64,000 nt of DNA from Branchiostoma lanceolatum. Lineage: Eukaryota > Chordata > Leptocardii > Amphioxiformes > Branchiostomatidae. Location: NCBI RefSeq assembly GCF_035083965.1, contig NC_089722.1, forward strand, positions 36,689,958-36,753,957, in the 5' to 3' direction. The position numbers and the translations under genes are program-made. Shown piece by piece: positions 1 to 64,000 of the stretch. The notes under the pieces are model-generated. The model was not told the DNA's origin and made no database searches. It saw nothing but the letters and a program-made list of their open reading frames with translations. Each line of letters opens with the position of its first letter. The first letter of the stretch is position 1.

Positions 1-915
1 AGATATGGTTAAAAATCATTTGGTGGTACAGGACTAGTATATGTGTAGAGTGTGCTGATATATGTTATAACTGGTCATGAAAAAAAATGAGTATGTTGAT
101 ATTATATGGGCCACCAAGGTTCGATATTGCAGTGTTGTAAGTTGAAAGTGATGATAAAATAGTAAGGTCAATATATATGAATAGAATAAATCTGGCTGGT
201 GGTTGACGTGTTTTTAGGTGTTTTTGTCCTGCTGGGCTTTCTATTTTGTCCCTATTTCGTTATGTCGCCAACCGTGTTGAACAAAAATGCCTAAACTGAA
301 CGCGTTAAACCAGCAGGACCCACACCTCTGCTTGGAGAATAGTTTATTTATTTGACCTACATGTACGTTTATGCAAGGCCATCTGTTTACATGACCTTAC
401 ACTGTCCCATGTCCCATTGAAATGCAATGGGTTAACAAACTTTCCTTACTAATTATGCAAATTAGCTCCTGATTTGCATAATTAGTCATTGATAATGTAA
501 AGCACCATCTGAGCTCTCTACATACCAAACATCACGACGATCTGTCGACCCCTTCTCAAGTTATTCATGTCCGAATGTCAAAACAAAAACACCCACTGCA
601 GTTCTAAACAAGCTGCTAGGGAGCCAAAATTTACAGAACTTACTTTCTGTGGCATGAACTATCTACCACACAAAAATCATGACCATAGCACTTTCAGAAA
701 ATATGCCCGTAAATTTTGAAGCTCCGCTGCAGTACCTTAGGTACCCACTAGAAGGCCCATTATCGAACTTGACCTTCCTTTCTGTAAACCCTACCCATCC
801 ACTAAATATCATACGGATCCATCAACAGCTTCTCGAGTTATGCTGGCGACAAACAAGTACACATCCACACAAAGCCCGCTGCAGTACCAACGGAAAATAC
901 CAGGGGAACCATTTT
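1..915. repeat. Left arm of long inverted repeat
   Basis: This stretch is, in diverged form, the reverse complement of 5005-5995. Examples are the TGGTGGTACAGGACTAGTAT block near 20-40 against its complement near 5955-5985, and the CTATCTACCACACAAAAATC block near 660 against 5255-5275. It contains half of a small element with tip CTCTGCTTGGAGA (about 190-345), also seen at 5595-5790 and as a full copy at 52793-52993. Short open frames here are non-coding. The element probably starts left of the window. Confidence 0.75.
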
Positions 916-917
916 TG

Positions 918-1215
918 AACTTGACCCCCGTTTTCACAGCATCTACACACCTGCAAAAAAATCATGAAGATCCATCAACGTTTCCGTCACTTTTTTTGAT
1001 TACATACAAACACACAAAAATGTAAAGTCTGCTGCAGTACTGTTGAAAAGCGCAAGGTGAACCATTTTCGAACTTAAGTTTCCTTTGCACAACCACTACA
1101 CACCTACCAAAAATCATAAAGATTCATTGAAGCTTTCTTGAGTTATGCTCCTGACATAAATTCAGACCCACCCAACAGATTTTTCAACCGAAAACATAAT
1201 CTTCTCCGAGTACAA
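918..1215. repeat. Arm of second inverted pair (with 2645-2977)
   Basis: The block with GAACCATTTTCGAACTTAAG, the AATCATAAAGATTCATTGAA module and the small hairpin CTCCGAGTAC..GTACTCGGCG (about 1205-1225) reappears as its reverse complement at 2645-2977. It is part of the same modular repeat family that fills the first 7 kb. No gene is seen. Confidence 0.65.
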
Positions 1216-1684
1216 GTACTCGGCGAAGATAACAACATACAACGCATAAAAAGACATCGTCTTTATCGACGAAATCCGTTCAGTCAAATCGATCGGTTGC
1301 AGTGAGGTCGCGGATCTAGTGAAATGATGGATATCATAACCACTGGACAACGCACGCTACTCGTGAAAAATGGCAAAAAGAAATTGAAATCTAAAATTAC
1401 CTATTTTGATCTTCCAATGGTCGCACTGTAATCGGAAGATTAAACTTATTTAATCTTCCCTTGTTGGACACTGTACAAGCCTAATCTGAGCTGACTTCTT
1501 CACAGGCAAGTGACTTCAAACTGGCTAAGGATTTATTTGTAGACTCTGCCTGGGGGTCCAAAATGGACGTGCTAGACAATCTATTGAGTAGAAATGTGTG
1601 TAGTTATCTTATGGTACATATTTCTAGGCCAAAAGGAAGATCGGCATTCTTTGTACCTTCAAAAAATGTATCCATTTATCTAAT
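1216..1684. other. No gene recognised
   Basis: AT-rich sequence. The segment near 1485-1535 (AATCTGAGCTGACTTCTTCA then GACTTCAAACTGGCTAAG) resembles the upstream regions of the small MVFN genes near 28040-28085 and 31760-31805, so it may be a dispersed promoter or UTR-like repeat. No open frame of note. Confidence 0.4.
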
Positions 1685-1860
1685 GTGGGCCGTGTGACGC
1701 AACGGCAGGGTGTTTGGCCCAGGACCCAGACGTCCTCGGTTCGAATCCTGTGATGTCACCAATCTTGTTCTCCGGGAAAAGGCACTTGACACCCTTGGGT
1801 GTAAAAATATTTAACTGACTTCGTTCATTTATCTACCTCGGCCTACTGCCCATCCCTGGG
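1685..1860 (+). mobile_element. tRNA-derived SINE
   Basis: The head resembles a tRNA gene: an A-box-like CGTGTGACGCAACGGCAGGG followed by a B box GGTTCGAATCC. It continues into a body with GGGAAAAGGCACTTGACAC. The same arrangement on the minus strand is found at 20640-20975, 24760-25185 and 28437-28682. The 3' limit is uncertain. Confidence 0.7.
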
Positions 1861-2640
1861 TATAAGTTACGGACTAGGTCCCTCCAAGTGAAGGCCTGCA
1901 TTGTGGTGTTTGATGCCGGCTTACGCAAGGTATGCCTGGTATCGGCATAGCTGATACAGGTCCATCTATTGCGCAAGATGTCATCAGCACCCACTCGTTT
2001 CTCTCCAGTGCGTTGTCAGAATTCTTCATTTCTGATGAGTCATGGTGTCGGACCAGTAGAATTTTAGGATCATCCTGGGCTGAGGCAGGTGTTAAGAAAG
2101 ACTGAATCTTCTTTGTTGTGAACTTCAAAATTATGGTACTGGTTGTCATACCCTGTTGTGAAATTGCTACAAAAAGGTTAGAAAACACTGGAAAATGTAA
2201 CTCGTATACTTTCAACTCTTGCCATGGGCGCCATTTTACAAAATGATTAATGCGGACTAATTTTTGGACATATTGTGTTTGTCTTATCCAAGTTGTTCCA
2301 CATTCAGGTTATTGGGTTATCGCGCATTTATCTGGAGCTTCCACCTGTATCACGCACGAGACAGAGTATTCTAACTTTAGGGTTCAAAACCAATCTTTGA
2401 ACTATCTTTTGTGCAGAGGTACTTTTGTGCACCTACCTAATTATATTAGTAAGATGAAGAACAAAAGGTTGACAGTCCTTGTCAGAAACGTTTAGCTTGC
2501 TGTCACTCAGCTCCGGGTGAAAAGCACCACATGTGGGTTATTGACCGTTCGCACATTTATTCGGATCATTAACTGCCGTTTTCACCTGCATCTGGACACA
2601 GAGCATTCTAAGTCTAGGCCCAATTTACACGCCCATTTTT
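1861..2640. other. No gene supported
   Basis: A 113-aa minus-strand frame (1874-2215) exists, with no recognised domain and no clear splice borders or paralogue here. The rest is low-complexity AT-rich sequence. I see nothing I can name. Confidence 0.4.
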
Positions 2641-2644
2641 GAGT

Positions 2645-2977
2645 CGACCTTATTTTTATCTTCGCCGAGTACTATAGTACTCGGGGTAGATTATGTTTTC
2701 GGTTGAGCCAGCTGTTTGTTGGGTTTGTATGTATGTCAAGAGCATAACTCAAGAAACCTTTGATGAATCTTCATGATTTTTGGTAGGTGTGTAGTGGTTG
2801 TGCAAAGGAAGGTCATGTTCAAAAATGGTTTACCTTGCGTTTTTCAACAGTACTGCAGTGGACTTTTAATTTTTGTGCGTTTGTATGTAGGCGAAAAAAG
2901 TGACGGAAACGTTAATGGATCTTCATGATATTTTGCAGGTGTGTAGATGTTGTGGAAACAGAGATCAAGTTCAACTA
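2645..2977. repeat. Inverted copy of 918-1215
   Basis: Begins with the TTCGCCGAGTAC..GTACTCGG palindrome, continues with TTATGTTTTCGGTTGA and the CTCAAGAAACCTTTGATGAA module, and ends at CTAGAGTTCCACGACCTCAT, the same terminal string that ends the elements at 7190 and 24706. Confidence 0.65.
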
Positions 2978-4990
2978 GAGTTCCACGACCTCATACCTTC
3001 GCCGACTGATGTTAGCCTTTTCGAGTGAATGCTTATCACTCAGTATGTAAATAAGGTCCTCGATTGCATGAATTTCAAGTGATCCTTTTCTCTACACAAA
3101 ACACAGCATTAAAGTAAAATCTTAGAAAAGAGGGCCATTGTAGCATTTCCTCATATATTATGTAAATGAGGCCATCATGATTTATGTCTGATAACGTCCA
3201 CATTTGATTATCTCCCAAACGCCACAAGAATGAAATCCCATCATTTACCACTCTGGAATTATAGTATTTTGTCGTAAATTATGCAAATTAGGTATTCGTT
3301 TGCATAATTGATATCTATCAATATTCCTCTCTTTCTCAGTTACATGTCACGTGTTTGACTACGATGGAATGCAAGGGTTTGTATACTTTTTCACATCACA
3401 GATCCTGATTTGCATGATTCTTATACGATCATGTAAATCATCACTCAAACTATGTACATCCCTACAAATCATGACGATCCGTCATCACCTTCTTGAGTTA
3501 CTAGTATTCTCTTTCAAAGTTTAAAACAAACCCATACCTATACCTACACGAGTTCTCCCAAGAGTTATAGAAATAATCACTGTAAGAATATTTTTGCTTA
3601 ATTGGTATCATAACTTTTATCTTTACTACAGAAAATAAGGCAATTTGTTCGCAATGTATTTGCTTCAATTATGCCCTTATTTTCATAGTCGACATATCAA
3701 TCAGTTTTTATCAAACCTATACCTTCCAACAGGGAGAGCGTTAGATCGTAAGGCTGCTGTTTTTAAATGCCCGTGTGACCTCCCTGACCCCAAAACAGAG
3801 CCCTGCACCAGGCAAGTAAAGTATCACATGTGTCCTCCAGGGACGTCTCACAGGGAGCCTGCGCTGGTTAACTAGGTCACCTGTCAGTGCAATTTAAGCT
3901 GAATATATAGACTTGAAAATAGCAAATTGAAAGGGAATTGTAGACATTTCCTTATAAATTATGTTAATGAGGCCTTGTCATGAATGATTTTTGTCTGATA
4001 TTGTTCACCTTTACTTAGCTTCCTAATGATACAAGAATGAAATTCCAATCATTTACTATTGTGGTATTTTCAATTAGTATTTTCTCATTAATTATGCAAA
4101 ATAGGTAGCTATTAGCATTATTGGTATCTATCGATACCTCTCTCTTTTTCAGCTATATATGTCACATGTTTGAGAGTCCTATTTTGAAAGGCAGCAGATT
4201 TATAAACTTTCCTTGCTAATTATGCAAATAAGCTCCTGATTTACATAATGAATATTCAATTATGTAAATCATTAATCGAGCTATCTACATACCATAAATC
4301 AAGACGATCCGTTGACCATAAGTCTAGTTATTCATGTCCAAAGGTCAAAACAAATAAATTAAAAAACACCCGCTGCAGCTCTAAACAAGCCGCTAGAGGA
4401 CCCAAACGTGCACAACTTACTTCATGTGGCATGGACTATCTACCACACAAAAATCATGACCGTAGCACTTGCAGAAAATTCGACCTCAAACTTTGAAGCG
4501 ACACTGCAGTACCCAAAGTACCCGCTAGGAGGCCCATCATCGAACTTGACCTTCCCCTTTAATAAATCTACCTATTCACTAAATATCATGCACAACCATC
4601 AACAGCTTCTCGAGCTATCATGTCAACAAACAAATACGCATACATAAACAGCCCACTGCAGTACCGCAGGAAAATGCCAGGTGACCCATTTTTGAACTTT
4701 AGCTTCGTTTTCACAATCTCTACGTACCCACCAAAAATCATGCAGATCCATCATTCATACGTCGAGTTATGATGTCTACATACAAACACACTAACAAAAA
4801 AGTCCACTATCTACCACTTTAGGAAACGCCAGGTTAACCATTTTCGAACTTGACCTTTGTTCCCACAACCGCCACTTACCTACCAAAAATCAGCAAGATC
4901 CGTCAAAGTTCTCTTGACTTATGATCTCGACATACATACGGACCCACTTTACAGCTGGCGTAACCGATAACATAACCTTACCGCGAATGC
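2978..4990. repeat. Modular AT-rich repeats, direct copies of 430-960
   Basis: About 4170-4980 repeats 430-960 in direct orientation (AATTATGCAAATAAGCTCCT, ATCTACATACCATAAATCAA, CTCTAAACAAGC modules). The 3000-4170 part holds more diverged modules with TTATGCAAATTAGGTA octamer-like motifs. Open frames here are short and not conserved between copies, so no gene is called. Confidence 0.55.
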
Positions 4991-5004
4991 ATACATTCCC
5001 GGCG

Positions 5005-5995
5005 AAGGTAAAAATGGTTCTCCTGGCATTTTCCGTCGGTACTGCAGCGGGCTTTGTGTGGATGTGTAATTCTTGTGGACAACATAACTCAAGAAGCTGT
5101 TGATGGATCTGTATGATGTTTAGTGGATGGGTATAGGGTGTACGGAAAGGAAGGTCAAGTTCGATAATGGGCCTTCTAGCAAGTACCTAAGGTACTGCAG
5201 CGGAGCTTCAAAATTTAGTGGCATATTTTTTGAAAGTGCTATGGTCATGATATTTGTGTGGTAGATAGTTCATGCCACAAGAAGTACGTTCTGTAAGTTT
5301 GGGCCCCCTAGCGGCTTGTTTAGAACTGCAGTGGGTGTTTTTGTTTTGACATTCGGACACGTATTACTTGAGAAGGGGTGAAGAGATTGTCGTGAAGTTT
5401 TGTATGTAGAGAGCTCAGATGGTGCTTTACACAATCGATGTCTAATTATAGAAAACAGGAGCTAATCTGCATAATTAGTAAGGATAATTTTAAATCCATT
5501 ACATTCCATAATGGGGCGTGTGACAGTGTTCCGGAAACAGGCCAGCAGAAGGCCTTGCCTAGAAGTGTAAATAAACAGATGGCGTACATAAAATAAACAA
5601 ATGGGGCAGTCTCACTACAATTCAAACAGATGTGTGGGTCCGTTTTTTTTTAAAGTGTTCAGTTTCTGCATTTTTGTCAAACACACGGTTGGAGACTTAA
5701 CGGAAAGGGAACAAAATAGAAAGCCTTACAAAACACCTAAAAACATGTGAATAACCAGCCGGACCAACTCCTCTGCTCAGAGAGTACACTGCTAGGTATT
5801 ACCTAGCACCGTATGGAAAAGTAACATGTACTATGTCTTGCAAAATGTGTATGATATGGAATAAAGATTTATTCCATTCATATATATTGACTGTACCATC
5901 TAATTATAACTTTCAATTTTTTTGATTATCAGTTATAACATATATCAGCACACTATACACATATACTAGTCCTGTACCACCAAATGAGTTTTATC
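5005..5995. repeat. Right arm of long inverted repeat
   Basis: Reverse complement of 1-915, ending in ACTAGTCCTGTACCACCAAA. Together the arms form a roughly 6-kb fold-back structure with about 1-kb diverged arms and internal smaller fold-backs. No coding capacity was recognised, so this looks like a composite of non-autonomous elements. Confidence 0.7.
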
Positions 5996-6035
5996 CCTAT
6001 CTAGACTGGACTCATTCTGTTCGTGGCACTCTAGT

Positions 6036-7190
6036 TACCTTCGCCGAGAAGGTTATGCAGAGGGTAGCGTTTGTGTGTGTGTGTGTGTGCGTATGTAAAG
6101 AAGCAGAATAACTCGAGAATGCTTGGATGGATTGTTTTGATATTTGGTAGGTGGGTAGGTCTTGATGAGACTAGGAAATGATTAGATTTTGGGTCTCCTA
6201 GCGGCTTGTTACGGTACTGCAGCGCAACTTCCTGTTTTGATATCTCGTGTTCTGGACAAGCTATGAAACTAATTTTTGAGTGGTAGATAGCTCTTTGGAC
6301 AGAGTAAGTGGTATAGGTTTTGGCCCCCTGGCGGCTTTTTTGGAACTGCAGGAGCAGGTTTTGGTTCAGACTTTGAAAGGGAATAACTCAAGAAGGGCTT
6401 GATGGATGGTCATGAATTTTGGTAAGTAGATAGCTTGAGTGATGATGTACATGATTAGATACTTATTATGAAAATCATTATGTAATTTGCATAATTAATG
6501 AGGAAAGTTCACACAGCCGCCAAATTCCATGGTAGGACTCTCAAACATGTGACATATGTATCTGAGGAAGAGAGAAATATTAATAGATATCAACTATGCA
6601 AATGAGGACCTCATTTGCATAATTAAAGAGAAAATACTATAATTCAAGATGGGCTTGATGGATGGTCATGACTTTTGGTATGTACATGTAAATAGCTGAT
6701 GTGATGCTTTGTATGATTGGACGATAATTATGCAAATCAGATTCTTATTTGCATAATTAATGAGACATTTAAAAAACCTGCTGTGTACCATGATATGACT
6801 ATTCAAATATGTGACATTTGTAACTGAGGAAGAGAGGGATGTTGATAGATAGAAAATATGCAATTGTAGGCCTAATTTGCATAATTAATGAGTAACTACG
6901 TTAATTCCATACAGTCAGGTAAATGATGGCAATTTCATAGTTGTGGCATTTGGAAGTTATGTGAAGGTGTACATAGTTGAATCAAATTATGCTGATAAGG
7001 ACCTCATTTGCATAATTGATGATGTTAGCATAACCTTCTTTGTTAAGCTCATACTTTGGACAATGTCTGTTATTTGGGTGAAGACGATCAACTAGTATGC
7101 TTTATGATTAATGAGAGACACTCCTAATACGTCAGTCATAAAGGTTAAAAATCATTTGGCGAAGGTATGAGGTCGTGGAACTCTAGTTAT
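6036..7190. mobile_element. Non-autonomous element ACCTTCGCC...GGCGAAGGT, copy 1
   Basis: Begins TACCTTCGCCGAGAAGGTTA and ends GGCGAAGGTATGAGGTCGTG then GAACTCTAG, giving short inverted tips (ACCTTCGCC/GGCGAAGGT). It is collinear with 23555-24706. Inside, a roughly 276-bp module is repeated: GGGCTTGATGGATGGTCATG, then TAGATAGCT, then TTTGCATAATTAATGAG. Seven ATTTGCAT/ATGCAAAT octamers are visible. There is a (GT)n run near 6070-6090. No transposase. Confidence 0.75.
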
Positions 7191-7249
7191 TCTATGCTTT
7201 ACCTCTACGTCACAAACTCCATGTGTCGCGATTTAATACTTCGTATTAA

Positions 7250-7720
7250 AAAGGGACCAACCATTTCACACTAAGTCAACTGGGAAGGGAGGGACCATCC
7301 ATTTAAGGTTAGGGTGTGGTGAAGGAGAAACAATGAAATAAAAAACCTGTACGTAAGTTAAAGGTCTATAATGGGAGGGACCACCCATTGTACATGGTCA
7401 TGGGTCTGAGAAGGGATGGACCATTAATGTCACATTGAGTTAACGGTCTGTATGAGAGGGCCAATGATTGTTACATGGATTAAGGATCTGGGAGGGGACT
7501 TAGCATCCATGTTACACTGGTCGAGGCTCTGGGAAATCTGAGACATCTAACATAGACTACAGAGGCTCAACGAGAGGGACCATACAGTCAAGGTCAGCTT
7601 CGAGGGAGAGGGAAATCCGTTTCACATAAGAGTGGGGATAAGGGGAGAGGGAACATCCATTCATGTCAGTTTGAGGTTGGGGAGGGAGACAGCATCCGTT
7701 TTCTTTCAAGATCAAATGGG
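7250..7720. repeat. Degenerate tandem repeat, period about 60 bp
   Basis: A loose reiteration of the theme GGGAGGGACCATCCATT followed by CACATGG and AAGGTCT. A fragment of the same theme (GGAACATCCATTAAGTGTCA) recurs at 20440-20460, suggesting it belongs to the duplicated segment that follows. Confidence 0.5.
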
Positions 7721-8446
7721 AAAAACTATAAACCAGGTTTTGAACTGTTTATTTGATAGCAATTGTTGACAAAAAAGAGGAATGCAAAGTGTTACAAATG
7801 GCACAAATTGCACTACACGTGAAACAATTGCAATTTCGAGAACTTCATTTACAGATTGCTGGGGGCATGACAGGAAGTTAACTTGATTTGGGATTGTCCT
7901 TTCAGTTCTAGGTTCAACCTAGAAATGTACCATCCCCTCTGTCTACCTGAAGCATTATCAGCTGAGAGAATCATGATCTCTTGACGGATGGCAAGGCGTT
8001 GAGTCCATTTTGATGACACCCTGAGTTTTGTTGCTGGTGAGGGGTCGAGACATTTCGAGAGCAACAACTACTTCTGCACACAGCGCTCCAGCCTGTTTCT
8101 ACGGTATACAAACCCAAATATATGACTAATTCGGTTACTGTGGCTATGTCGATGGCCGGGATTCCATTCGAATAAACCGCAAAGTTCAGTGCTCCAGAGA
8201 TCCGGGATTTCCCTGGTTCTGTCAGCTCACAACTACTCAGGCTCTCCAACCACCTGCCTTCCTTCCTGGCACTGTGCCATATCTTAGTTCGGGACTCCAA
8301 GATATGACACAAGGCAAATTATGTCCTGGTCTAGGTTTCCCGACAACCACCAACCAGTCTACATAAACAGAAAGGACAACAGATTGTAGAAGAACCCAAG
8401 CAGTCATAAACTAACAGAACCAGGAAAGTCCCCGTTCTCTGAAACA

Positions 8447-8665
8447 ATGAACTTCACAGCCACCCCGAGTACAATCTCAGCCACCGACACAGTCACAGAA
8501 ACCAAAAGAGCCACACACCGAGCATATACACCACAGAAACGGGCTAAAGCCCTGCGTGAAAAAGCAGCCACCACTAACAAAATGCCCTCACCCCCTACCA
8601 GCAATATCACTCGGGATGTCAACCAAATACACTCAAGCACCCTACCATCAACCAAGAGATTGTGA
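8447..8665 (+). pseudogene. Penelope-like RT N-terminal remnant, copy A
   Basis: The frame reads MNFTATPSTISATDTVTETK and continues with LREKAATTNKMPSPPTSNIT. The second half resembles the N-terminal region before the reverse transcriptase fingers of Penelope-like elements, where a charged helix is followed by a conserved IVILPADKG-type motif. The sister copy at 21786-22067 preserves that continuation; here a frameshift ends the frame before it. No RT core follows. It is a relic on the opposite strand to the flanking exon. The family call is by eye and moderate. Confidence 0.45.
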
Positions 8666-8806
8666 TCATCCCTGCCGACAATGCCTCAGGTACACAAAGG
8701 GAACCGTACGTTCAGTTAAAGCTATAAATGGAACATCACAAATCATTAAATTCCTATCACCCCAAGACAAGTCAGTCCCAGCCCAACTCTGCAATGATGT
8801 AAACAC

Positions 8807-9012
8807 TTAACAATGCCAGGTCCTCTGGCGGGGTGTACACGCGAGCACCGCCACCAGTCTTTCTGGATGTCACCGTGGAGATGGCGCACTTGGCATTGGA
8901 CGACCACCTCTCACCCAGAATAAGTCCCACCATAAACATCGGTGTAGTTGATCTGAGCTTCAAGGCATCAATAAGATCATGGAAGCTGCTGAGAGATGCC
9001 AGCTTCTTGTAA
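8807..9012 (-). CDS. Internal exon of unrecognised gene, copy A
   Basis: On the minus strand the sequence shows acceptor TTTTTTGCAG at 9016-9013, an open exon from 9012 to 8807, and donor GTGTTT. It encodes YKKLASLSSFHDLIDALKLR, then a strictly conserved TPMFMVGLILGER, then AISTVTSRKTGGGARVY. The homologous exon at 22179-22379 is also open with canonical borders. The two differ by in-frame codon gains or losses (WSSNAKC against LSNEC; TGGGAR against TGAR), the pattern expected under reading-frame selection. I do not recognise the domain. Neighbouring exons of this copy are separated by the large insertion at 10342-20104, so copy A may be an unusually long-introned gene or already dead. Confidence 0.5.
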
Positions 9013-10341
9013 CTGCAAAAAAGGGAAATTACGATCAATTAAGACTAATGATTTTTTGCTTTGAACATCCTAAAAAAGGCAGAAGGTTGCCTTATTGTCC
9101 GGCAGCAATTAGAAAGGTGACAGAAGTCATATGGAAGAAGTTAATGCCTGTGACACAAATATGTCACCTAAATTGGTTAACTGTTGGTTACTGATCCTAA
9201 CTGATTTAAGTTGATTATACTGGCAAAGTTTAACATCAGTGACAATGGCCTGAACTTGTCAAAAATTATAGTCTGCTTCAAAATTGGTAGTCTTGTTCAG
9301 GTTGGAGTAAGTTGTACAGGATCTACTCACAAGTGCTAATCCAGCAGTCTCCTCCAATCCCTTCAGTTTCGAATTCTGCAGCAGGGCCAGGGGACGTGTA
9401 TGATCAACAGCCACACCTTAACTGTTCATCCAGTCCTAAGTTGGAAAAGAAAAATACAATGTATTAGGACATTTAATTATAGTCAGACCGTTTTCAGGCA
9501 CACATTTCATTTACCGGGAAATGTCTGGTTTATAGGTAGAGTTCGAATTTAATTAAAGAGTAAAGCGCTGCGATACCTAAGACAATTGCATATCCTTAAG
9601 GTTATTACAAGGGTGTTCAATTTTTGACCTTGCTGTCTGTCTGACCTTTAGAAAAGAACTGCAGCTTTTGTAGATAAGCCGGTAGATTCGCTTTGTGATG
9701 TACTGGATGTTGTCACATAGCATCTTCAGTGACGGTGTTACTTGGCACCTCCCGTACCCAGCCCCGGAGTAGCACGTCCAGACATTTCTGCGATATTAGC
9801 AGAAAAAGGCATACATCAGCTGACAAAGTCCAACCATGATATTTACATCCTATACATTCAATTCACAATCAGACAAACAAGTAAAAGACAAAACTTTTCC
9901 AGTAAGCATTGTTCAGGTTCAGAAATTAAAACAGTCTAGTAACTTAAACTTGCCAACACAAAGGAATAAATCACTCATTGACAAAACCTTGTCCTTTAAT
10001 TTAAAATTTGGGTGGTGATGGTAATAACGGAACCTGAGCCTGCTTTCACACAATACAGTACAATACCTTGTCATATCTGTGGAAGCCGCATGTGCTCAAC
10101 AGCTCATTCTATTCACGTGCCTCTTCTAGTCCTAAGTTGTAAAGAGAAATGTAGAATACATTGGGACATTTGATTAGAATGTCAGGAAGTTTGTTAGTAC
10201 TTGGTTCGTTCACCTAATTTTCCATGTAACAGATTAAAATGGTACACATTAAAACATAAGACGCTGCGAAATCATAGACGCTTGAGGAAAAGCCGGGTTA
10301 GTTTATAGTCCTAGCTTATATAACTTTGATATCATAAGTGA

Positions 10342-10380
10342 CACTACTAGGTGCATAAATGTGAAAATTATGTGAATTTT
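10342..10380. repeat. Left terminal inverted repeat of CACTA-like element
   Basis: Thirty-nine bases, perfect reverse complement of 20066-20104, beginning CACTACTAGGTGC. The flanking TGA at 10339-10341 is the target duplication. Confidence 0.85.
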
Positions 10381-10480
10381 TGGCAAAATTTGAAGAAAAT
10401 GTGATAAAATGTGATATAATGTTATCATTATGTTTTCAAATGTGATAAAATGTGATATAATGTTATCATTATGTTTTCTA
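10381..10480. repeat. Left sub-terminal repeats
   Basis: A 40-bp unit containing AAATGTGATAAAATGTGATA and TGTTATCATTATG is duplicated in tandem (about 10397-10476). The motif mirrors the TTTCACAT-rich zone at the other end. Confidence 0.7.
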
Positions 10481-10482
10481 AA

Positions 10483-13400
10483 CCTGAGAACCTTTTAAAA
10501 CGCTAGAAACGTATATTGTACCATGGCAAGATATACAGCATCCTAGTTATTCATCTTGAGTAACGGGTGTTTTTGTAGGATTAAAAAAAGGCTTCTAGAT
10601 AGAACATTGACAGCACAGTTAAAAGAGTTTGAGTGCAGCACTGACAGACTATTGTAAATCGTCTCGTATGGAAGAGTTGATAATTCCATGTTGTTTTCTG
10701 GTGTTAGGGACACTTTTGGAAGTAGTGAAATATTGTTGTAACGCTACATGATATCCAGGATTCTAGTATAAGATCATAGCCTGCTGTTGACTTGTAGAGC
10801 ACTTTACAATTTACATCCGCGCAGAAATATGTACAGCACTGATTACATACGCGTTATGAAATAGGTCTGTCGGGCGGTCTTTTAATGGAAAATTGAAAGT
10901 TCCGTGTTGTTTTCTTAACTTGAGAACCATGTAGACAGGTAGGAATATAAATTGTACCATGGCAAGACATACAGCATCCTAGTTATTCATTTTGAGTAAC
11001 GGGCGTCTTTATGGGATTAAAAAAAGGCTTTTAGATAGAAGATTGACAGCACAGTTAAAAGAGTTTGGGTGCACGCACTGACAGACTATTGTAAATCGTC
11101 TCGTATTGAAAAGTTGATAATTTCGTCTTGTTTTCTGGTGTAAGGAACACTTTAGGAAGTAAGAAAGATAAGCTGGAACGTCACAAGATATTTAGGATTC
11201 TAGTATGAGATCATAGCTTGCGGTTGACTTGTATAGCGTTTTACAATTTACATCCGGGCAGAGATATATCGGCGCTTTCCTCATGCACCTTATGCAAAAT
11301 GTCTGTCGGACGGTCTTTCAGTTCCGTGTTGTTTTCTAAACCTGAGAACCTTTTAAAACGCTAGAAACATATACTGTACCATGGCAAGATATACAGCATC
11401 CTAGTTATCCATCTTGAGTAACGGGTGTTTTTGTAGGATTAAAAAAAGGCTTCTAGAAAGAACATTAACAGCACAGTCAAAAGAGTTTCAGTGCAGCACT
11501 GACAGACTATTGTAAATCATCTCGTATTGAAAAGTTGATAATTCCGTGTTGTTTTCTGGTGTTAGGGACACTATTGGAAGTGGTGAAATCTTGTTGTAAC
11601 GTTACATGATATCCAGGATTCTAGTATAAGATCATAGCCTGCGGTTGACTCGTAGAGCGCTTTACAATTTACATCCGCGCAGAAATATGTACAGCACTGA
11701 TTACATACACGTTATGAAACAGGTCTGTCGGGCGGTCTTTTAATGGAAAATTGAAAGTTCCGTGTTGTTTTCTAAACCTGAGAACCTTATAGCCAGGTAG
11801 AAATATAAATTGTATCATGGCAAGATATAAAGTATCCTAGTTATTTATTTTGAGTAACGGGCGTCTTTATGGGATTAAAAAAAAGGCTTCTACATAGAAG
11901 ATTGACAGCACCGTTAAAAGAGTTTGGGTGCACCCGCTGACGCACTGTTGTAAATCGTCTCGCATTGAAAAGTTGATAATTTCGTCTTGTTTTCTGGTGT
12001 AAGGAACACTTTAGGAAGTAAGAAAGATAAGCTGGAACGTCACAAGATATCTAGGATTCTAGTATGAGATCATAGCTTGCGGTTGACTTGTATAGCGTTT
12101 TACAATTTACATCCGGGCAGAGATATATCGGCGCTTTCTTCATGCACCTTATGCAAAATGTCTGTCGGACGGTCTTTCAGTTCCGTGTTGTTTTCTAAAC
12201 CTGAGAACCTTTTAAAACGCTAGAAACATATACTGTACCATGGCAAGATATACAGCATCCTAGTTATCCATCTTGAGTAACGGGTGTTTTTGTAGGATTA
12301 AAAAAAGGCTTCTAGAAAGAACATTAACAGCACAGTTAAAAGAGTTTCAGTGCAGCACTGACAGACTATTGTAAATCGTCTCGTATTGAAAAGTTGATAA
12401 TTCCGTGTTGTTTTCTGGTGTAAGGGACACTATTGGAAGTGGTGAAATCTTGTTGTAACGTTACATGATATCCAGGATTCTAGTATAAGATCATAGCCTG
12501 CGGTTGACTCGTAGAGCGCTTTACAATTTACATCCGCGCAGAAATATGTACAGCACTGATTACATACACGTTATGAAATAGGTCTGTCGGGCGGTCTTTT
12601 AATGGAAAATTGAAAGTTCCGTGTTGTTTTCTAAACCTGAGAACCTTATAGCCAGGTACAAATATAAATTGTATCATGGCAAGATATAAAGTATCCTAGT
12701 TATTCATTTTGAGTAACGGGCGTCTTTATGGGATTAAAAAAAAGGCTTCTACATATAAGATTGACAGCACCGCTAAAAGAGTTTGGGTGCACCCGCTGAC
12801 GCACTGTTGTAAATCGTCTCGCAATGAAAAGTTGATAATTTCGTCTTGTTTTCTGGTGTAAGGAACACTTTAGGAAGTAAGAAATATAAGCTGGAACGTC
12901 ACAAGATATCTAGGATTCTAGTATGAGATCATAGCTTGCGGTTGACTTGTATAGCGTTTTACAATTTACATCCGGGCAGAGATATATCGGCGCTTTCTTC
13001 ATGCACCTTATGCAAAATGTCTGTCGGACGGTCTTTCAGTTCCGTGTTGTTTTCTAAACCTGAGAACCTTTTAAAACGCTAGAAACATATACTGTACCAT
13101 GGCAAGATATACAGCATCCTAGTTATCCATCTTGAGTAACGGGTGTTTTTGTAGGATTAAAAAAAGGCTTCTAGAAAGAACATTAACAGCACAGTCAAAA
13201 GAGTTTCAGTGCAGCACTGACAGACTATTGTAAATCATCTCGTATTGAAAAGTTGATAATTCCGTGTTGTTTTCTGGTGTTAGGGACACTATTGGAAGTG
13301 GTGAAATCTTGTTGTAACGTTACATGATATCCAGGATTCTAGTATAAGATCATAGCCTGCGGTTGACTCGTAGAGCGCTTTACAATTTACATCCGCGCAG

Positions 13401-16129
13401 AAATATGTACAGCACTGATTACATACACGTTATGAAACAGGTCTGTCGGGCGGTCTTTTAATGGAAAATTGAAAGTTCCGTGTTGTTTTCTAAACCTGAG
13501 AACCTTATAGCCAGGTAGAAATATAAATTGTATCATGGCAAGATATAAAGTATCCTAGTTATTTATTTTGAGTAACGGGCGTCTTTATGGGATTAAAAAA
13601 AAGGCTTCTACATAGAAGATTGACAGCACCGTTAAAAGAGTTTGGGTGCACCCGCTGACGCACTGTTGTAAATCGTCTCGCATTGAAAAGTTGATAATTT
13701 CGTCTTGTTTTCTGGTGTAAGGAACACTTTAGGAAGTAAGAAAGATAAGCTGGAACGTCACAAGATATCTAGGATTCTAGTATGAGATCATAGCTTGCGG
13801 TTGACTTGTATAGCGTTTTACAATTTACATCCGGGCAGAGATATATCGGCGCTTTCCTCATGCACCTTATGCAAAATGTCTGTCGGACGGTCTTTCAGTT
13901 CCGTGTTGTTTTCTAAACCTGAGGACCTTTTAAAACGCTAGAAACGTATATTGTACCATGGCAAGATATACAGCATCCTAGTTATCCATCTTGAGTAACG
14001 GGTGTTTTTGTAGCTAGGTTTAACAAAAGGCTTCTAGATAGAACATTGACAGCACAGTTAAAAGAGTTTGAGTGCAGCACTGACAGACTATTGTAAATCG
14101 TCTCGTATGGAAGAGTTGATAATTCCGTGTTGTTTTCTGGTGTTAGGGACACTATTGGAAGTAGTGAAATATTGTTGTAACGCTACATGATATCCAGGAT
14201 TCTAGTATAAGATCATAGCCTGCGGTTGACTTGTAGAGCGCTTTACAATTTACATCCGCGCAGAAATATGTACAACACTGATTACATACACGTTATGAAA
14301 TAGGTCTGTCGGGCGGTTTTTAATGGAAAATTGAAAGTTTCGTGTTGTTTTCTTAACTTCAGAACCATATAGACAGGTAGAAATATAAATTGTACCACGG
14401 CAAGACATACAGCATCCTAGTTATTCATTTTGAGTAACGGGCGTCTTTATAGGATTAAAAAAAGGCTTTTAGATAGAAGATTGACAGCACAGTTAAAAGA
14501 GTTTGGGTGCACGCACTGACAGACTATTGTAAATCGTCTCGTATTGAAAAGTGATAATTCCGTGTTGTTTTCTGGTGTTAGGGACACTGTTGGAAGTAGT
14601 GAAATATTGTTGTAACGCTACATGATATCCAGGATTGTAGTATAAGACCATAGCCTGCGGTTGACTTGTAGAGCGCTTTGCAATTTACATCCGGGCAGAA
14701 ACATGTACAACACTGATTACATACACGTTATGAAACAGGTCTGTCGGGCGGTCTTTTAATGGAAAATTGAAAGTTCCGTGTTGTTTTCTAAACTTGAGAA
14801 CCTTGTAGACAGGTGGAAATATAAATTGTATCATGGCAAGACATACAGCATCCTAGTTATTCATTTTGAGTAACGGGTGTCTTTAAATAATTAGAAAAAG
14901 GCTTCTAAATAGAGCATTGACAGCACAGTTAAAAGAGTTTCAGTGCACGCACTGACAGACTGTTGTAAATCGTCTCGTATTGAAAAGTGATAATTCCGTG
15001 TTGTTTTCTGGTGTTAGGGATACTATTGGAAGTGGTGAAATCTTGTTGTAACGTTACATGATATCCAGGATTCTGGTATAAGATCATAGCCTGCTGTTGA
15101 CTTGTAGAGCGCTTTACAATTTACATCCGCGCAGAAATATGTACAGCACTGATTACATACACGTTATGAAACAGGTCTGTCGGGTGGTCTTTTTAATGGA
15201 AAATTGAAAGTTCCGTGTTGTTTTCTAAACCTGAGAACCTTATAGCCAGGTAGAAATACATATTGTATCATGGCAAGATATACAGTATCCTAGTTATTCA
15301 TTTTGAGTAACGGGCGTCTTTATGGGATTAAAAAAAGGCTTCTACATAGAGGATTGACAGCACCGTTAAAAGAGTTTGGGTGCACCCGCTGACGCACTGT
15401 TGTAAATCGTCTCGCATTGAAAAGTTGATAATTTCGTCTTGTTTTCTGGTGTAAGGAACACTTTAGGAAGTAAGAAAGATAAGCTGGAACGTCACAAGAT
15501 ATTTAGGATTCTAGTATGAGATCATAGCTTGCGGTTGACTTGTATAGCGTTTTACAATTTACATCCGGGCAGAGATATATCGGCGCTTTCTTCATGCACC
15601 TTATGCAAAATGTCTGTCGGACGGTCTTTCAGTTCCGTGTTGTTTTCTTAACCTGAGAACCTTTTAAAACGCTAGAACATATACTGTACCATGGCAAGAT
15701 ATACAGCATCCTAGTTATCCATCTTGAGCAACGGGTGTTTTTGTAGGATTAAAAAAAGGCTTCTAGATAGAACATTGACAGCACAGTTAAAAGAGTTTGG
15801 GTGCACACACTGACAGACTATTGTAAATCGTCTGGTATTGAAAAGTGATATTTCCGTGTTGTTTTCTGGTGTTAGGGACACTATATTGGAAGTGGTGAAA
15901 TCTTTTTGAAACGTTACATGGTATCCTGCGGTTGACTTGTAGAGCGCTTTACAATTTACATCCGCGCAGAAATATGTACAGCACTGATTACATACACGTT
16001 ATGAAACAGGTCTGTCGGGCGGTCTTTTAATGGAAAATTGAAAGTTCCGTGTTGTTTTCTAAACCTGTGAACCTTATAGACAGGTAGAAATACATCTTGT
16101 ATCATGGCAAGATATACAGTATTCTAGTT
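10483..16129. repeat. Higher-order satellite array, 859-bp dimer
   Basis: Two diverged monomers alternate: A (about 437 bp, TTTTAAAACGCTAGAAAC then GTGTTTTTGTAGGATT) and B (about 422 bp, AGACAGGTAGAAAT then GCGTCTTTATGGGATT). Using the shared ATGGCAAGA landmark, A units start at 10523, 11381, 12240, 13099, 13958 and 15691, and B units at 10959, 11817, 12676, 13535, 14397, 14833, 15270 and 16104. The dimer period is 858-859 bp over four successive units, then the strict alternation breaks down after 14.3 kb. No open frame of 60 codons occurs across 10.0-16.1 kb. It resumes at 17752 after the Penelope insertion. Confidence 0.9.
16119..16129. other. Target-site duplication, Penelope insertion (left)
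   Basis: GTATTCTAGTT, repeated exactly at 17752-17762. The string is satellite sequence (compare GTATCCTAGTTATTCATT in other units), so the 11-bp duplication was created when the retroelement inserted. Confidence 0.85.
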
Positions 16130-17751
16130 CTTCACTTGAAAGTTCATCTGTGTTGGTAGAAGTCATTCTGAATGGAGTTTGAACTATAAATGCCAACACA
16201 AAAATTGGACTTACCCAAATTTTCTTAGTAGTATTGACTCCATTTCTTACTGTTGTGCGAAGTATCTGGCAGATACTCTTGCCCCATTAGTGGGCAATAC
16301 TCGACATCATATTAAGAACTCACAGCAATTTGTAGAACTGATTAAACATGAACATGTAGAAGAAGATGAGGAACTCCGTTCTTATGATGTGACAGCACTT
16401 TTCACTTCAGTTCCGGTTGATAAGGCAGCAGATGTAATTCTACAGAGACTGAAGGAAGATAAGTCTTTACCCCAACGCTCTACTTTGAGCCCAGAACAGT
16501 TGGTTGACTTACTCAAAATCTGCCTGAACTGTTCTTACTTTGTGTATGATGGTGTATTCTATCAGCAGATCCATGGGGCCGCAATGGGGTCACCAGTTTC
16601 CCCCATTGTGTGCAATCTGTACTTAGAACACTTGGAACAACTTGCCATCAGATCTGCACCCCACCCCCCTGTGTGGTGGTTCAGATATGTCGACGATACG
16701 TTTACTAAACTAAAGAAGGCGTACGCCAATGATTTTACAGAACACCTAAACAACTTGGACCCAGACATTAAGTTCACGTTTGAGAAGGAAGAGAATAGAT
16801 CTTTAGCGTTCCTTGACACTTTAACAACAGTACAAGAAGACGGGTCACTGCAAGTTAAGATCTACCGCAAACCCACGCACACGGACCAGTATTTAAACTT
16901 CCAATCAAACCACCCCTTGGACCATAAACTCGGGGTTGTCCGTACCCTTTTTCACAGGGCGGAAACCCTTATCACGGATCCACAGGACAAAGAAGACGAG
17001 AAACTTCACATTACAAGTGCCTTGAAAAAGTGCGGTTATCCCACTTGGGCTATTGAGAAAGCCACTGCGCCCAAACCCCAACGGCCCAGCAGTACTAACA
17101 AGACCCGGAACAACAAGGGAACCAACAGGGGATTCGTCACTTTGCCCTACACGAAAGGGGTGTCTGAAGGACTTAGACGCATTTTCACATCACATGGCAT
17201 AAAGACCTGTTTTAAGCCAACAAGAACACTTCGAAATGCCCTAGTAGCGCCTAAGGATAAAACACCTAGGGAGGACAAGTGCGGAGTTGTGTACTTCATT
17301 CCTTGTCAAGGTCAAAACATTAGAGGCCAGTGTAAAGAAACGTACATTGGAGAGACTGAACGCTCACTGAAAACCCGCTTCAACGAACACAAGCGTCCGA
17401 GCACAACCTCTTCTGAAGTTTCAAAACACATTCACTTAGAGTCGCCTGGACATTCGGTTTCATTGGACAAGGTTAAGATTCTGGACACAGAATCGGAATT
17501 TTTTGCGAGAGGGATTAAGGAGTCCATCTACATCCGGGCATTACAACCATCCCTCAACAGAGACGGAGGGCGCCATAGACTTTCTGCAACCTATGATCCA
17601 CTGCTGTCCGAGTCACGTGTCTCATCTGCATAACGTGACGTCACAGAAGCAGTGGATTGCTCATTCCTTGACAAAGACTGGTGCTGTTCAGTCGAAAATT
17701 TGGGTAAGTCCAATTTTTGTGTTGGCATTTATAGTTCAAACTCCATTCAGA
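16130..17751 (+). mobile_element. Penelope-like element, 5'-truncated, with inverted terminus
   Basis: The 1622-bp insertion lies between 11-bp duplications in the satellite. Its first part carries, in reverse orientation, the same sequence that ends the element: 16167-16224 is the reverse complement of 17694-17751. The right terminus contains GACAAAGACTGGTG and GAAAATTTGGGTAAGTCC. A solo copy of that terminus is at 38243-38364. The RT lacks its N-terminal fingers, consistent with truncated reverse transcription plus a template jump onto the terminal repeat. Inverted terminal repeats of this type are known for Penelope elements. Confidence 0.85.
16179..17633 (+). CDS. Penelope-like reverse transcriptase with GIY-YIG endonuclease (partial)
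   Basis: A 484-codon open frame. RT motifs in order: YDVTALFTSVP (residues 69-79), GAAMGSPVSP (133-142), the catalytic FRYVDD block (168-173), then YRKPTHTDQYLNFQSNHP, a signature of Penelope-like RTs. The C-terminal third carries a GIY-YIG nuclease domain: CGVVYFIP, a cysteine-bearing loop, ETYIGETERSLKTRFNEH, as in endonuclease-plus Penelope elements. About the first 15 residues come from the inverted terminal repeat, not from the RT; true homology starts near LSSIDSISYCCAKYLAD. The fingers region is missing, so the protein is probably not functional, although no internal stop is present. A complete family member would be considerably longer. Confidence 0.9.
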   Translation: MNYKCQHKNWTYPNFLSSIDSISYCCAKYLADTLAPLVGNTRHHIKNSQQFVELIKHEHVEEDEELRSYDVTALFTSVPVDKAADVILQRLKEDKSLPQRSTLSPEQLVDLLKICLNCSYFVYDGVFYQQIHGAAMGSPVSPIVCNLYLEHLEQLAIRSAPHPPVWWFRYVDDTFTKLKKAYANDFTEHLNNLDPDIKFTFEKEENRSLAFLDTLTTVQEDGSLQVKIYRKPTHTDQYLNFQSNHPLDHKLGVVRTLFHRAETLITDPQDKEDEKLHITSALKKCGYPTWAIEKATAPKPQRPSSTNKTRNNKGTNRGFVTLPYTKGVSEGLRRIFTSHGIKTCFKPTRTLRNALVAPKDKTPREDKCGVVYFIPCQGQNIRGQCKETYIGETERSLKTRFNEHKRPSTTSSEVSKHIHLESPGHSVSLDKVKILDTESEFFARGIKESIYIRALQPSLNRDGGRHRLSATYDPLLSESRVSSA

Positions 17752-18150
17752 GTATTCTAGTTATTTATTTTGAGTAATTAATATAACGGGCGTCTTTATA
17801 GGATTAAAAAAAAGGCTTCTACATAGAAGATTAACAGCACCGTTAAAAGAGTTTGGGTGCACGCGCTGAAACACTATTGTAAATCGTCTCGTATGGAAAA
17901 GTTGATAATTCCGTGTTGTTTTCTGGTATAAGGGAAGTGGTGAAATCTTGTTGTAACGTTACATGATATCCAGGATTCTAGTATAAGATCATAGCCTGCT
18001 GTTGACTTGTATAGCGTTTTTTTTTTAATTTACATCCGCGCAGAAATATGTACAGCACTGATTACATACACGTTATGAAAATGTCTGTCGGGCGGTCTTT
18101 TAATGGAAAATTGATAGTTCCGTGTTGTTTTCTAAACCGGAGAACCTCCA
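17752..18150. repeat. Satellite array, continuation after Penelope insertion
   Basis: Resumes in phase with the left side (GTATTCTAGTTATTTATTTT, then GCGTCTTTATAGGATT) and ends at TTCTAAACCGGAGAACCT. The last unit is degenerate, with an extra T-run near 18020 and several small deletions, as expected at an array edge. Confidence 0.85.
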
Positions 18151-18740
18151 ACACCCCTGAAAATCCATATTCTAATGTATCAAGATTTACACCGTTCTTG
18201 TAAACACATATTGAATAACGGGTATTTTGTGGAGGATTTCGGAGCTTGGGCTTACAGCGGATGGTGGGGTGGGGTCGGAGGGAACGGGAGGGTGGGCCGG
18301 GAGAGCTTCGGCGCGCGTGCGGTGCTCGGTGGCGCGCCGATTATGGTGTCTGGACTCCCAGGGTACTTGTTCCTGTATTCAAGTTAAGGTCACTGTAAGA
18401 AGTTTGATGGACGTGTTTTTAAACACCAGTGTTAAAACACCAGACGGTATGCAGGATTTTAGTATGATTCCTCGGGCTCGTTCCATTCTAGTACCCTACA
18501 CAAGGAAGCCATTGACCTGGCATCCGGTCTACCGTTGTTTGGCCGGGACGTCTTCGGGACGACAGGGTTTTCCGCCCCGGGGTAATATTTGGCACCCGGT
18601 AGTAGTTTTACGTGGCCGGAGTTCAATTGTTCCCCGTGTATCGTTGTGGCCGATTAGATTTTTACCACGTGAAAAATCCAAAGATAACCCTGACCTTAAA
18701 AAGCCCAGTCTTTCCCGAAGAGAGCTTGGCCTAACATAGC
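18151..18740. other. GC-rich unique segment inside the CACTA-like element
   Basis: Composition changes sharply from the AT-rich satellite to G-rich sequence (GGTGGGGTGGGGTCGGAGGG at about 18263). A 170-codon plus frame (18227-18739) spans it, but shows no recognised domain, no paralogue here and an arginine- and glycine-rich composition expected of any GC-rich frame, so it is not called as a gene. Confidence 0.4.
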
Positions 18741-18897
18741 CCTAAGCCTCTACTAGGCTCCGCTGATCGCTGGGAAAATAGTAGAACAACGCCTATTGAA
18801 CTTCCTGCATAGCGGACTACCCTTGGCATACTATTCACTCTATTTGGCCGATTTCTACTGTTTTCCCAGTGATCAGCGGAGGCTGGTAGATGCTAGT
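18741..18897. repeat. Small fold-back element
   Basis: An arm containing GCTCCGCTGATCGCTGGGAA (about 18747-18786) pairs with CCCAGTGATCAGCGGAGGC on the other side (about 18857-18897), giving roughly 40-bp imperfect arms around a loop of about 70 bp. Likely a MITE or the edge of a captured element. Confidence 0.6.
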
Positions 18898-19110
18898 TTT
18901 TGGCTACAACAGTTTGCGATAGGGCCAGTAGGATGCCTTCGTGGCGATTTTGAGTGGACACGATGTGTTTGTTTTTACGTTAGAGTTCGACTTCCGACAG
19001 GGGCCGGTAAAACATTTTGTTTTCAGGCCATACCGTCCTTCCTCAACTCACCAGACTCTCTTGTCGATCATTGCCTTGAAAATGGTCCTCTCTTGCATCA
19101 AAATGCACCC
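18850..19110 (+). pseudogene. RecQ-like helicase fragment (Walker A)
   Basis: One frame contains AILSGHDVFVF and an adjacent frame contains RLPTGAGKTFCFQAIPSF. Together they match the start of a RecQ-type DEAD/DEAH helicase: a G-x-DVFV strand running into motif I (xPTGxGKS/T-x-C-F/Y-Q). The two halves are separated by a frameshift of about 20 bases' uncertainty, and the downstream IVVSPLIALMKDQ-like part is only vaguely visible (SIIALKMVLSCIKMH). No later helicase motifs follow. It is therefore a dead fragment, possibly captured by the surrounding CACTA-like element. The helicase call rests on motif I alone. Confidence 0.5.
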
Positions 19111-19679
19111 AAAAGACAAGTTTGGCTATCAAAATTCAACAAAGCAAAATGTTTATTTTCCCGCTCGATCGCTGCAGATTGACCGCACAGTAACGCAAAT
19201 ATCGCGTTAACAATGATCATATTACATTTTGTTACAAAAAAATAATCAGCTCTAGACCATTTTTTCAACAATGAAAAAATGTTGTTCCCTTTGTATTTCA
19301 GCAAGAAAATACCGAGAATACAAGCACCTCAATAAAGAATGTAATTTTATATGTTTTGCTGGCACCCCCTACTTGACCTTTGACACAGCCGGCTTCCCTA
19401 CATGGGCTACAATCACGCCCGGCCGCGCCCCACTAAGAAGCCAAACAACAGCGCGGAAATCTGTACTTCATCCAGCCACGAGCTCACTTCGCACATACTT
19501 GATACTGATTTTGAAATGTAAATATACCAGAGATTACTTCTGATAGCATTTACAAGAGCGTCGGTAGATGCTGGAGATGAAAAGTTTGAAAGGTGATGCA
19601 TTATTTCTTGAGAGATGGCGGTAAATGCATATATTTTTGTTTCGTCTTGTGGAGCGTGAAATAAAAGTATGGTGGACAT
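19111..19679. other. Unassigned interior of CACTA-like element
   Basis: Nothing recognised: short frames on both strands, no splice-like exon pair, no repeat of other parts of the window. Confidence 0.4.
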
Positions 19680-20065
19680 TTTGTTTCACATAAAATCACA
19701 TTATCAGCTAGGGTACCGGCAAATGTGAAATTATGTGAAACATTTTCACATAAAATAACATTTTCACGATTATGTGAAAAAATGTGATTTGAATTTCACA
19801 TAATTTCACATTTGACTCCTTGCAGTTTTCGGAAGAAAATCGCTTCACATTTCTCCACATTTTTTCACATTTCACATTCACATTTTTTTTGGTCATGTTT
19901 TAGGGTTGTGCGATTTCACATAATGGTTTCACATTTTTCAAAGGGTCACATTTTTTCACATATAATAACATTTCGTGATTCACATTTTGAAAAAAAATCA
20001 CATTTTGTGTTTCACATATTTTTGATTGGATTCACATAATGTCACATTTTCTTGGAATTTTGTAG
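19680..20065. repeat. Right sub-terminal TTTCACAT repeats
   Basis: The heptamer-like string TTCACAT or its complement ATGTGAA occurs very densely (for example TTTCACATAATTTCACATTT near 19795). Such sub-terminal arrays are transposase-binding regions in CACTA elements; here the role is inferred. Confidence 0.75.
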
Positions 20066-20104
20066 AAAATTCACATAATTTTCACATTTATGCACCTAGT
20101 AGTG
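20066..20104. repeat. Right terminal inverted repeat of CACTA-like element
   Basis: Perfect reverse complement of 10342-10380, ending CACCTAGTAGTG, followed by the TGA target duplication at 20105-20107. Confidence 0.85.
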
Positions 20105-20298
20105 TGAATGGAAGATCATCCAGTCAAGTACAACCACAGAGCATTGGATCAGCCCCGCAAACCCAATGACAATCAGCTGAAGAAAAGCCGGATAAGGAGG
20201 CTCCGATGTAAAGGTTTAAACTGCAGAAAAACTCCTACCTAACCGAAGTTACTAATAAAAAAACATGTCCCTGACTATTCGTAAGCAGCTGGTCTTAC

Positions 20299-20375
20299 CT
20301 TCAGAACAAACACAGGTCCGCATGTCCTCAATGATGGTCTCGGTGACGTCTTGGTACTGCTCCGGGTGCTGTCTT
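20299..20375 (-). CDS. Possible exon, segmental duplication copy A (right part)
   Basis: On the minus strand the frame RQHPEQYQDVTETIIEDM then RTCVCSE runs into donor GTAAGAC at 20298. The homologous place in copy B (23027-23100) also has an open frame (RRDTEAIFDDMRRLRK) and a donor GTGAAA. The upstream border is unclear, since a TGA closes the frame before 20375. Moderate evidence for a real but fast-changing exon of the same unrecognised gene as 8807-9012. No function can be given. Confidence 0.3.
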
Positions 20376-20639
20376 CATGTTCGTCGCGAAGCCCCCGTTG
20401 TGATGACGCTTGATAACTGGCGATGTGGGGAGAAGGAACATCCATTAAGTGTCAGTATGGGACCAAAAAACTATTATCAAATCCTAAATAATGCTAAACC
20501 TCCCGAGTTGATAATGTCAATACATGATAGAGTGGTGGTAGCTTGGAACCGTTTTGGACTAATGAAGTCTTTAAGAAAGTTTTTTTTGCCGCTTAAGGCT
20601 AAGTCATCTGTCAGATAGTTGTTAATGTGTTTGTGTTAG

Positions 20640-20975
20640 TGCGTTTGTGTTGTGTGTGTGTTATTGCGGCCATAGGACTGTAGGTTTTGAACCACGCACA
20701 CCAGGAAGTGCGGTGGGTTCTTTAACGTGCTCGAGGTGTGGCTCTCCTCAAACACGGGGCCTCCATTTAACGTCCTATCCGAGGGACGTCCCTAACCGAA
20801 GCTAAGGTACTCATTTACACTTGAGTGAAGTGAGGAAAGTCGTGTTAAGTACCTTTCCCAAGGACACAACGTCAAAGGGACAAATCAGGGAACCCCGGAT
20901 TCGAACTCATCTGCAGCTGGGTTCTGGGGCCAAACACCCTGCCACTGTCACCGCGACGCCACACGTGTATGTGTG
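20640..20975 (-). mobile_element. tRNA-derived SINE
   Basis: Read on the minus strand: CGTGTGGCGTCGCGGTGACA, GGGTGTTTGGCCCCAGAACC and B box GAGTTCGAATCC, then the body with GGGAAAGGTACTTAACACGA and TGTAAATGAGTACC, and a tail containing GTTAAAGAACCCACC. Same family as 24760-25185. Confidence 0.7.
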
Positions 20976-21185
20976 CATTAGTATGTGAGTGTTAATTTGT
21001 GTGTGTGTTCCAACGTCAGCCTAGCCTTAATATAAGTAGCCGAAATTTCAATAGGACTTTAAAGGAGGCTACAAGCTCAGCCCTCTATACCATAAATGGG
21101 CAATATCAACATCTACTAAATATAAAAGATACAAAAAGATGAGACAAAACAAACTATATATAAAAGATCACTTAACAAAAATTTC
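20976..21185. other. No gene recognised
   Basis: AT-rich spacer between the SINE and copy B of the segmental duplication; nothing supported. Confidence 0.4.
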
Positions 21186-21785
21186 ATCTACAGACTGGTG
21201 GGGGCATGACAGGAAGTTAACTTGATTTGGGATTGTCATTTCAGTTCTAGGTTCAACCTAGAAATGTACCATCCCCTCTGTCTACCTGAAGCATTATCAG
21301 CTGAGAGAATCACGATCTCTTGACAGATGGCAAGGTGCTGAGTCCATTTTGATGACACCCTGAGTTTTGTTGCTGGTAAGGGGTCGAGACATCTCGAGAG
21401 CAACGACTACTTCTGCACACAGCGCTCCAGCCTGTTTCTACGCTATATACACCCGAATGTATGACTAATTCAGTTACTGTGGCTATGTCGATTGCCGGGA
21501 TTACATTCGAAGAAACCGCAAAGTTCAGTGCTCCAGAGATCAGGGATTTCCCTGGTTCTGTCAGCTCACAACTACTCAGGCTCTCCAACCACCTGCCTTC
21601 CTTCCTGGCCCTGTGCCATATCTTAGTTCGGGACTCCAAGATATGACACAAGGCAAATTATGTCCTGGTCTAGGTTTCCCGACAACCACCAACCAGTCTA
21701 CATAAACAGAAAGGACAACAGATTGTAGAAGAACCCAAGCAGTCATAAACTAACAGAACCAGGAAAGTCCCCGTTCTCTGAAACA

Positions 21786-22067
21786 ATGAACTTCACAGCC
21801 ACCCCGAATACAATCTCAGCCACCGACACAGTCACAGAAACCAAAAGAGCCTCACACCGAGCATATACACCACAGAAACGGGCTAAAGCCCTGCGTGAAA
21901 AAGCAGCCACCACTCACAAAATGCCCTCACCCCCTACCAGCAATATCACTCGGGATGTCAACCAAACACACATCAAGCACCCTATCATCAACCAAGAGAT
22001 TGTGATCATCCCTGCCGACAATGCCTCTGGTACACAAAGGGAACCGTACGTTCAATTAAAGCTATAA
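21786..22067 (+). pseudogene. Penelope-like RT N-terminal remnant, copy B
   Basis: Ninety-three codons: MNFTATPNTISATDTVTETK, RAKALREKAATTHKMPSPPT, then INQEIVIIPADNASGTQ. The EIVIIPADN string corresponds to the conserved IVILPADKG-type motif upstream of the RT fingers in Penelope-like elements, with the usual lysine-glycine changed. The frame ends soon after and no RT core is present. Its sister at 8447-8665 is frameshifted before this motif. Both were present before the segmental duplication. Confidence 0.5.
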
Positions 22068-22178
22068 ATGGAACATCACAAATCATTAACTTCCTACCAC
22101 GCCAATGACATTAGTCAGTCCCAACCCAAGTCTTTGAAAACATCTATCTTATTCCCATAATGATTACTCATGAATCAC

Positions 22179-22379
22179 TTAACAATGCCATGTCCTCTTG
22201 CAGGGCGTACACACGAGCACCGGTCTTCCTGGACGTCACCGTAGAGATGGCGCACTCGTTGGACAGCCTCTCACCCAGAATAAGTCCCACCATGAACATC
22301 GGTGTAGCTGATTCGGGCTTGATGGCATCAATACGGTCCTGGAAGCTGCTGAGAGATGTCAGCCTCCTTTGTTTTGTAG
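22179..22379 (-). CDS. Internal exon of unrecognised gene, copy B
   Basis: Minus-strand acceptor TTTCTTGCAG precedes 22379; the exon is open to 22179 where GTGATT serves as donor. It encodes RRLTSLSSFQDRIDAIKPES, TPMFMVGLILGER, then LSNECAISTVTSRKTGARVY. Differences from copy A (8807-9012) are mostly substitutions and whole-codon indels, so both copies have been held open since duplication. The domain is not recognised. A conserved TPMFMVGLILGER core suggests a buried hydrophobic segment, but nothing identifies a fold. Confidence 0.5.
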
Positions 22380-23026
22380 CTGCAAGAAAGTAAAATAATC
22401 AATTAGGATGAGGCATATTAACATTAGCTAGCAAGCAAGCAAGCAGAGTAACATCTTTTGCGGTGCGAAACAAATGACGATTGAATATCCTGAAGTTAGC
22501 GAGTTCAATTCTCGACCTTGCTGTCTGTGTCATATTTAACAAAAGAACACACCCGTTACGGTTCTCGTGGATAAGCCGGTAGATTCGCTTGACACATCCT
22601 TGGCTTGGTGATGTACTGGATGCTGTCACATGGCGCCTTTAGGGATGGTGGCGCCCCAGAGTAGCACGTACGTCTAGACATTTCTGCGACATCGGAAGAA
22701 GAAACAGACATGCATAAGCTGACAAAAAACAACAAGACTTTACTAGCATTAAAGCATTGTTCAGGTCCAGAAATTGACATTTTTGGTTATCTTGAAATTG
22801 CCAGCACAAAGGACTAAATCACCCGACATAATTTTCTGTGACATTGCATATTGGCGGAAGAATCAGAAATGCATAATATAAGCTGGTCGTGATTTTCAAA
22901 TCCTACATACAATTCACAATCAGATAACCAAGTGAAAGAACAAGACTTCTCTAGTGTTAAAGCATTGTTCACATCCAGAAATCAAAACAGTCTGTAACTT
23001 GCCAACACAAAGGAATAAAATTTCAC

Positions 23027-23100
23027 CTTTCCGTAAACGCCGCATGTCATCGAAGATGGCCTCGGTGTCACGTCTTGGACCACAGGCCCCGGAAACCTTC
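23027..23100 (-). CDS. Possible exon, copy B
   Basis: Minus-strand frame KVSGACGPRRDTEAIFDDMR then RLRK before donor GTGAAA. Partly homologous to 20299-20375 but offset by a 2-bp difference in its first half, so at least one copy has changed frame locally. Weak call. Confidence 0.25.
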
Positions 23101-23554
23101 TTTTAGGGTTTGCTACGAAGCTCCCGTTGCGGTCAGACGCTTGATAACCGGGGACGCTGAATCCCAGGTCACTGCCGTGTCCAACATGTCGGCTGACGGC
23201 AGCAAAAACCGTAAAGTCTTGTCCTGCTGATAGCTAGGGCTGAAGTGACGGCCACGTGAAAGCCTTCTGCACACGGCATGCGGAAAAATACTGCTCTGTG
23301 ATTCGTCCAAGAAGAGAATTCCGGGTTACCATTGGTAACAAGAATGCACGTGTTCCCTATTGGTTGATGAGAATGAACTCATCATGCAGTCTGTCACTCA
23401 TTGGTTATCTACACTGATGAAATTAATCAAAGCAACGCGATGGGTAAAAACAATGCTTTCTTCATGCGACGATTACACATTATGTAGTCATCGATTCTTT
23501 ATTGAGACTCTCTTTATTGAGACTAAATCCCCTGGCAAAATATTTCCCCTAATT

Positions 23555-24706
23555 ACCCTCGCCGAGAAGGTTATGCAGAGGGTAGCGTTTGTGTGTGTGT
23601 GTGTGTTTGTGGGTTTGTTATTAACGTACAGCATAACTCGAGAAGGCTTGTATGGATTGTCTTGATATTTGGTTGGTGGGTAGGTCTTGATGAGACTTGG
23701 AAATGATTAGATTTTGGGTCCCCTACCGGCTTGATACGGTACTGCAGCGGAACTTCCTGTTTTGATATATCGTGTTCTGGACAAGCTATGGAACTAATTT
23801 TTGAGTGGTAGATAGCTCTTTGGACAGAGAGTAAGTGGTATAGGTTTTGGCCACCTAGCAACTTTTTTGGAACTGCAGGAGCAGGTTTTGTTTCAGACTT
23901 TGAAAGGGAATAACTCAAGAAGGGCTTGATGGATGGTCATGATTTTTGATTAGTAGATAACTTTAATGATGATGTACATGATAAGATACTTATTATGCAA
24001 ATCAGCATCTAATTTGCATAATTAATGAGGAAAGTTTATACAGCCGCCAAATTCCGTGATAGGACTCTCAAACATGTAACAAATGTAACTGAGGAAGCGA
24101 GAAATATTAATAGATATCAACTATGCAAATGAGGACCTCATTTGCATAATTAATGAGAAAATACTAGAACTCAAGATGGGCTTGATGGATGTTCATGATT
24201 TTTGGTATATAGATAGCTTAGGTGATACTTTGTATGATTAGACGATAATCATGCAAATCAGATTCTAATTTGCATAATTAATGAGACAATTTTAAAAAAC
24301 CGCTGTGTTCCATGATCTGACTATTCAAATATGTGACATTTGTAACTGAGGAAGAGAGGAATGTTAATAGATAGAAAACATGCAATTGTAGGCCTAATTT
24401 GCATAATTAATGAGAAAGGACTATAATTCCATACAGGTAAATGATGGCAATTTCATACTTGTGGCATTTGGAAGTTATGTGAATGTGAACATCGCTGAAT
24501 CAAATTATGCTAATAAGGGCCTTATTTGCATAATTGATTATATATGGTCGCATAACCTTTTTTAAGCTCATACTTTGGACGACTTCTGTTATTTGGGTGA
24601 AGACGATCAACTGGTATGATTTATAATTGATGAGAAACACTCCTTATACGTCAGTCATAAAGGTTAAAATCATTTGGCGAAGGTACAAGGTCGTGGAACT
24701 CTAGTT
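23555..24706. mobile_element. Non-autonomous element ACCTTCGCC-type, copy 2
   Basis: Collinear with 6036-7190 throughout. Starts at ACCCTCGCCGAGAAGGTTAT and ends GGCGAAGGTACAAGGTCGTG then GAACTCTAG. Eight ATTTGCAT/ATGCAAAT octamers are visible, in the same places as in copy 1. No coding capacity. Confidence 0.75.
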
Positions 24707-24759
24707 TATTAGTATTATGGGGTAGGCCGAATGCTCTCTCTTCGCAGCCAAGGGCTGAA

Positions 24760-25185
24760 TTGTGAGGAGCGCACATTTGGCGGGGCTAGATCGCAAGGGT
24801 CTGTACTCTGTAGCGACTGCCATGCGGCTCGCAGGTGACCTCAATACGACAATTGCCTCATGTGCGGCCATAGAACTGTCGGTTTTGAAGCACTCACACC
24901 GGGAAGGACCCCTACTCTTTTCGATAAGTGCGGTGGGTTCTTAAACGCGCTCGGGGTGTGGCTCTCCTCAAACACGGGACCTCCATTTAACCTCCTATCC
25001 GAGGGACGTCCCTAACCGAAGCTAGGTACTCATTTACACCTGAGTGAAGTGAGGAAAGCCGTGTCAAGTGCCTTTCCTAAGGGCACAGCGTCAACGGGAC
25101 AAATCAGAGAAATCCCGGATTCGAACTCAGTATCTCTGGGTTCTGGGGCCAAACTCCCTGCCACTACGCCACCTCGACGCCACCC
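24760..25185 (-). mobile_element. tRNA-derived SINE (extended)
   Basis: Minus-strand head with GGCGTCGAGGTGGCGTAGTG, then GGGAGTTTGGCCCCAGAACC and GAGTTCGAATCC. The body matches 20640-20975, and the distal part (CGTATTGAGGTCACCTGCGA) matches the tail of the SINE at 28437-28682, so this copy links the two variants. Confidence 0.7.
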
Positions 25186-25189
25186 AAGG

Positions 25190-25794
25190 AGACTTATAAT
25201 TAGGGCTGTGCAAGGAGAAAACTAGGCACTCATATAGCGTTTTCTAATAAGAAAACTCCACTTGAGCAGCCTCAGTCCCCGCACACAGCCTCGAGTCGAC
25301 TCCTGTAACTTGTGTGTTAATTGGTCCTTATTCTTAGAGGGCGGTTCTAAGGCTGCGATTGACATTCTAGGCCAGTGTCAAGTTACGTATGAAACTTGCT
25401 GTTACGGGTGCAGGATTTCGTTCTGTTATGTCGCTGCACGCAATCATCTTTCATTGCTTTGTATAAAGGAGAGTCATGACTAAGGATCATACTTATGCCG
25501 TTATTTAGTGCTCATGAGAACTTTTGAAATACATATTGACATGTGGAAATGACCCATAGTGGACGATAAATGGTAACGCTACGTTAGGTGTCGATGTTGC
25601 AGTGTGAAGGATGCGGTCTCAAACGTATTCGAGTTTGGGATGCATTATTGTCACGCTACAGCAGCGACACCTAGCCGCTGTGAGAGGTATTGCCAGGAAC
25701 TTGACAGACGGCCACCAAAACGTCGTCAGGTGATTAGGTACTTGATGTGTACAAAGATCCTAGTTGACCAATAATGTCATTATCAAAGCAGAGG
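25190..25794. other. No gene recognised
   Basis: A 73-codon plus frame (25262-25483) has no recognised feature. Nothing else seen. Confidence 0.4.
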
Positions 25795-26290
25795 TTTCAA
25801 TGGTGGGGGGTACCGGCATCCTACAGTAGTGCAGCAGAACTTCCGGTTTTGATATCTCGTGCTCAGGACATGCCATGGTCACGATTTTTAGGCGGTAGAT
25901 AGCTCTCGGGCTTTGGAAGAAGCCAAATAAGTCGGTGGTTAAAGCAGAGATGTTTATAATAAGATGTGTAGTATGCAGATAAGGACTTCATTTGCATAAT
26001 TGATTGGGCAATTCTTCAATTCTATTGATTCCTATAACTGGACTTCCATAAATGGAACTAATGTATTTCATGGCAGGTGGAACATAAAAACATGCAATTG
26101 AGGAACTTTGCATGATTGATACAGAATGGAAAACCGTTTGATGATAGATAATGAGAATTTTATGACTTGTGAAAGTAACTTGAAGGTGAAAATCACCATG
26201 CATAAGTTACGTTAATGTTAACTCATTCACATAACATTTAGAACCTCCAAAAATATTCCATGGAGGTTTGGTTGCCGAACTCTAGTTCAC
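25795..26290. repeat. Diverged fragment of the ACCTTCGCC-type element
   Basis: Shares CTTCCGGTTTTGATATCTCG, GGTAGATAGCTCT and TTCATTTGCATAATTGATT with 6200-7010, and ends with GAACTCTAGTT like the two longer copies. Internally deleted. Confidence 0.6.
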
Positions 26291-27085
26291 AAATGAAAAC
26301 CAGACATGTCCATATCGACAATTTCACTTTTATTAATAGCATGATATCAATAAGCAGCAAGCCGACTAATCGATAATGTTAACATATTCTTGATAACACC
26401 ATTTCGTTACATGTTATTTTGACATCCCTAGTACCAGTTTATTCTTCAGTATCTCCTTATCTTAATAGTTGGTAGTGCGGAGAGTTCACTCGCCTCATGA
26501 CAGACAAAATGGTGTTCAGATGTATTTTCTGCTATCGAAATTCTCAAGGCTAGCTTCAGTAAAAGTTCAATATAACCAAAATAATCCAATTTCTTATATC
26601 ATATTATTATCTCTACAACTGCACACCAGGTAGATGTAGAAACGCTGAAAATACCACAAAAGTACGAGGAAAATAACCTCCACCGATTCATCTACTTGGA
26701 GATTAGCGAAAACCTAATAGTATAATAAAGGTTTCCATCTATGTAAACATTACTTGTTGGCAAGACCCAAGCCCGGGGTCATGCCAAGTTTCTGCACTAC
26801 CAAATTTTTGAAAAGTTAGAGTTAGGGTCAGCGTTAACGTTAATGATGAACGTATAGGGATAGAGTTATACGTTAAAAACAGAAAAAGCACAGGGTAACT
26901 GGAACCTAAATCCACTTTTTCGGAGGTCTGATCCCTACAAAGTATCGATAAACTGTCTATATCAACCCCTTGAAGTGCCGGGGTAAATACTTAACAGGAG
27001 CATAAATCAGGCTTGACACCGGCCCAAGCTACACACAGGTTGTTGACATGTCCCCCGCTGCGATGCCCAGCGCCCGAGGCAAGAT
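26291..27085. other. Intergenic, no gene recognised
   Basis: AT-rich sequence downstream of the small gene ending at 27087. No repeat or open frame of note. Confidence 0.4.
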
Positions 27086-27086
27086 G

Positions 27087-27728
27087 TCAGGCCGCCTGCT
27101 TTATGCCGTCGCCGGTACGTGTTGGTGACTTCCCCCGAGCTGTCGCATGAAGCGTCTTCTTCATGGCTATTTATTTGGACAGCAACAAAGAAAATGTGAG
27201 GACACAATCATAGCCTGTACGGTCGTGATAACAGTTCTAGGTGTTTAAAGACACAAAACGGAGCAAAAAATCAAGAAAAAAAGGTAGTATTATGCAGCCC
27301 CCCTCTCACTAGACCCGCGACACGTTGGCGACATTGCCGCGACCCAGAGATTTGACACCGCGCTAAACGAATTTCATCGATAAGAAAACGAATCTTGTTA
27401 CGCTTCCTGTAATTTTTTTTTGTCTTTTTAGTCATACTTGTACGTTTTGCATGGTATCTCCATTGTAAAGTGAAGGTTAACTCAAATTCAATCTAGAACG
27501 CAGCGAGGTCGCCAAAGTGTTGCGGGTCCAGTGCGGTTGCCATGAATACTAAAGAAATACAAAATGAAGTAAACATATACCTTCCAGTGCGGACTGAAAA
27601 CGTTCTGAAATCGGCCTGTTGGATGAACTCCCCTCCTGCTTGTTGTACCCACAGTCGACTCCCACACCGCCGGAGTACACACGGATTCTCCCGTCCAGGA
27701 TAACTACTGATCCCGTGTTGAACACCAT
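27087..27728 (-). CDS. Small two-exon gene, MVFN family, copy 1 (75 aa)
   Basis: Exon 1 runs from ATG at 27728 to 27581 (donor GTATATG, phase 1); exon 2 from 27166 (after acceptor AAATAAATAG) to the TGA at 27087-27089. The product starts MVFNTGSVVILDGRIRVYSG and ends KSPTRTGDGIKQAA. It is paralogous to the gene at 34861-35751: same MVFN start, similar length, one intron at the same place and phase, and a second exon beginning with a short basic helix (AMKKTLHATARG here, DIWKSLKEACLN there). The intron holds an inverted-repeat element (27297-27535). No signal peptide, membrane span or known domain; function unknown. A possible 5' non-coding exon with donor GTAATG lies at about 27950-28090. Confidence 0.55.
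27297..27535. mobile_element. MITE, CCCCTCTCACTGGACCCGC family
   Basis: Starts CCCCCTCTCACTAGACCCGC, ends near GCGGGTCCAGTGC, with the family core ACGAATTTCATCGATAAG and TGTCTTTTTAGTCATACTTG. It lies in the intron of the small gene. Compare 41313-41556, the best-preserved copy. Confidence 0.65.
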
Positions 27729-27799
27729 TCTGGTCTTGTGGTAAAAAAGAAAATTACAACTGAAGTCAGAAAAAAACATTCGCCGTAAATCACGCAAGC

Positions 27800-27925
27800 A
27801 AACACGCACGCACACACACACACAGACGCGCACAAACAGACAGACACACACGCGCGGACACACTGGCAGACATTAGGAAACTAGCACGAGTGTGTGTGTG
27901 TATTTGTGTGTGTGTGAAAAAGAGA
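27800..27925. repeat. CA/TG microsatellite pair
   Basis: (CACG)n and (CA)n near 27800-27860 and (GT)n near 27890-27915, in the 5' intron region of the small gene. Confidence 0.8.
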
Positions 27926-28090
27926 ACGTTTAAATCAACATTACCTGTTTTTATCTTCCAATCCTTGAATCCAGCTGAACTGTGATAGGAATATTCCCTC
28001 GACACTCCAATATCTTCCTCCTTTGGAAAAACTTCAAGAGCCAAATCTGAGCTGACTGCTTTGAAAACGACTGACTCTGAACTGGCTCAC

Positions 28091-28436
28091 GCTAAATGGC
28101 AGCACACGGTGTTAAAATCTGCAGACTCATTCTATATGGAGAGATAATTGGTTTCCCGGAATTTCACGAATGACCGCTCCTGAACAATCGGGAGGGTAGA
28201 CAACAGGTAGAATATCTAGGTCACCCCGGGTTATTCCAAACGTCCCTGACATTACAGAAAAGCACGTGATTTGAATAACTTAAAAAGACCCCGACTTGTT
28301 GTCAGTGGGGGGGATCGGTACAAAATGTAAGAATGTTTTTTTTTTCTTATTGGTCAGAAGTTACCCGCAATTGCAGCCTTTCTAGCGCTGAATTGATGCA
28401 GGTTTAACAGGTTTCACATAATACACAACATGTACA
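28091..28436. other. Upstream region of MVFN gene copy 1
   Basis: The part at 28130-28215 (ATATGGAGAGATAATTGGTT, CAACAGGTAGAATATCTAGG) is duplicated at 31845-31910 upstream of the second MVFN copy, so the tandem duplication included upstream DNA. No gene. Confidence 0.5.
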
Positions 28437-28682
28437 AATCTTATCCACACTTGCATTATGTGGAATTGTCGCAAGGGTCTGGGCGGCTGCCATTCGGCGC
28501 CACCAGGTGACCTCAATACGACCTTCCCCAACCGAAGTCAGGTACCCATTTACACCTGGGTGGAGTGAGGAAAGTCGTGTGAAGTGCCTTCCCAAGGTCA
28601 CAAGATCGGTGACATGACAGGATTCGAACTCGGGACCTCTTGGTTCTGAGCCGAACGCTCTGCCGTTGCGCCACACGACCCA
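28437..28682 (-). mobile_element. tRNA-derived SINE, well preserved
   Basis: On the minus strand: GGTTGGGTCGTGTGGCGCAA then CGGCAGAGCGTTCGGCTCAG, GAGTTCGAATCC (B box), TTGGGAAGGCACTTCACACG, TGTAAATGGGTACCTGACTT and a tail with CCCAGACCCTTGCGACAATT. The cleanest member in the window; A and B boxes appear intact. Confidence 0.75.
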
Positions 28683-28734
28683 ACCTAATGTATGTTCAAA
28701 ACAGCTATTACATGTCACTTACCTCCCCCCTCCC

Positions 28735-28845
28735 TCTGTAAGTGTGACCCAACGCTGCCCTGGTGACAACAGGCTGATTGCCGATGTCACAGCGGAGACG
28801 GTCGAACACTTCTTACTTCACTGCCCTCTCTACGCAGTGGCAAAA
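28735..28845 (+). pseudogene. LINE 3' coding fragment
   Basis: The frame ADVTAETVEHFLLHCPLYA matches the short C-terminal Cys/His motif of many LINE ORF2 proteins (TxEHFLLHCPLY). It is cut on both sides by the SINE and a (GT)n run. Confidence 0.5.
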
Positions 28846-28849
28846 TACT

Positions 28850-29230
28850 TGTGTATGTGTTTGTTTGTGTGTGTTTGTGTGTGTGTCCGTCTGTCTGCCT
28901 GTGTCTGTGTTTGTGTCTGCAGATATTTGCCGTAAGCATATTTTAGAACCTTTGAATACATTTTAATGGCATTTCGTAAGTGGATAGATGTTTGGAAGAT
29001 GAAGGTCAATGTCGATTTTTGCCCCCCCCCCCCCAGGTGTGTGTCGTTGGTACTGCAGCAGATCTTCCGGTTTTTGTATCTGCCTTCCTGGACATGCTAT
29101 TTTGTTGTTATCTCATAGTTTGGGTGTGTTTGTGTTACCGGATTTTTTTAAGTCAGCATAACTCAAGAACCTCTTGATGGATTACAAGAATATTTGATAT
29201 GTGGGTAGGTGTTGTAAAGTAGGATAAACA
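28850..29230. repeat. (GT)n run and modular repeat fragment
   Basis: GT-rich microsatellite at 28850-28925, a C-run at 29020-29033, then modules GGTACTGCAGCAGATCTTCC and CTCAAGAACCTCTTGATGGA shared with the repeats at 5-7 kb. Confidence 0.55.
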
Positions 29231-30837
29231 TCTCACTAATAGAAAACTGACATCAAGTGTTACAATGCTGTTGTATGTGTCAGATTTATCCAGGTGAAAA
29301 TAGGCCCTGACTTCAGTTGGGGAGGTAAAAGACGGTTGAAGAGAGGCATGGGCTCCGCCTTCCAAGACCATTACCAAGACACAGTAGATATTGACCAACT
29401 GTCCCTATGGCCTCAAAAATACTATTGGACCTTGCCCTTTATATGCCGCAACTGTGAGCCTCCTTCAACAAATAAGATGTGGATCATTAGATCTAAAAAG
29501 ATATATTTAGTCATGTCAAGTATACATCTAGCCTGTGTTTACACAAGCTCTCGACCGGATGTTACTGACCCCCAGTTACAGGACCGGCTGGCCACTAGGA
29601 GCGCGATTCGTCAGGCTAAGTATACATCCATTGATGAAACGTACTAACGAATGTAGTTGAGGAAAAACATTGAACTTGACAAAGCTCAGCTGACCCATTT
29701 CTTCACATATCATACGTAATACGACCGATAAAACCATGGTTTCAAAAGTTTGTTTTTTACTTGAGCTAGATGTATTTTCATATTCTTTGCATTGTGGGTA
29801 GTTCTGACAATCTGTACTAGGCCCATTTGGACATAAACCAAACATTCATTCACTTAGCATGCAATATGGACCTATTCAAATTTATCATACGCTTAAACAT
29901 TCGACCAATCTGCTCTGACATGTTTGTCTTACAACAAAGCGGGGAGAATACACAAGAAGCCTCCATTGCCCATATGTTAATCGCCATAACACACCCGTGA
30001 TCATCATTCCTCCCATTATGTAGAGGATAACACACCCGTGATGATCATTCCTCCCATTATGTAGAGGGGGAGGTTATCTTTTTGTTAACAATCGTTTAAT
30101 GTTTATTTGTTCCCAAAAATGCTTACTATCTTAATAGAATAAATCAAATCTTTTGTAAGCATATGACAAAATAGAATAAACCATTTCAATACAAGTCAAA
30201 TCTAAACGGGCGGAACTGTAAGTGGAGCCGCCCACAGCATTGTCAGAAGGACATCCAGCAGGGAGGACTGATGATAACAGATAATAGATTTGAAAAAGAT
30301 TTGACATGCCAATATTGCAATGTTATTAAATATTATCTATGAAAATGTTGGTTGTCAAATTGAAATATATCATCTTCTCTTGAAATAGGACAAATGTAAA
30401 TTCTGAAATGCATTGTTGATAGTATAAGAGCATATGCGCTATACAGGAATTGTCTATTCTAAGTCTTATATTGGTTTGGATGGGCTATATGATAATAACG
30501 TTAATGATCGGCCTCTTCCTCGATGTATACCGTGTCATAACGCCTTGCCATGTGGTATAACCACCGAATAAAACCACCGAGTGAGCGAAGCGAACCATAT
30601 ATACCTGTGGGCGGGTCATTAACCCTTAATTTGTAAACGCTTTTTTTTTCAAAATCTCTCCTGTGGAGAAAAAATTCCCTCTGTTTTAATGGAACAAAAG
30701 TGTTAAAGAACTCCTCCCCGGCCCAAAAAAGCGTACACCATTAGAACTAGACTTAGAAAGACAGAAAGGGTCGCAAAATTCTATGAAATAAACCCCACCA
30801 TATCCGTATGCTTCATATCTCCGTGGACCTGAGGCAT
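29231..30837. other. Intergenic, with 41-bp tandem duplication
   Basis: No gene is supported. The 41-bp unit ATAACACACCCGTGAT..CATTATGTAGAGG is repeated at 29986-30026 and 30027-30067 with one or two mismatches. A 117-codon plus frame (29294-29647) shows no recognised domain. Confidence 0.5.
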
Positions 30838-31010
30838 GTATGCGACCTCGTTGCGACCGGCGGGCGATTCGACAGAACTAGAACGTTCAAGGAACTTGCG
30901 TTTTGTTGACTTTTGTATGTTTTGCATGATATTCCCATCATAAAGTATAGGATAACAACACAATTCCAATTCAAGACGCAGCGAGGTCGCCAACGTGCCG
31001 TGAAATAGGG
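30838..31010. mobile_element. MITE, CCCCTCTCACTGG family (partial)
   Basis: Core TATGTTTTGCATGATATTCC and GACGCAGCGAGGTCGCCAAC match the family; the outer tips are lost. Confidence 0.5.
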
Positions 31011-31063
31011 GCTACAATGTATCCACTGTCCACGTGAAAGACCGGTCGGTACGGCCCCTGCCG

Positions 31064-31382
31064 CTATGCCAACTCAAGCTGTCCCGTAACCTGCTTTACG
31101 TGGTCGCCGGCAGGTAGCTGTGAAGGTGACCTCTCCCAAACTGTCTCATGCAACGTCTTTCTGAAAGCTTTTTTAGAGAGACAGACAAGAAAAAAACAAC
31201 TAGAATCTGCTGACATGGTAGGCAGTATTGGTCTTCAAATGTGCGGACTGAAAACGTTCAGAAATCGGCCTGTTGGATGAACCCCCCTCCTGCTTGTTTT
31301 ACCCACAGTCGACTCCCAGACCGCCGGAGTACACACGGATTCTCCCGTCCAGGATAACTACTGATCCCGTGTTGAACACCAT
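31064..31382 (-). pseudogene. Small two-exon gene, MVFN family, copy 2 (broken)
   Basis: The first exon (ATG at 31382) is nearly identical to copy 1 at 27581-27728, but the codon after GVDCG is TAA where copy 1 has TAC, and the splice donor is lost (copy 1 GAAGGTATAT; here GAAGACCAAT). The second exon is still open and larger than in copy 1: after acceptor AAAAAAG it runs from 31167 to a TAG at 31064-31066, reading AFRKTLHETVWERSPSQLPA then GDHVKQVTGQLELA. It is exactly 104 bp, the same as in copy 3. The unbroken second exon with a ruined first exon suggests recent loss, or an alternative first exon not seen here. Confidence 0.65.
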
Positions 31383-31563
31383 TCTGGTACTGTGGTTAAC
31401 ATTTGCACATGTTGACCTTATAGCAATTATTGTGACATAAATCAATTTTTGCTGGTTAGACGATTACATTCCTGATCAGGATCACATCGGCAAATCACTT
31501 AAAACATTTGTGGCTAGTTAACTTAAGCCATCGATCTTTAATTGCCTCTTGAGCACTTTTGAA

Positions 31564-31567
31564 ACAT

Positions 31568-31622
<55 letters not shown>
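31564..31622. repeat. (CA)n microsatellite
   Basis: Uninterrupted CA repeat, positioned like the (CA) region upstream of MVFN copy 1. Confidence 0.95.
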
Positions 31623-31627
<5 letters not shown>

Positions 31628-31909
31628 ATATCCTCCTACAGCTGAAGTAGACTACTGAAATAGACAGCTGCGACAGCAGAACACAATGGATGAAGTCGAC
31701 TAGCTGGACTCGGGAGATTACAGTTGTTGCTATCTTGGGAGAATCTTCACGAGGCAAGCCTGGCCTGACTGTTTTTCAAGCAATAGACTTCAAACTGGTT
31801 GATGAAATACTGCAGCGGTGGTAAGATCGGTAGACGCACCTTATATGGAGTGATAATTGGTTTCCGCTCTTGAACAATCGGGAGAGTAGACAACAGGTAG
31901 AATATCTAG

Positions 31910-31968
31910 GTCTGCTCAAGGAGGTTATATAGGTCTGCCCAAGGAGGTTATATAACCTCCTTGGTCTG
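31910..31968. repeat. Direct repeat plus palindrome
   Basis: GGTCTGCTCAAGGAGGTTAT is followed by a near copy, then the perfect palindrome GGAGGTTATATAACCTCC. Could form a hairpin; role unknown. Confidence 0.6.
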
Positions 31969-34860
31969 CCCGGGTTATTCCAAACGATCGAGACATTATC
32001 CTAAAATAAGTCTTTCGAATTCCCGCAACAGATGGTACATAAATTCCAATAGCACTTGTAACTCACAACTTTATGACCATCTTATCATATGCCCCGTTTT
32101 GTCAGCTCTCACAAACGGCCCTGACTTGGAAAAAATGCCGAGGCCATTGACAAGGATTTCCTGTCATTGTCAATTAGAATTCTTTTCGTACTATTGAAAG
32201 GATATCCCTGTCAATAAGCATTGATTTCGTACTATTGACAAGCTATTCCTTTTAGTAAGAATGGTTGGCACTTTCGGAAGGGTGCTTAATAGGGCAAAGG
32301 TAAGTAGGATTTTGGACAGCTTGTCAATAGTACCAAGAAGTTCGTTCTGACAAGAAAAGTAGAAACACCCTGTCAAAAGTACCAAAAATGTCCATTCCTG
32401 TCAATATTATAAAAAGTGCTTATTGAGCATCATGTTAAAAGCACAAGGCTGAATTGTAATTTTACAGGCGCTTCTTAAAGTAGCTAAAATGACACACTGA
32501 GCACAGTTGACCGCTCCTAATTAGCGCATGTAGATGATCAAAATTCTGTTAAATAATAGGCTTTAATGGGGCACAGTCGAGAGTTGAGTAACTTAAAAAG
32601 ACCCCATTTGTCGTTATTTAGGAAGGGGCTCATTGACATGTTAACTGACTTTCCATATGGATTAGCGAAACGGGAAAGTTCTAGCCCAAAATTTGACCGG
32701 CTCTTACTAGGTAAAATGCCGGTCGACTTCCCAGGGCTAGCGTTGATATAGATCGGTTGGGCTGACTGTCTCGAGCCGCCGCAGGAACTGGTTAACGGCC
32801 CGGTCATAGCCCTGGTTACCAGGGTAACATGTCCATGAACTGCCCCCCCCCCCCCACTTGCTTGTACGCTTGACCCGTCCCTGTTTGCGGTTCAACACTT
32901 AGGAGGTCTGAAAACTGGGTCAGTCTCAAATTAAGAAACATTTAAACAAAAAAGGACGTGTAGCCAGAGATATACACAATGGAATACAAATCATGCAAAT
33001 GATGACTTTATTTACATAATGCCGGAGAGAAATCTATATTTGCAGTATTTTTAATAGGTCCCTAATACATATGGCATGTCATTTTGGCAAGCAAAACATC
33101 TACAGATACCAAATATGCAAATTCATGTAAATTGTGTTGAGGTGCAAGTAATTTGTACAATTTATGATCAAATGTAAACATAGTATTCTGCCAAACGTAA
33201 GGCCTTTTGCACATACAATATATGGAATGTTGGTAGGGAAGACCATCACAGGTATTGCTACATGTAATTACAGTCTGTTTTTGTATCATCAATGAGAAAA
33301 CAAAACAATACACCTACAAAGCCTCAGTTATTTTATGAGGGTATTTGGTTTAATTCCGAACTTTTGTTCAACAAAGTTTTGCGACTGTGTCCCCACACCG
33401 GTACATCTAGCAAGTCATCAATTGATATGCCAACCCAGAAGTCTGGCGTTTCCCTGTTCATAACTAATGAACTGGAAGAAAGGACTCATTTTCTTAAGTC
33501 AAGCCGGTGGCTTTTAGTAAAATGAAGGTTTGTATTGAAGAAATTGACACTCTTTGGTATCTTTATCATAGAATTCTTTAAGACACAAAAAGTTGTACTT
33601 AGTTTTCTGCATTAATGAGCTACGAACATTGGGAAAAGTCCTTTAAAATTTTAATCTTTAAGTAGTTTTGTACGCAGGTACGGCGTATAGCTTTAGTCTA
33701 AGCTGTATCGAGATTTAAGCACAGGTATTGGCAGTGACAACAAACAGCATTTTGCAATTAAGTAAAATCACCTTTATTTTGTATAAAATAAGTATCATAC
33801 ATATCGTAGTGTATGTACATAATTAGATAAACGAAAAACCTTTATTGTAGGTTTATGCCCTTAGAAGCTAAGAATAAGTCATGATGATAAAACAGTTCTA
33901 TGTACAGTAACAGTGATATTTGAATCCGGTGTCTTACTTTACCTGTACAATGACTAAATGTATACGACTAGGAACGGAACAAAGACAGTGGTGAAACCCT
34001 TTTTCAAGGATTCAAAGTCTATCAGTTTTACTGTGCTATTAAAATAGATTGAAACAGGACTGGTATAAAGGCATCCAGAGCATTTTATGACGTTATATAG
34101 TAAATTGCCATGAATGTCATGATATTCCCTGGAACCATCATTCTAAAACAAATCATGAAACTTTAGGCTGACATATCAAAATTGCCCGTCATATAATCTT
34201 GACATTAACGCGTCAATTTGTTTGAACATTTGCATGTCAAATCGACTTTCGACATCAATCAACATATAAGGAGAAAAGTGTACACATTTTGACAGCAATC
34301 AAAGAAAAAAATATTTTGTGTTGTGTTTTTCATTTTTGTTTCTGTACCCTGTTTACGATATAGTGTCAGACAGGAGAGAATCGTTCACGTTTCATCTCAT
34401 TTACAAAGACCCTAGCCCTACAAGACACTGCATTTTGGCTATAGGGTGAATATTTGGCCAGTTGAGTTCAACCACAACCCAGGGTTCCACCCGGTTGTGT
34501 TACCCTTACGGTGGGCTCATCCAATACATTACATTACATAGTCTGCATCAGAACGACTACGCTGCATATAGGGTAATATCTTCCATTGGAGTTTGGCCAG
34601 CATATGTTTCAATTGCAGGCTTTGTTAGGAGAAGGGATATTAACTTATCGTGGACTGACTCTCCTAGCAAATTGTTCCCTTTTTTCGTCGAATATTACTA
34701 CGTACCCCTGTAGGAAAGCCTGCTGGCGGCTATACATAGACCCTCAAAGAGGCTACAGAATTCATTATTACCAGATTTTAAGACAAGTGAAACTTTACAT
34801 ATCATTTTTCCCTAAGGGCTGGGAGCGCATGACGCTATTTTAGGTAGTATACCGCGTAAC
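31969..34860. other. Intergenic, no gene supported
   Basis: Near 32190-32400 the phrase TACTATTGAC with CCTGTCAATA variants recurs several times, a weak short-period repeat. A C-run lies at 32843-32857. Several 60-89 codon frames show no homology to each other or to known domains. Confidence 0.4.
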
Positions 34861-35751
34861 TCAGTCCAATTCCGTGCTGAATATCAACCGTGGAGTTTGT
34901 ACATCCTGACGCCCGTTTTTTTCTGTTTGGTTCAAGCACGCTTCTTTCAGGGACTTCCAGATATCTAGAAATGTGATACAAAGAAAAAAAAATGATTAGA
35001 TTCTAGATTCATATCAGAACGAAGATTCAACAAGCAGTTTCGGAAAACTAAATTGGAAATTACTTGTACAAAATACTTTGGCCTAAGACAAAAATGTGTT
35101 TCCGGTTACCCGACCGACCCCGGCAAAACCCTGCCGAGCCGAGACATTTTTCTTTGTTGATCGGCCGCTGGTTATAGCGATCTGATATATCTGAATGAAC
35201 AAAACAGAACTCATGTATTTCACACTCTATTATACCCCTAGTCCACTAGGACGGCGCTCTCGCCGCGCGCTCTCTGCGACCTCAAATTTAACAGAGCGCT
35301 CAACGAATCTCATAGATAAAAGTCGAATCTTTTACGCTTTGTGTATTTTGCTATATATCTAACCATACTTCATCATTTTGCATGATATTCCAATTATGAA
35401 ATCAAGGATCTGACAAAGGCAGTTTTATCTCTGCAAATAACAGGACCGACCTAAGCCGACCCATTGGGAATATTGAACAGGCTTCATGTACGCCCTATGT
35501 GGCCCATTAAACCTATATGTTAATTCCTTTAGAAACAGAGATGGGCAACGCCCCTTTACACAAAAGGTGTGGGGAGGAATATGTAAATTCCTCAATAGTA
35601 CAAGAGGAACAAATGGTGACACACCTCTGACAAGATAAGACAGTTGCTGCTTGACTGATTCCTCCTGTATCTTGTCTGCCGTCCGTTCTACCTTGCTCCC
35701 GCCCACATAGACGGCGCTCTCAGTCACAACTGGAAATGAGTTGAAAACCAT
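34861..35751 (-). CDS. Small two-exon gene, MVFN family, copy 3 (76 aa)
   Basis: Exon 1 runs from ATG at 35751 to 35625 (donor GTGTGT, phase 1). Exon 2 runs from 34964 (acceptor CATTTCTAG) to the TGA at 34861-34863, 104 bp. An in-frame TAG lies seven codons before the ATG, and the context GGAGACATGG is favourable, so the start is well defined. The product begins MVFNSFPVVTESAVYVGGSK, contains DKIQEESVKQQLSYLV, and ends RLIFSTELD. The middle is predicted to be helical and charged. No signal peptide, membrane span or known domain. It shares start, intron phase and length with the gene at 27087-27728. Function unknown; probably a lineage-specific small protein. Confidence 0.65.
35236..35410. mobile_element. 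MITE, CCCCTCTCACTGG family (half copy)
   Basis: CCCCTAGTCCACTAGGACGG start, CAACGAATCTCATAGATAAA core and ATTTTGCATGATATTCCAAT; right tip absent. It lies in the intron of MVFN copy 3. Confidence 0.55.
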
Positions 35752-36099
35752 GTCTCCTCCTTTCGTCTAAGCAGGGACTAAATTCTGCACAACAGAAAGA
35801 AAATATTGATGTGAATATGATAGATTTAAAGTGCAGTAAACACAGAAAGTTAGAAGAATCGCAGAAGAGTGTATATATATATATAAAGTCCGTTTTAGTT
35901 CCGTATTGACATTTGTTTGGCTTATGTACATGTAGAGATTGCGGCTGAAGAAGTAGTTTTTGCGGTTAGATATCCAAACACCACAACAATGGGTCAAAGT
36001 AGAAAAACAACGTTTTTTCCCGAAAACTTTCCCTTAATCAAAAAATGTCAAAACGAAACTCGTATGAATTTGATACACCAAGGTCAAGTGTGACACCCC

Positions 36100-36292
36100 A
36101 CCCCTTGCATTCCACTAGGGCTGTGACCGCCCTGCGATCGAGCTAGATTTGACAGAGCACTCGACGTATGCTTTGTTGTCTTTCTCTCGTACTTATGGAT
36201 CGTGCGTGATATTCCAATTACGAAGTCAAGGGTTACACATTCAATCTAGATTGCAGAGAGGTGCATGACAGCGCGATCGCCGTCCAGTGGGA
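36100..36292. mobile_element. MITE, CCCCTCTCACTGG family
   Basis: ACCCCTTGCATTCCACTAGG to GCCGTCCAGTGGGATGG, with core GTGATATTCCAATTACGAAG. Diverged tips. Confidence 0.6.
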
Positions 36293-36460
36293 TGGCAACA
36301 TATAATGGAGAGGAGGCTAAATACACACGCAGGGTGTAAGAACAAAATTGGCCTTCTTTCAGAGAAGTGCGTTTCAACAACTTCGCGTCAAGGTGCTAAT
36401 GGCCCTCTAATTTGCATTACGCGCGTTGGCGTTGGCCTTTGTTCACGGTCAGTTTTCAAG

Positions 36461-36550
36461 ATGGCTCGCCCGGGAGATGACGATTTTGAGTGGAGTGACT
36501 TTGATTACAGTGATACCGAGGGCGATTTTAGAGCACGAAGAAGCGTATAG
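36461..36550 (+). CDS. Short acidic open frame, uncertain
   Basis: ATG in good context (TTTTCAAGATGGC) opens MARPGDDDFEWSDFDYSDTE, closing at 36548-36550 after 29 codons. The acidic start resembles the N-termini of some transposases, but there is no continuation downstream. It may be a leftover of an element or chance. Confidence 0.2.
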   Translation: MARPGDDDFEWSDFDYSDTEGDFRARRSV

Positions 36551-38229
36551 CGACAGCGACAATCACGGAGGAGGCAAATAGAAACCTCGTTGCCGCCAGC
36601 GGCCGGGTAAAATACGTTTGCGGCGAGTGCAATACACCGGTAAACAGTACAAGAACGCAGGACGGATAGATATAAATATAAACATGGTTAGGTCGTGGCA
36701 AGGAGGTTAAGAACTTGGTCGAGGTTGTCTACGATCGAATAAATAAGTATAAGTAAAACTGAGAAGCATGAAGGTTATCTCTTTTTATAACAATAAACCC
36801 CTTGGGTCGATTCAATGTTTGTGCACATTCCTGTGTGGCATAACGATCATTATACTGAGTATAAAATCCCCTGTGACTAATATTTTGCTCCGAACCCTTC
36901 CCATGACTACGAATGAAATCCACGGAGACCAGACTTAGTAGTTAACCTCCTTAAATGGCAACTTGGGGAGCATTTAGATTTGGTAGATAAAACCAGAGAT
37001 AATCAAGACAATGGCTAGTGTCAGTCCTTATCTCCGAAGATTTACATGGAATTGTTCTTTATCACCGATTGTCTATCCTGTACCTCCAGGTGGATTTACA
37101 AGTCTTTGGAACAAAGGTTTATTAGTGTTGTTGAGGTAGTCTCGATCTCACTAATTGAGGCTGTGTGATAAGGGAACAGGTTTCACTGAGTAATTATGCG
37201 GGTATGGTTTCCTTCAGAGGTATAGATTGGAAACCATACCCTCGGTGGCTTCCCGATAGCTCTGTGGTGATGGGAGCACCGCCTTACGATGCAAACTCGT
37301 TTTGTACAGTATGAACAAGATGCGTAAGATTTGATCCTTGCAGCTGTGAACTGCAGAGATCAAAGTACACGGCCAACCAGACAGCGCACAAGCAATGAGC
37401 TAGTTGTCCCCAAACTCAAGCGAGTAACAATGCCTCTAACAAAGGAGTGAACATTTTTGAGCAGAAACATGCCATCAAATGCTATCGTTTGTAGGAATTA
37501 TGCGATTCATTCTGGATATACCAAATGTTGTTTTAGATGGTTGACGATGTGAAATTTCATTTTTTTGGGACTACATTCTAAACTTCAACTGTGTTTTGTG
37601 CCTCTCTGCTGGCGAAGGAGGATCAATGAGGTACTATTGCTCCTTTAATGTCGATATGTAATGGTATAGTGTTACTGAAACTTACTATATGTAGGAATGA
37701 CTAGAAAATGGAGTTTTTTATTCAAGTTTCAAGCCTCACAAAATGCTCTGGATGCCTTTAAAAGATTAATTCCTCAAAATTGCTAAAATTGAACTTACGA
37801 CTGTCTCTCCACTATATCTCCTATTCCCTGGGGCGCCCTAATTTGCAACTAAACAATGGAACAGAACGCTGGACGCTGGACCCATTGAAATCATGGCAAT
37901 TGACACGTTTATCTTAATTACAGTTTTGACGCCTGCGGCCCACTGAGTACAAAGGGGAGTCATTTTAAGCTCTCTCCTTGCTCTAACAGACTACCGCCAT
38001 ACACACATACGGCTTCAAATCTAACTTCCATTTGAAATATCAGAATGACCAAAATGAACTGACACGGACCATAAAGCAGTTTTCACTATATTTTTGTACC
38101 ATGTATATGTAATGATGTTGATAGAGTTATTAGGACCTAAATGAGGTCTTTATGGCGTAATGTTTAAGAAGATTGCTACACCCATTAGTTGCAAACTGAA
38201 GTATCAATAGCAAAAGTGTTTTTGTAACA
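36551..38229. other. Intergenic, no gene supported
   Basis: A tRNA-like start (GGTGGCTTCCCGATAGCTCT at 37248) may be an old SINE, but no B box was found. Otherwise unremarkable AT-rich sequence. Confidence 0.4.
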
Positions 38230-38242
38230 CCTGTCAGATGTG

Positions 38243-38364
38243 TGGATTGCTCACTCCTTGACAAAGACTGGTGTCGTACAGTCGAAAATTTGGGTAAGTC
38301 CAATTTTTCTGTTGGAAATTACAGTTCAAACTTGTTTCAGAACGCAGATGAACTTTCAAGCTAA
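38243..38364. mobile_element. Solo Penelope-like terminal repeat with 13-bp target duplication
   Basis: TGGATTGCTCACTCCTTGAC, then GTCGAAAATTTGGGTAAGTC, matches the right end of the Penelope element at 17653-17747. It continues past that copy's end with CGCAGATGAACTTTCAAG, which is found inverted at the left end of the same element (16133-16150). It is flanked by CCTGTCAGATGTG at 38230-38242 and 38365-38377. The 122-bp unit thus defines a complete terminal repeat inserted alone. Confidence 0.8.
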
Positions 38365-38377
38365 CCTGTCAGATGTG

Positions 38378-40438
38378 CTATATTTTTCCAGGTACTAGTA
38401 TACCTGTAGGCTATAGATATATATATTTATATATAGAGAGAGAGAGATTCTATATGTGCGCATAAACTTCAAATTCTTCCGGCACAAATAGCAATGTCGA
38501 CATTCTCGTTGACAATAGCCTGTAACGAATGTTCTTGAAACTGCCTTTTTTTAACGAAGACACGTTACGACTATTTCATATGAATTCTGGGTAAATGAAA
38601 GAGGGGATAGGAAATAACGAACAGATGGAGAGAAAAAGGCGTGGAATATCTTAGAGTGAAGTAGATCGCAGAACGCAAGATTGAAGTAAATCTTTCATGT
38701 TTTTTCTTGACAAAAGCTCTAAAAGATAATACAATTTCACTGACCTTGTATAACTGATGGTTCAGAAGTGACTCGGAAAACAGTCTGAGAGCTTATTGTT
38801 TTGGTAAGTAAACCGTCCTTGAAATAACAGATCTCCTGCTGTGTCCGCTTCTGTTCACCGTACTAGTGACAGGTGTTGTGTGCGTGTCCTGTTGTCATGC
38901 ACGACTAGCTGTATGCAAATCATTGACGTCATAATGACAGGGGCACAACCAGGTGCCCGCAGGCGTCACGAGTTCATCACGAGGTGGTGCGACATTTGTA
39001 ACAAGTCGCGTGTCCTGATATGCAGCAAGGTTTAACTGGTGGCACTGTGGCCTTGTTGTTAGGGTTATTGACCTGGCGGTCAGGGGTGCCTATAATTTAA
39101 TGTATAGGATATAGCAGTGATAGGAGTTTTACTCAATACTCGAGCACTAGAAATTAACCAATCTATAGAAGAGAGTGGGGGTCCTTCCGGGTGTGAGGTT
39201 ATCAGTCAAGATATGCAGCTCGTACTCTTAATATAAACCTGTTGTGTTTTGCAATGTGGCGGTTTGACAATGGGATTTCTACCAATGATACATACCAGGG
39301 GGCGCAAAACCAAAACCTTTGCCTTATCAAAACCACTCACATGCCAAATATCATCGTAATCCATCCAGATGTTCTTAAGCTATGAGACTATAAGATAACA
39401 AACACACAGACAGACAGACACACACACAGACACACCCAAAACAATATCTCCATTTTCCATGGATATAACAAAACAAGTAACGCATTTCTAAAAGACATCT
39501 GTAACTAAGTTGGGGGTGCACCGTACACGTTTTAAATGTAGCCGTCTTGTCAAGTGACAGTGTTGTCGTAGACCTTTCCGAGTCGGTAGTTCAGCCACGT
39601 GTCTGTATCTGTATTTGTATATAATATAGTATATAACCGGAATAACCACCCTTGGGCCTACACACCAGCTTCTGTATCTACATTGCTGTGTTACCTGTAT
39701 AACCCGTTAGGGGGCGTTCACACAAGTCCGTATGAGGTCTGTGTTGGAATTGTTTGGTAGCCTGGAGTCCAGTCTTGTTAGCTATGGTCCGCTATCAAGG
39801 TCCCTAGCCGCCAACAATCAAAAACATTTCCCTTACGCAAATGTAACGCAACATATCCCATTCAATAAAAGACCAGTACACTACGGTATAGAAATAACAT
39901 GATGTCTTGAAAGGTTGGACAATGCAATTTATGACTTTATAATGTCAATGTGTGTAGCTAGCAATGGAGTATGTGAAAACATCGCAAGAGGCCGCTGTTT
40001 CACATGGACTGCTCCTTTCCTTGCCTTGTCAGGCTGTTTGTAGTCTTGTAAACTAGATAAAGAAGTTCATCGCAATAAATCAAAATCTAGAGTCAGTATT
40101 TAGACTAGAGTTGATACTTGCTACATGTATATGGTTGATACTTGCTACATGGTTCTGCATTATTTGTCTGTCATGTTAATTACAATTGGCTCACGGGTAA
40201 ACATTTGCATTCAACTTAGATCTTCAAAACTCACCTCTATGATTAGCAATGGACAAGTCAACCCTGCTAAGCGTAACTTCTACAAACTATACCAACTATA
40301 CAGTTACAGTAGAAAGCTGGTTACTCTAAAACAGGATTCTTTGGTCAATAAAAAAAACAATGGTCAGGTGGAAGTGTCCGTTTGCACATTCGGCACTGAT
40401 TTCACTATATTCGAATAGCCTCACATACACAGAGTACG
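38378..40438. other. Intergenic, repeat fragments
   Basis: A (TA)n/(GA)n patch lies at 38415-38450. At 39290-39440 a module (TATCAAAACCACTCACATGC, then a CAGA-rich microsatellite) belongs to the modular repeats of the first 7 kb. A short direct repeat (GTTGATACTTGCTACATG) lies at 40110-40152. No gene. Confidence 0.45.
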
Positions 40439-40446
40439 GATTTGGT

Positions 40447-41138
40447 TAGCCGTGGCGACTCTTTAATCGGGTATATTTTGCTGTATGTCTAAAGACTCTT
40501 TTACATTACCCTCACAAGAGTCGTGGAAAGACCCATTGAAAAATCTACACACAATCCATCCGCTGCGCGATAGTTGCTTCCCCGCCAGGTTTCTGGGTGT
40601 CCCTAGCTTCCTTGCACCCTTACCTATCATTCCGCACCCGTAGGAATCCCAGATCACCCGTAATATATCCACAGCGCGACCATTTGCGAACAATCCCCCA
40701 CGCAACGCTCCCTGAGTTCAACCGCGCGGCCATCTTGTTTGACGTCGGCGATGTTCGGAAGATTTCCGACCGTTTCCGGAAAGCGCTCGGAACGTCGTCG
40801 GTGGATCTTCGCTATTTTTCCGGAAACGGTCGGAAATCTTCCGAACCTTCCGAACATCGCCGACGTCAAACAAGATGGCCGCGCGGTTGAACTCAGGGAG
40901 CGATACGCGCTGTGGATATATTACGGGTGATCTGGGATTCCTACGGGTGCGGAATGATAGGTAAGGGTGCAAGGAAGCTAGGGACACCCAGAAACCTGGC
41001 GGGGAAGCAACTATCGCGCAGCGGATGGATTGTGTGTAGATTTTTCAATGGGTCTTTCCACGACTCTTGTGAGGGTAATGTAAAAGAGTCTTTAGACATA
41101 CAGCAAAATATACCCGATTAAAGAGTCGCCACGGCTAA
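40447..41138. mobile_element. Near-perfect 692-bp palindromic (fold-back) element
   Basis: The left arm TAGCCGTGGCGACTCTTTAA and the right end TTAAAGAGTCGCCACGGCTA are complementary, and pairing continues with few interruptions to the centre near 40793. It is flanked by GATTTGGT at 40439-40446 and 41139-41146, an 8-bp target duplication as made by hAT-type transposases. Each arm holds CGCGCGGCCATCTTGTTTGA, containing a YY1-type GCCATCTTG and a GACGTC core, and the inner part has repeated GGAAGATTTCCGACCGTTTC units. Mirrored open frames on both strands are by-products of the symmetry. Confidence 0.9.
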
Positions 41139-41312
41139 GATTTGGTAAATTATGAATATTAAGAATCAACAGCTCTAAACTGTGCAGGTATCTAAGTCAT
41201 TGACTTGCTCGCCTTTGAGCAGTCTCCTGTTGTTTTAGTGGTGAAATGACCAGGAGATCTTCGTCTGGAGGTGGTCAACAGTACAGGTTGCGCCAATATT
41301 GTGACTAAAGCC

Positions 41313-41556
41313 ACCCCTCTCACTGGACCCGCAGCACACCGGCGGCGTCGCTGCGGCCGACCGAATTGACAAAGCACTCAACGAATTTCGTGGACAAAAA
41401 CGAATCTTTTAAAGCTTTGTGTGTTTTGTTGTCTTTTTGGTCAGACATGTACGTTTTGAATGATATTCCCATTATAAAGTCAAGGGTAACACAAATCCAG
41501 TTTAGGACTCAGCGATGCCACCTGCGTGCCGCGGGTCCAGTGAGAGGGGGGCTTTA
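41313..41556. mobile_element. MITE, CCCCTCTCACTGGACCCGC family (reference copy)
   Basis: About 240 bp with inverted ends: CCCCTCTCACTGGACCCGCA at the left and GCCGCGGGTCCAGTGAGAGG at the right, roughly 40-bp arms. The interior contains CAACGAATTTCGTGG, ACGAATCTTTTAAAGCTTTG and GTACGTTTTGAATGATATTC. This interior defines nine other copies or fragments in the window. Confidence 0.8.
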
Positions 41557-42118
41557 TATAAAGTAGAAGATGAACGACATTTTAAAATCAGAATATGAAC
41601 GACATTTCATATTAGATAATAAACTATATTATAAGGAAAGGACTGTACTTTTTACCTTATCAAAGAAAAAAATTCCATTCCCAAATGCAAAGGAAAAATT
41701 TATAGTTTTTGATGCGTTCAGAGAAACCCTGTATAAGGAAGCATAATCTATTTTCACATCCACACATGAGCGAGAAGCTAAGAAACTGACTGTACTCGCC
41801 TATCTTAGTATAACAACCTTCTAGACTAAGTATGTTTAACTCGTGTACTGTTGTTTATACCAGTATCTATACATGTTTTGTTATAGATTTGCTTACGATT
41901 CACGACTTGTACCATTCGATGATCGGGTCGTGTTGATCAACAGGTGGTCATCGCAAGTGCATGTTTAACGAGTATAACTCTTATGCCCGTCTAATGCTTA
42001 GGTCCCAATTGCGCCGGTGACCGTTGGGGTGTAGTCCCGGTCGGACCCTAAGCCACAAATTTGTTGGTGGACTGTCGGGTACCGGGAGTACCCCCTAGTG
42101 TTCGCACGGTTTTAGGGT
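41557..42118. other. No gene recognised
   Basis: AT-rich spacer between two MITE copies; nothing supported. Confidence 0.4.
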
Positions 42119-42196
42119 ATACGTAACACAAATCCAGTTTAGGAGGCAGCGACGCCGCCAGCGTACCGCGGGTCCAGTGAGAGGGGGGCTTTAACT
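42119..42196. mobile_element. MITE, CCCCTCTCACTGG family (right end only)
   Basis: GTAACACAAATCCAGTTTAG then GTACCGCGGGTCCAGTGAGA, identical in plan to 41490-41556. Confidence 0.7.
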
Positions 42197-42627
42197 CACA
42201 GCGTCTATTTGTTACCGGCACCCGCGTCGAATTTAAATTCGGGCTAAATTGATTCGGGTCACGCTCGAAAGTGTTAAAAACAGCCCGAGATCTACGCAAT
42301 ACCAGGCTTGGACCCTAAAAAAGGCTCGTTCGAAATGGGACCGAAGCATAAGGTGGTGTCATAATCGTCCCTATGAAGCCCCGTCAATGGAATTAGAAGA
42401 ACTTTCCCCAATTACTAACACGAAACGAATTCTAAATAGCGTTATTGATAGCTAATTTGCAAAATATTATTGGTGCCGATTATCATACGTATGATTCTGA
42501 ATACTTTAATTACTGAAAAGTAATAAAAGGGACCACCCAAAAAAGGGGACTTTATGCATTAATGGTCAATAGTAATTTATCAACGACCAGATGGTCATCA
42601 CCAGTGCATGTTTGACAGACACTACAT

Positions 42628-42936
42628 TTACAGGTCCAAAGTGTCCAGGTAGTTGTCTAAAGCGCGGACGTACTCGTCTCTGTGAAGCCTCATGTGGTTG
42701 GAGTGGGAGGAGTCGTCCCAGAACTGCAGCCGGACGTCGCAGCCCAGCTTTCGCCAACCCTCGACGCAGCGCTCGTTGTACTCTTTGGTAGACATCGGGT
42801 CGTTATGGCAACCGTAGAGCAGAATCGGCGTCTTCGGGATCTGTGTTTCCCAGTAAGAGCGGGTCTGGAAGTCCAGATATTTCGTCATAAAAACCGTGAT
42901 GTTGGCGGAATCCTGGAAGCTCTGCGACACAAAAAC

Positions 42937-43004
<68 letters not shown>

Positions 43005-46000
43005 AATATATATATGTATATATAAACACACATACACACAAAACACGTGTATCTAAACAAAATCAGACAGCGAGCAAATAACCAACCAACCAACCAACCA
43101 ACAAAAAAAGCCAAACAGACAAAAAAACACAAAGACATAGAAGCACACGGACTGACACACTGACAGACAGACGGACGAACGGAGATATATACACACCAAA
43201 ACCCATAACGATCCCTCCACAACTTCTTCAATTTTTCTCTTTTAAACACTAAAACAAATTCGGTTCCTGTAGTTTAAAAAAAGCAGCTAGAGGACCAAAA
43301 CTCACACGACTTCATTTTCTACTTCAGAGCTATCTATTGTCATGTCCATAAAATGTCCAGAACTCCAGATATGGAAAACGAAAGTCACGATGCAGTATCT
43401 GAGAAAGTCGCTGAAGGGTCCGCAATCCAATCATTTCAGGGTCTCATCAAGACCTACCCACCTACTAGATATCAAGACATTTCACCCAGGCATTCTAGAG
43501 TTATCGTCTTCACAGACAGATAGACAGACAGTCAGGTGTCAGACACAGACACACACACACACACACACACACACTCCACCAAAATAACCCTCTAGGTGAA
43601 GGTAACAAGAAAAAATATTACATACAAAATCGTGTGATTTCAGCACTCCTGGCACAAAGGTGAAGAAGCTCCACAGTCCCCCGGTGTACAACATTTTCCC
43701 GACGGGATTGTTGATGGACCTCCCGACTCCGACCGCGGCCCCCTTCGTGTCCCCGACGGGTCCGTCCATCACCTGCCCGACAACTCTTCCTACAATATCG
43801 CAATATTCCGTGTTTTCTCGCGCGTGTTTCAGCAGCATGACGTAAGGGGCGAACCCCACAGACACGCTGTGCACGACGAACGGCTGTTTGGGTCTGCCTT
43901 CTGCCTTTAGGAACTTCAGAGCGTCTAGTCCGATATTCTTCGCGAACCCTGTCGGAGAGAAGGCGTACCGAGGGTCCCCTTTCACCGTCAGGACGTCGTA
44001 CCCCCGCCGGTGGTACAAGACGCGGTGTTTGTCCAACACTTTCCTGCTAGCGTACAGCCAGGAGAAGAGCAGTACGAGTGGCCTGTCGTCGGTAAGAGGA
44101 CTGCGGTCGCTCGTGGACTGCACTTCGATGTGTTTGGTGACCGCTCGGACGTTGAACTGACTTGTGTCGACTGAAGGAGCTGGCGTGGTTTTTGTGTCCT
44201 TTTGCGTTTGCTGAAAGGGAGTGAAAAAAAAACACTCAGTGAATAGATACATGGTTTAATATAATAGGTGTCGCTTAATATCAACTCAAGCTTTAGTAGC
44301 GTACAACTCTTCTACAGTTGCGGCAGGTAAATAAACACCTAAATCTCTGTCTCACTTGGCCGCGACCTGTCGGCGACTAAAAGTGGCGTCGACTTTTACG
44401 AAAAATGTTCCCTTGCAGTCACACTGACGTGCGATCTATTCGCGGTTAAAACCCCACTGAGTTAGGTAATGGAAATCACAGTGTTGTCACTGAATTAAAA
44501 TCCAATGTAAAATTACCAAAATGCATCAATAAAGATTTGCAATTAAAAAAATTGCTCACTTATGATACCTGGTGCAACATAAATAACATAAAGGTTTTTT
44601 ATATGGGCGTTACCTCGACAGAAAAACAAAAACGAACAGACACAAACGGTATACCAGATTTCACTCTATTATGTGTTTAGTACCAATTGCTTGTAATGAA
44701 GTATGTTTATACTGTACATGAAACAAACCTTGAAACGGACTTATTACTTTGTATAGAATGAATGGCGAATTTGGACGACGAATGGGATAAAAGTTCGCGT
44801 CTAGTTCGCATCTGGTTCATTTTTCGTCATTTTTCGCCACTTGCGTATTTCGAACATTTAAAAACGATCGCCACTTCGGGCAACAGGTTGGCGTTCATTA
44901 AAAAAAACCTCGGAAACAACTTGGCAAATGTCATTCGCAACTAGTCATAAACAGGTCGCGGCCCAGCGCAAAATGGGCTTAAAATCCCCATTCCACATCC
45001 GACCTCTCTGCGACCACACTGCGACCAAACAATTGACAGAATGTCATACGTTAGAAATGAATCTTTTTAACATTTAGTGTGCTTTGTTTTCATTTAAGTC
45101 ATAATTTTATATTCAAGTTACATGTTATTCCAATCTAGGTCGCAGGCCAATCACCGTCTATTGAAATGGACATGCTATGGACATGTTTTGAGCGATAACT
45201 AGCTCTGCGGTATAGTGTGGGTTTTGATCTTCTAGCGGCTTTTCTAGAACTGCAGTGACCGAATTTGTTTAAAAGTTTGAAAGAGAAGAACTGAAGAAGC
45301 TATGGACGGACCGTTATGGGTTTTGGTGTGTGTACAGATTCGTGCGTTCGTAACTCTGTCTGTCAGTGTGTCAGGCCTGTAATTCAAACCTATCAAAGCT
45401 CCCGAGTCTCTATTTGCGAAGAGGAGACTCGGGAGCTATGAACGGTTCGGATTCCAGGCTAAGTGTGTCAGTCTGTCTGCTTGCACGTTTGGGTGTCTGT
45501 TTGTCCGCTTGGCTGTTTGTTTGTTTGCTGGTTGCTTCGAAAAATGATTAAAAGATACTTATATACCAACCCCCGACACAAATCTACCCCTGATCATGCA
45601 GAGACCATTGGTTTGCTCTTCTAATAGTTGTTTTGTGGTATTGACTAAATAATGATTACTTGCAGCTCGTGCACAATTTGGATGAGGACAGTCTGACAGG
45701 CACGCTCTGAACGTAATTAACCTCACGTAACCTACAGATCTGTTGCGTAACTTGCAGACCAGTTTTTAATAATACAAATACTTTACGTGTAATTAACTTT
45801 CCCTTTTCAAGTCACTACACCCGACTAGTCGACTGCACATAAGGCACTGTATACATCATATATTAAAGGTAGCTGCCTCAATATTTCAAAAACTTTTCCT
45901 CGTCTCTACAAATTCTAAACTCTTGCTCTTGAAACCATAGAAATAGACCCTTTTGTAGTCGAATTAATTTGTATTCTGACACACTTAGTTTAGACAATTA

Positions 46001-46458
46001 TTAGTCCTTGAAATTGTTGTCACCTTGACACTTTAAGTTGACCTTACATGTTTGTACAGACTTGCTTGCAGCAAGGTATCTATAAATTTTAAATCTTGAA
46101 CACTCGTTGTTTGATACATGTACAGTGTATTAAGAGGTCTAACATTGCATGGTGTGTGTGTGTGTGTGTGTCTGTGTGCGCGTGTCTGCGTGTGTTTGTA
46201 CGTGTGTGTGTATATTTGCGTCTGTGTGTGTGTGTGTGTGTACTTGTGTGTTTGTGTCTGTGCGTGACTGTATGTAATCTGAACCCTAAACAACTTGCCG
46301 ACTTATCTCAAAAATCCGCCGACAGTAAACTCACGTACCTCAATATCTGTGGCCTTGTCAGAAAGGTTGTTAACCGCTGTTGACCCTTGCCTTTGGAAGG
46401 ACGCCAGACCTCGGACACCACGCCAACATTGTGGTCCTTTTAGCAGCAAAAACGCCAT
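42628..46458 (-). CDS. TMEM53/DUF829-like protein A (332 aa, three exons)
   Basis: Exon 1: 46458-46339 (ATG; donor GAG|GTACGTGAG). Exon 2: 44210-43626 (acceptor CCCTTTCAG; donor GTATGT). Exon 3: 42921-42628 (acceptor GTGTCGCAG; stop TAA). All junctions are phase 0. Exon 1 encodes an arginine-rich, acid-poor leader (MAFLLLKGPQCWRGVRGLAS) that could be a mitochondrial presequence. Exon 2 has PLVLLFSWLYASRKVLDKHR, YHRRGYDVLTVKGDPRYAF, a nucleophile-elbow-like HSVSVGF and VMDGPVGDTKG; exon 3 has ILLYGCHNDPMSTKEYNERC and WDDSSHSNHMRLHRDEY with the expected C-terminal histidine. This is the layout of DUF829/TMEM53, an alpha/beta-hydrolase-like family whose substrate is not generally established. 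A TMEM53-type membrane span is not evident. It is the tandem paralogue of 48717-52086. Confidence 0.85.
42938..43035. repeat. (CA)n microsatellite in intron 2 of gene A
   Basis: A long CA run (42938-43002), then ATATATATGTATATATAAAC. A second CA run lies at 43547-43573, and a module fragment of the 5-7 kb repeats at 43250-43545. Confidence 0.9.
44351..44970. mobile_element. Possible TIR element in intron 1 of gene A
   Basis: CACTTGGCCGCGACCTGTC at the left and ACAGGTCGCGGCCCAGCG at the right are inverted, about 600 bp apart. Inside is a fold-like region rich in GTTCGC, CGAATT and CGCCACTTG. No transposase and no certain target duplication. Confidence 0.45.
44990..45170. mobile_element. MITE, CCCCTCTCACTGG family (diverged)
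   Basis: CCCCATTCCACATCCGACCT to AATCTAGGTCGCAGGCCAAT, with the family interior. Intron 1 of gene A. Confidence 0.5.
45397..45437. other. Perfect 14-bp stem hairpin
   Basis: AGCTCCCGAGTCTC and GAGACTCGGGAGCT flank a 13-nt loop in intron 1 of gene A. GC-rich and stable; role unknown. Confidence 0.7.
46153..46275. repeat. (TG)n microsatellite beside exon 1 of gene A
   Basis: GT-rich run starting about 65 bp 3' of the exon 1 donor on the gene strand. The paralogous gene B has a GT-rich run at 51440-51720 in the same relative place, so it probably pre-dates the duplication. Confidence 0.85.
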
Positions 46459-46866
46459 GTTCTTAACGTTCAACACACAAACGTGTCTAAATCATATCGG
46501 CTGCATGCGTGTGCCGCGAATGTTACATTCTTACCCCTTTGACGTAGTAGGGGCGTAAGAAAACCGGTAAGACTAGTAGTACATCTCTTAGAGACACCAT
46601 CTTTGCGCCGTAGGGTACAAGTCAAATAGTGTGTCTAATCCGCTAAGGTCATTCTATTTTATCAGCTGTTTCTTTCTTCTTTGCTTCTTTTCTTCCTTTT
46701 TTCACATCTTTTTGTTTTTCGAGAGGGGTGTTCTACCTAGCCAGCGGCTATGATTTTTTAGCGAAGCCTGAGGGGCAAGCTTAATAGTATATTTTAGGCC
46801 CGATTTGCAAGAATTCCCAGAATTCCACAGGAATTTCAGGAATCCGTCCGGCCAACTCTGTGGATG
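46459..46866 (-). promoter_or_regulatory. Upstream region of gene A, homologous to that of gene B
   Basis: Blocks such as GTAAGAAAACCGGTAAGACT and CCGTAGGGTACAAGT recur upstream of gene B (52195-52260), and a T/C-rich tract follows in both. Conservation between copies marks it as part of the duplicated unit and likely promoter-bearing; no TATA box was assigned. Confidence 0.4.
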
Positions 46867-47174
46867 CCCACCTGTCACTTTTTCAAACTTGATACCTCAT
46901 TAGCAAGTCTGGCATCCAGGCACTCAGCTGTCGATGACAGATGACCTACTTTTACGTGGTGTCCGATTTCGTACTGTCCGGAGTGTGTCAGGGAGTTCAC
47001 CGAATCTAGTATTCTAGCTTCCCACCTGTCACTTTTTCAAACTTGATACCTCATTAGCAAGTCTGGCATCCAGGCACTCAGCTGTCGATGACAGATGACC
47101 TACTTTTACGTGGTGTCCGATTTCGTACTGTCCGGAGTGTGTCAGGGAGTTCACCGAATCTAGTATTCTAGCTT
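46867..47174. repeat. Perfect 154-bp tandem duplication
   Basis: 46867-47020 (CCCACCTGTCACTTTTTCAA to GTATTCTAGCTT) is repeated without any mismatch that I can see at 47021-47174. It contains the short inverted segment AGCTGTCGATGACAG. Either very recent or an assembly effect. Confidence 0.9.
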
Positions 47175-47964
47175 TGAAAAGGGTTTGCGCATCCCAGTTG
47201 ATCTATTATCACAAGAACGTGCTGAACATCATGCCTTCCACCAAAAAACCTCTGTGAAAACCAAAACTTGAGGAGATCCAAGCATATAAAGAAAGGCAAA
47301 GTTTTAAAGGGAACGATAAATAACTTGGGTTACCGCTTGGGCAGTCTACACTGAACGCCTTACGGGGAGGCGTGCGGTGTCGGAAAAACAACAGTAGCTC
47401 CTCGAAAACACATCCTACAGAGCTAGAATAACAACCAAAACGATCATAGGAGCCCCAGCATACCGATTTTCTAAACTTCCGGCCTAGTTTCTCACCCCAC
47501 CTATCCAATAATGCCAGAGAAAAAAGACACTACAACGGGAGTGTACTCCGGCCTTTCAACATATGCTAGGAACTCCTCGAGTTACATGGTGCCTTTCTTT
47601 ATCTGCTTGGCAGATGCCTTTCTGATTTCTAAGTGCGTTTTGCACAATATTATGGCAGAACTAAGATCTAGAGTGCTACGTTGGTACTTTCCTTACAGTG
47701 AAGTAAGATCAATCCAGATACCTTCGCTATGGCAATAATTTTTAATTGCCACACTTATTGAGGTTTTATCCGATTTATTTTGTCCTTTTACCGTAGTTAG
47801 AACATTCTCTGACCCTTTTTTCAGCGCACTAATCACTGTAAAAAATACTGAATAGCAAACTTTCCAAACTTCCCAAAATTGTAAAGAGTTAGTACACTAG
47901 TACAGTGTTCGCTCAGACTATTTTCTATTGGTACATGAGAACAATGCACCACTTGACGGTACGT
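47175..47964. other. No gene recognised
   Basis: Opposed frames of 99 and 75 codons (47209-47508 minus, 47511-47738 plus) lack recognisable features; nothing supported. Confidence 0.4.
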
Positions 47965-48240
47965 TATACATCCCTATTCCACTGTTCGGTGGCGACCTCA
48001 CTTATTCGAGCTATTTGAGAGAGCGAACAAGAATTTCATACAGAAAATGTTCTTTATTTGCTTTGTATGTTTTGTTGCCTTTTCAGCCATACCTTTACGT
48101 TAAGTATCAATCATTCGCAGGCACCAGTGTCTGATGCATGGAAGATGCAGTTAAGTATGATATTCCAATATGAAGTCAAGGGTTACATAAATCCGACTTA
48201 TGTCGTAGCGAGATTAAAGGGCTCGGCTGATGATGCTTAT
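47965..48240. mobile_element. MITE, CCCCTCTCACTGG family (diverged)
   Basis: ATTCCACTGTTCGGTGGCGA start, CTTTGTATGTTTTGTTGCCT and ATGATATTCCAATATGAAGT interior. A related copy lies upstream of gene B at 52540-52790. Confidence 0.55.
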
Positions 48241-48716
48241 CACGACGTATATTACAGTGATGTCGGACTGAACTGGCATTTACATTGAGACTAAGGCCAT
48301 GTTGATTTGATTATATGGATAACATACCATGGGAAACCCAAAACTGATGCGAGTGTGCAAATAAAAGTTTGGAAAAAAACCTTCGCCTTCCTTACAAATC
48401 TGAGTGGTTAGGAAGGTTGTACAAATCACTTAAAACACACAGATTTTGTTTCTTGAATTAATGTATCAGCTTGGTTATTGCACATGTATGTCACTTATCT
48501 TTCATGTGTGCCATGGTCTTTCTTCGTCTTTTTTTGTCATTTTGAAAATCAATAAAAAGGAAAAGACAAAAAAACAAAATCAATAGGGAAAACAATATAA
48601 GAACAATATAAGGGGCTACCGAAAAAGTGTAATCTATGTATATGGTCACCAGTAAAGGAGGTCTTCATGCATAGGTGGTTCAAGTTTGTCCGGTGCATGT
48701 TTGACAAACACTACAT
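48241..48716. other. Spacer between the two TMEM53-like genes
   Basis: Region 3' of gene B on its strand. No gene; no clear AATAAA signal assigned. Confidence 0.4.
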
Positions 48717-51700
48717 TTACAGTTCCAAAGTGTCCAGGTAGTTGTCTAAAGCGCTGACGTACTCGTCTCTGTGCAGCCTCATGTGGTTGGAGTGGGAGGA
48801 GTCGTCCCAGAACTGCAGCCGGACGTCGCAGCCCAGCTTTCGCCAACCCTCGACGCAGCGCTCGTTGTACTCTTTGGTAGACATCGGGTCGTTATGGCAA
48901 CCGTAGAGCAGAATCGGCGTCTTCGGAATCTGTGTTTCCCAGTACGAGCGGGTCTGGAAGGCAAGAAAAATCGCCATAAAAGACGTCGGCATTTCAATGT
49001 TGTAATTCTACACATTTGAGGAATAAGGTGTCCAAATCAGTGATAAAACCATTGATACGGTACCCTATTGAACTATCTATCTAGACGGGGGGGGGGGGGT
49101 AAAACTGCCGAACGACGTGTGCTAGGACTATAAGTCTAGGTGATATATTATAGAATTTAGTTGGCAACACCAATATAGTAATAACATAAGTTTTTTGTTG
49201 CCATGACAACGAGTTTCTGACTAGCTTTAGCTAAATACATATGACGTCATTTTGACGTCAGCGTGATTACCGTTGGCCAGAGGCGTCTTGGCAGACATTG
49301 ATTTTCTGTTCAATAATTGGTTCATACCCTTAGGTTTTACGGAATTGCCAGTTGGCGGTTTTTAGCCAATACCATCACATAAATGACGTCATACTTACGC
49401 CATATCATGTCACGACGATATTGAAATTAGAGGTATTATGGAAATTCTGTGCAAATTTTGTGGTCAAACACCATACTGTACATGTTTGGAAATTATTGGG
49501 GGGGGGGGGATGTTTGTTTTGTCTTCATAACCTTTAATCACAGACCCTCAGTGTTTGTGTAGGCACGCCAGTACATGTGGTCTTCTACACTTCAAACTAA
49601 CACGTCCACGACCTGAATAACATGCAAGTTTACTTGGGGGGGGGGGGGCTAAAATGTTGTACAATGGTGATACGTTAAAGGATCTGATAAGAAACAAAGT
49701 ACCTTATTGTTGGCGCTGTAAGGGTGTTTTTTTAAAATCCCGAGTTTATATTACCCCGCGAGTTTACGTGAATTAACGTTCTGTCACGGAACCCGATTTT
49801 GTCACTGGATGAAGAGTTTGGCATTCTCCGCGGAAAGAGCGGTCATATCGCACACAGGTTTGTTTGTTCGGATGCGTTCACGGGCCAAGGAGCAGAAGTA
49901 GCCCTCATGCGGTCTATTAATGCCCTCATGCGGTCTATTAATGCATTGCACGTATTGCATGAGCTCATCTACCTAACAAATACATGTAGTGTACTGTGAC
50001 ATTTGACACTAAATAAATAAATTAGTGGGCAAACCGTCGGTATATATAAAAATGCGATTTTCGACGCTGCGGAGGAGCGTGGCACATTAACCAGTCGGAC
50101 AGCAAAAAAGCAAGCAAACAAACAACCAATCAAGCAGACAAAAGCAAATAACCAAGCGTGCAAGTAGATAGACGGACAAACAGACAGATAGATAGACACG
50201 AGATTAGAAGAAAATGTTACATACAAAATCCTGTGATTTCTGCACTCCTGGCACGAAGGTGAAGTAGCTCCACACTGCTCCAGTGTACAGCATTTTCCCG
50301 ACGGGATTGTTGATGGACCTCCCGACTCCGACTGCGCTCCCCTTCGTGTCCCCGACCGGACCGTCCATCACCTGCCCGACAACCCTGCCCGGAATGTCGC
50401 CATATTCCATGTTTTCTTGCGCGTGTTTCAGTAGCATGGCGTACGGAACAAACCCCACAGACGCGCTGTGCACGAGAAGCGGCTGTTTGGGTCTGGCTTC
50501 TTTCTTTAAGAACTTCAGAGCGTCTACAGCGATCTTACTCCCAAATCCTGTGGCTGAGAAGGCGTACCGAGGGTCCCCTTTCACCGTCAGGACGTCGTAC
50601 CCCCGCCGGTGGTACAAGACGCGGTGTTTGTCCAACACTTTCCTGCTAGCGTACAGCCAGGAGAAGAGCAGTACCAGCGGTCTGTTGTCGGTAAGAGGAC
50701 TGCGGTCGCTCGTGGACTGCACTTCGATGTGTTTGGTGACCGCTCGGACGTTGAACTGACTTTGGCCGACTGGAGGAGCTTGGATGGTCTTTGTATTCGC
50801 TTGCATTTGCTAAAAAGGAAAGAATGGATAAATGATTCAGTGAATAAATTGATATGATGAGTGTCGCTTTATACTCAAGTTTTGCTTACTCTTCTACAAT
50901 TGCGGCAGATCGATGATAAATAACTAAAATCCCCTTCCGACCTCGCTGCGAACGCGCTGCAAACGCGCTGCGAACGCGCTGCGAACGCTCTGCGACCTTA
51001 AATTTTACAGGGTGCTCAACGAATTTCATACATCCAAAATAAAACTTTTTTTTACGTTTTCCGTGCTTTCTGGTCTTTTCAGTCATACTTTTACATCAAA
51101 GTTGCAGATTGAATTGAATGAATCATTTTTTGGCACAACAATTGCATCGGTGACGATGTATGACAATGTACATATAACATACTTTACAATCTAGGTCTAT
51201 TTTCCCACGATTCTAATAACTACTTTATTATATCGAATAAAACCTACAGTATAACTGTAGCTACTGAAAATATAACCTCTATGACATTTCATGGGGGTGA
51301 TAAATCACGAACTACACTCAACTTTAAAGCACAGAACAACTAGGACCTTTGTCATTCGATTTTTTCTGAATCCTGACAAATCCATGCGGTTTAGACTATA
51401 AGGAATTTTCAATTTCAAACTCTTCATCGTGGTTTGATACTTTGTGTGTGTATGTTTGTTCGTGTGCTTATGTGCGTATGTATGTGATGTGTGTATGTAT
51501 GTGCGTGTATGAATGTACATGTGTGCGTTTGTGTGTGTGGGGGGGAGTATGTGTGTTTGAATTTGCGTGTATGTATATGTGTGTGTGGCATGGGGTAGTT
51601 TGTGTGTATGTATATGCGAGTGTGAGAGTTTGTGTGTATGTATATGTGTGGCATGGGGGAGTGTGTGTATGTATATGCGTGTGTCAGAGTATGTGTGTAT

Positions 51701-52086
51701 GTATATTCGTGTATAGGCGTATGTGTGACGGTAAGAAGTCAGAAATCAAAACAGTAAACAAATTTGCCAACTTTTTGCAAAAATCTGCCTACAGTAGAGG
51801 CAATCGGGCCAAGGAGAGTCTAGAAACTCCCCTTATTAATTATATATTTTTTTAAAAACTATAGTGATTTTTCAGGACACATATTAGTCTCGTGGAGTGT
51901 ATATTTTATGCCATCCAAAAAAAGAAGTCATTCACCAAAAATGGTCGTTCTGATTGGCTCACGTACCTCTATATCTGTGGTCTTGTCAGGGAAATCGTTA
52001 ACTGATGTGAACCCTCGCCTCTGGAAGGACGCCAGCCCTCGGACACCGAACCAATATTGCAAACCTTTTTTCAGGAAAATCGCCAT
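48717..52086 (-). CDS. TMEM53/DUF829-like protein B (331 aa, three exons)
   Basis: Exon 1: 52086-51967 (ATG; donor GAG|GTACGTGAG). Exon 2: 50809-50225 (acceptor CCTTTTTAG; donor GTATGT). Exon 3: 49007-48717 (acceptor TGTGTAG; stop TAA). Exons 1 and 2 have exactly the lengths of gene A (120 and 585 bp). The start at 52086 rather than an upstream in-frame ATG (52119) is chosen by alignment to gene A. Exon 3 starts NYNIEMPTSFMAIFLAFQTR where gene A has SFQDSANITVFMTKYLDFQT, so the region after the intron has diverged while the rest (LLYGCHNDPMSTKEYNERC, WDDSSHSNHMRLHRDEY) is nearly identical. The nucleophile-elbow-like string is HSASVGF. The leader is basic (MAIFLKKGLQYWFGVRGLAS). Role as for gene A. 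Confidence 0.85.
49087..49650. repeat. Three poly-G tracts in intron 2 of gene B
   Basis: G-runs of about ten or more at 49087, 49499 and 49638 within 560 bp. On the transcribed strand these are C-runs. Confidence 0.85.
49242..49391. promoter_or_regulatory. Cluster of perfect CRE palindromes
   Basis: TGACGTCA occurs at 49242-49249, 49253-49260 and 49384-49391 in intron 2 of gene B. TGACGTCA is the CREB/ATF site; use here is inference only. Confidence 0.45.
49915..49962. repeat. 22-bp tandem duplication
   Basis: GCCCTCATGCGGTCTATTAAT is present twice in succession. Confidence 0.85.
50930..51090. mobile_element. MITE family fragment with 11-bp micro-repeat
   Basis: TCCCCTTCCGACCTCGCTGC start and CAACGAATTTCATACATCC interior belong to the CCCCTCTCACTGG family. 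Within it, GCTGCGAACGC-type units are repeated about four times (50945-50995). Confidence 0.5.
51440..51725. repeat. TGTGTATG-type microsatellite in intron 1 of gene B
   Basis: Irregular TGTGTATGTATATGTGTG reiterations with two GGCATGGGG interruptions. Positional equivalent of 46153-46275 in gene A. Confidence 0.85.
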
Positions 52087-52539
52087 GTTGTTACCGCGTA
52101 CACCACACAAACGTGTCATAGATTATGTCTGCTGCATACGTGTGCCCCAAAAGGTCATATCCTTGCCCCATTGACGTAATACTTAGCGGTAGTGGGGTAA
52201 GAAAACTGGTTAGACTTCTCTTTATAAAGGGACCGCCTTTGCGCCGCAGGGTACAAATAACAGGCAACGTAGCATGTGAAATCCGCGCAGCTTATTCTGT
52301 TTTGTCAGCTTTTCTTTTTTCTCTGCCTCTTCTCTATTACATTTCCATTTATCGCGGATATGCCACCTATCCAACGGCTATAATTTCTTGAGTCTCGATC
52401 CGATTGATTCCATATTTGTACCGTAGTTGGAATATTCTCTGACAATTAAGTTTCTCAGCGGAAAAGCCACAGTGGCTTTTGTGACTCTATTTTCTTAACT
52501 ATTTTGGATAAGTAGCCCTAGATGGTATCGCGTTACACC

Positions 52540-52790
52540 CCCATCCCACTAGGGTGGCGACAACACTCCGGCCGAGCTATTTGAGAGAGCGCCGAAGGAA
52601 TTTCCTGGATAAAGACAAAATTAGTCTTTGTATGTTTTGTGTCACTTTTGTTTGGGTGTTTCCAGTTAAGTTATACTTTTAAATTTTGTATGATATTCCA
52701 ATTACGAAGTCATGGGTTACGAAGTCATGGAATCCTATTTAGGTCACAGCGCGATGATCGCACGGTCTAGCGGACTCGAAGGGGCCTAAG
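52540..52790. mobile_element. MITE, CCCCTCTCACTGG family (upstream of gene B)
   Basis: ACCCCCATCCCACTAGGGTG start; interior TTGTATGTTTTGTGTCACTT and GTATGATATTCCAATTACGA; an internal 15-bp duplication GTTACGAAGTCATGG. Confidence 0.6.
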
Positions 52791-52792
52791 TT

Positions 52793-52993
52793 TACTCTCC
52801 AAGCAGAGGAGGGGTTCCGGCAGGTGTTTGAGGTGTTTTTAGGCGTTGTTGTCGGGCTTCCTACTCTTGCCATTTTTTGTTTGTTTCATCAAACCCAACT
52901 TTGATGGAAAAGAAATGACAAAGTAGAAAGCCCGACAAAAACGCCTGTAACACGTCAAAAACCTGCCGGAACCCCTCCTCTGCTTGGAGAGTA
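52793..52993. mobile_element. 200-bp fold-back MITE (TACTCTCCAAGCAGAGG)
   Basis: Left arm TACTCTCCAAGCAGAGGAGG and right arm CCTCCTCTGCTTGGAGAGTA, about 75 bp each, around a short loop. The flanks GCCTAAGTT and GCCTTAGTT may be a target duplication with one mismatch. Half-copies lie at about 190-345 and 5595-5790. Confidence 0.75.
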
Positions 52994-53264
52994 GCCTTAG
53001 TTAGCCTAACTGGTGATTATCAGGTCGGTTGTTACTGCAAAGTCGGACTGACTTGGGGTTTAATAGCACTAACACTAACGAGAGAAAAAATTGTGTCAGA
53101 ATAGACAGTCATGGTGTCTTTGGTGGGTTTTCATATCTGGCTAGCATATCAAACTTTTTGATCTAATTTTTTCTAACTTTCAAATCACCTCTCATTGATA
53201 AGCAACCAAACGTGTAGATCAGCCGGGAAAAATGCTGACAAAAATGCTTTCTATTTTAATTATC

Positions 53265-55100
53265 ATTTCCTGCCTACCTGCCTACGTGCTCAGGCCAGAA
53301 CCTGGCCCCTTGCTTTCCAGGAGGATCCTCCATGTAGTCCTGTCCCTTGCCCTAGCCTCTGCTTCCCGACTGTTTAAGCCCGTGTCCTTCACAATTTGGT
53401 CTTTCCATCTCTTCGGTAGTCTTCCCCGGGGTCTGGGGGTGGCGAACTACTGGCTGTAGGCTTTGTACACTAGTGTTTGTGGGGGTCGTCTTATGACGTG
53501 ACCAAACCACCTCAGCCTTCTCGTCTGTACCATTTCCACAATGGTCTTTTTTGCCCCGAGTTTGGCTCTGATTTCAAGATTTGGTATGCGATCACGGAGC
53601 GTGATGCAGAGAATTGCCCGTAGGCATCTCATTTCGAAGGCTAATAGGAGAAGTTCATCTGTCTTTTTTAAGGTCCAAGTTTCACAAGCATATGTATCTA
53701 TGGGGAGTATAAGTGCCCGGAAGATGCGCACTTTCAGGCATCTACTGATGTCCTTGCGGTTCCAAACTGTTTTTCTTAGTCGACCAAATGCTGAGGCAGC
53801 AAGTGATAACCTTCTTTTGATGTCATTTGTGGTACCGGGAACAACACTACCAAGGAAAAAAATTCTGGGACCTTCTCTACTACTGTACCCCCTATGCAAA
53901 TGTTTTCTTCTGTTTCACTGGAGATGACTTTACACTTTGCAGCATTCACATTCAAACCCCACTTTTTGCATGCAGCTTCTAGCTCATGTGTTGAGAGCTG
54001 CAGTTAACTGAATTGCTGCAATAAGTGTAGTGTCATCTGCATACCTTTCCTCTGTGGAAAGGTTATCATGAAGCTGAAAGGTAGGATCAAGACTTTTCAG
54101 CTCGTCCATTACAAACTCCAGGAAAATATTGAAGAGAACTGGGGACATAAGGCACCCCTGTCTGACCCCCACTCCAACTTGGAACCAATTTGTGATTTGA
54201 CGGTTAATTGTAATTGCACACTGTGTGTTCTTATACAACTCTTCTACTATGTTTACAATTTTACCATCTACTCCTATTGCCCTCATCATTTTCCACAATG
54301 CCTTTCTCCAAATAGTATCAAAAGCAGCCTTAAAGTCAATGAAGTGGAAGTGTAAGTTGACCTTTCTCTCTCTAGCTTTCTCTAGGATTTGTCTTACAAC
54401 AAATATGGCATCTACTGTGCCTCTTCCACTTCTAAAACCAAATTGGGACTCCTTAAGTGGGTTTCTGTTCTATCCTTCATTCTGTCTAGGAGTATCCTGG
54501 AAAAAAACCTTACCTGGGATAGAAAGGAGCGATATGGCCCGGTAGTTAGCGGGGTCCATCTTGCTACCTTTCTTATGCACTGGTATAACTAACATCTTAG
54601 ACCATTCTCTAGGCGGGATTTCCTCATTCCAGACTTTTGTGAAGATCAGGTGTAGCATATTATACATGGCTTCACGCCCGCATGCAAGAGCTTCTGCAGC
54701 TATTTCATCTGCCCCTGGGGCCTTTCTCCACTTCATTTTGTGTATGGCTTTTTTGATTTCCTCATATGTTATAGGGGGTCCTTTATCTGTATTACTAGGG
54801 GCCTCTGGGATATCCTCTAAGGCTTCCTCTTGGTGCGGGAACTCATTGTTCAGGTGTTCCTTGAAGTGTTTCTCCCATACCCTTAAAACATCATTAGGGT
54901 TTAGTATATTTTGTGCCATTTTTATCCACAATAATGCTAAGGGGTTTCTTGGGTTTGTTTTCTAGTTCACCCACTGTTTTGAACAGGTTGTGTGAATTAT
55001 TATTTGCAAAATCTCTTTCCATGAATTGTACTTTGTCTTTCAACATTTGGTGTTTAAGTTTCATTATTTCCTTCTTCACTTCACTTCTATCATTTCATTC
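53265..55100 (-). pseudogene. LINE (non-LTR retrotransposon) RT, damaged
   Basis: Read on the minus strand. The 54470-54931 block has KAPGADEIAAEAL, WSKMLVIPVHKKGSKMDPAN and YRAISLLSIPGKVF (RT fingers). The 53984-54298 block has VGVRQGCLMSPVLFNIFLEF and ERYADDTTLIA (catalytic YADD). The 53447-53899 block has the thumb and C-terminal part, with YACETWTLKK and RRLRWFGHVIRR. A frameshift sits at the T-run after GKVF near 54505, and the frame returns before 54298; another break occurs at the C-terminus. The 5' endonuclease domain is absent, so it is a truncated copy. The exact clade was not decided. Confidence 0.85.
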
Positions 55101-55455
55101 ATATATATCTATCGAAGATCAACCAACAAGCACAAAAAGCCTCTCCTCATAAAATATAAACAATTCAACATACAGGTTAGTTTATGATTAATAACGAAAA
55201 CCTACCTTACCATCTATGAATGTGGCAAAATGTTCTTAAAAGATGTAACTGTATTGTTAGTTTGAAAACGACGTGCATCCTCGAAGTGGTAAAGAAAATA
55301 ATGAAAAATAAAAGATACAATTTTTTTGGTGTGTAACGCCGAATAGCTGGTGTGTTTTAATACGCTAAAGGACGGTTATACCGCTCTATTATAGATAGAT
55401 GAAGATACTTAAGCAGCACAAATGTCCAATAAGGAAAAGCCTTCAAAGACACGGC

Positions 55456-55504
55456 ACACACGCACGCACGCACGCGCACGCACGCACGCACGCACGCACG
55501 CACA

Positions 55505-55593
<89 letters not shown>
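55456..55593. repeat. (CACG)n/(CA)n microsatellite
   Basis: CACGCACG units followed by a pure CA run of about 60 bases. Confidence 0.95.
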
Positions 55594-55598
<5 letters not shown>

Positions 55599-55691
55599 CA
55601 CAGAGTCTTTTATTCCTTATGACGTAGCCTGAACCACCTCGGGGAATTATGTAATGTGCGCTGATTTTTAAATTCTTTACTCTATGTCATT

Positions 55692-55957
55692 TCACCCCTG
55701 CCTAATAGTGGTGTTGTCTTGTAACCTTTCACCCTTGACCTCCAATGTCGCTCCATTCTCTGGGATCTGGAATTTGGTAACAAAGCCTTTCCATCGCATC
55801 CTTCCATTGGTTGCTATATCAAGTAATTCTGTGTCCTTAGATATGTAGAGCAACGAACCAAAACGATTGTTTATAGAAATATTTACCGTAACATCTCTTA
55901 ATGTGACGCTGTTTTGTAAATCGAGGGCGAATTCGAAGGTTAAGCTAATGGGAGGGG
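55692..55957 (-). CDS. Putative terminal exon, unrecognised
   Basis: On the minus strand a pyrimidine-rich tract ending CCCATTAG precedes an open segment from 55957 to a TGA at 55692. It encodes LTFEFALDLQNSVTLRDVTV, INNRFGSLLYISKDTELLDI and WKGFVTKFQIPENGATLEVK. The alternation of hydrophobic residues suggests beta-strands. No upstream partner exon was found before the window's SDR gene on the other strand, so this may be an orphan exon or a retro-fragment. Alternatively the frame may start at an upstream ATG (55988), but that part (FFFSQPRPPP) looks like the splice tract translated. Confidence 0.4.
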
Positions 55958-56070
55958 GGCGTGGTTGAGAAAAAAAAAACATGTCCACAAAAGATAGACG
56001 TCGTATCGTAACGAGGAGATGTGTTTACATGTGTTTTTGTAACAATTCTAGGTACACACATTCATTGTTC

Positions 56071-57761
56071 ATGGCGTGCGGCGGTACGACGAGAACATGC
56101 GTGGCACTGGTGACGTGAGGGGGAAGTGGCATCGGGCGGGCGACAGCCGTCAAGTTCGCGGAGCTCGGCTACCGCTGCGCCGTCGCCGACATCGACGAAG
56201 CCAGCGCAAGGGAGACAGTCGGCATGCTGAAAACTCCAGGTCTCTTAAAAAGACAGACATGTTCATCATAACATGACAGCTGGGATCGGAATACTGGGTG
56301 CATGTGCACTTTTTGTGCACCCAAAATTGGAGCTGTGCAGTTAATTTTGACTGTGGGTGTTTTGGAAGGCTATAGTATATGGTAACGGCTGCGAACTTCT
56401 AGTAGTATACAATATATAGGTACTACTGTTCATTTTGTATTCATATTTTTGCTGCCATTCAACTTTATTCTATGTTGGGCTTCCAAAATCATTTCTATGC
56501 AACTACATTCTAGGTGAAGTGCACCCGGACTTTACAAAAATGAATTTTGAGTCCTATATGACTTTCATTTCACTTGCTGTATCAGACAGAAATCATTTGA
56601 GTAAGGCTCTGTGACGTCATTTCCTGTGACGTCATTTGCGGCAAGTTGGATTACCGTGTACGGTGTACGTCTTTTAAACAGCCCCAACATGCTGCTGCTA
56701 TAATAAAGCAAGGAGGTTAAATCCTTGAATAAAGTTACTAGTAGTACTATTGCCGGGTAGCCTGATTTCAATCAAGCCTCCTGTAACCGCTCGCCACCCT
56801 GTAACCGCTCACCGCGGGCAGGGGACAGAAACCCCCGGACAGCTGGAGTTTGCATTATGCAGACTAATTGCCGGGAATTCAAATTATTGATTCACTTTGA
56901 CATCAATGAAAAGGCTTTGTTCTATCCTTTCTAGCGAGTCCTTTCACAGATTACATGATAAGGAGTAGTCATGAGTTTTTGCACTTATTTTTATGCATTT
57001 AGATATAATATTTAAAAGGGTGAGGGTAGCAAACAATTATTTTTCTTTCTCGTTGTCCCTCTCTCATTATCATTCAGCCAATCTTTTATTCATTCATTCT
57101 TCTGATTATTTATCCAGGTCTAGCTGTGCAGGTAGATGTCAGCAACGCTGCGAGTGTCCAGGCAATGGTCGACAAGACAGTTAAACAGTTCGGGCGTATC
57201 GACTGCGCTCTCAACAACGCGGGCATCGAGGGAGCTCGAGAGAAAATCGTGGACTACCCAGTAGACATGTTTGACAGGGTCATGAATGTTAATTTGAAGG
57301 GGATGTGGCTGTGCGTTAAGTACGAGGTCGCTCAGATGCTGAAACAGGAGAGAGTCGTCAGCAACCCAGAAACATGGTCAGACAAACCTGAACTGTGCCG
57401 TTTCCAAGGACAACGGGGAAGTATCGTGAACACAAGTAGCACCGCGGGACTCGGCGCGATGCCAGAGTTCACACCATACTGTTCGTCCAAGTGGGCCATT
57501 ATCGGATTAACAAAGACAGTGGCACAGGAGTACGCTAAGGAAGGGATCCGTGTGAATGCGGTGTGTCCTGCCACCACAGACACCCCCATGCGGGATCGGT
57601 TTGAGGCTCACTGGCCAGATTGGCAGGCGAAAACGGATGCCAGTTACCCTGTAGGCAGGGTGGCTGCACCAGAGGAAGTGGCCGAGGCTGTTGTCTGGCT
57701 GTGTAGCGACGCCTGCCCTTTTGCTACAGGAGAGTACCTGAAGATTGCTGGTGGCAGGTAG
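56071..57761 (+). pseudogene. Short-chain dehydrogenase/reductase with nonsense codon
   Basis: Exon 1: 56071-56239 (phase 1, donor GTCTCT). Exon 2: 57118-57761 (acceptor TTATTTATCCAG). Joined they give 270 codons, a normal SDR length. Classical SDR features: Rossmann glycine motif (here ALVT*GGSGIGRATAVK), an acidic DID after the second strand, NNAGIEG, NTSSTAG with the catalytic serine, YCSSK giving the YxxxK pair, and a C-terminal [12 protein letters not shown]. The asterisk is a TGA at 56116-56118, where a GGA glycine would complete TGxxxGIG. Everything else is intact, so this is a single-base loss, a polymorphism or a sequencing error. Cofactor probably NAD(H), judging from the acidic residue. 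Convergent with the TPR gene at 59498. Confidence 0.85.
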
Positions 57762-57774
57762 TAATAACATTATC

Positions 57775-58130
57775 CAACCAAAAAACAAACAAACAAACCA
57801 ACAAACAAACCACTCACCCAACTCTCCAGTGAACCAAACAACCAACCACTCAACCAACCAACCAACCAACCACTCAACCATCAAACCACTCAACCAACCA
57901 ACCACTCAACTATCAAACCACTCAACCACTCAACTATCTAACCAACCAACTAACCAACCAACCAACGAACCTCTCAACTATCCAGCAAACCAACCAACCA
58001 ACCAATTACTCAACTATCCAACCAACCAACCAACCAACCAACCAACCAACCAACAAACAAACAAACAAGCAAACAAACCTCTCAACTGCCCGACAAACAA
58101 GCAAGCAAACAAACAAACAAACCTTTATAA
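57775..58130. repeat. (AACC)n-type simple repeat
   Basis: AACCAACC and AAACAAAC reiterations with CTCAACTATC interruptions, starting just after the SDR stop. A 136-codon frame through it is composition-driven. Confidence 0.95.
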
Positions 58131-59497
58131 TGGCAGGGATATGATGGTCTTATAGGAAAGCATATCTTTTCCTAAGTTCATATATATCATGGCCTAAAAA
58201 ACTATGTCTATTCAAACAATCAGATTGAACAGATTGAAACAGTCATCATTCTAATTTTGTGCAGGGAATGTGTAATTTCAGAAATCTAGATATCGAAGCA
58301 TAGACAGAAGAAAATGTACATGAGCAAAATGATACTGAATATGAAATGCCCGCCCTATTTAAACATGTCCTCAATCATTTGATAGGTTGAAGCTTTAAAA
58401 CGAAATACAATGAGTGATATATTGGCAATTTGCAAGATATTCCCTACCCTCTGAAAGGCATCCCCTCCCTTATTGAACTTTTAGACAAGCTTCTTTTGCT
58501 GAAGCTAGGAAAGGGGAAACATCATCTGTAGCCTGAAATATCCTGGCAGATATACGTTTTGAAGGTATTGGTGATTAAGTATTAAAACTGCCTGGCGGTG
58601 AAACGAAATACTAGATAGGAGAATGATCAATTGCAAACAGGTGTGGAAAAAGTGCTTCTCTTTGCCTGGAACCTGAAAAGCTTCTGACCACCTAGATGAG
58701 ATAGGGGTTGATCAGGATAGGGTATAAAATGCCAAAATGCAACCCCAAGTCTGCAGGCTAACATTGTTGAAAAATTGTAGAATTAACTAGATAGCTTCAA
58801 ATCTATAGGTCTAGACTAATTTTTGCAAAAATGGTTCACTATATGTACTGTTGAGAAGTACATTCCCCTCAGCAACGTCACTTTTTACTTGTAATGACCC
58901 ATATTTACAATTTCTTTGTTGCAATATACTGTTACATAAATGCTGAGATGTAAAAATATTTGCTGACACTTGCTTACTGGTATAACATTAAGCCCTTTTA
59001 AGGCCCTAAAAAGGCAGTTTCATGAAACTGCAGACTGCATCTTGGAACATGATCAAATAAATTTCTTCTGTATGCGTTTCGGGGTACAGTTATTGTAAAA
59101 AGAGCAGAAGTATGTCTATCTTATTAGAAACAATGTATTTTCCAAAGTTTACATATATATATATATATATAAATCGTTGCCAAAGACTTTTTTCAAATAA
59201 AAAAAAGTATTAAAAATAACAATATTTTATGTCATTTGAATATCATAGCATAGTAAGATACAAAGCTTATGATGAACAGAAATGTGGGAATCAATTGTGA
59301 GAATATATTTTAAACTTCAAGTGACCAGAGTTTGGTCTATTCATTTTCTTTTAGCAATTGTAATCTGCTGTGCTCTGGCTCAGCTTTTTATCAGCTGTGT
59401 ATCTGTTAGATAAATCTAATTCAGAGTCACGACTAAGAGATTATAATACGTGTATAATCAGACAGTCAGTACTAGTAACATTCAAGCTCTATATTTG
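58131..59497. other. Intergenic between convergent genes
   Basis: AT-rich; (AT)n near 59152-59170. It likely contains both 3' untranslated regions. No gene. Confidence 0.45.
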
Positions 59498-61513
59498 TCA
59501 GCTTTTAGGATTATACCAGAAATACTGCACGCAGATGGCAACAAAAACTGTTGCTAAACTTATCAAAATTAGCAAACCTTTCATGCTATGTATGTATGTG
59601 GTGATGGTGTCTTCATCCCTAAAGATTTCCTCCAATATTAGATCTGATTTGCTGTCCTCGTTTTTCACTGGTCGTTTATTATCCGAAACGAGCTTTGACA
59701 GAAGTTTGACTCGGCCTTCTGCAAAGTGCACTTCGGACGGAAACCTGGAAGCTTTCACGATTTTAAGCGCCTCCTCTGCCATTTCCATTGCTCTCTGTAT
59801 CCTGTTTTTGTACCTGAACAGGTCTGACCTTGCTAGGTGCCAGTAGTAACGCATGCGGTTTGGAATGCCGTCCCACAAGTTTCTCTCCACTTCATCTAGA
59901 CTGTCCCCCGCTTGTCTCAGGTCATCCTCGGTCACATCGTCCGTTGAGTTCGCCTGTCGTACCTCCGACCAGCAGCCTAGAAGGGACATGGCGTGACGAA
60001 TGTGTGCCCTGCGTAGCTTGTTCCTACAGGATCCGTCCTCCTCCCCACCCTGTCTGTAGTGTTCTATGGCGCACTGAAAGGCTTCTGTTGCTTTGGCCTG
60101 GACGTCGCTGGTGGAAATCTCTGTACACTCGTCATTAAGGGCTTGTGCGAACAAGGCAGCGACGTTGTACCAGATCTCTCCGGTGTCGCGCCCTATCTGC
60201 ATATGTTCCAAACCCTGAAGGAAGAACAGTTCTAATTAGACTGTGCATGCCTATCGCCCATACCTTTATTGCTATAAACATATAAATGCATACACGGATA
60301 AGGGTGACTGTTGTAAATTCAGCTGGCACGTTCAAGGCAAACAACAAATACTTACACAGCAAAGGCTCAAGAGCCCTCTTTAGAATCAATCAATCTCTTC
60401 ACCAAGCCGATCCTACAATTTCCGTTAAAAACTAAGTCTTTTACGCATGTGTAAAACCGATATTGTTGTATGGGTCTGAAATATGGGGATCTTTCAAAAG
60501 TCCGAAGTCATCCCCAATCGAAGCCATCCACTTAAAATTCTGCAAACAAACATTAAAAGTCCCCAAGTCTGCATGTAATCTAGCTGTGATGGCGGAATTG
60601 GGGAGGTACCCCCTTAGATTAGAAGCTTCCCTGAACGCTATAAAACACTATATTAGAATACGCCAGAACGTGCCAGCCTTTCAGCAAGCGCCCTTTTGTG
60701 TCAACTTGATTTAGATACATCAGGGGCTAAATGCTGGGCTTCGGGAGTCCGCAAGACGCTCGAGGAATGTGGTTTTACTTATGTTTGGAATTCACCCGTG
60801 TCTGTTGTGTTGAATTCATCTCAAATTATCCCATCTATCCACCAACGTTTTAAAGATATGTATTCACAGTCTTTCACAACAGAAATGCGTAATAATAACA
60901 AATTACGAACTTACAGATTACTCAAAGACACATACTCCGAAAAGAAATATCTAAACATTTCAAACACTCGACACAGAACAGCCAATACAAAACTCCGGAT
61001 TAGTTCACACAAACTACGCATTGAAAAGGGTAGACATTACCGCATTCCTTTAGAGCAAAGAACTTGCCAAAAAATTTGTATTCCTTATGAAACTAGACAA
61101 GCCATATCTCATGAACCCTGTATGCTTATTCACTTACAACTGCCTTAAGAAGCGAGAAGAAATTGAACATGTACATAGCGGTATTAATTAGTATTTAGAT
61201 GTAGTCAGATATCAAATTTCTGTTACCACTGTAACTATTCTTCTGCTTGTCACCATGACCTGTACTTAGCTCATCAGAGCATAAACGTGCAATAAAGGTC
61301 TTTCATTCATTCATTATTCTGATAACAGAAATGTTAAATGCTGTTTGATGTTGGCTAGTTTTATGTATTGGTACCTATCAATCATTACACATTGGGGTGT
61401 CATTTATGAATGTACATTTATTGAAATGGCCAAAATACACACGTACAAACACACATACACAAAGATGCACACACACACACACACACGCACACACACACAC
61501 ACACGCACACACA

Positions 61514-61545
<32 letters not shown>

Positions 61546-64000
61546 GAGACATGCGTATATACACTGACACATACACAAACAAATGCACACATAGTTCACA
61601 TTACTTTCAATAACATTCATCATACCTGTCGTGCCAAGGCAATAGCATTCTCGGCTTCCTTGTACTTCTTCTCTTTGCGAAACAGCGCCGACTTGAGGTA
61701 CAGCAAGTGCGCCTGATGGTGTAGAGGGTCCTGAGTCTGAAATACCAGCTCCTGTACCCGCAATATGCTCTGCTGTCCGTCCTTCATGTCATTACGGTAG
61801 TATGCTGCAACAATATTCTGTGCAGAACAAGAAACAATACTTCTTCCTTATATTTGATAGCCTATTATATTTCGTATATGATAGGCTTTTTGCCATATTT
61901 CAAATGTGGTAGACTATTTAAATTTCTATATATGACAGACCTTTTGCCATATATGGTAGCATTTTGCCATTTTTATTTATAATATGCCCATCCCATATAA
62001 TAAATCATATAAGGTTTTTTTAATGTATGATATGCTTTATGCAATTATTCAGATGACATCTGTATCCGTGTACAGGTACAAATCTCATATGCCATACAGC
62101 CATATTTCATACAGGCATATTTAACATATATATATGGCACATATCTCATAGAGCCATATTATACATATATATGATCTTTTGCCATTCACATTATGAAATC
62201 TTTTACGAATCATAAGGAAAATTTTATCTTATATGAATTATTGCAAAACGCCTATCTTGTATGAAGTATTACAAGAAGCCTATCTTATAGGCATTATATT
62301 ACTGTAATAAAAAGCTGAACCTATATGAAAAAAGCTCAATTTCTATGAAACTCGAGTAAACTATCATGAGGATAACTTACTTCAAGAACTATTCGAATGA
62401 GGGTGTCAGGATTCCCCGCAAAGTGACTGCAGGCTTTTCTGTAGAACCGGTCGTAGTCATTCCATTTTCTTAAAAAGAAATGTAGGAATTTCCTTAATAA
62501 TTGTACCCATTATTCTTGAGCAGTGGTGCACAATGTAGTGTATTTTATTTGATACAGGCATTGAACACAAATAACAAAACTAAGAAAATACAAACTGCAT
62601 AAGCACATTTACCTTCCTCTTCTAGTATTTCCATGCGAGAAATTATCGTTCGACATTCCCCCTCCAGCCTCTTGTCACCTGTAAATATGTCCTTTTGTTA
62701 GGGTGATGATGAAGTTTTCCATCACGATTTTCAAAACAGATTTTGCTCAAAAATGTAAAAACAATGCAAATAGCAACATAACAAGGGATTTGGGACTCAT
62801 CTCGTAAGTACCAATTTGACATTGATACTGTTCATGTTTGATAAGACTTTATCTGGCATAGAAGACCTGTTATGAAAGCAAAAGAAAATCACATGTGATT
62901 GGTATACATTTATTGCTCACCAAAGGTTCCTTGTCGAGGCATCTTCTTGAACATTAAATGTTGACCATTTTTGAACTCATAACTTGGTTATTCCTTCTCA
63001 ACCGCTTTTCTGTCTGTAAGACAATCGATGGTTTGCTTACTGTGACTGTTCTCGGAAGGCGAATAATAACCTGGTGTTAGTTCCTAAGCCATATATGAAC
63101 CTTTTTTATTTGTGCCGCCAACAATGAATGTTGGAGAGACTACAGCTTGTTAAAAAAACGGAAATTCAAAATACGGAAAGAAAGCATGCCTTTATGAACT
63201 TTAACAAACATGCGGAACTCTTCCATTGTTTTTAAATGTACAGTACAGGCAAGGAGAGATATAATGTGCTCTATTAGTAATCCGGTTACCCCCAACGCTA
63301 ATATCAGGTTCCAACACACGAGTAGATTACAACTGACTTCCTTTAACGTTGTTAATATTGTGTTAAATGATTGCACTCAATGATTTACTCACAGGCAATT
63401 ATATGCTTACCTTTTTACTATATTCTGTTCCCAACACTTCCTCTTCTGTACTGCCATCGCTAGCACTGCAAACTGAATCTGACATATAGACAGGGTTTTA
63501 GATCGTACTTAGTAGATTATAAACTCCATGTAGTAATATTATTTGAATATGTAAAATAGTATGTAATACACAACATGCAATTATTTGCTGTGCTAAGTTT
63601 AAGATAAGAAATATCTATTTGTTCTGATGTGATCTGCAGTACGTGACTACATATATTGTTGAGTATCTCTCCAGTTCAACTTACTCCTTGTGAGTTAAAT
63701 GTTATGCATTCTTACCTCAACAAGTGTAGTCTTCCTTGAACGATATTCATAGATACCGAAAATGAAAGCGAACCTGTCTGTGTTGCTGCATGTTTGGTGT
63801 TCTCGGCCTTCTTGTCTACATCCTTAGCATCCACTGTCATGGAACTCCCTTCGCTTTGTATCTGTATCCCTACAGGATTACTGATGTTGTAGACGTTGTA
63901 CACTGGCGGTGGGCCATAGGGCAGTGCGACTGTGGTACATGCCTGATGCGCACACGGCATGTACTGTTGCACAGCTTGGTTAAAAGGCACCAGTTGACTA
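59498..64000 (-). CDS. RHIM-like motif plus TPR-like protein with C-terminal membrane anchor (partial)
   Basis: Exons on the minus strand: 64000-63774 (open at the edge, donor GTTCGC, phase 1), 63478-63411 (donor GTAAGC), possibly 62975-62921 (donor GTGAGC), 62678-62613 (donor GTAAAT), 62468-62381 (donor GTAAGT), 61817-61626 (donor GTATGA) and 60214-59498 (stop TGA). The first shown exon holds VYNVYNISNPVGIQIQSEGS, close to RIP homotypic interaction motifs. Later exons are helical: QSILRVQELVFQTQ, YLKSALFRKEKKYKEAENAI and GEIWYNVAALFAQALND suggest TPR-like repeats. The end has one hydrophobic span (LLILISLATVFVAICVQYFW) and a short tail, like a tail anchor. Exon phases agree except between 62613 and 62468, which are off by one base, so that junction is unresolved. 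A signalling role is inference. Confidence 0.65.
60400..61330 (+). pseudogene. LINE 3' fragment in intron of the TPR gene
   Basis: LYGSEIWGSFKSPKSSPIEA, HLKFCKQTLKVPKSACNLAV and MAELGRYPLRLEA are the region downstream of the RT domain in LINE ORF2 proteins. A frameshift near 60700 moves to VVLNSSQIIP and LRISSHKLRIEKGRHYRIPL then EQRTCQKIC. It ends with AATAAAGG and a short CATT repeat tail (61290-61315). It lacks the RT itself and lies antisense to the host gene. Confidence 0.7.
61462..61545. repeat. (CA)n microsatellite
   Basis: CA run with sparse CG and TA interruptions in the intron between 60214 and 61626 of the TPR gene. Confidence 0.95.

Follow-up and report, generated by a model that had tools for sequence, protein, structure and literature searches.

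The locus at 10342-20104 raises the question of how a long satellite array came to lie between the ends of a CACTA-type transposon, and whether ends and array have moved as a unit. The window, that is, the whole stretch of 64,000 nucleotides that we analyzed, contains a span of 9763 bp (10342-20104) bounded by an inverted pair starting with CACTA and delimited by the following features:

10339-10341, no strand: left TGA of the 3-bp target duplication
10342-10380, plus strand: left end, perfect 39-bp terminal inverted repeat with a CACTA start
20066-20104, minus strand: right end, perfect 39-bp terminal inverted repeat
20105-20107, no strand: right TGA of the 3-bp target duplication

The perfect 39-bp CACTA ends and the TGA on both sides had been proposed in a previous, sequence-only reading, and both were recovered here. 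The inverted ends reach 40 bp if the next base on each side is counted, and beyond the perfect 39 bp they still pair at 89% out to 74 bp. CACTA elements are described as generating a 3-bp target site duplication (PMC8978399), a trait seen here as TGA at both borders of one locus, where a 3-bp match is expected by chance about once in 64; this duplication alone is weak evidence for transposition. We compared the pair with the other exact inverted pairs of at least 25 bp in the window, two-letter repeats being excluded: 17 were listed, including the ends of the element, and six of the 17 measure at least 40 bp, the CACTA pair among the six. A 26-bp pair (4075/24141) and a 25-bp pair (6147/43441) also enclose the stretch, but both are part of other repeats. 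The CACTA pair is distinctive by its combination of a CACTA start, a 3-bp duplication and a sub-terminal motif. No further occurrence of the 39-bp tip was found in the window with 8 substitutions allowed, and its first 20 bp (4 substitutions) and first 15 bp (2 substitutions) are likewise absent elsewhere in the window. Neither a 22-bp nor a 20-bp tip had an exact match in viral and prokaryotic contig collections, which has no bearing on the host genome.

Next to the ends lie two sub-terminal regions of very different length:

10359-10478, plus strand: left sub-terminal region, short, six ATGTGA and two 41-bp units
19681-20104, minus strand: right sub-terminal region, 14 copies of TTTCACAT (both strands counted), ends in the right terminal repeat

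Counting both strands, TTTCACAT occurs at 25 sites in the window against 5.18 expected, a number reached by none of 100 shuffles, and 14 of the 25 sites cluster at 19684-20087, the others being at the left end (one), in the retroelement fragment described below (one) and outside the element (nine). The sub-terminal repeats are lopsided, strong on the right and reduced on the far shorter left side to one TTTCACAT and six ATGTGA (10359-10455), which corrects the sub-terminal arrays proposed earlier. The left region also carries a 41-bp unit in two exact copies (10397-10478) that continue into the first satellite monomer; the 7 bases that end the unit also begin the satellite register, which is a register of our choosing.

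The interior on the right, adjoining the sub-terminal region, is not satellite:

18239-19680, no strand: non-satellite right interior, ~1.44 kb, no recognised coding sequence

Coding content was assessed with Pfam in 10 of the 32 frames of at least 60 aa, a search that could miss a spliced, decayed or non-Pfam gene. No Pfam family was found in these 10 frames at E up to 10, the two right-side frames included, and no Pfam transposase in the two right-side frames at E up to 0.1. In CACTA/EnSpm transposons, a Tnp2-type transposase is encoded by the element or by an autonomous relative that shares its tips. The earlier statement that no transposase lies inside the element is thus upheld for the frames tested, and the capture of a host gene, for which the same 10 of 32 frames gave no Pfam match, was rejected. 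Rfam returned no match within 9000-21500. The CpG observed/expected ratio (0.90-0.96 in the array, 0.94 in the right interior) is not unusual: outside the element, 24%, 7% and 21% of windows reach these values. The right interior also contains an inverted repeat at 18745-18894, with 42-nt arms at 88%, possibly a nested MITE. Taken together, the terminal repeats, the duplicated TGA and the clustering of the sub-terminal motif are consistent with a CACTA/EnSpm-type element that lacks a recognisable transposase.

Between the left sub-terminal region and this right interior, the element is occupied by a satellite, in three parts:

10472-16129, plus strand: satellite array, m01-m13 in full plus the left portion of m14; A and B alternate over m01-m09, followed by two hybrids, one B and one A
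17751-18153, plus strand: array remainder, right part of m14 (A/B hybrid) and start of m15
18154-18238, plus strand: degenerate satellite tail, aligned with a score of 42 (highest among 1000 shuffles, 38)

The satellite amounts to ~6.05 kb in total, with a monomer of 412-439 bp and much of its length organized as 859-bp A/B dimers, in agreement with the ~6 kb of higher-order tandem repeat previously noted. It is composed of 13 whole monomers, one monomer (m14) split by an insertion, the start of m15 and, at the right border, the short degenerate tail, which is nearer to type A than to type B and whose score is reached by 0 of 1000 shuffles. We assigned 14 monomers to types A and B using 58 diagnostic columns, 14 of which represent one length difference. 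Type A (m01, m03, m05, m07, m09 and m13) and type B (m02, m04, m06, m08 and m12) are each 94-100% alike, while A and B share 81-84% identity and alternate strictly from m01 to m09. Dimer copies are more alike than adjacent monomers and follow each other head to tail, as in a higher-order repeat. Three monomers, m10, m11 and m14R, show mostly B states in their left part and mostly A states in their right part at these columns, with few exceptions, a pattern that would make them A/B hybrids of the sort left behind by unequal exchange between the two types. Among the dimers, D2 and D4 show 1 difference in 859 positions and D3 differs from them at 10 and 11; compared with D2-D4, D1 differs at 41-44 positions, D6 at 38-42 and D5 at 84-85. 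The middle of the array is near-identical and its edges are more divergent. Since D2 resembles D4 more than either resembles the intervening D3, their pattern suggests a recent step of two dimers, or 1718 bp.

The satellite was found nowhere else in the window among the matches listed (200 of 359, including every one that touches the array; E up to 1e-5). In a more sensitive test of the flanks, the observed satellite score was reached in 46 of 200 shuffles on the left and in 143 of 200 on the right. Within the window, the satellite is confined strictly between the tips.

The insertion that splits m14 provides a point of reference for the age of the array. It comprises the following features:

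16118-16129, no strand: left copy of a 12-bp target duplication, a satellite sequence variant
16130-17750, plus strand: Penelope-like retroelement fragment, 497-aa frame at 16140-17633, reverse transcriptase then GIY-YIG
17751-17762, no strand: right copy of the 12-bp target duplication

The fragment is flanked on both sides by the 12-bp duplication AGTATTCTAGTT, and both flanking copies have a T variant that is present at 0 of the 13 other monomer sites. Because the duplicated 12 bp are satellite and their T variant is found in no other monomer, the fragment inserted into a pre-existing array, and the array is older than this insertion. The reverse transcriptase match (RVT_1) scores 21.8 bits with the whole frame and 23.1 bits with a piece of it, below the Pfam cut-off of 29.6, and the GIY-YIG match scores 21.0 bits when the C-terminal piece is searched alone, below the cut-off of 22.6; the best match to a solved structure is weak (E 0.021, a group II intron-like reverse transcriptase). 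The reverse transcriptase match begins at profile position 64-72 of 205, and the fragment is probably 5′-truncated. It is bounded by perfect 58-bp inverted ends (16167-16224 and 17694-17751). The succession of these two sub-threshold matches, reverse transcriptase and then GIY-YIG in one frame, together with the inverted ends, is what we take to fit Penelope-like elements, which have a variable target duplication and an inverted terminal fragment, here of 12 bp and 58 bp. The likeness to Penelope-like elements with GIY-YIG lies in the terminal inverted fragment, the 12-bp duplication and, as far as the weak matches indicate, the domain order, the difference being that the fragment here is probably truncated. 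A second piece akin to its ends lies at 38242-38360. The interior had been described as satellite, which is true of the array; that description omitted both the later retroelement at 16130-17750 and the ~1.44 kb of non-satellite sequence at 18239-19680.

We then considered the surroundings of the element. A search for an empty site, using the two flanks joined without the element, matched only the flanks themselves across the junction, plus short matches to one side or the other. Collinear paralogous blocks, up to 90% identical, lie on either side of the element at 6031-9970 and 20318-24706; within them, 7841-9044 matches 21180-22408 at 90%, 9837-9970 matches 22890-23019 at 80%, and 20318-20420 matches 23040-23151 at 71%. 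These blocks suggest a tandem segmental duplication or neighbouring repeat copies. Between 23019 and 23040, the second unit has no copy of the element and was considered as a clean empty site, but it was rejected because ~370 and 210 bp of the flanks are missing there too. Other repeats were noted in the window: an exact 287-bp inverted pair at 496-782/5145-5431, in the repeat-rich first 6 kb; a near-perfect palindrome at 40446-41138, with exact 233-bp arms, inner pairs of 56 and 30 bp and GATTTGG on both outer sides, which looks like a foldback-type element; and a 154-bp unit duplicated in tandem at 100% identity (46867-47174). On the minus strand, two related DUF829 exons (42628-44255 and 50204-50809), which we assume to be TMEM53-like, suggest a duplicated gene, and non-LTR-type retroelement frames occupy 53447-54961, with a reverse transcriptase match at 53984-54466 (E 7.9e-23).

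Based on the features read directly from the sequence, namely the ends, the confinement of the array in the window, its dimeric pattern and hybrid monomers, and the insertion that followed, we favor the hypothesis that this locus is a non-autonomous CACTA/EnSpm-like transposon, moved in trans, in which amplification of interior sequence beside the left sub-terminal region gave rise to the satellite, and we give it a probability of roughly 0.6. In this model, a single sequence next to the left sub-terminal region would have been the starting state; its tandem duplication would have been followed by the divergence of A and B, and unequal exchange would then have amplified the A/B dimers. The landing of the Penelope-like fragment in the finished array, an insertion that is itself read directly, would be the last step in this presumed order. 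The satellite would thus have been born inside the element rather than captured, a transposase encoded elsewhere would move the element in trans, and element and satellite may have transposed as one unit. The previously proposed non-autonomous CACTA element with a satellite cargo is retained as regards the ends, the duplication, the motif and the satellite between the tips, with the amendment that the cargo includes a retroelement inserted later. Counting against our model, only one copy is visible in the window, where neither an autonomous partner nor a clean empty site was seen, and the right interior yielded no single-copy source of the monomer. The weakness of the 3-bp duplication taken singly, the much shorter sub-terminal region on the left and the coverage of the transposase search, 10 of 32 frames with Pfam, also weigh on that side. 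In that search, the score of 57 obtained for 18239-19700 on the plus strand was reached by 73 of 200 shuffles, and that of the minus strand by 8 of 200; with the subregions, the figures were 7 of 200 (18239-18760) and 88 of 200 (18895-19700). As eight tests were made, the 7/200 and 8/200 results were not counted as evidence, and no single-copy source was found in the right interior beyond the degenerate tail.

Given this negative search, some weight, though clearly the lesser share, must be left to the capture by the element of a dimeric satellite that pre-existed elsewhere in the genome. The divergence of ~16-19% between A and B, each 94-100% alike within itself, fits an old dimer taken ready-made, the right interior holds no unamplified source, and the Jozin case discussed below is so labelled in a figure legend (PMC8978399). 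The confinement of the satellite to the element within the window speaks, however, against capture, and the right border, which decays into a degenerate monomer, is explained at least equally well by growth in place. We consider it improbable that the two tips belong to separate elements or to a rearranged pair, such that the stretch between them never moved as a unit: the region is indeed rich in repeats with other inverted pairs, one copy is visible and the sub-terminal regions are unequal in length, but the 39-bp ends are perfect, correctly oriented and bordered by the same outer 3 bp, and the sub-terminal sequence matches to 74 bp at 89%. We judge it equally improbable that misassembly accounts for some of the array length or for the near-identical middle. 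Assemblers do collapse or expand repeats such as D2 and D4, with their 1 difference in 859; against this, D3, which lies between the two, differs from both at 10-11 positions, and the right side of the array bears unique landmarks in the form of hybrid monomers, the nested fragment and the degenerate tail.

This is a clear single-locus case of an A/B higher-order satellite within transposon ends, in which the nested insertion gives a relative order of events. As a more speculative extension, which we regard as rather unlikely, the element could belong to an animal CACTA-type family whose normal cargo is a dimeric higher-order satellite; its scattered copies would have the same tips but different array lengths, and new satellite loci would arise through transposition instead of recombination between arrays. 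Relatives with the same tips, if there are any, would offer a direct test of whether a higher-order satellite can form in, and be spread by, an animal cut-and-paste element.

Satellite-carrying transposons are already known, with both CACTA elements bearing satellite arrays and satellite-bearing animal transposons published, and a connection of transposons with satellites in general, also for CACTA elements, has been reported (PMC8978399, PMC7320549, PMC9659126). Our search of open-licence papers found no description of the tip sequence or of this element, which is not evidence that they are unpublished; a passage of PMC3485254 gives no end sequences. The closest system is Jozin (PMC8978399), a CACTA-like element from Chenopodium quinoa that is 16.5 kb long and contains an array of 5550 bp built from a 171-bp monomer. 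Both are of CACTA type, with sub-terminal repeats and a kilobase-scale satellite (5550 bp vs. ~6.05 kb) placed towards one end. Jozin is described as having a transposase domain, a simple 171-bp monomer and several copies, whereas the element reported here has no transposase in the frames tested, is known from one copy and has monomers of 412-439 bp paired as A/B dimers. In addition, the major Chenopodium satellite is reported to derive from a tnp2 fragment of Jozin (PMC7320549). In Arabidopsis, ATENSPM/ENSAT1 likewise ties a satellite to an En/Spm-type element, but this is a plant and autonomous system; cases involving MITEs and Helitrons are tabulated in the same source (PMC9659126). Among animals, the Tetris foldback element of Drosophila virilis is also apparently non-autonomous, with internal tandem repeats forming arrays of kilobase size, but its ~220-bp repeats lie within the inverted ends, in contrast to the interior array and perfect 39-bp ends found here (PMC4079207). 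The miDNA4 and Xstir MITEs of Xenopus are inverted-repeat elements with internal tandem repeats of variable copy number; unlike our element, they are miniature and without CACTA ends, miDNA4 being of Tc1/mariner type (PMC12628747, PMC9659126), and tandem-repeat expansion inside MITEs has been described (PMC12628747). Compared with these systems, the element reported here is distinct in the A/B dimeric order of a long monomer, in having no recognised transposase and in its probable animal host.
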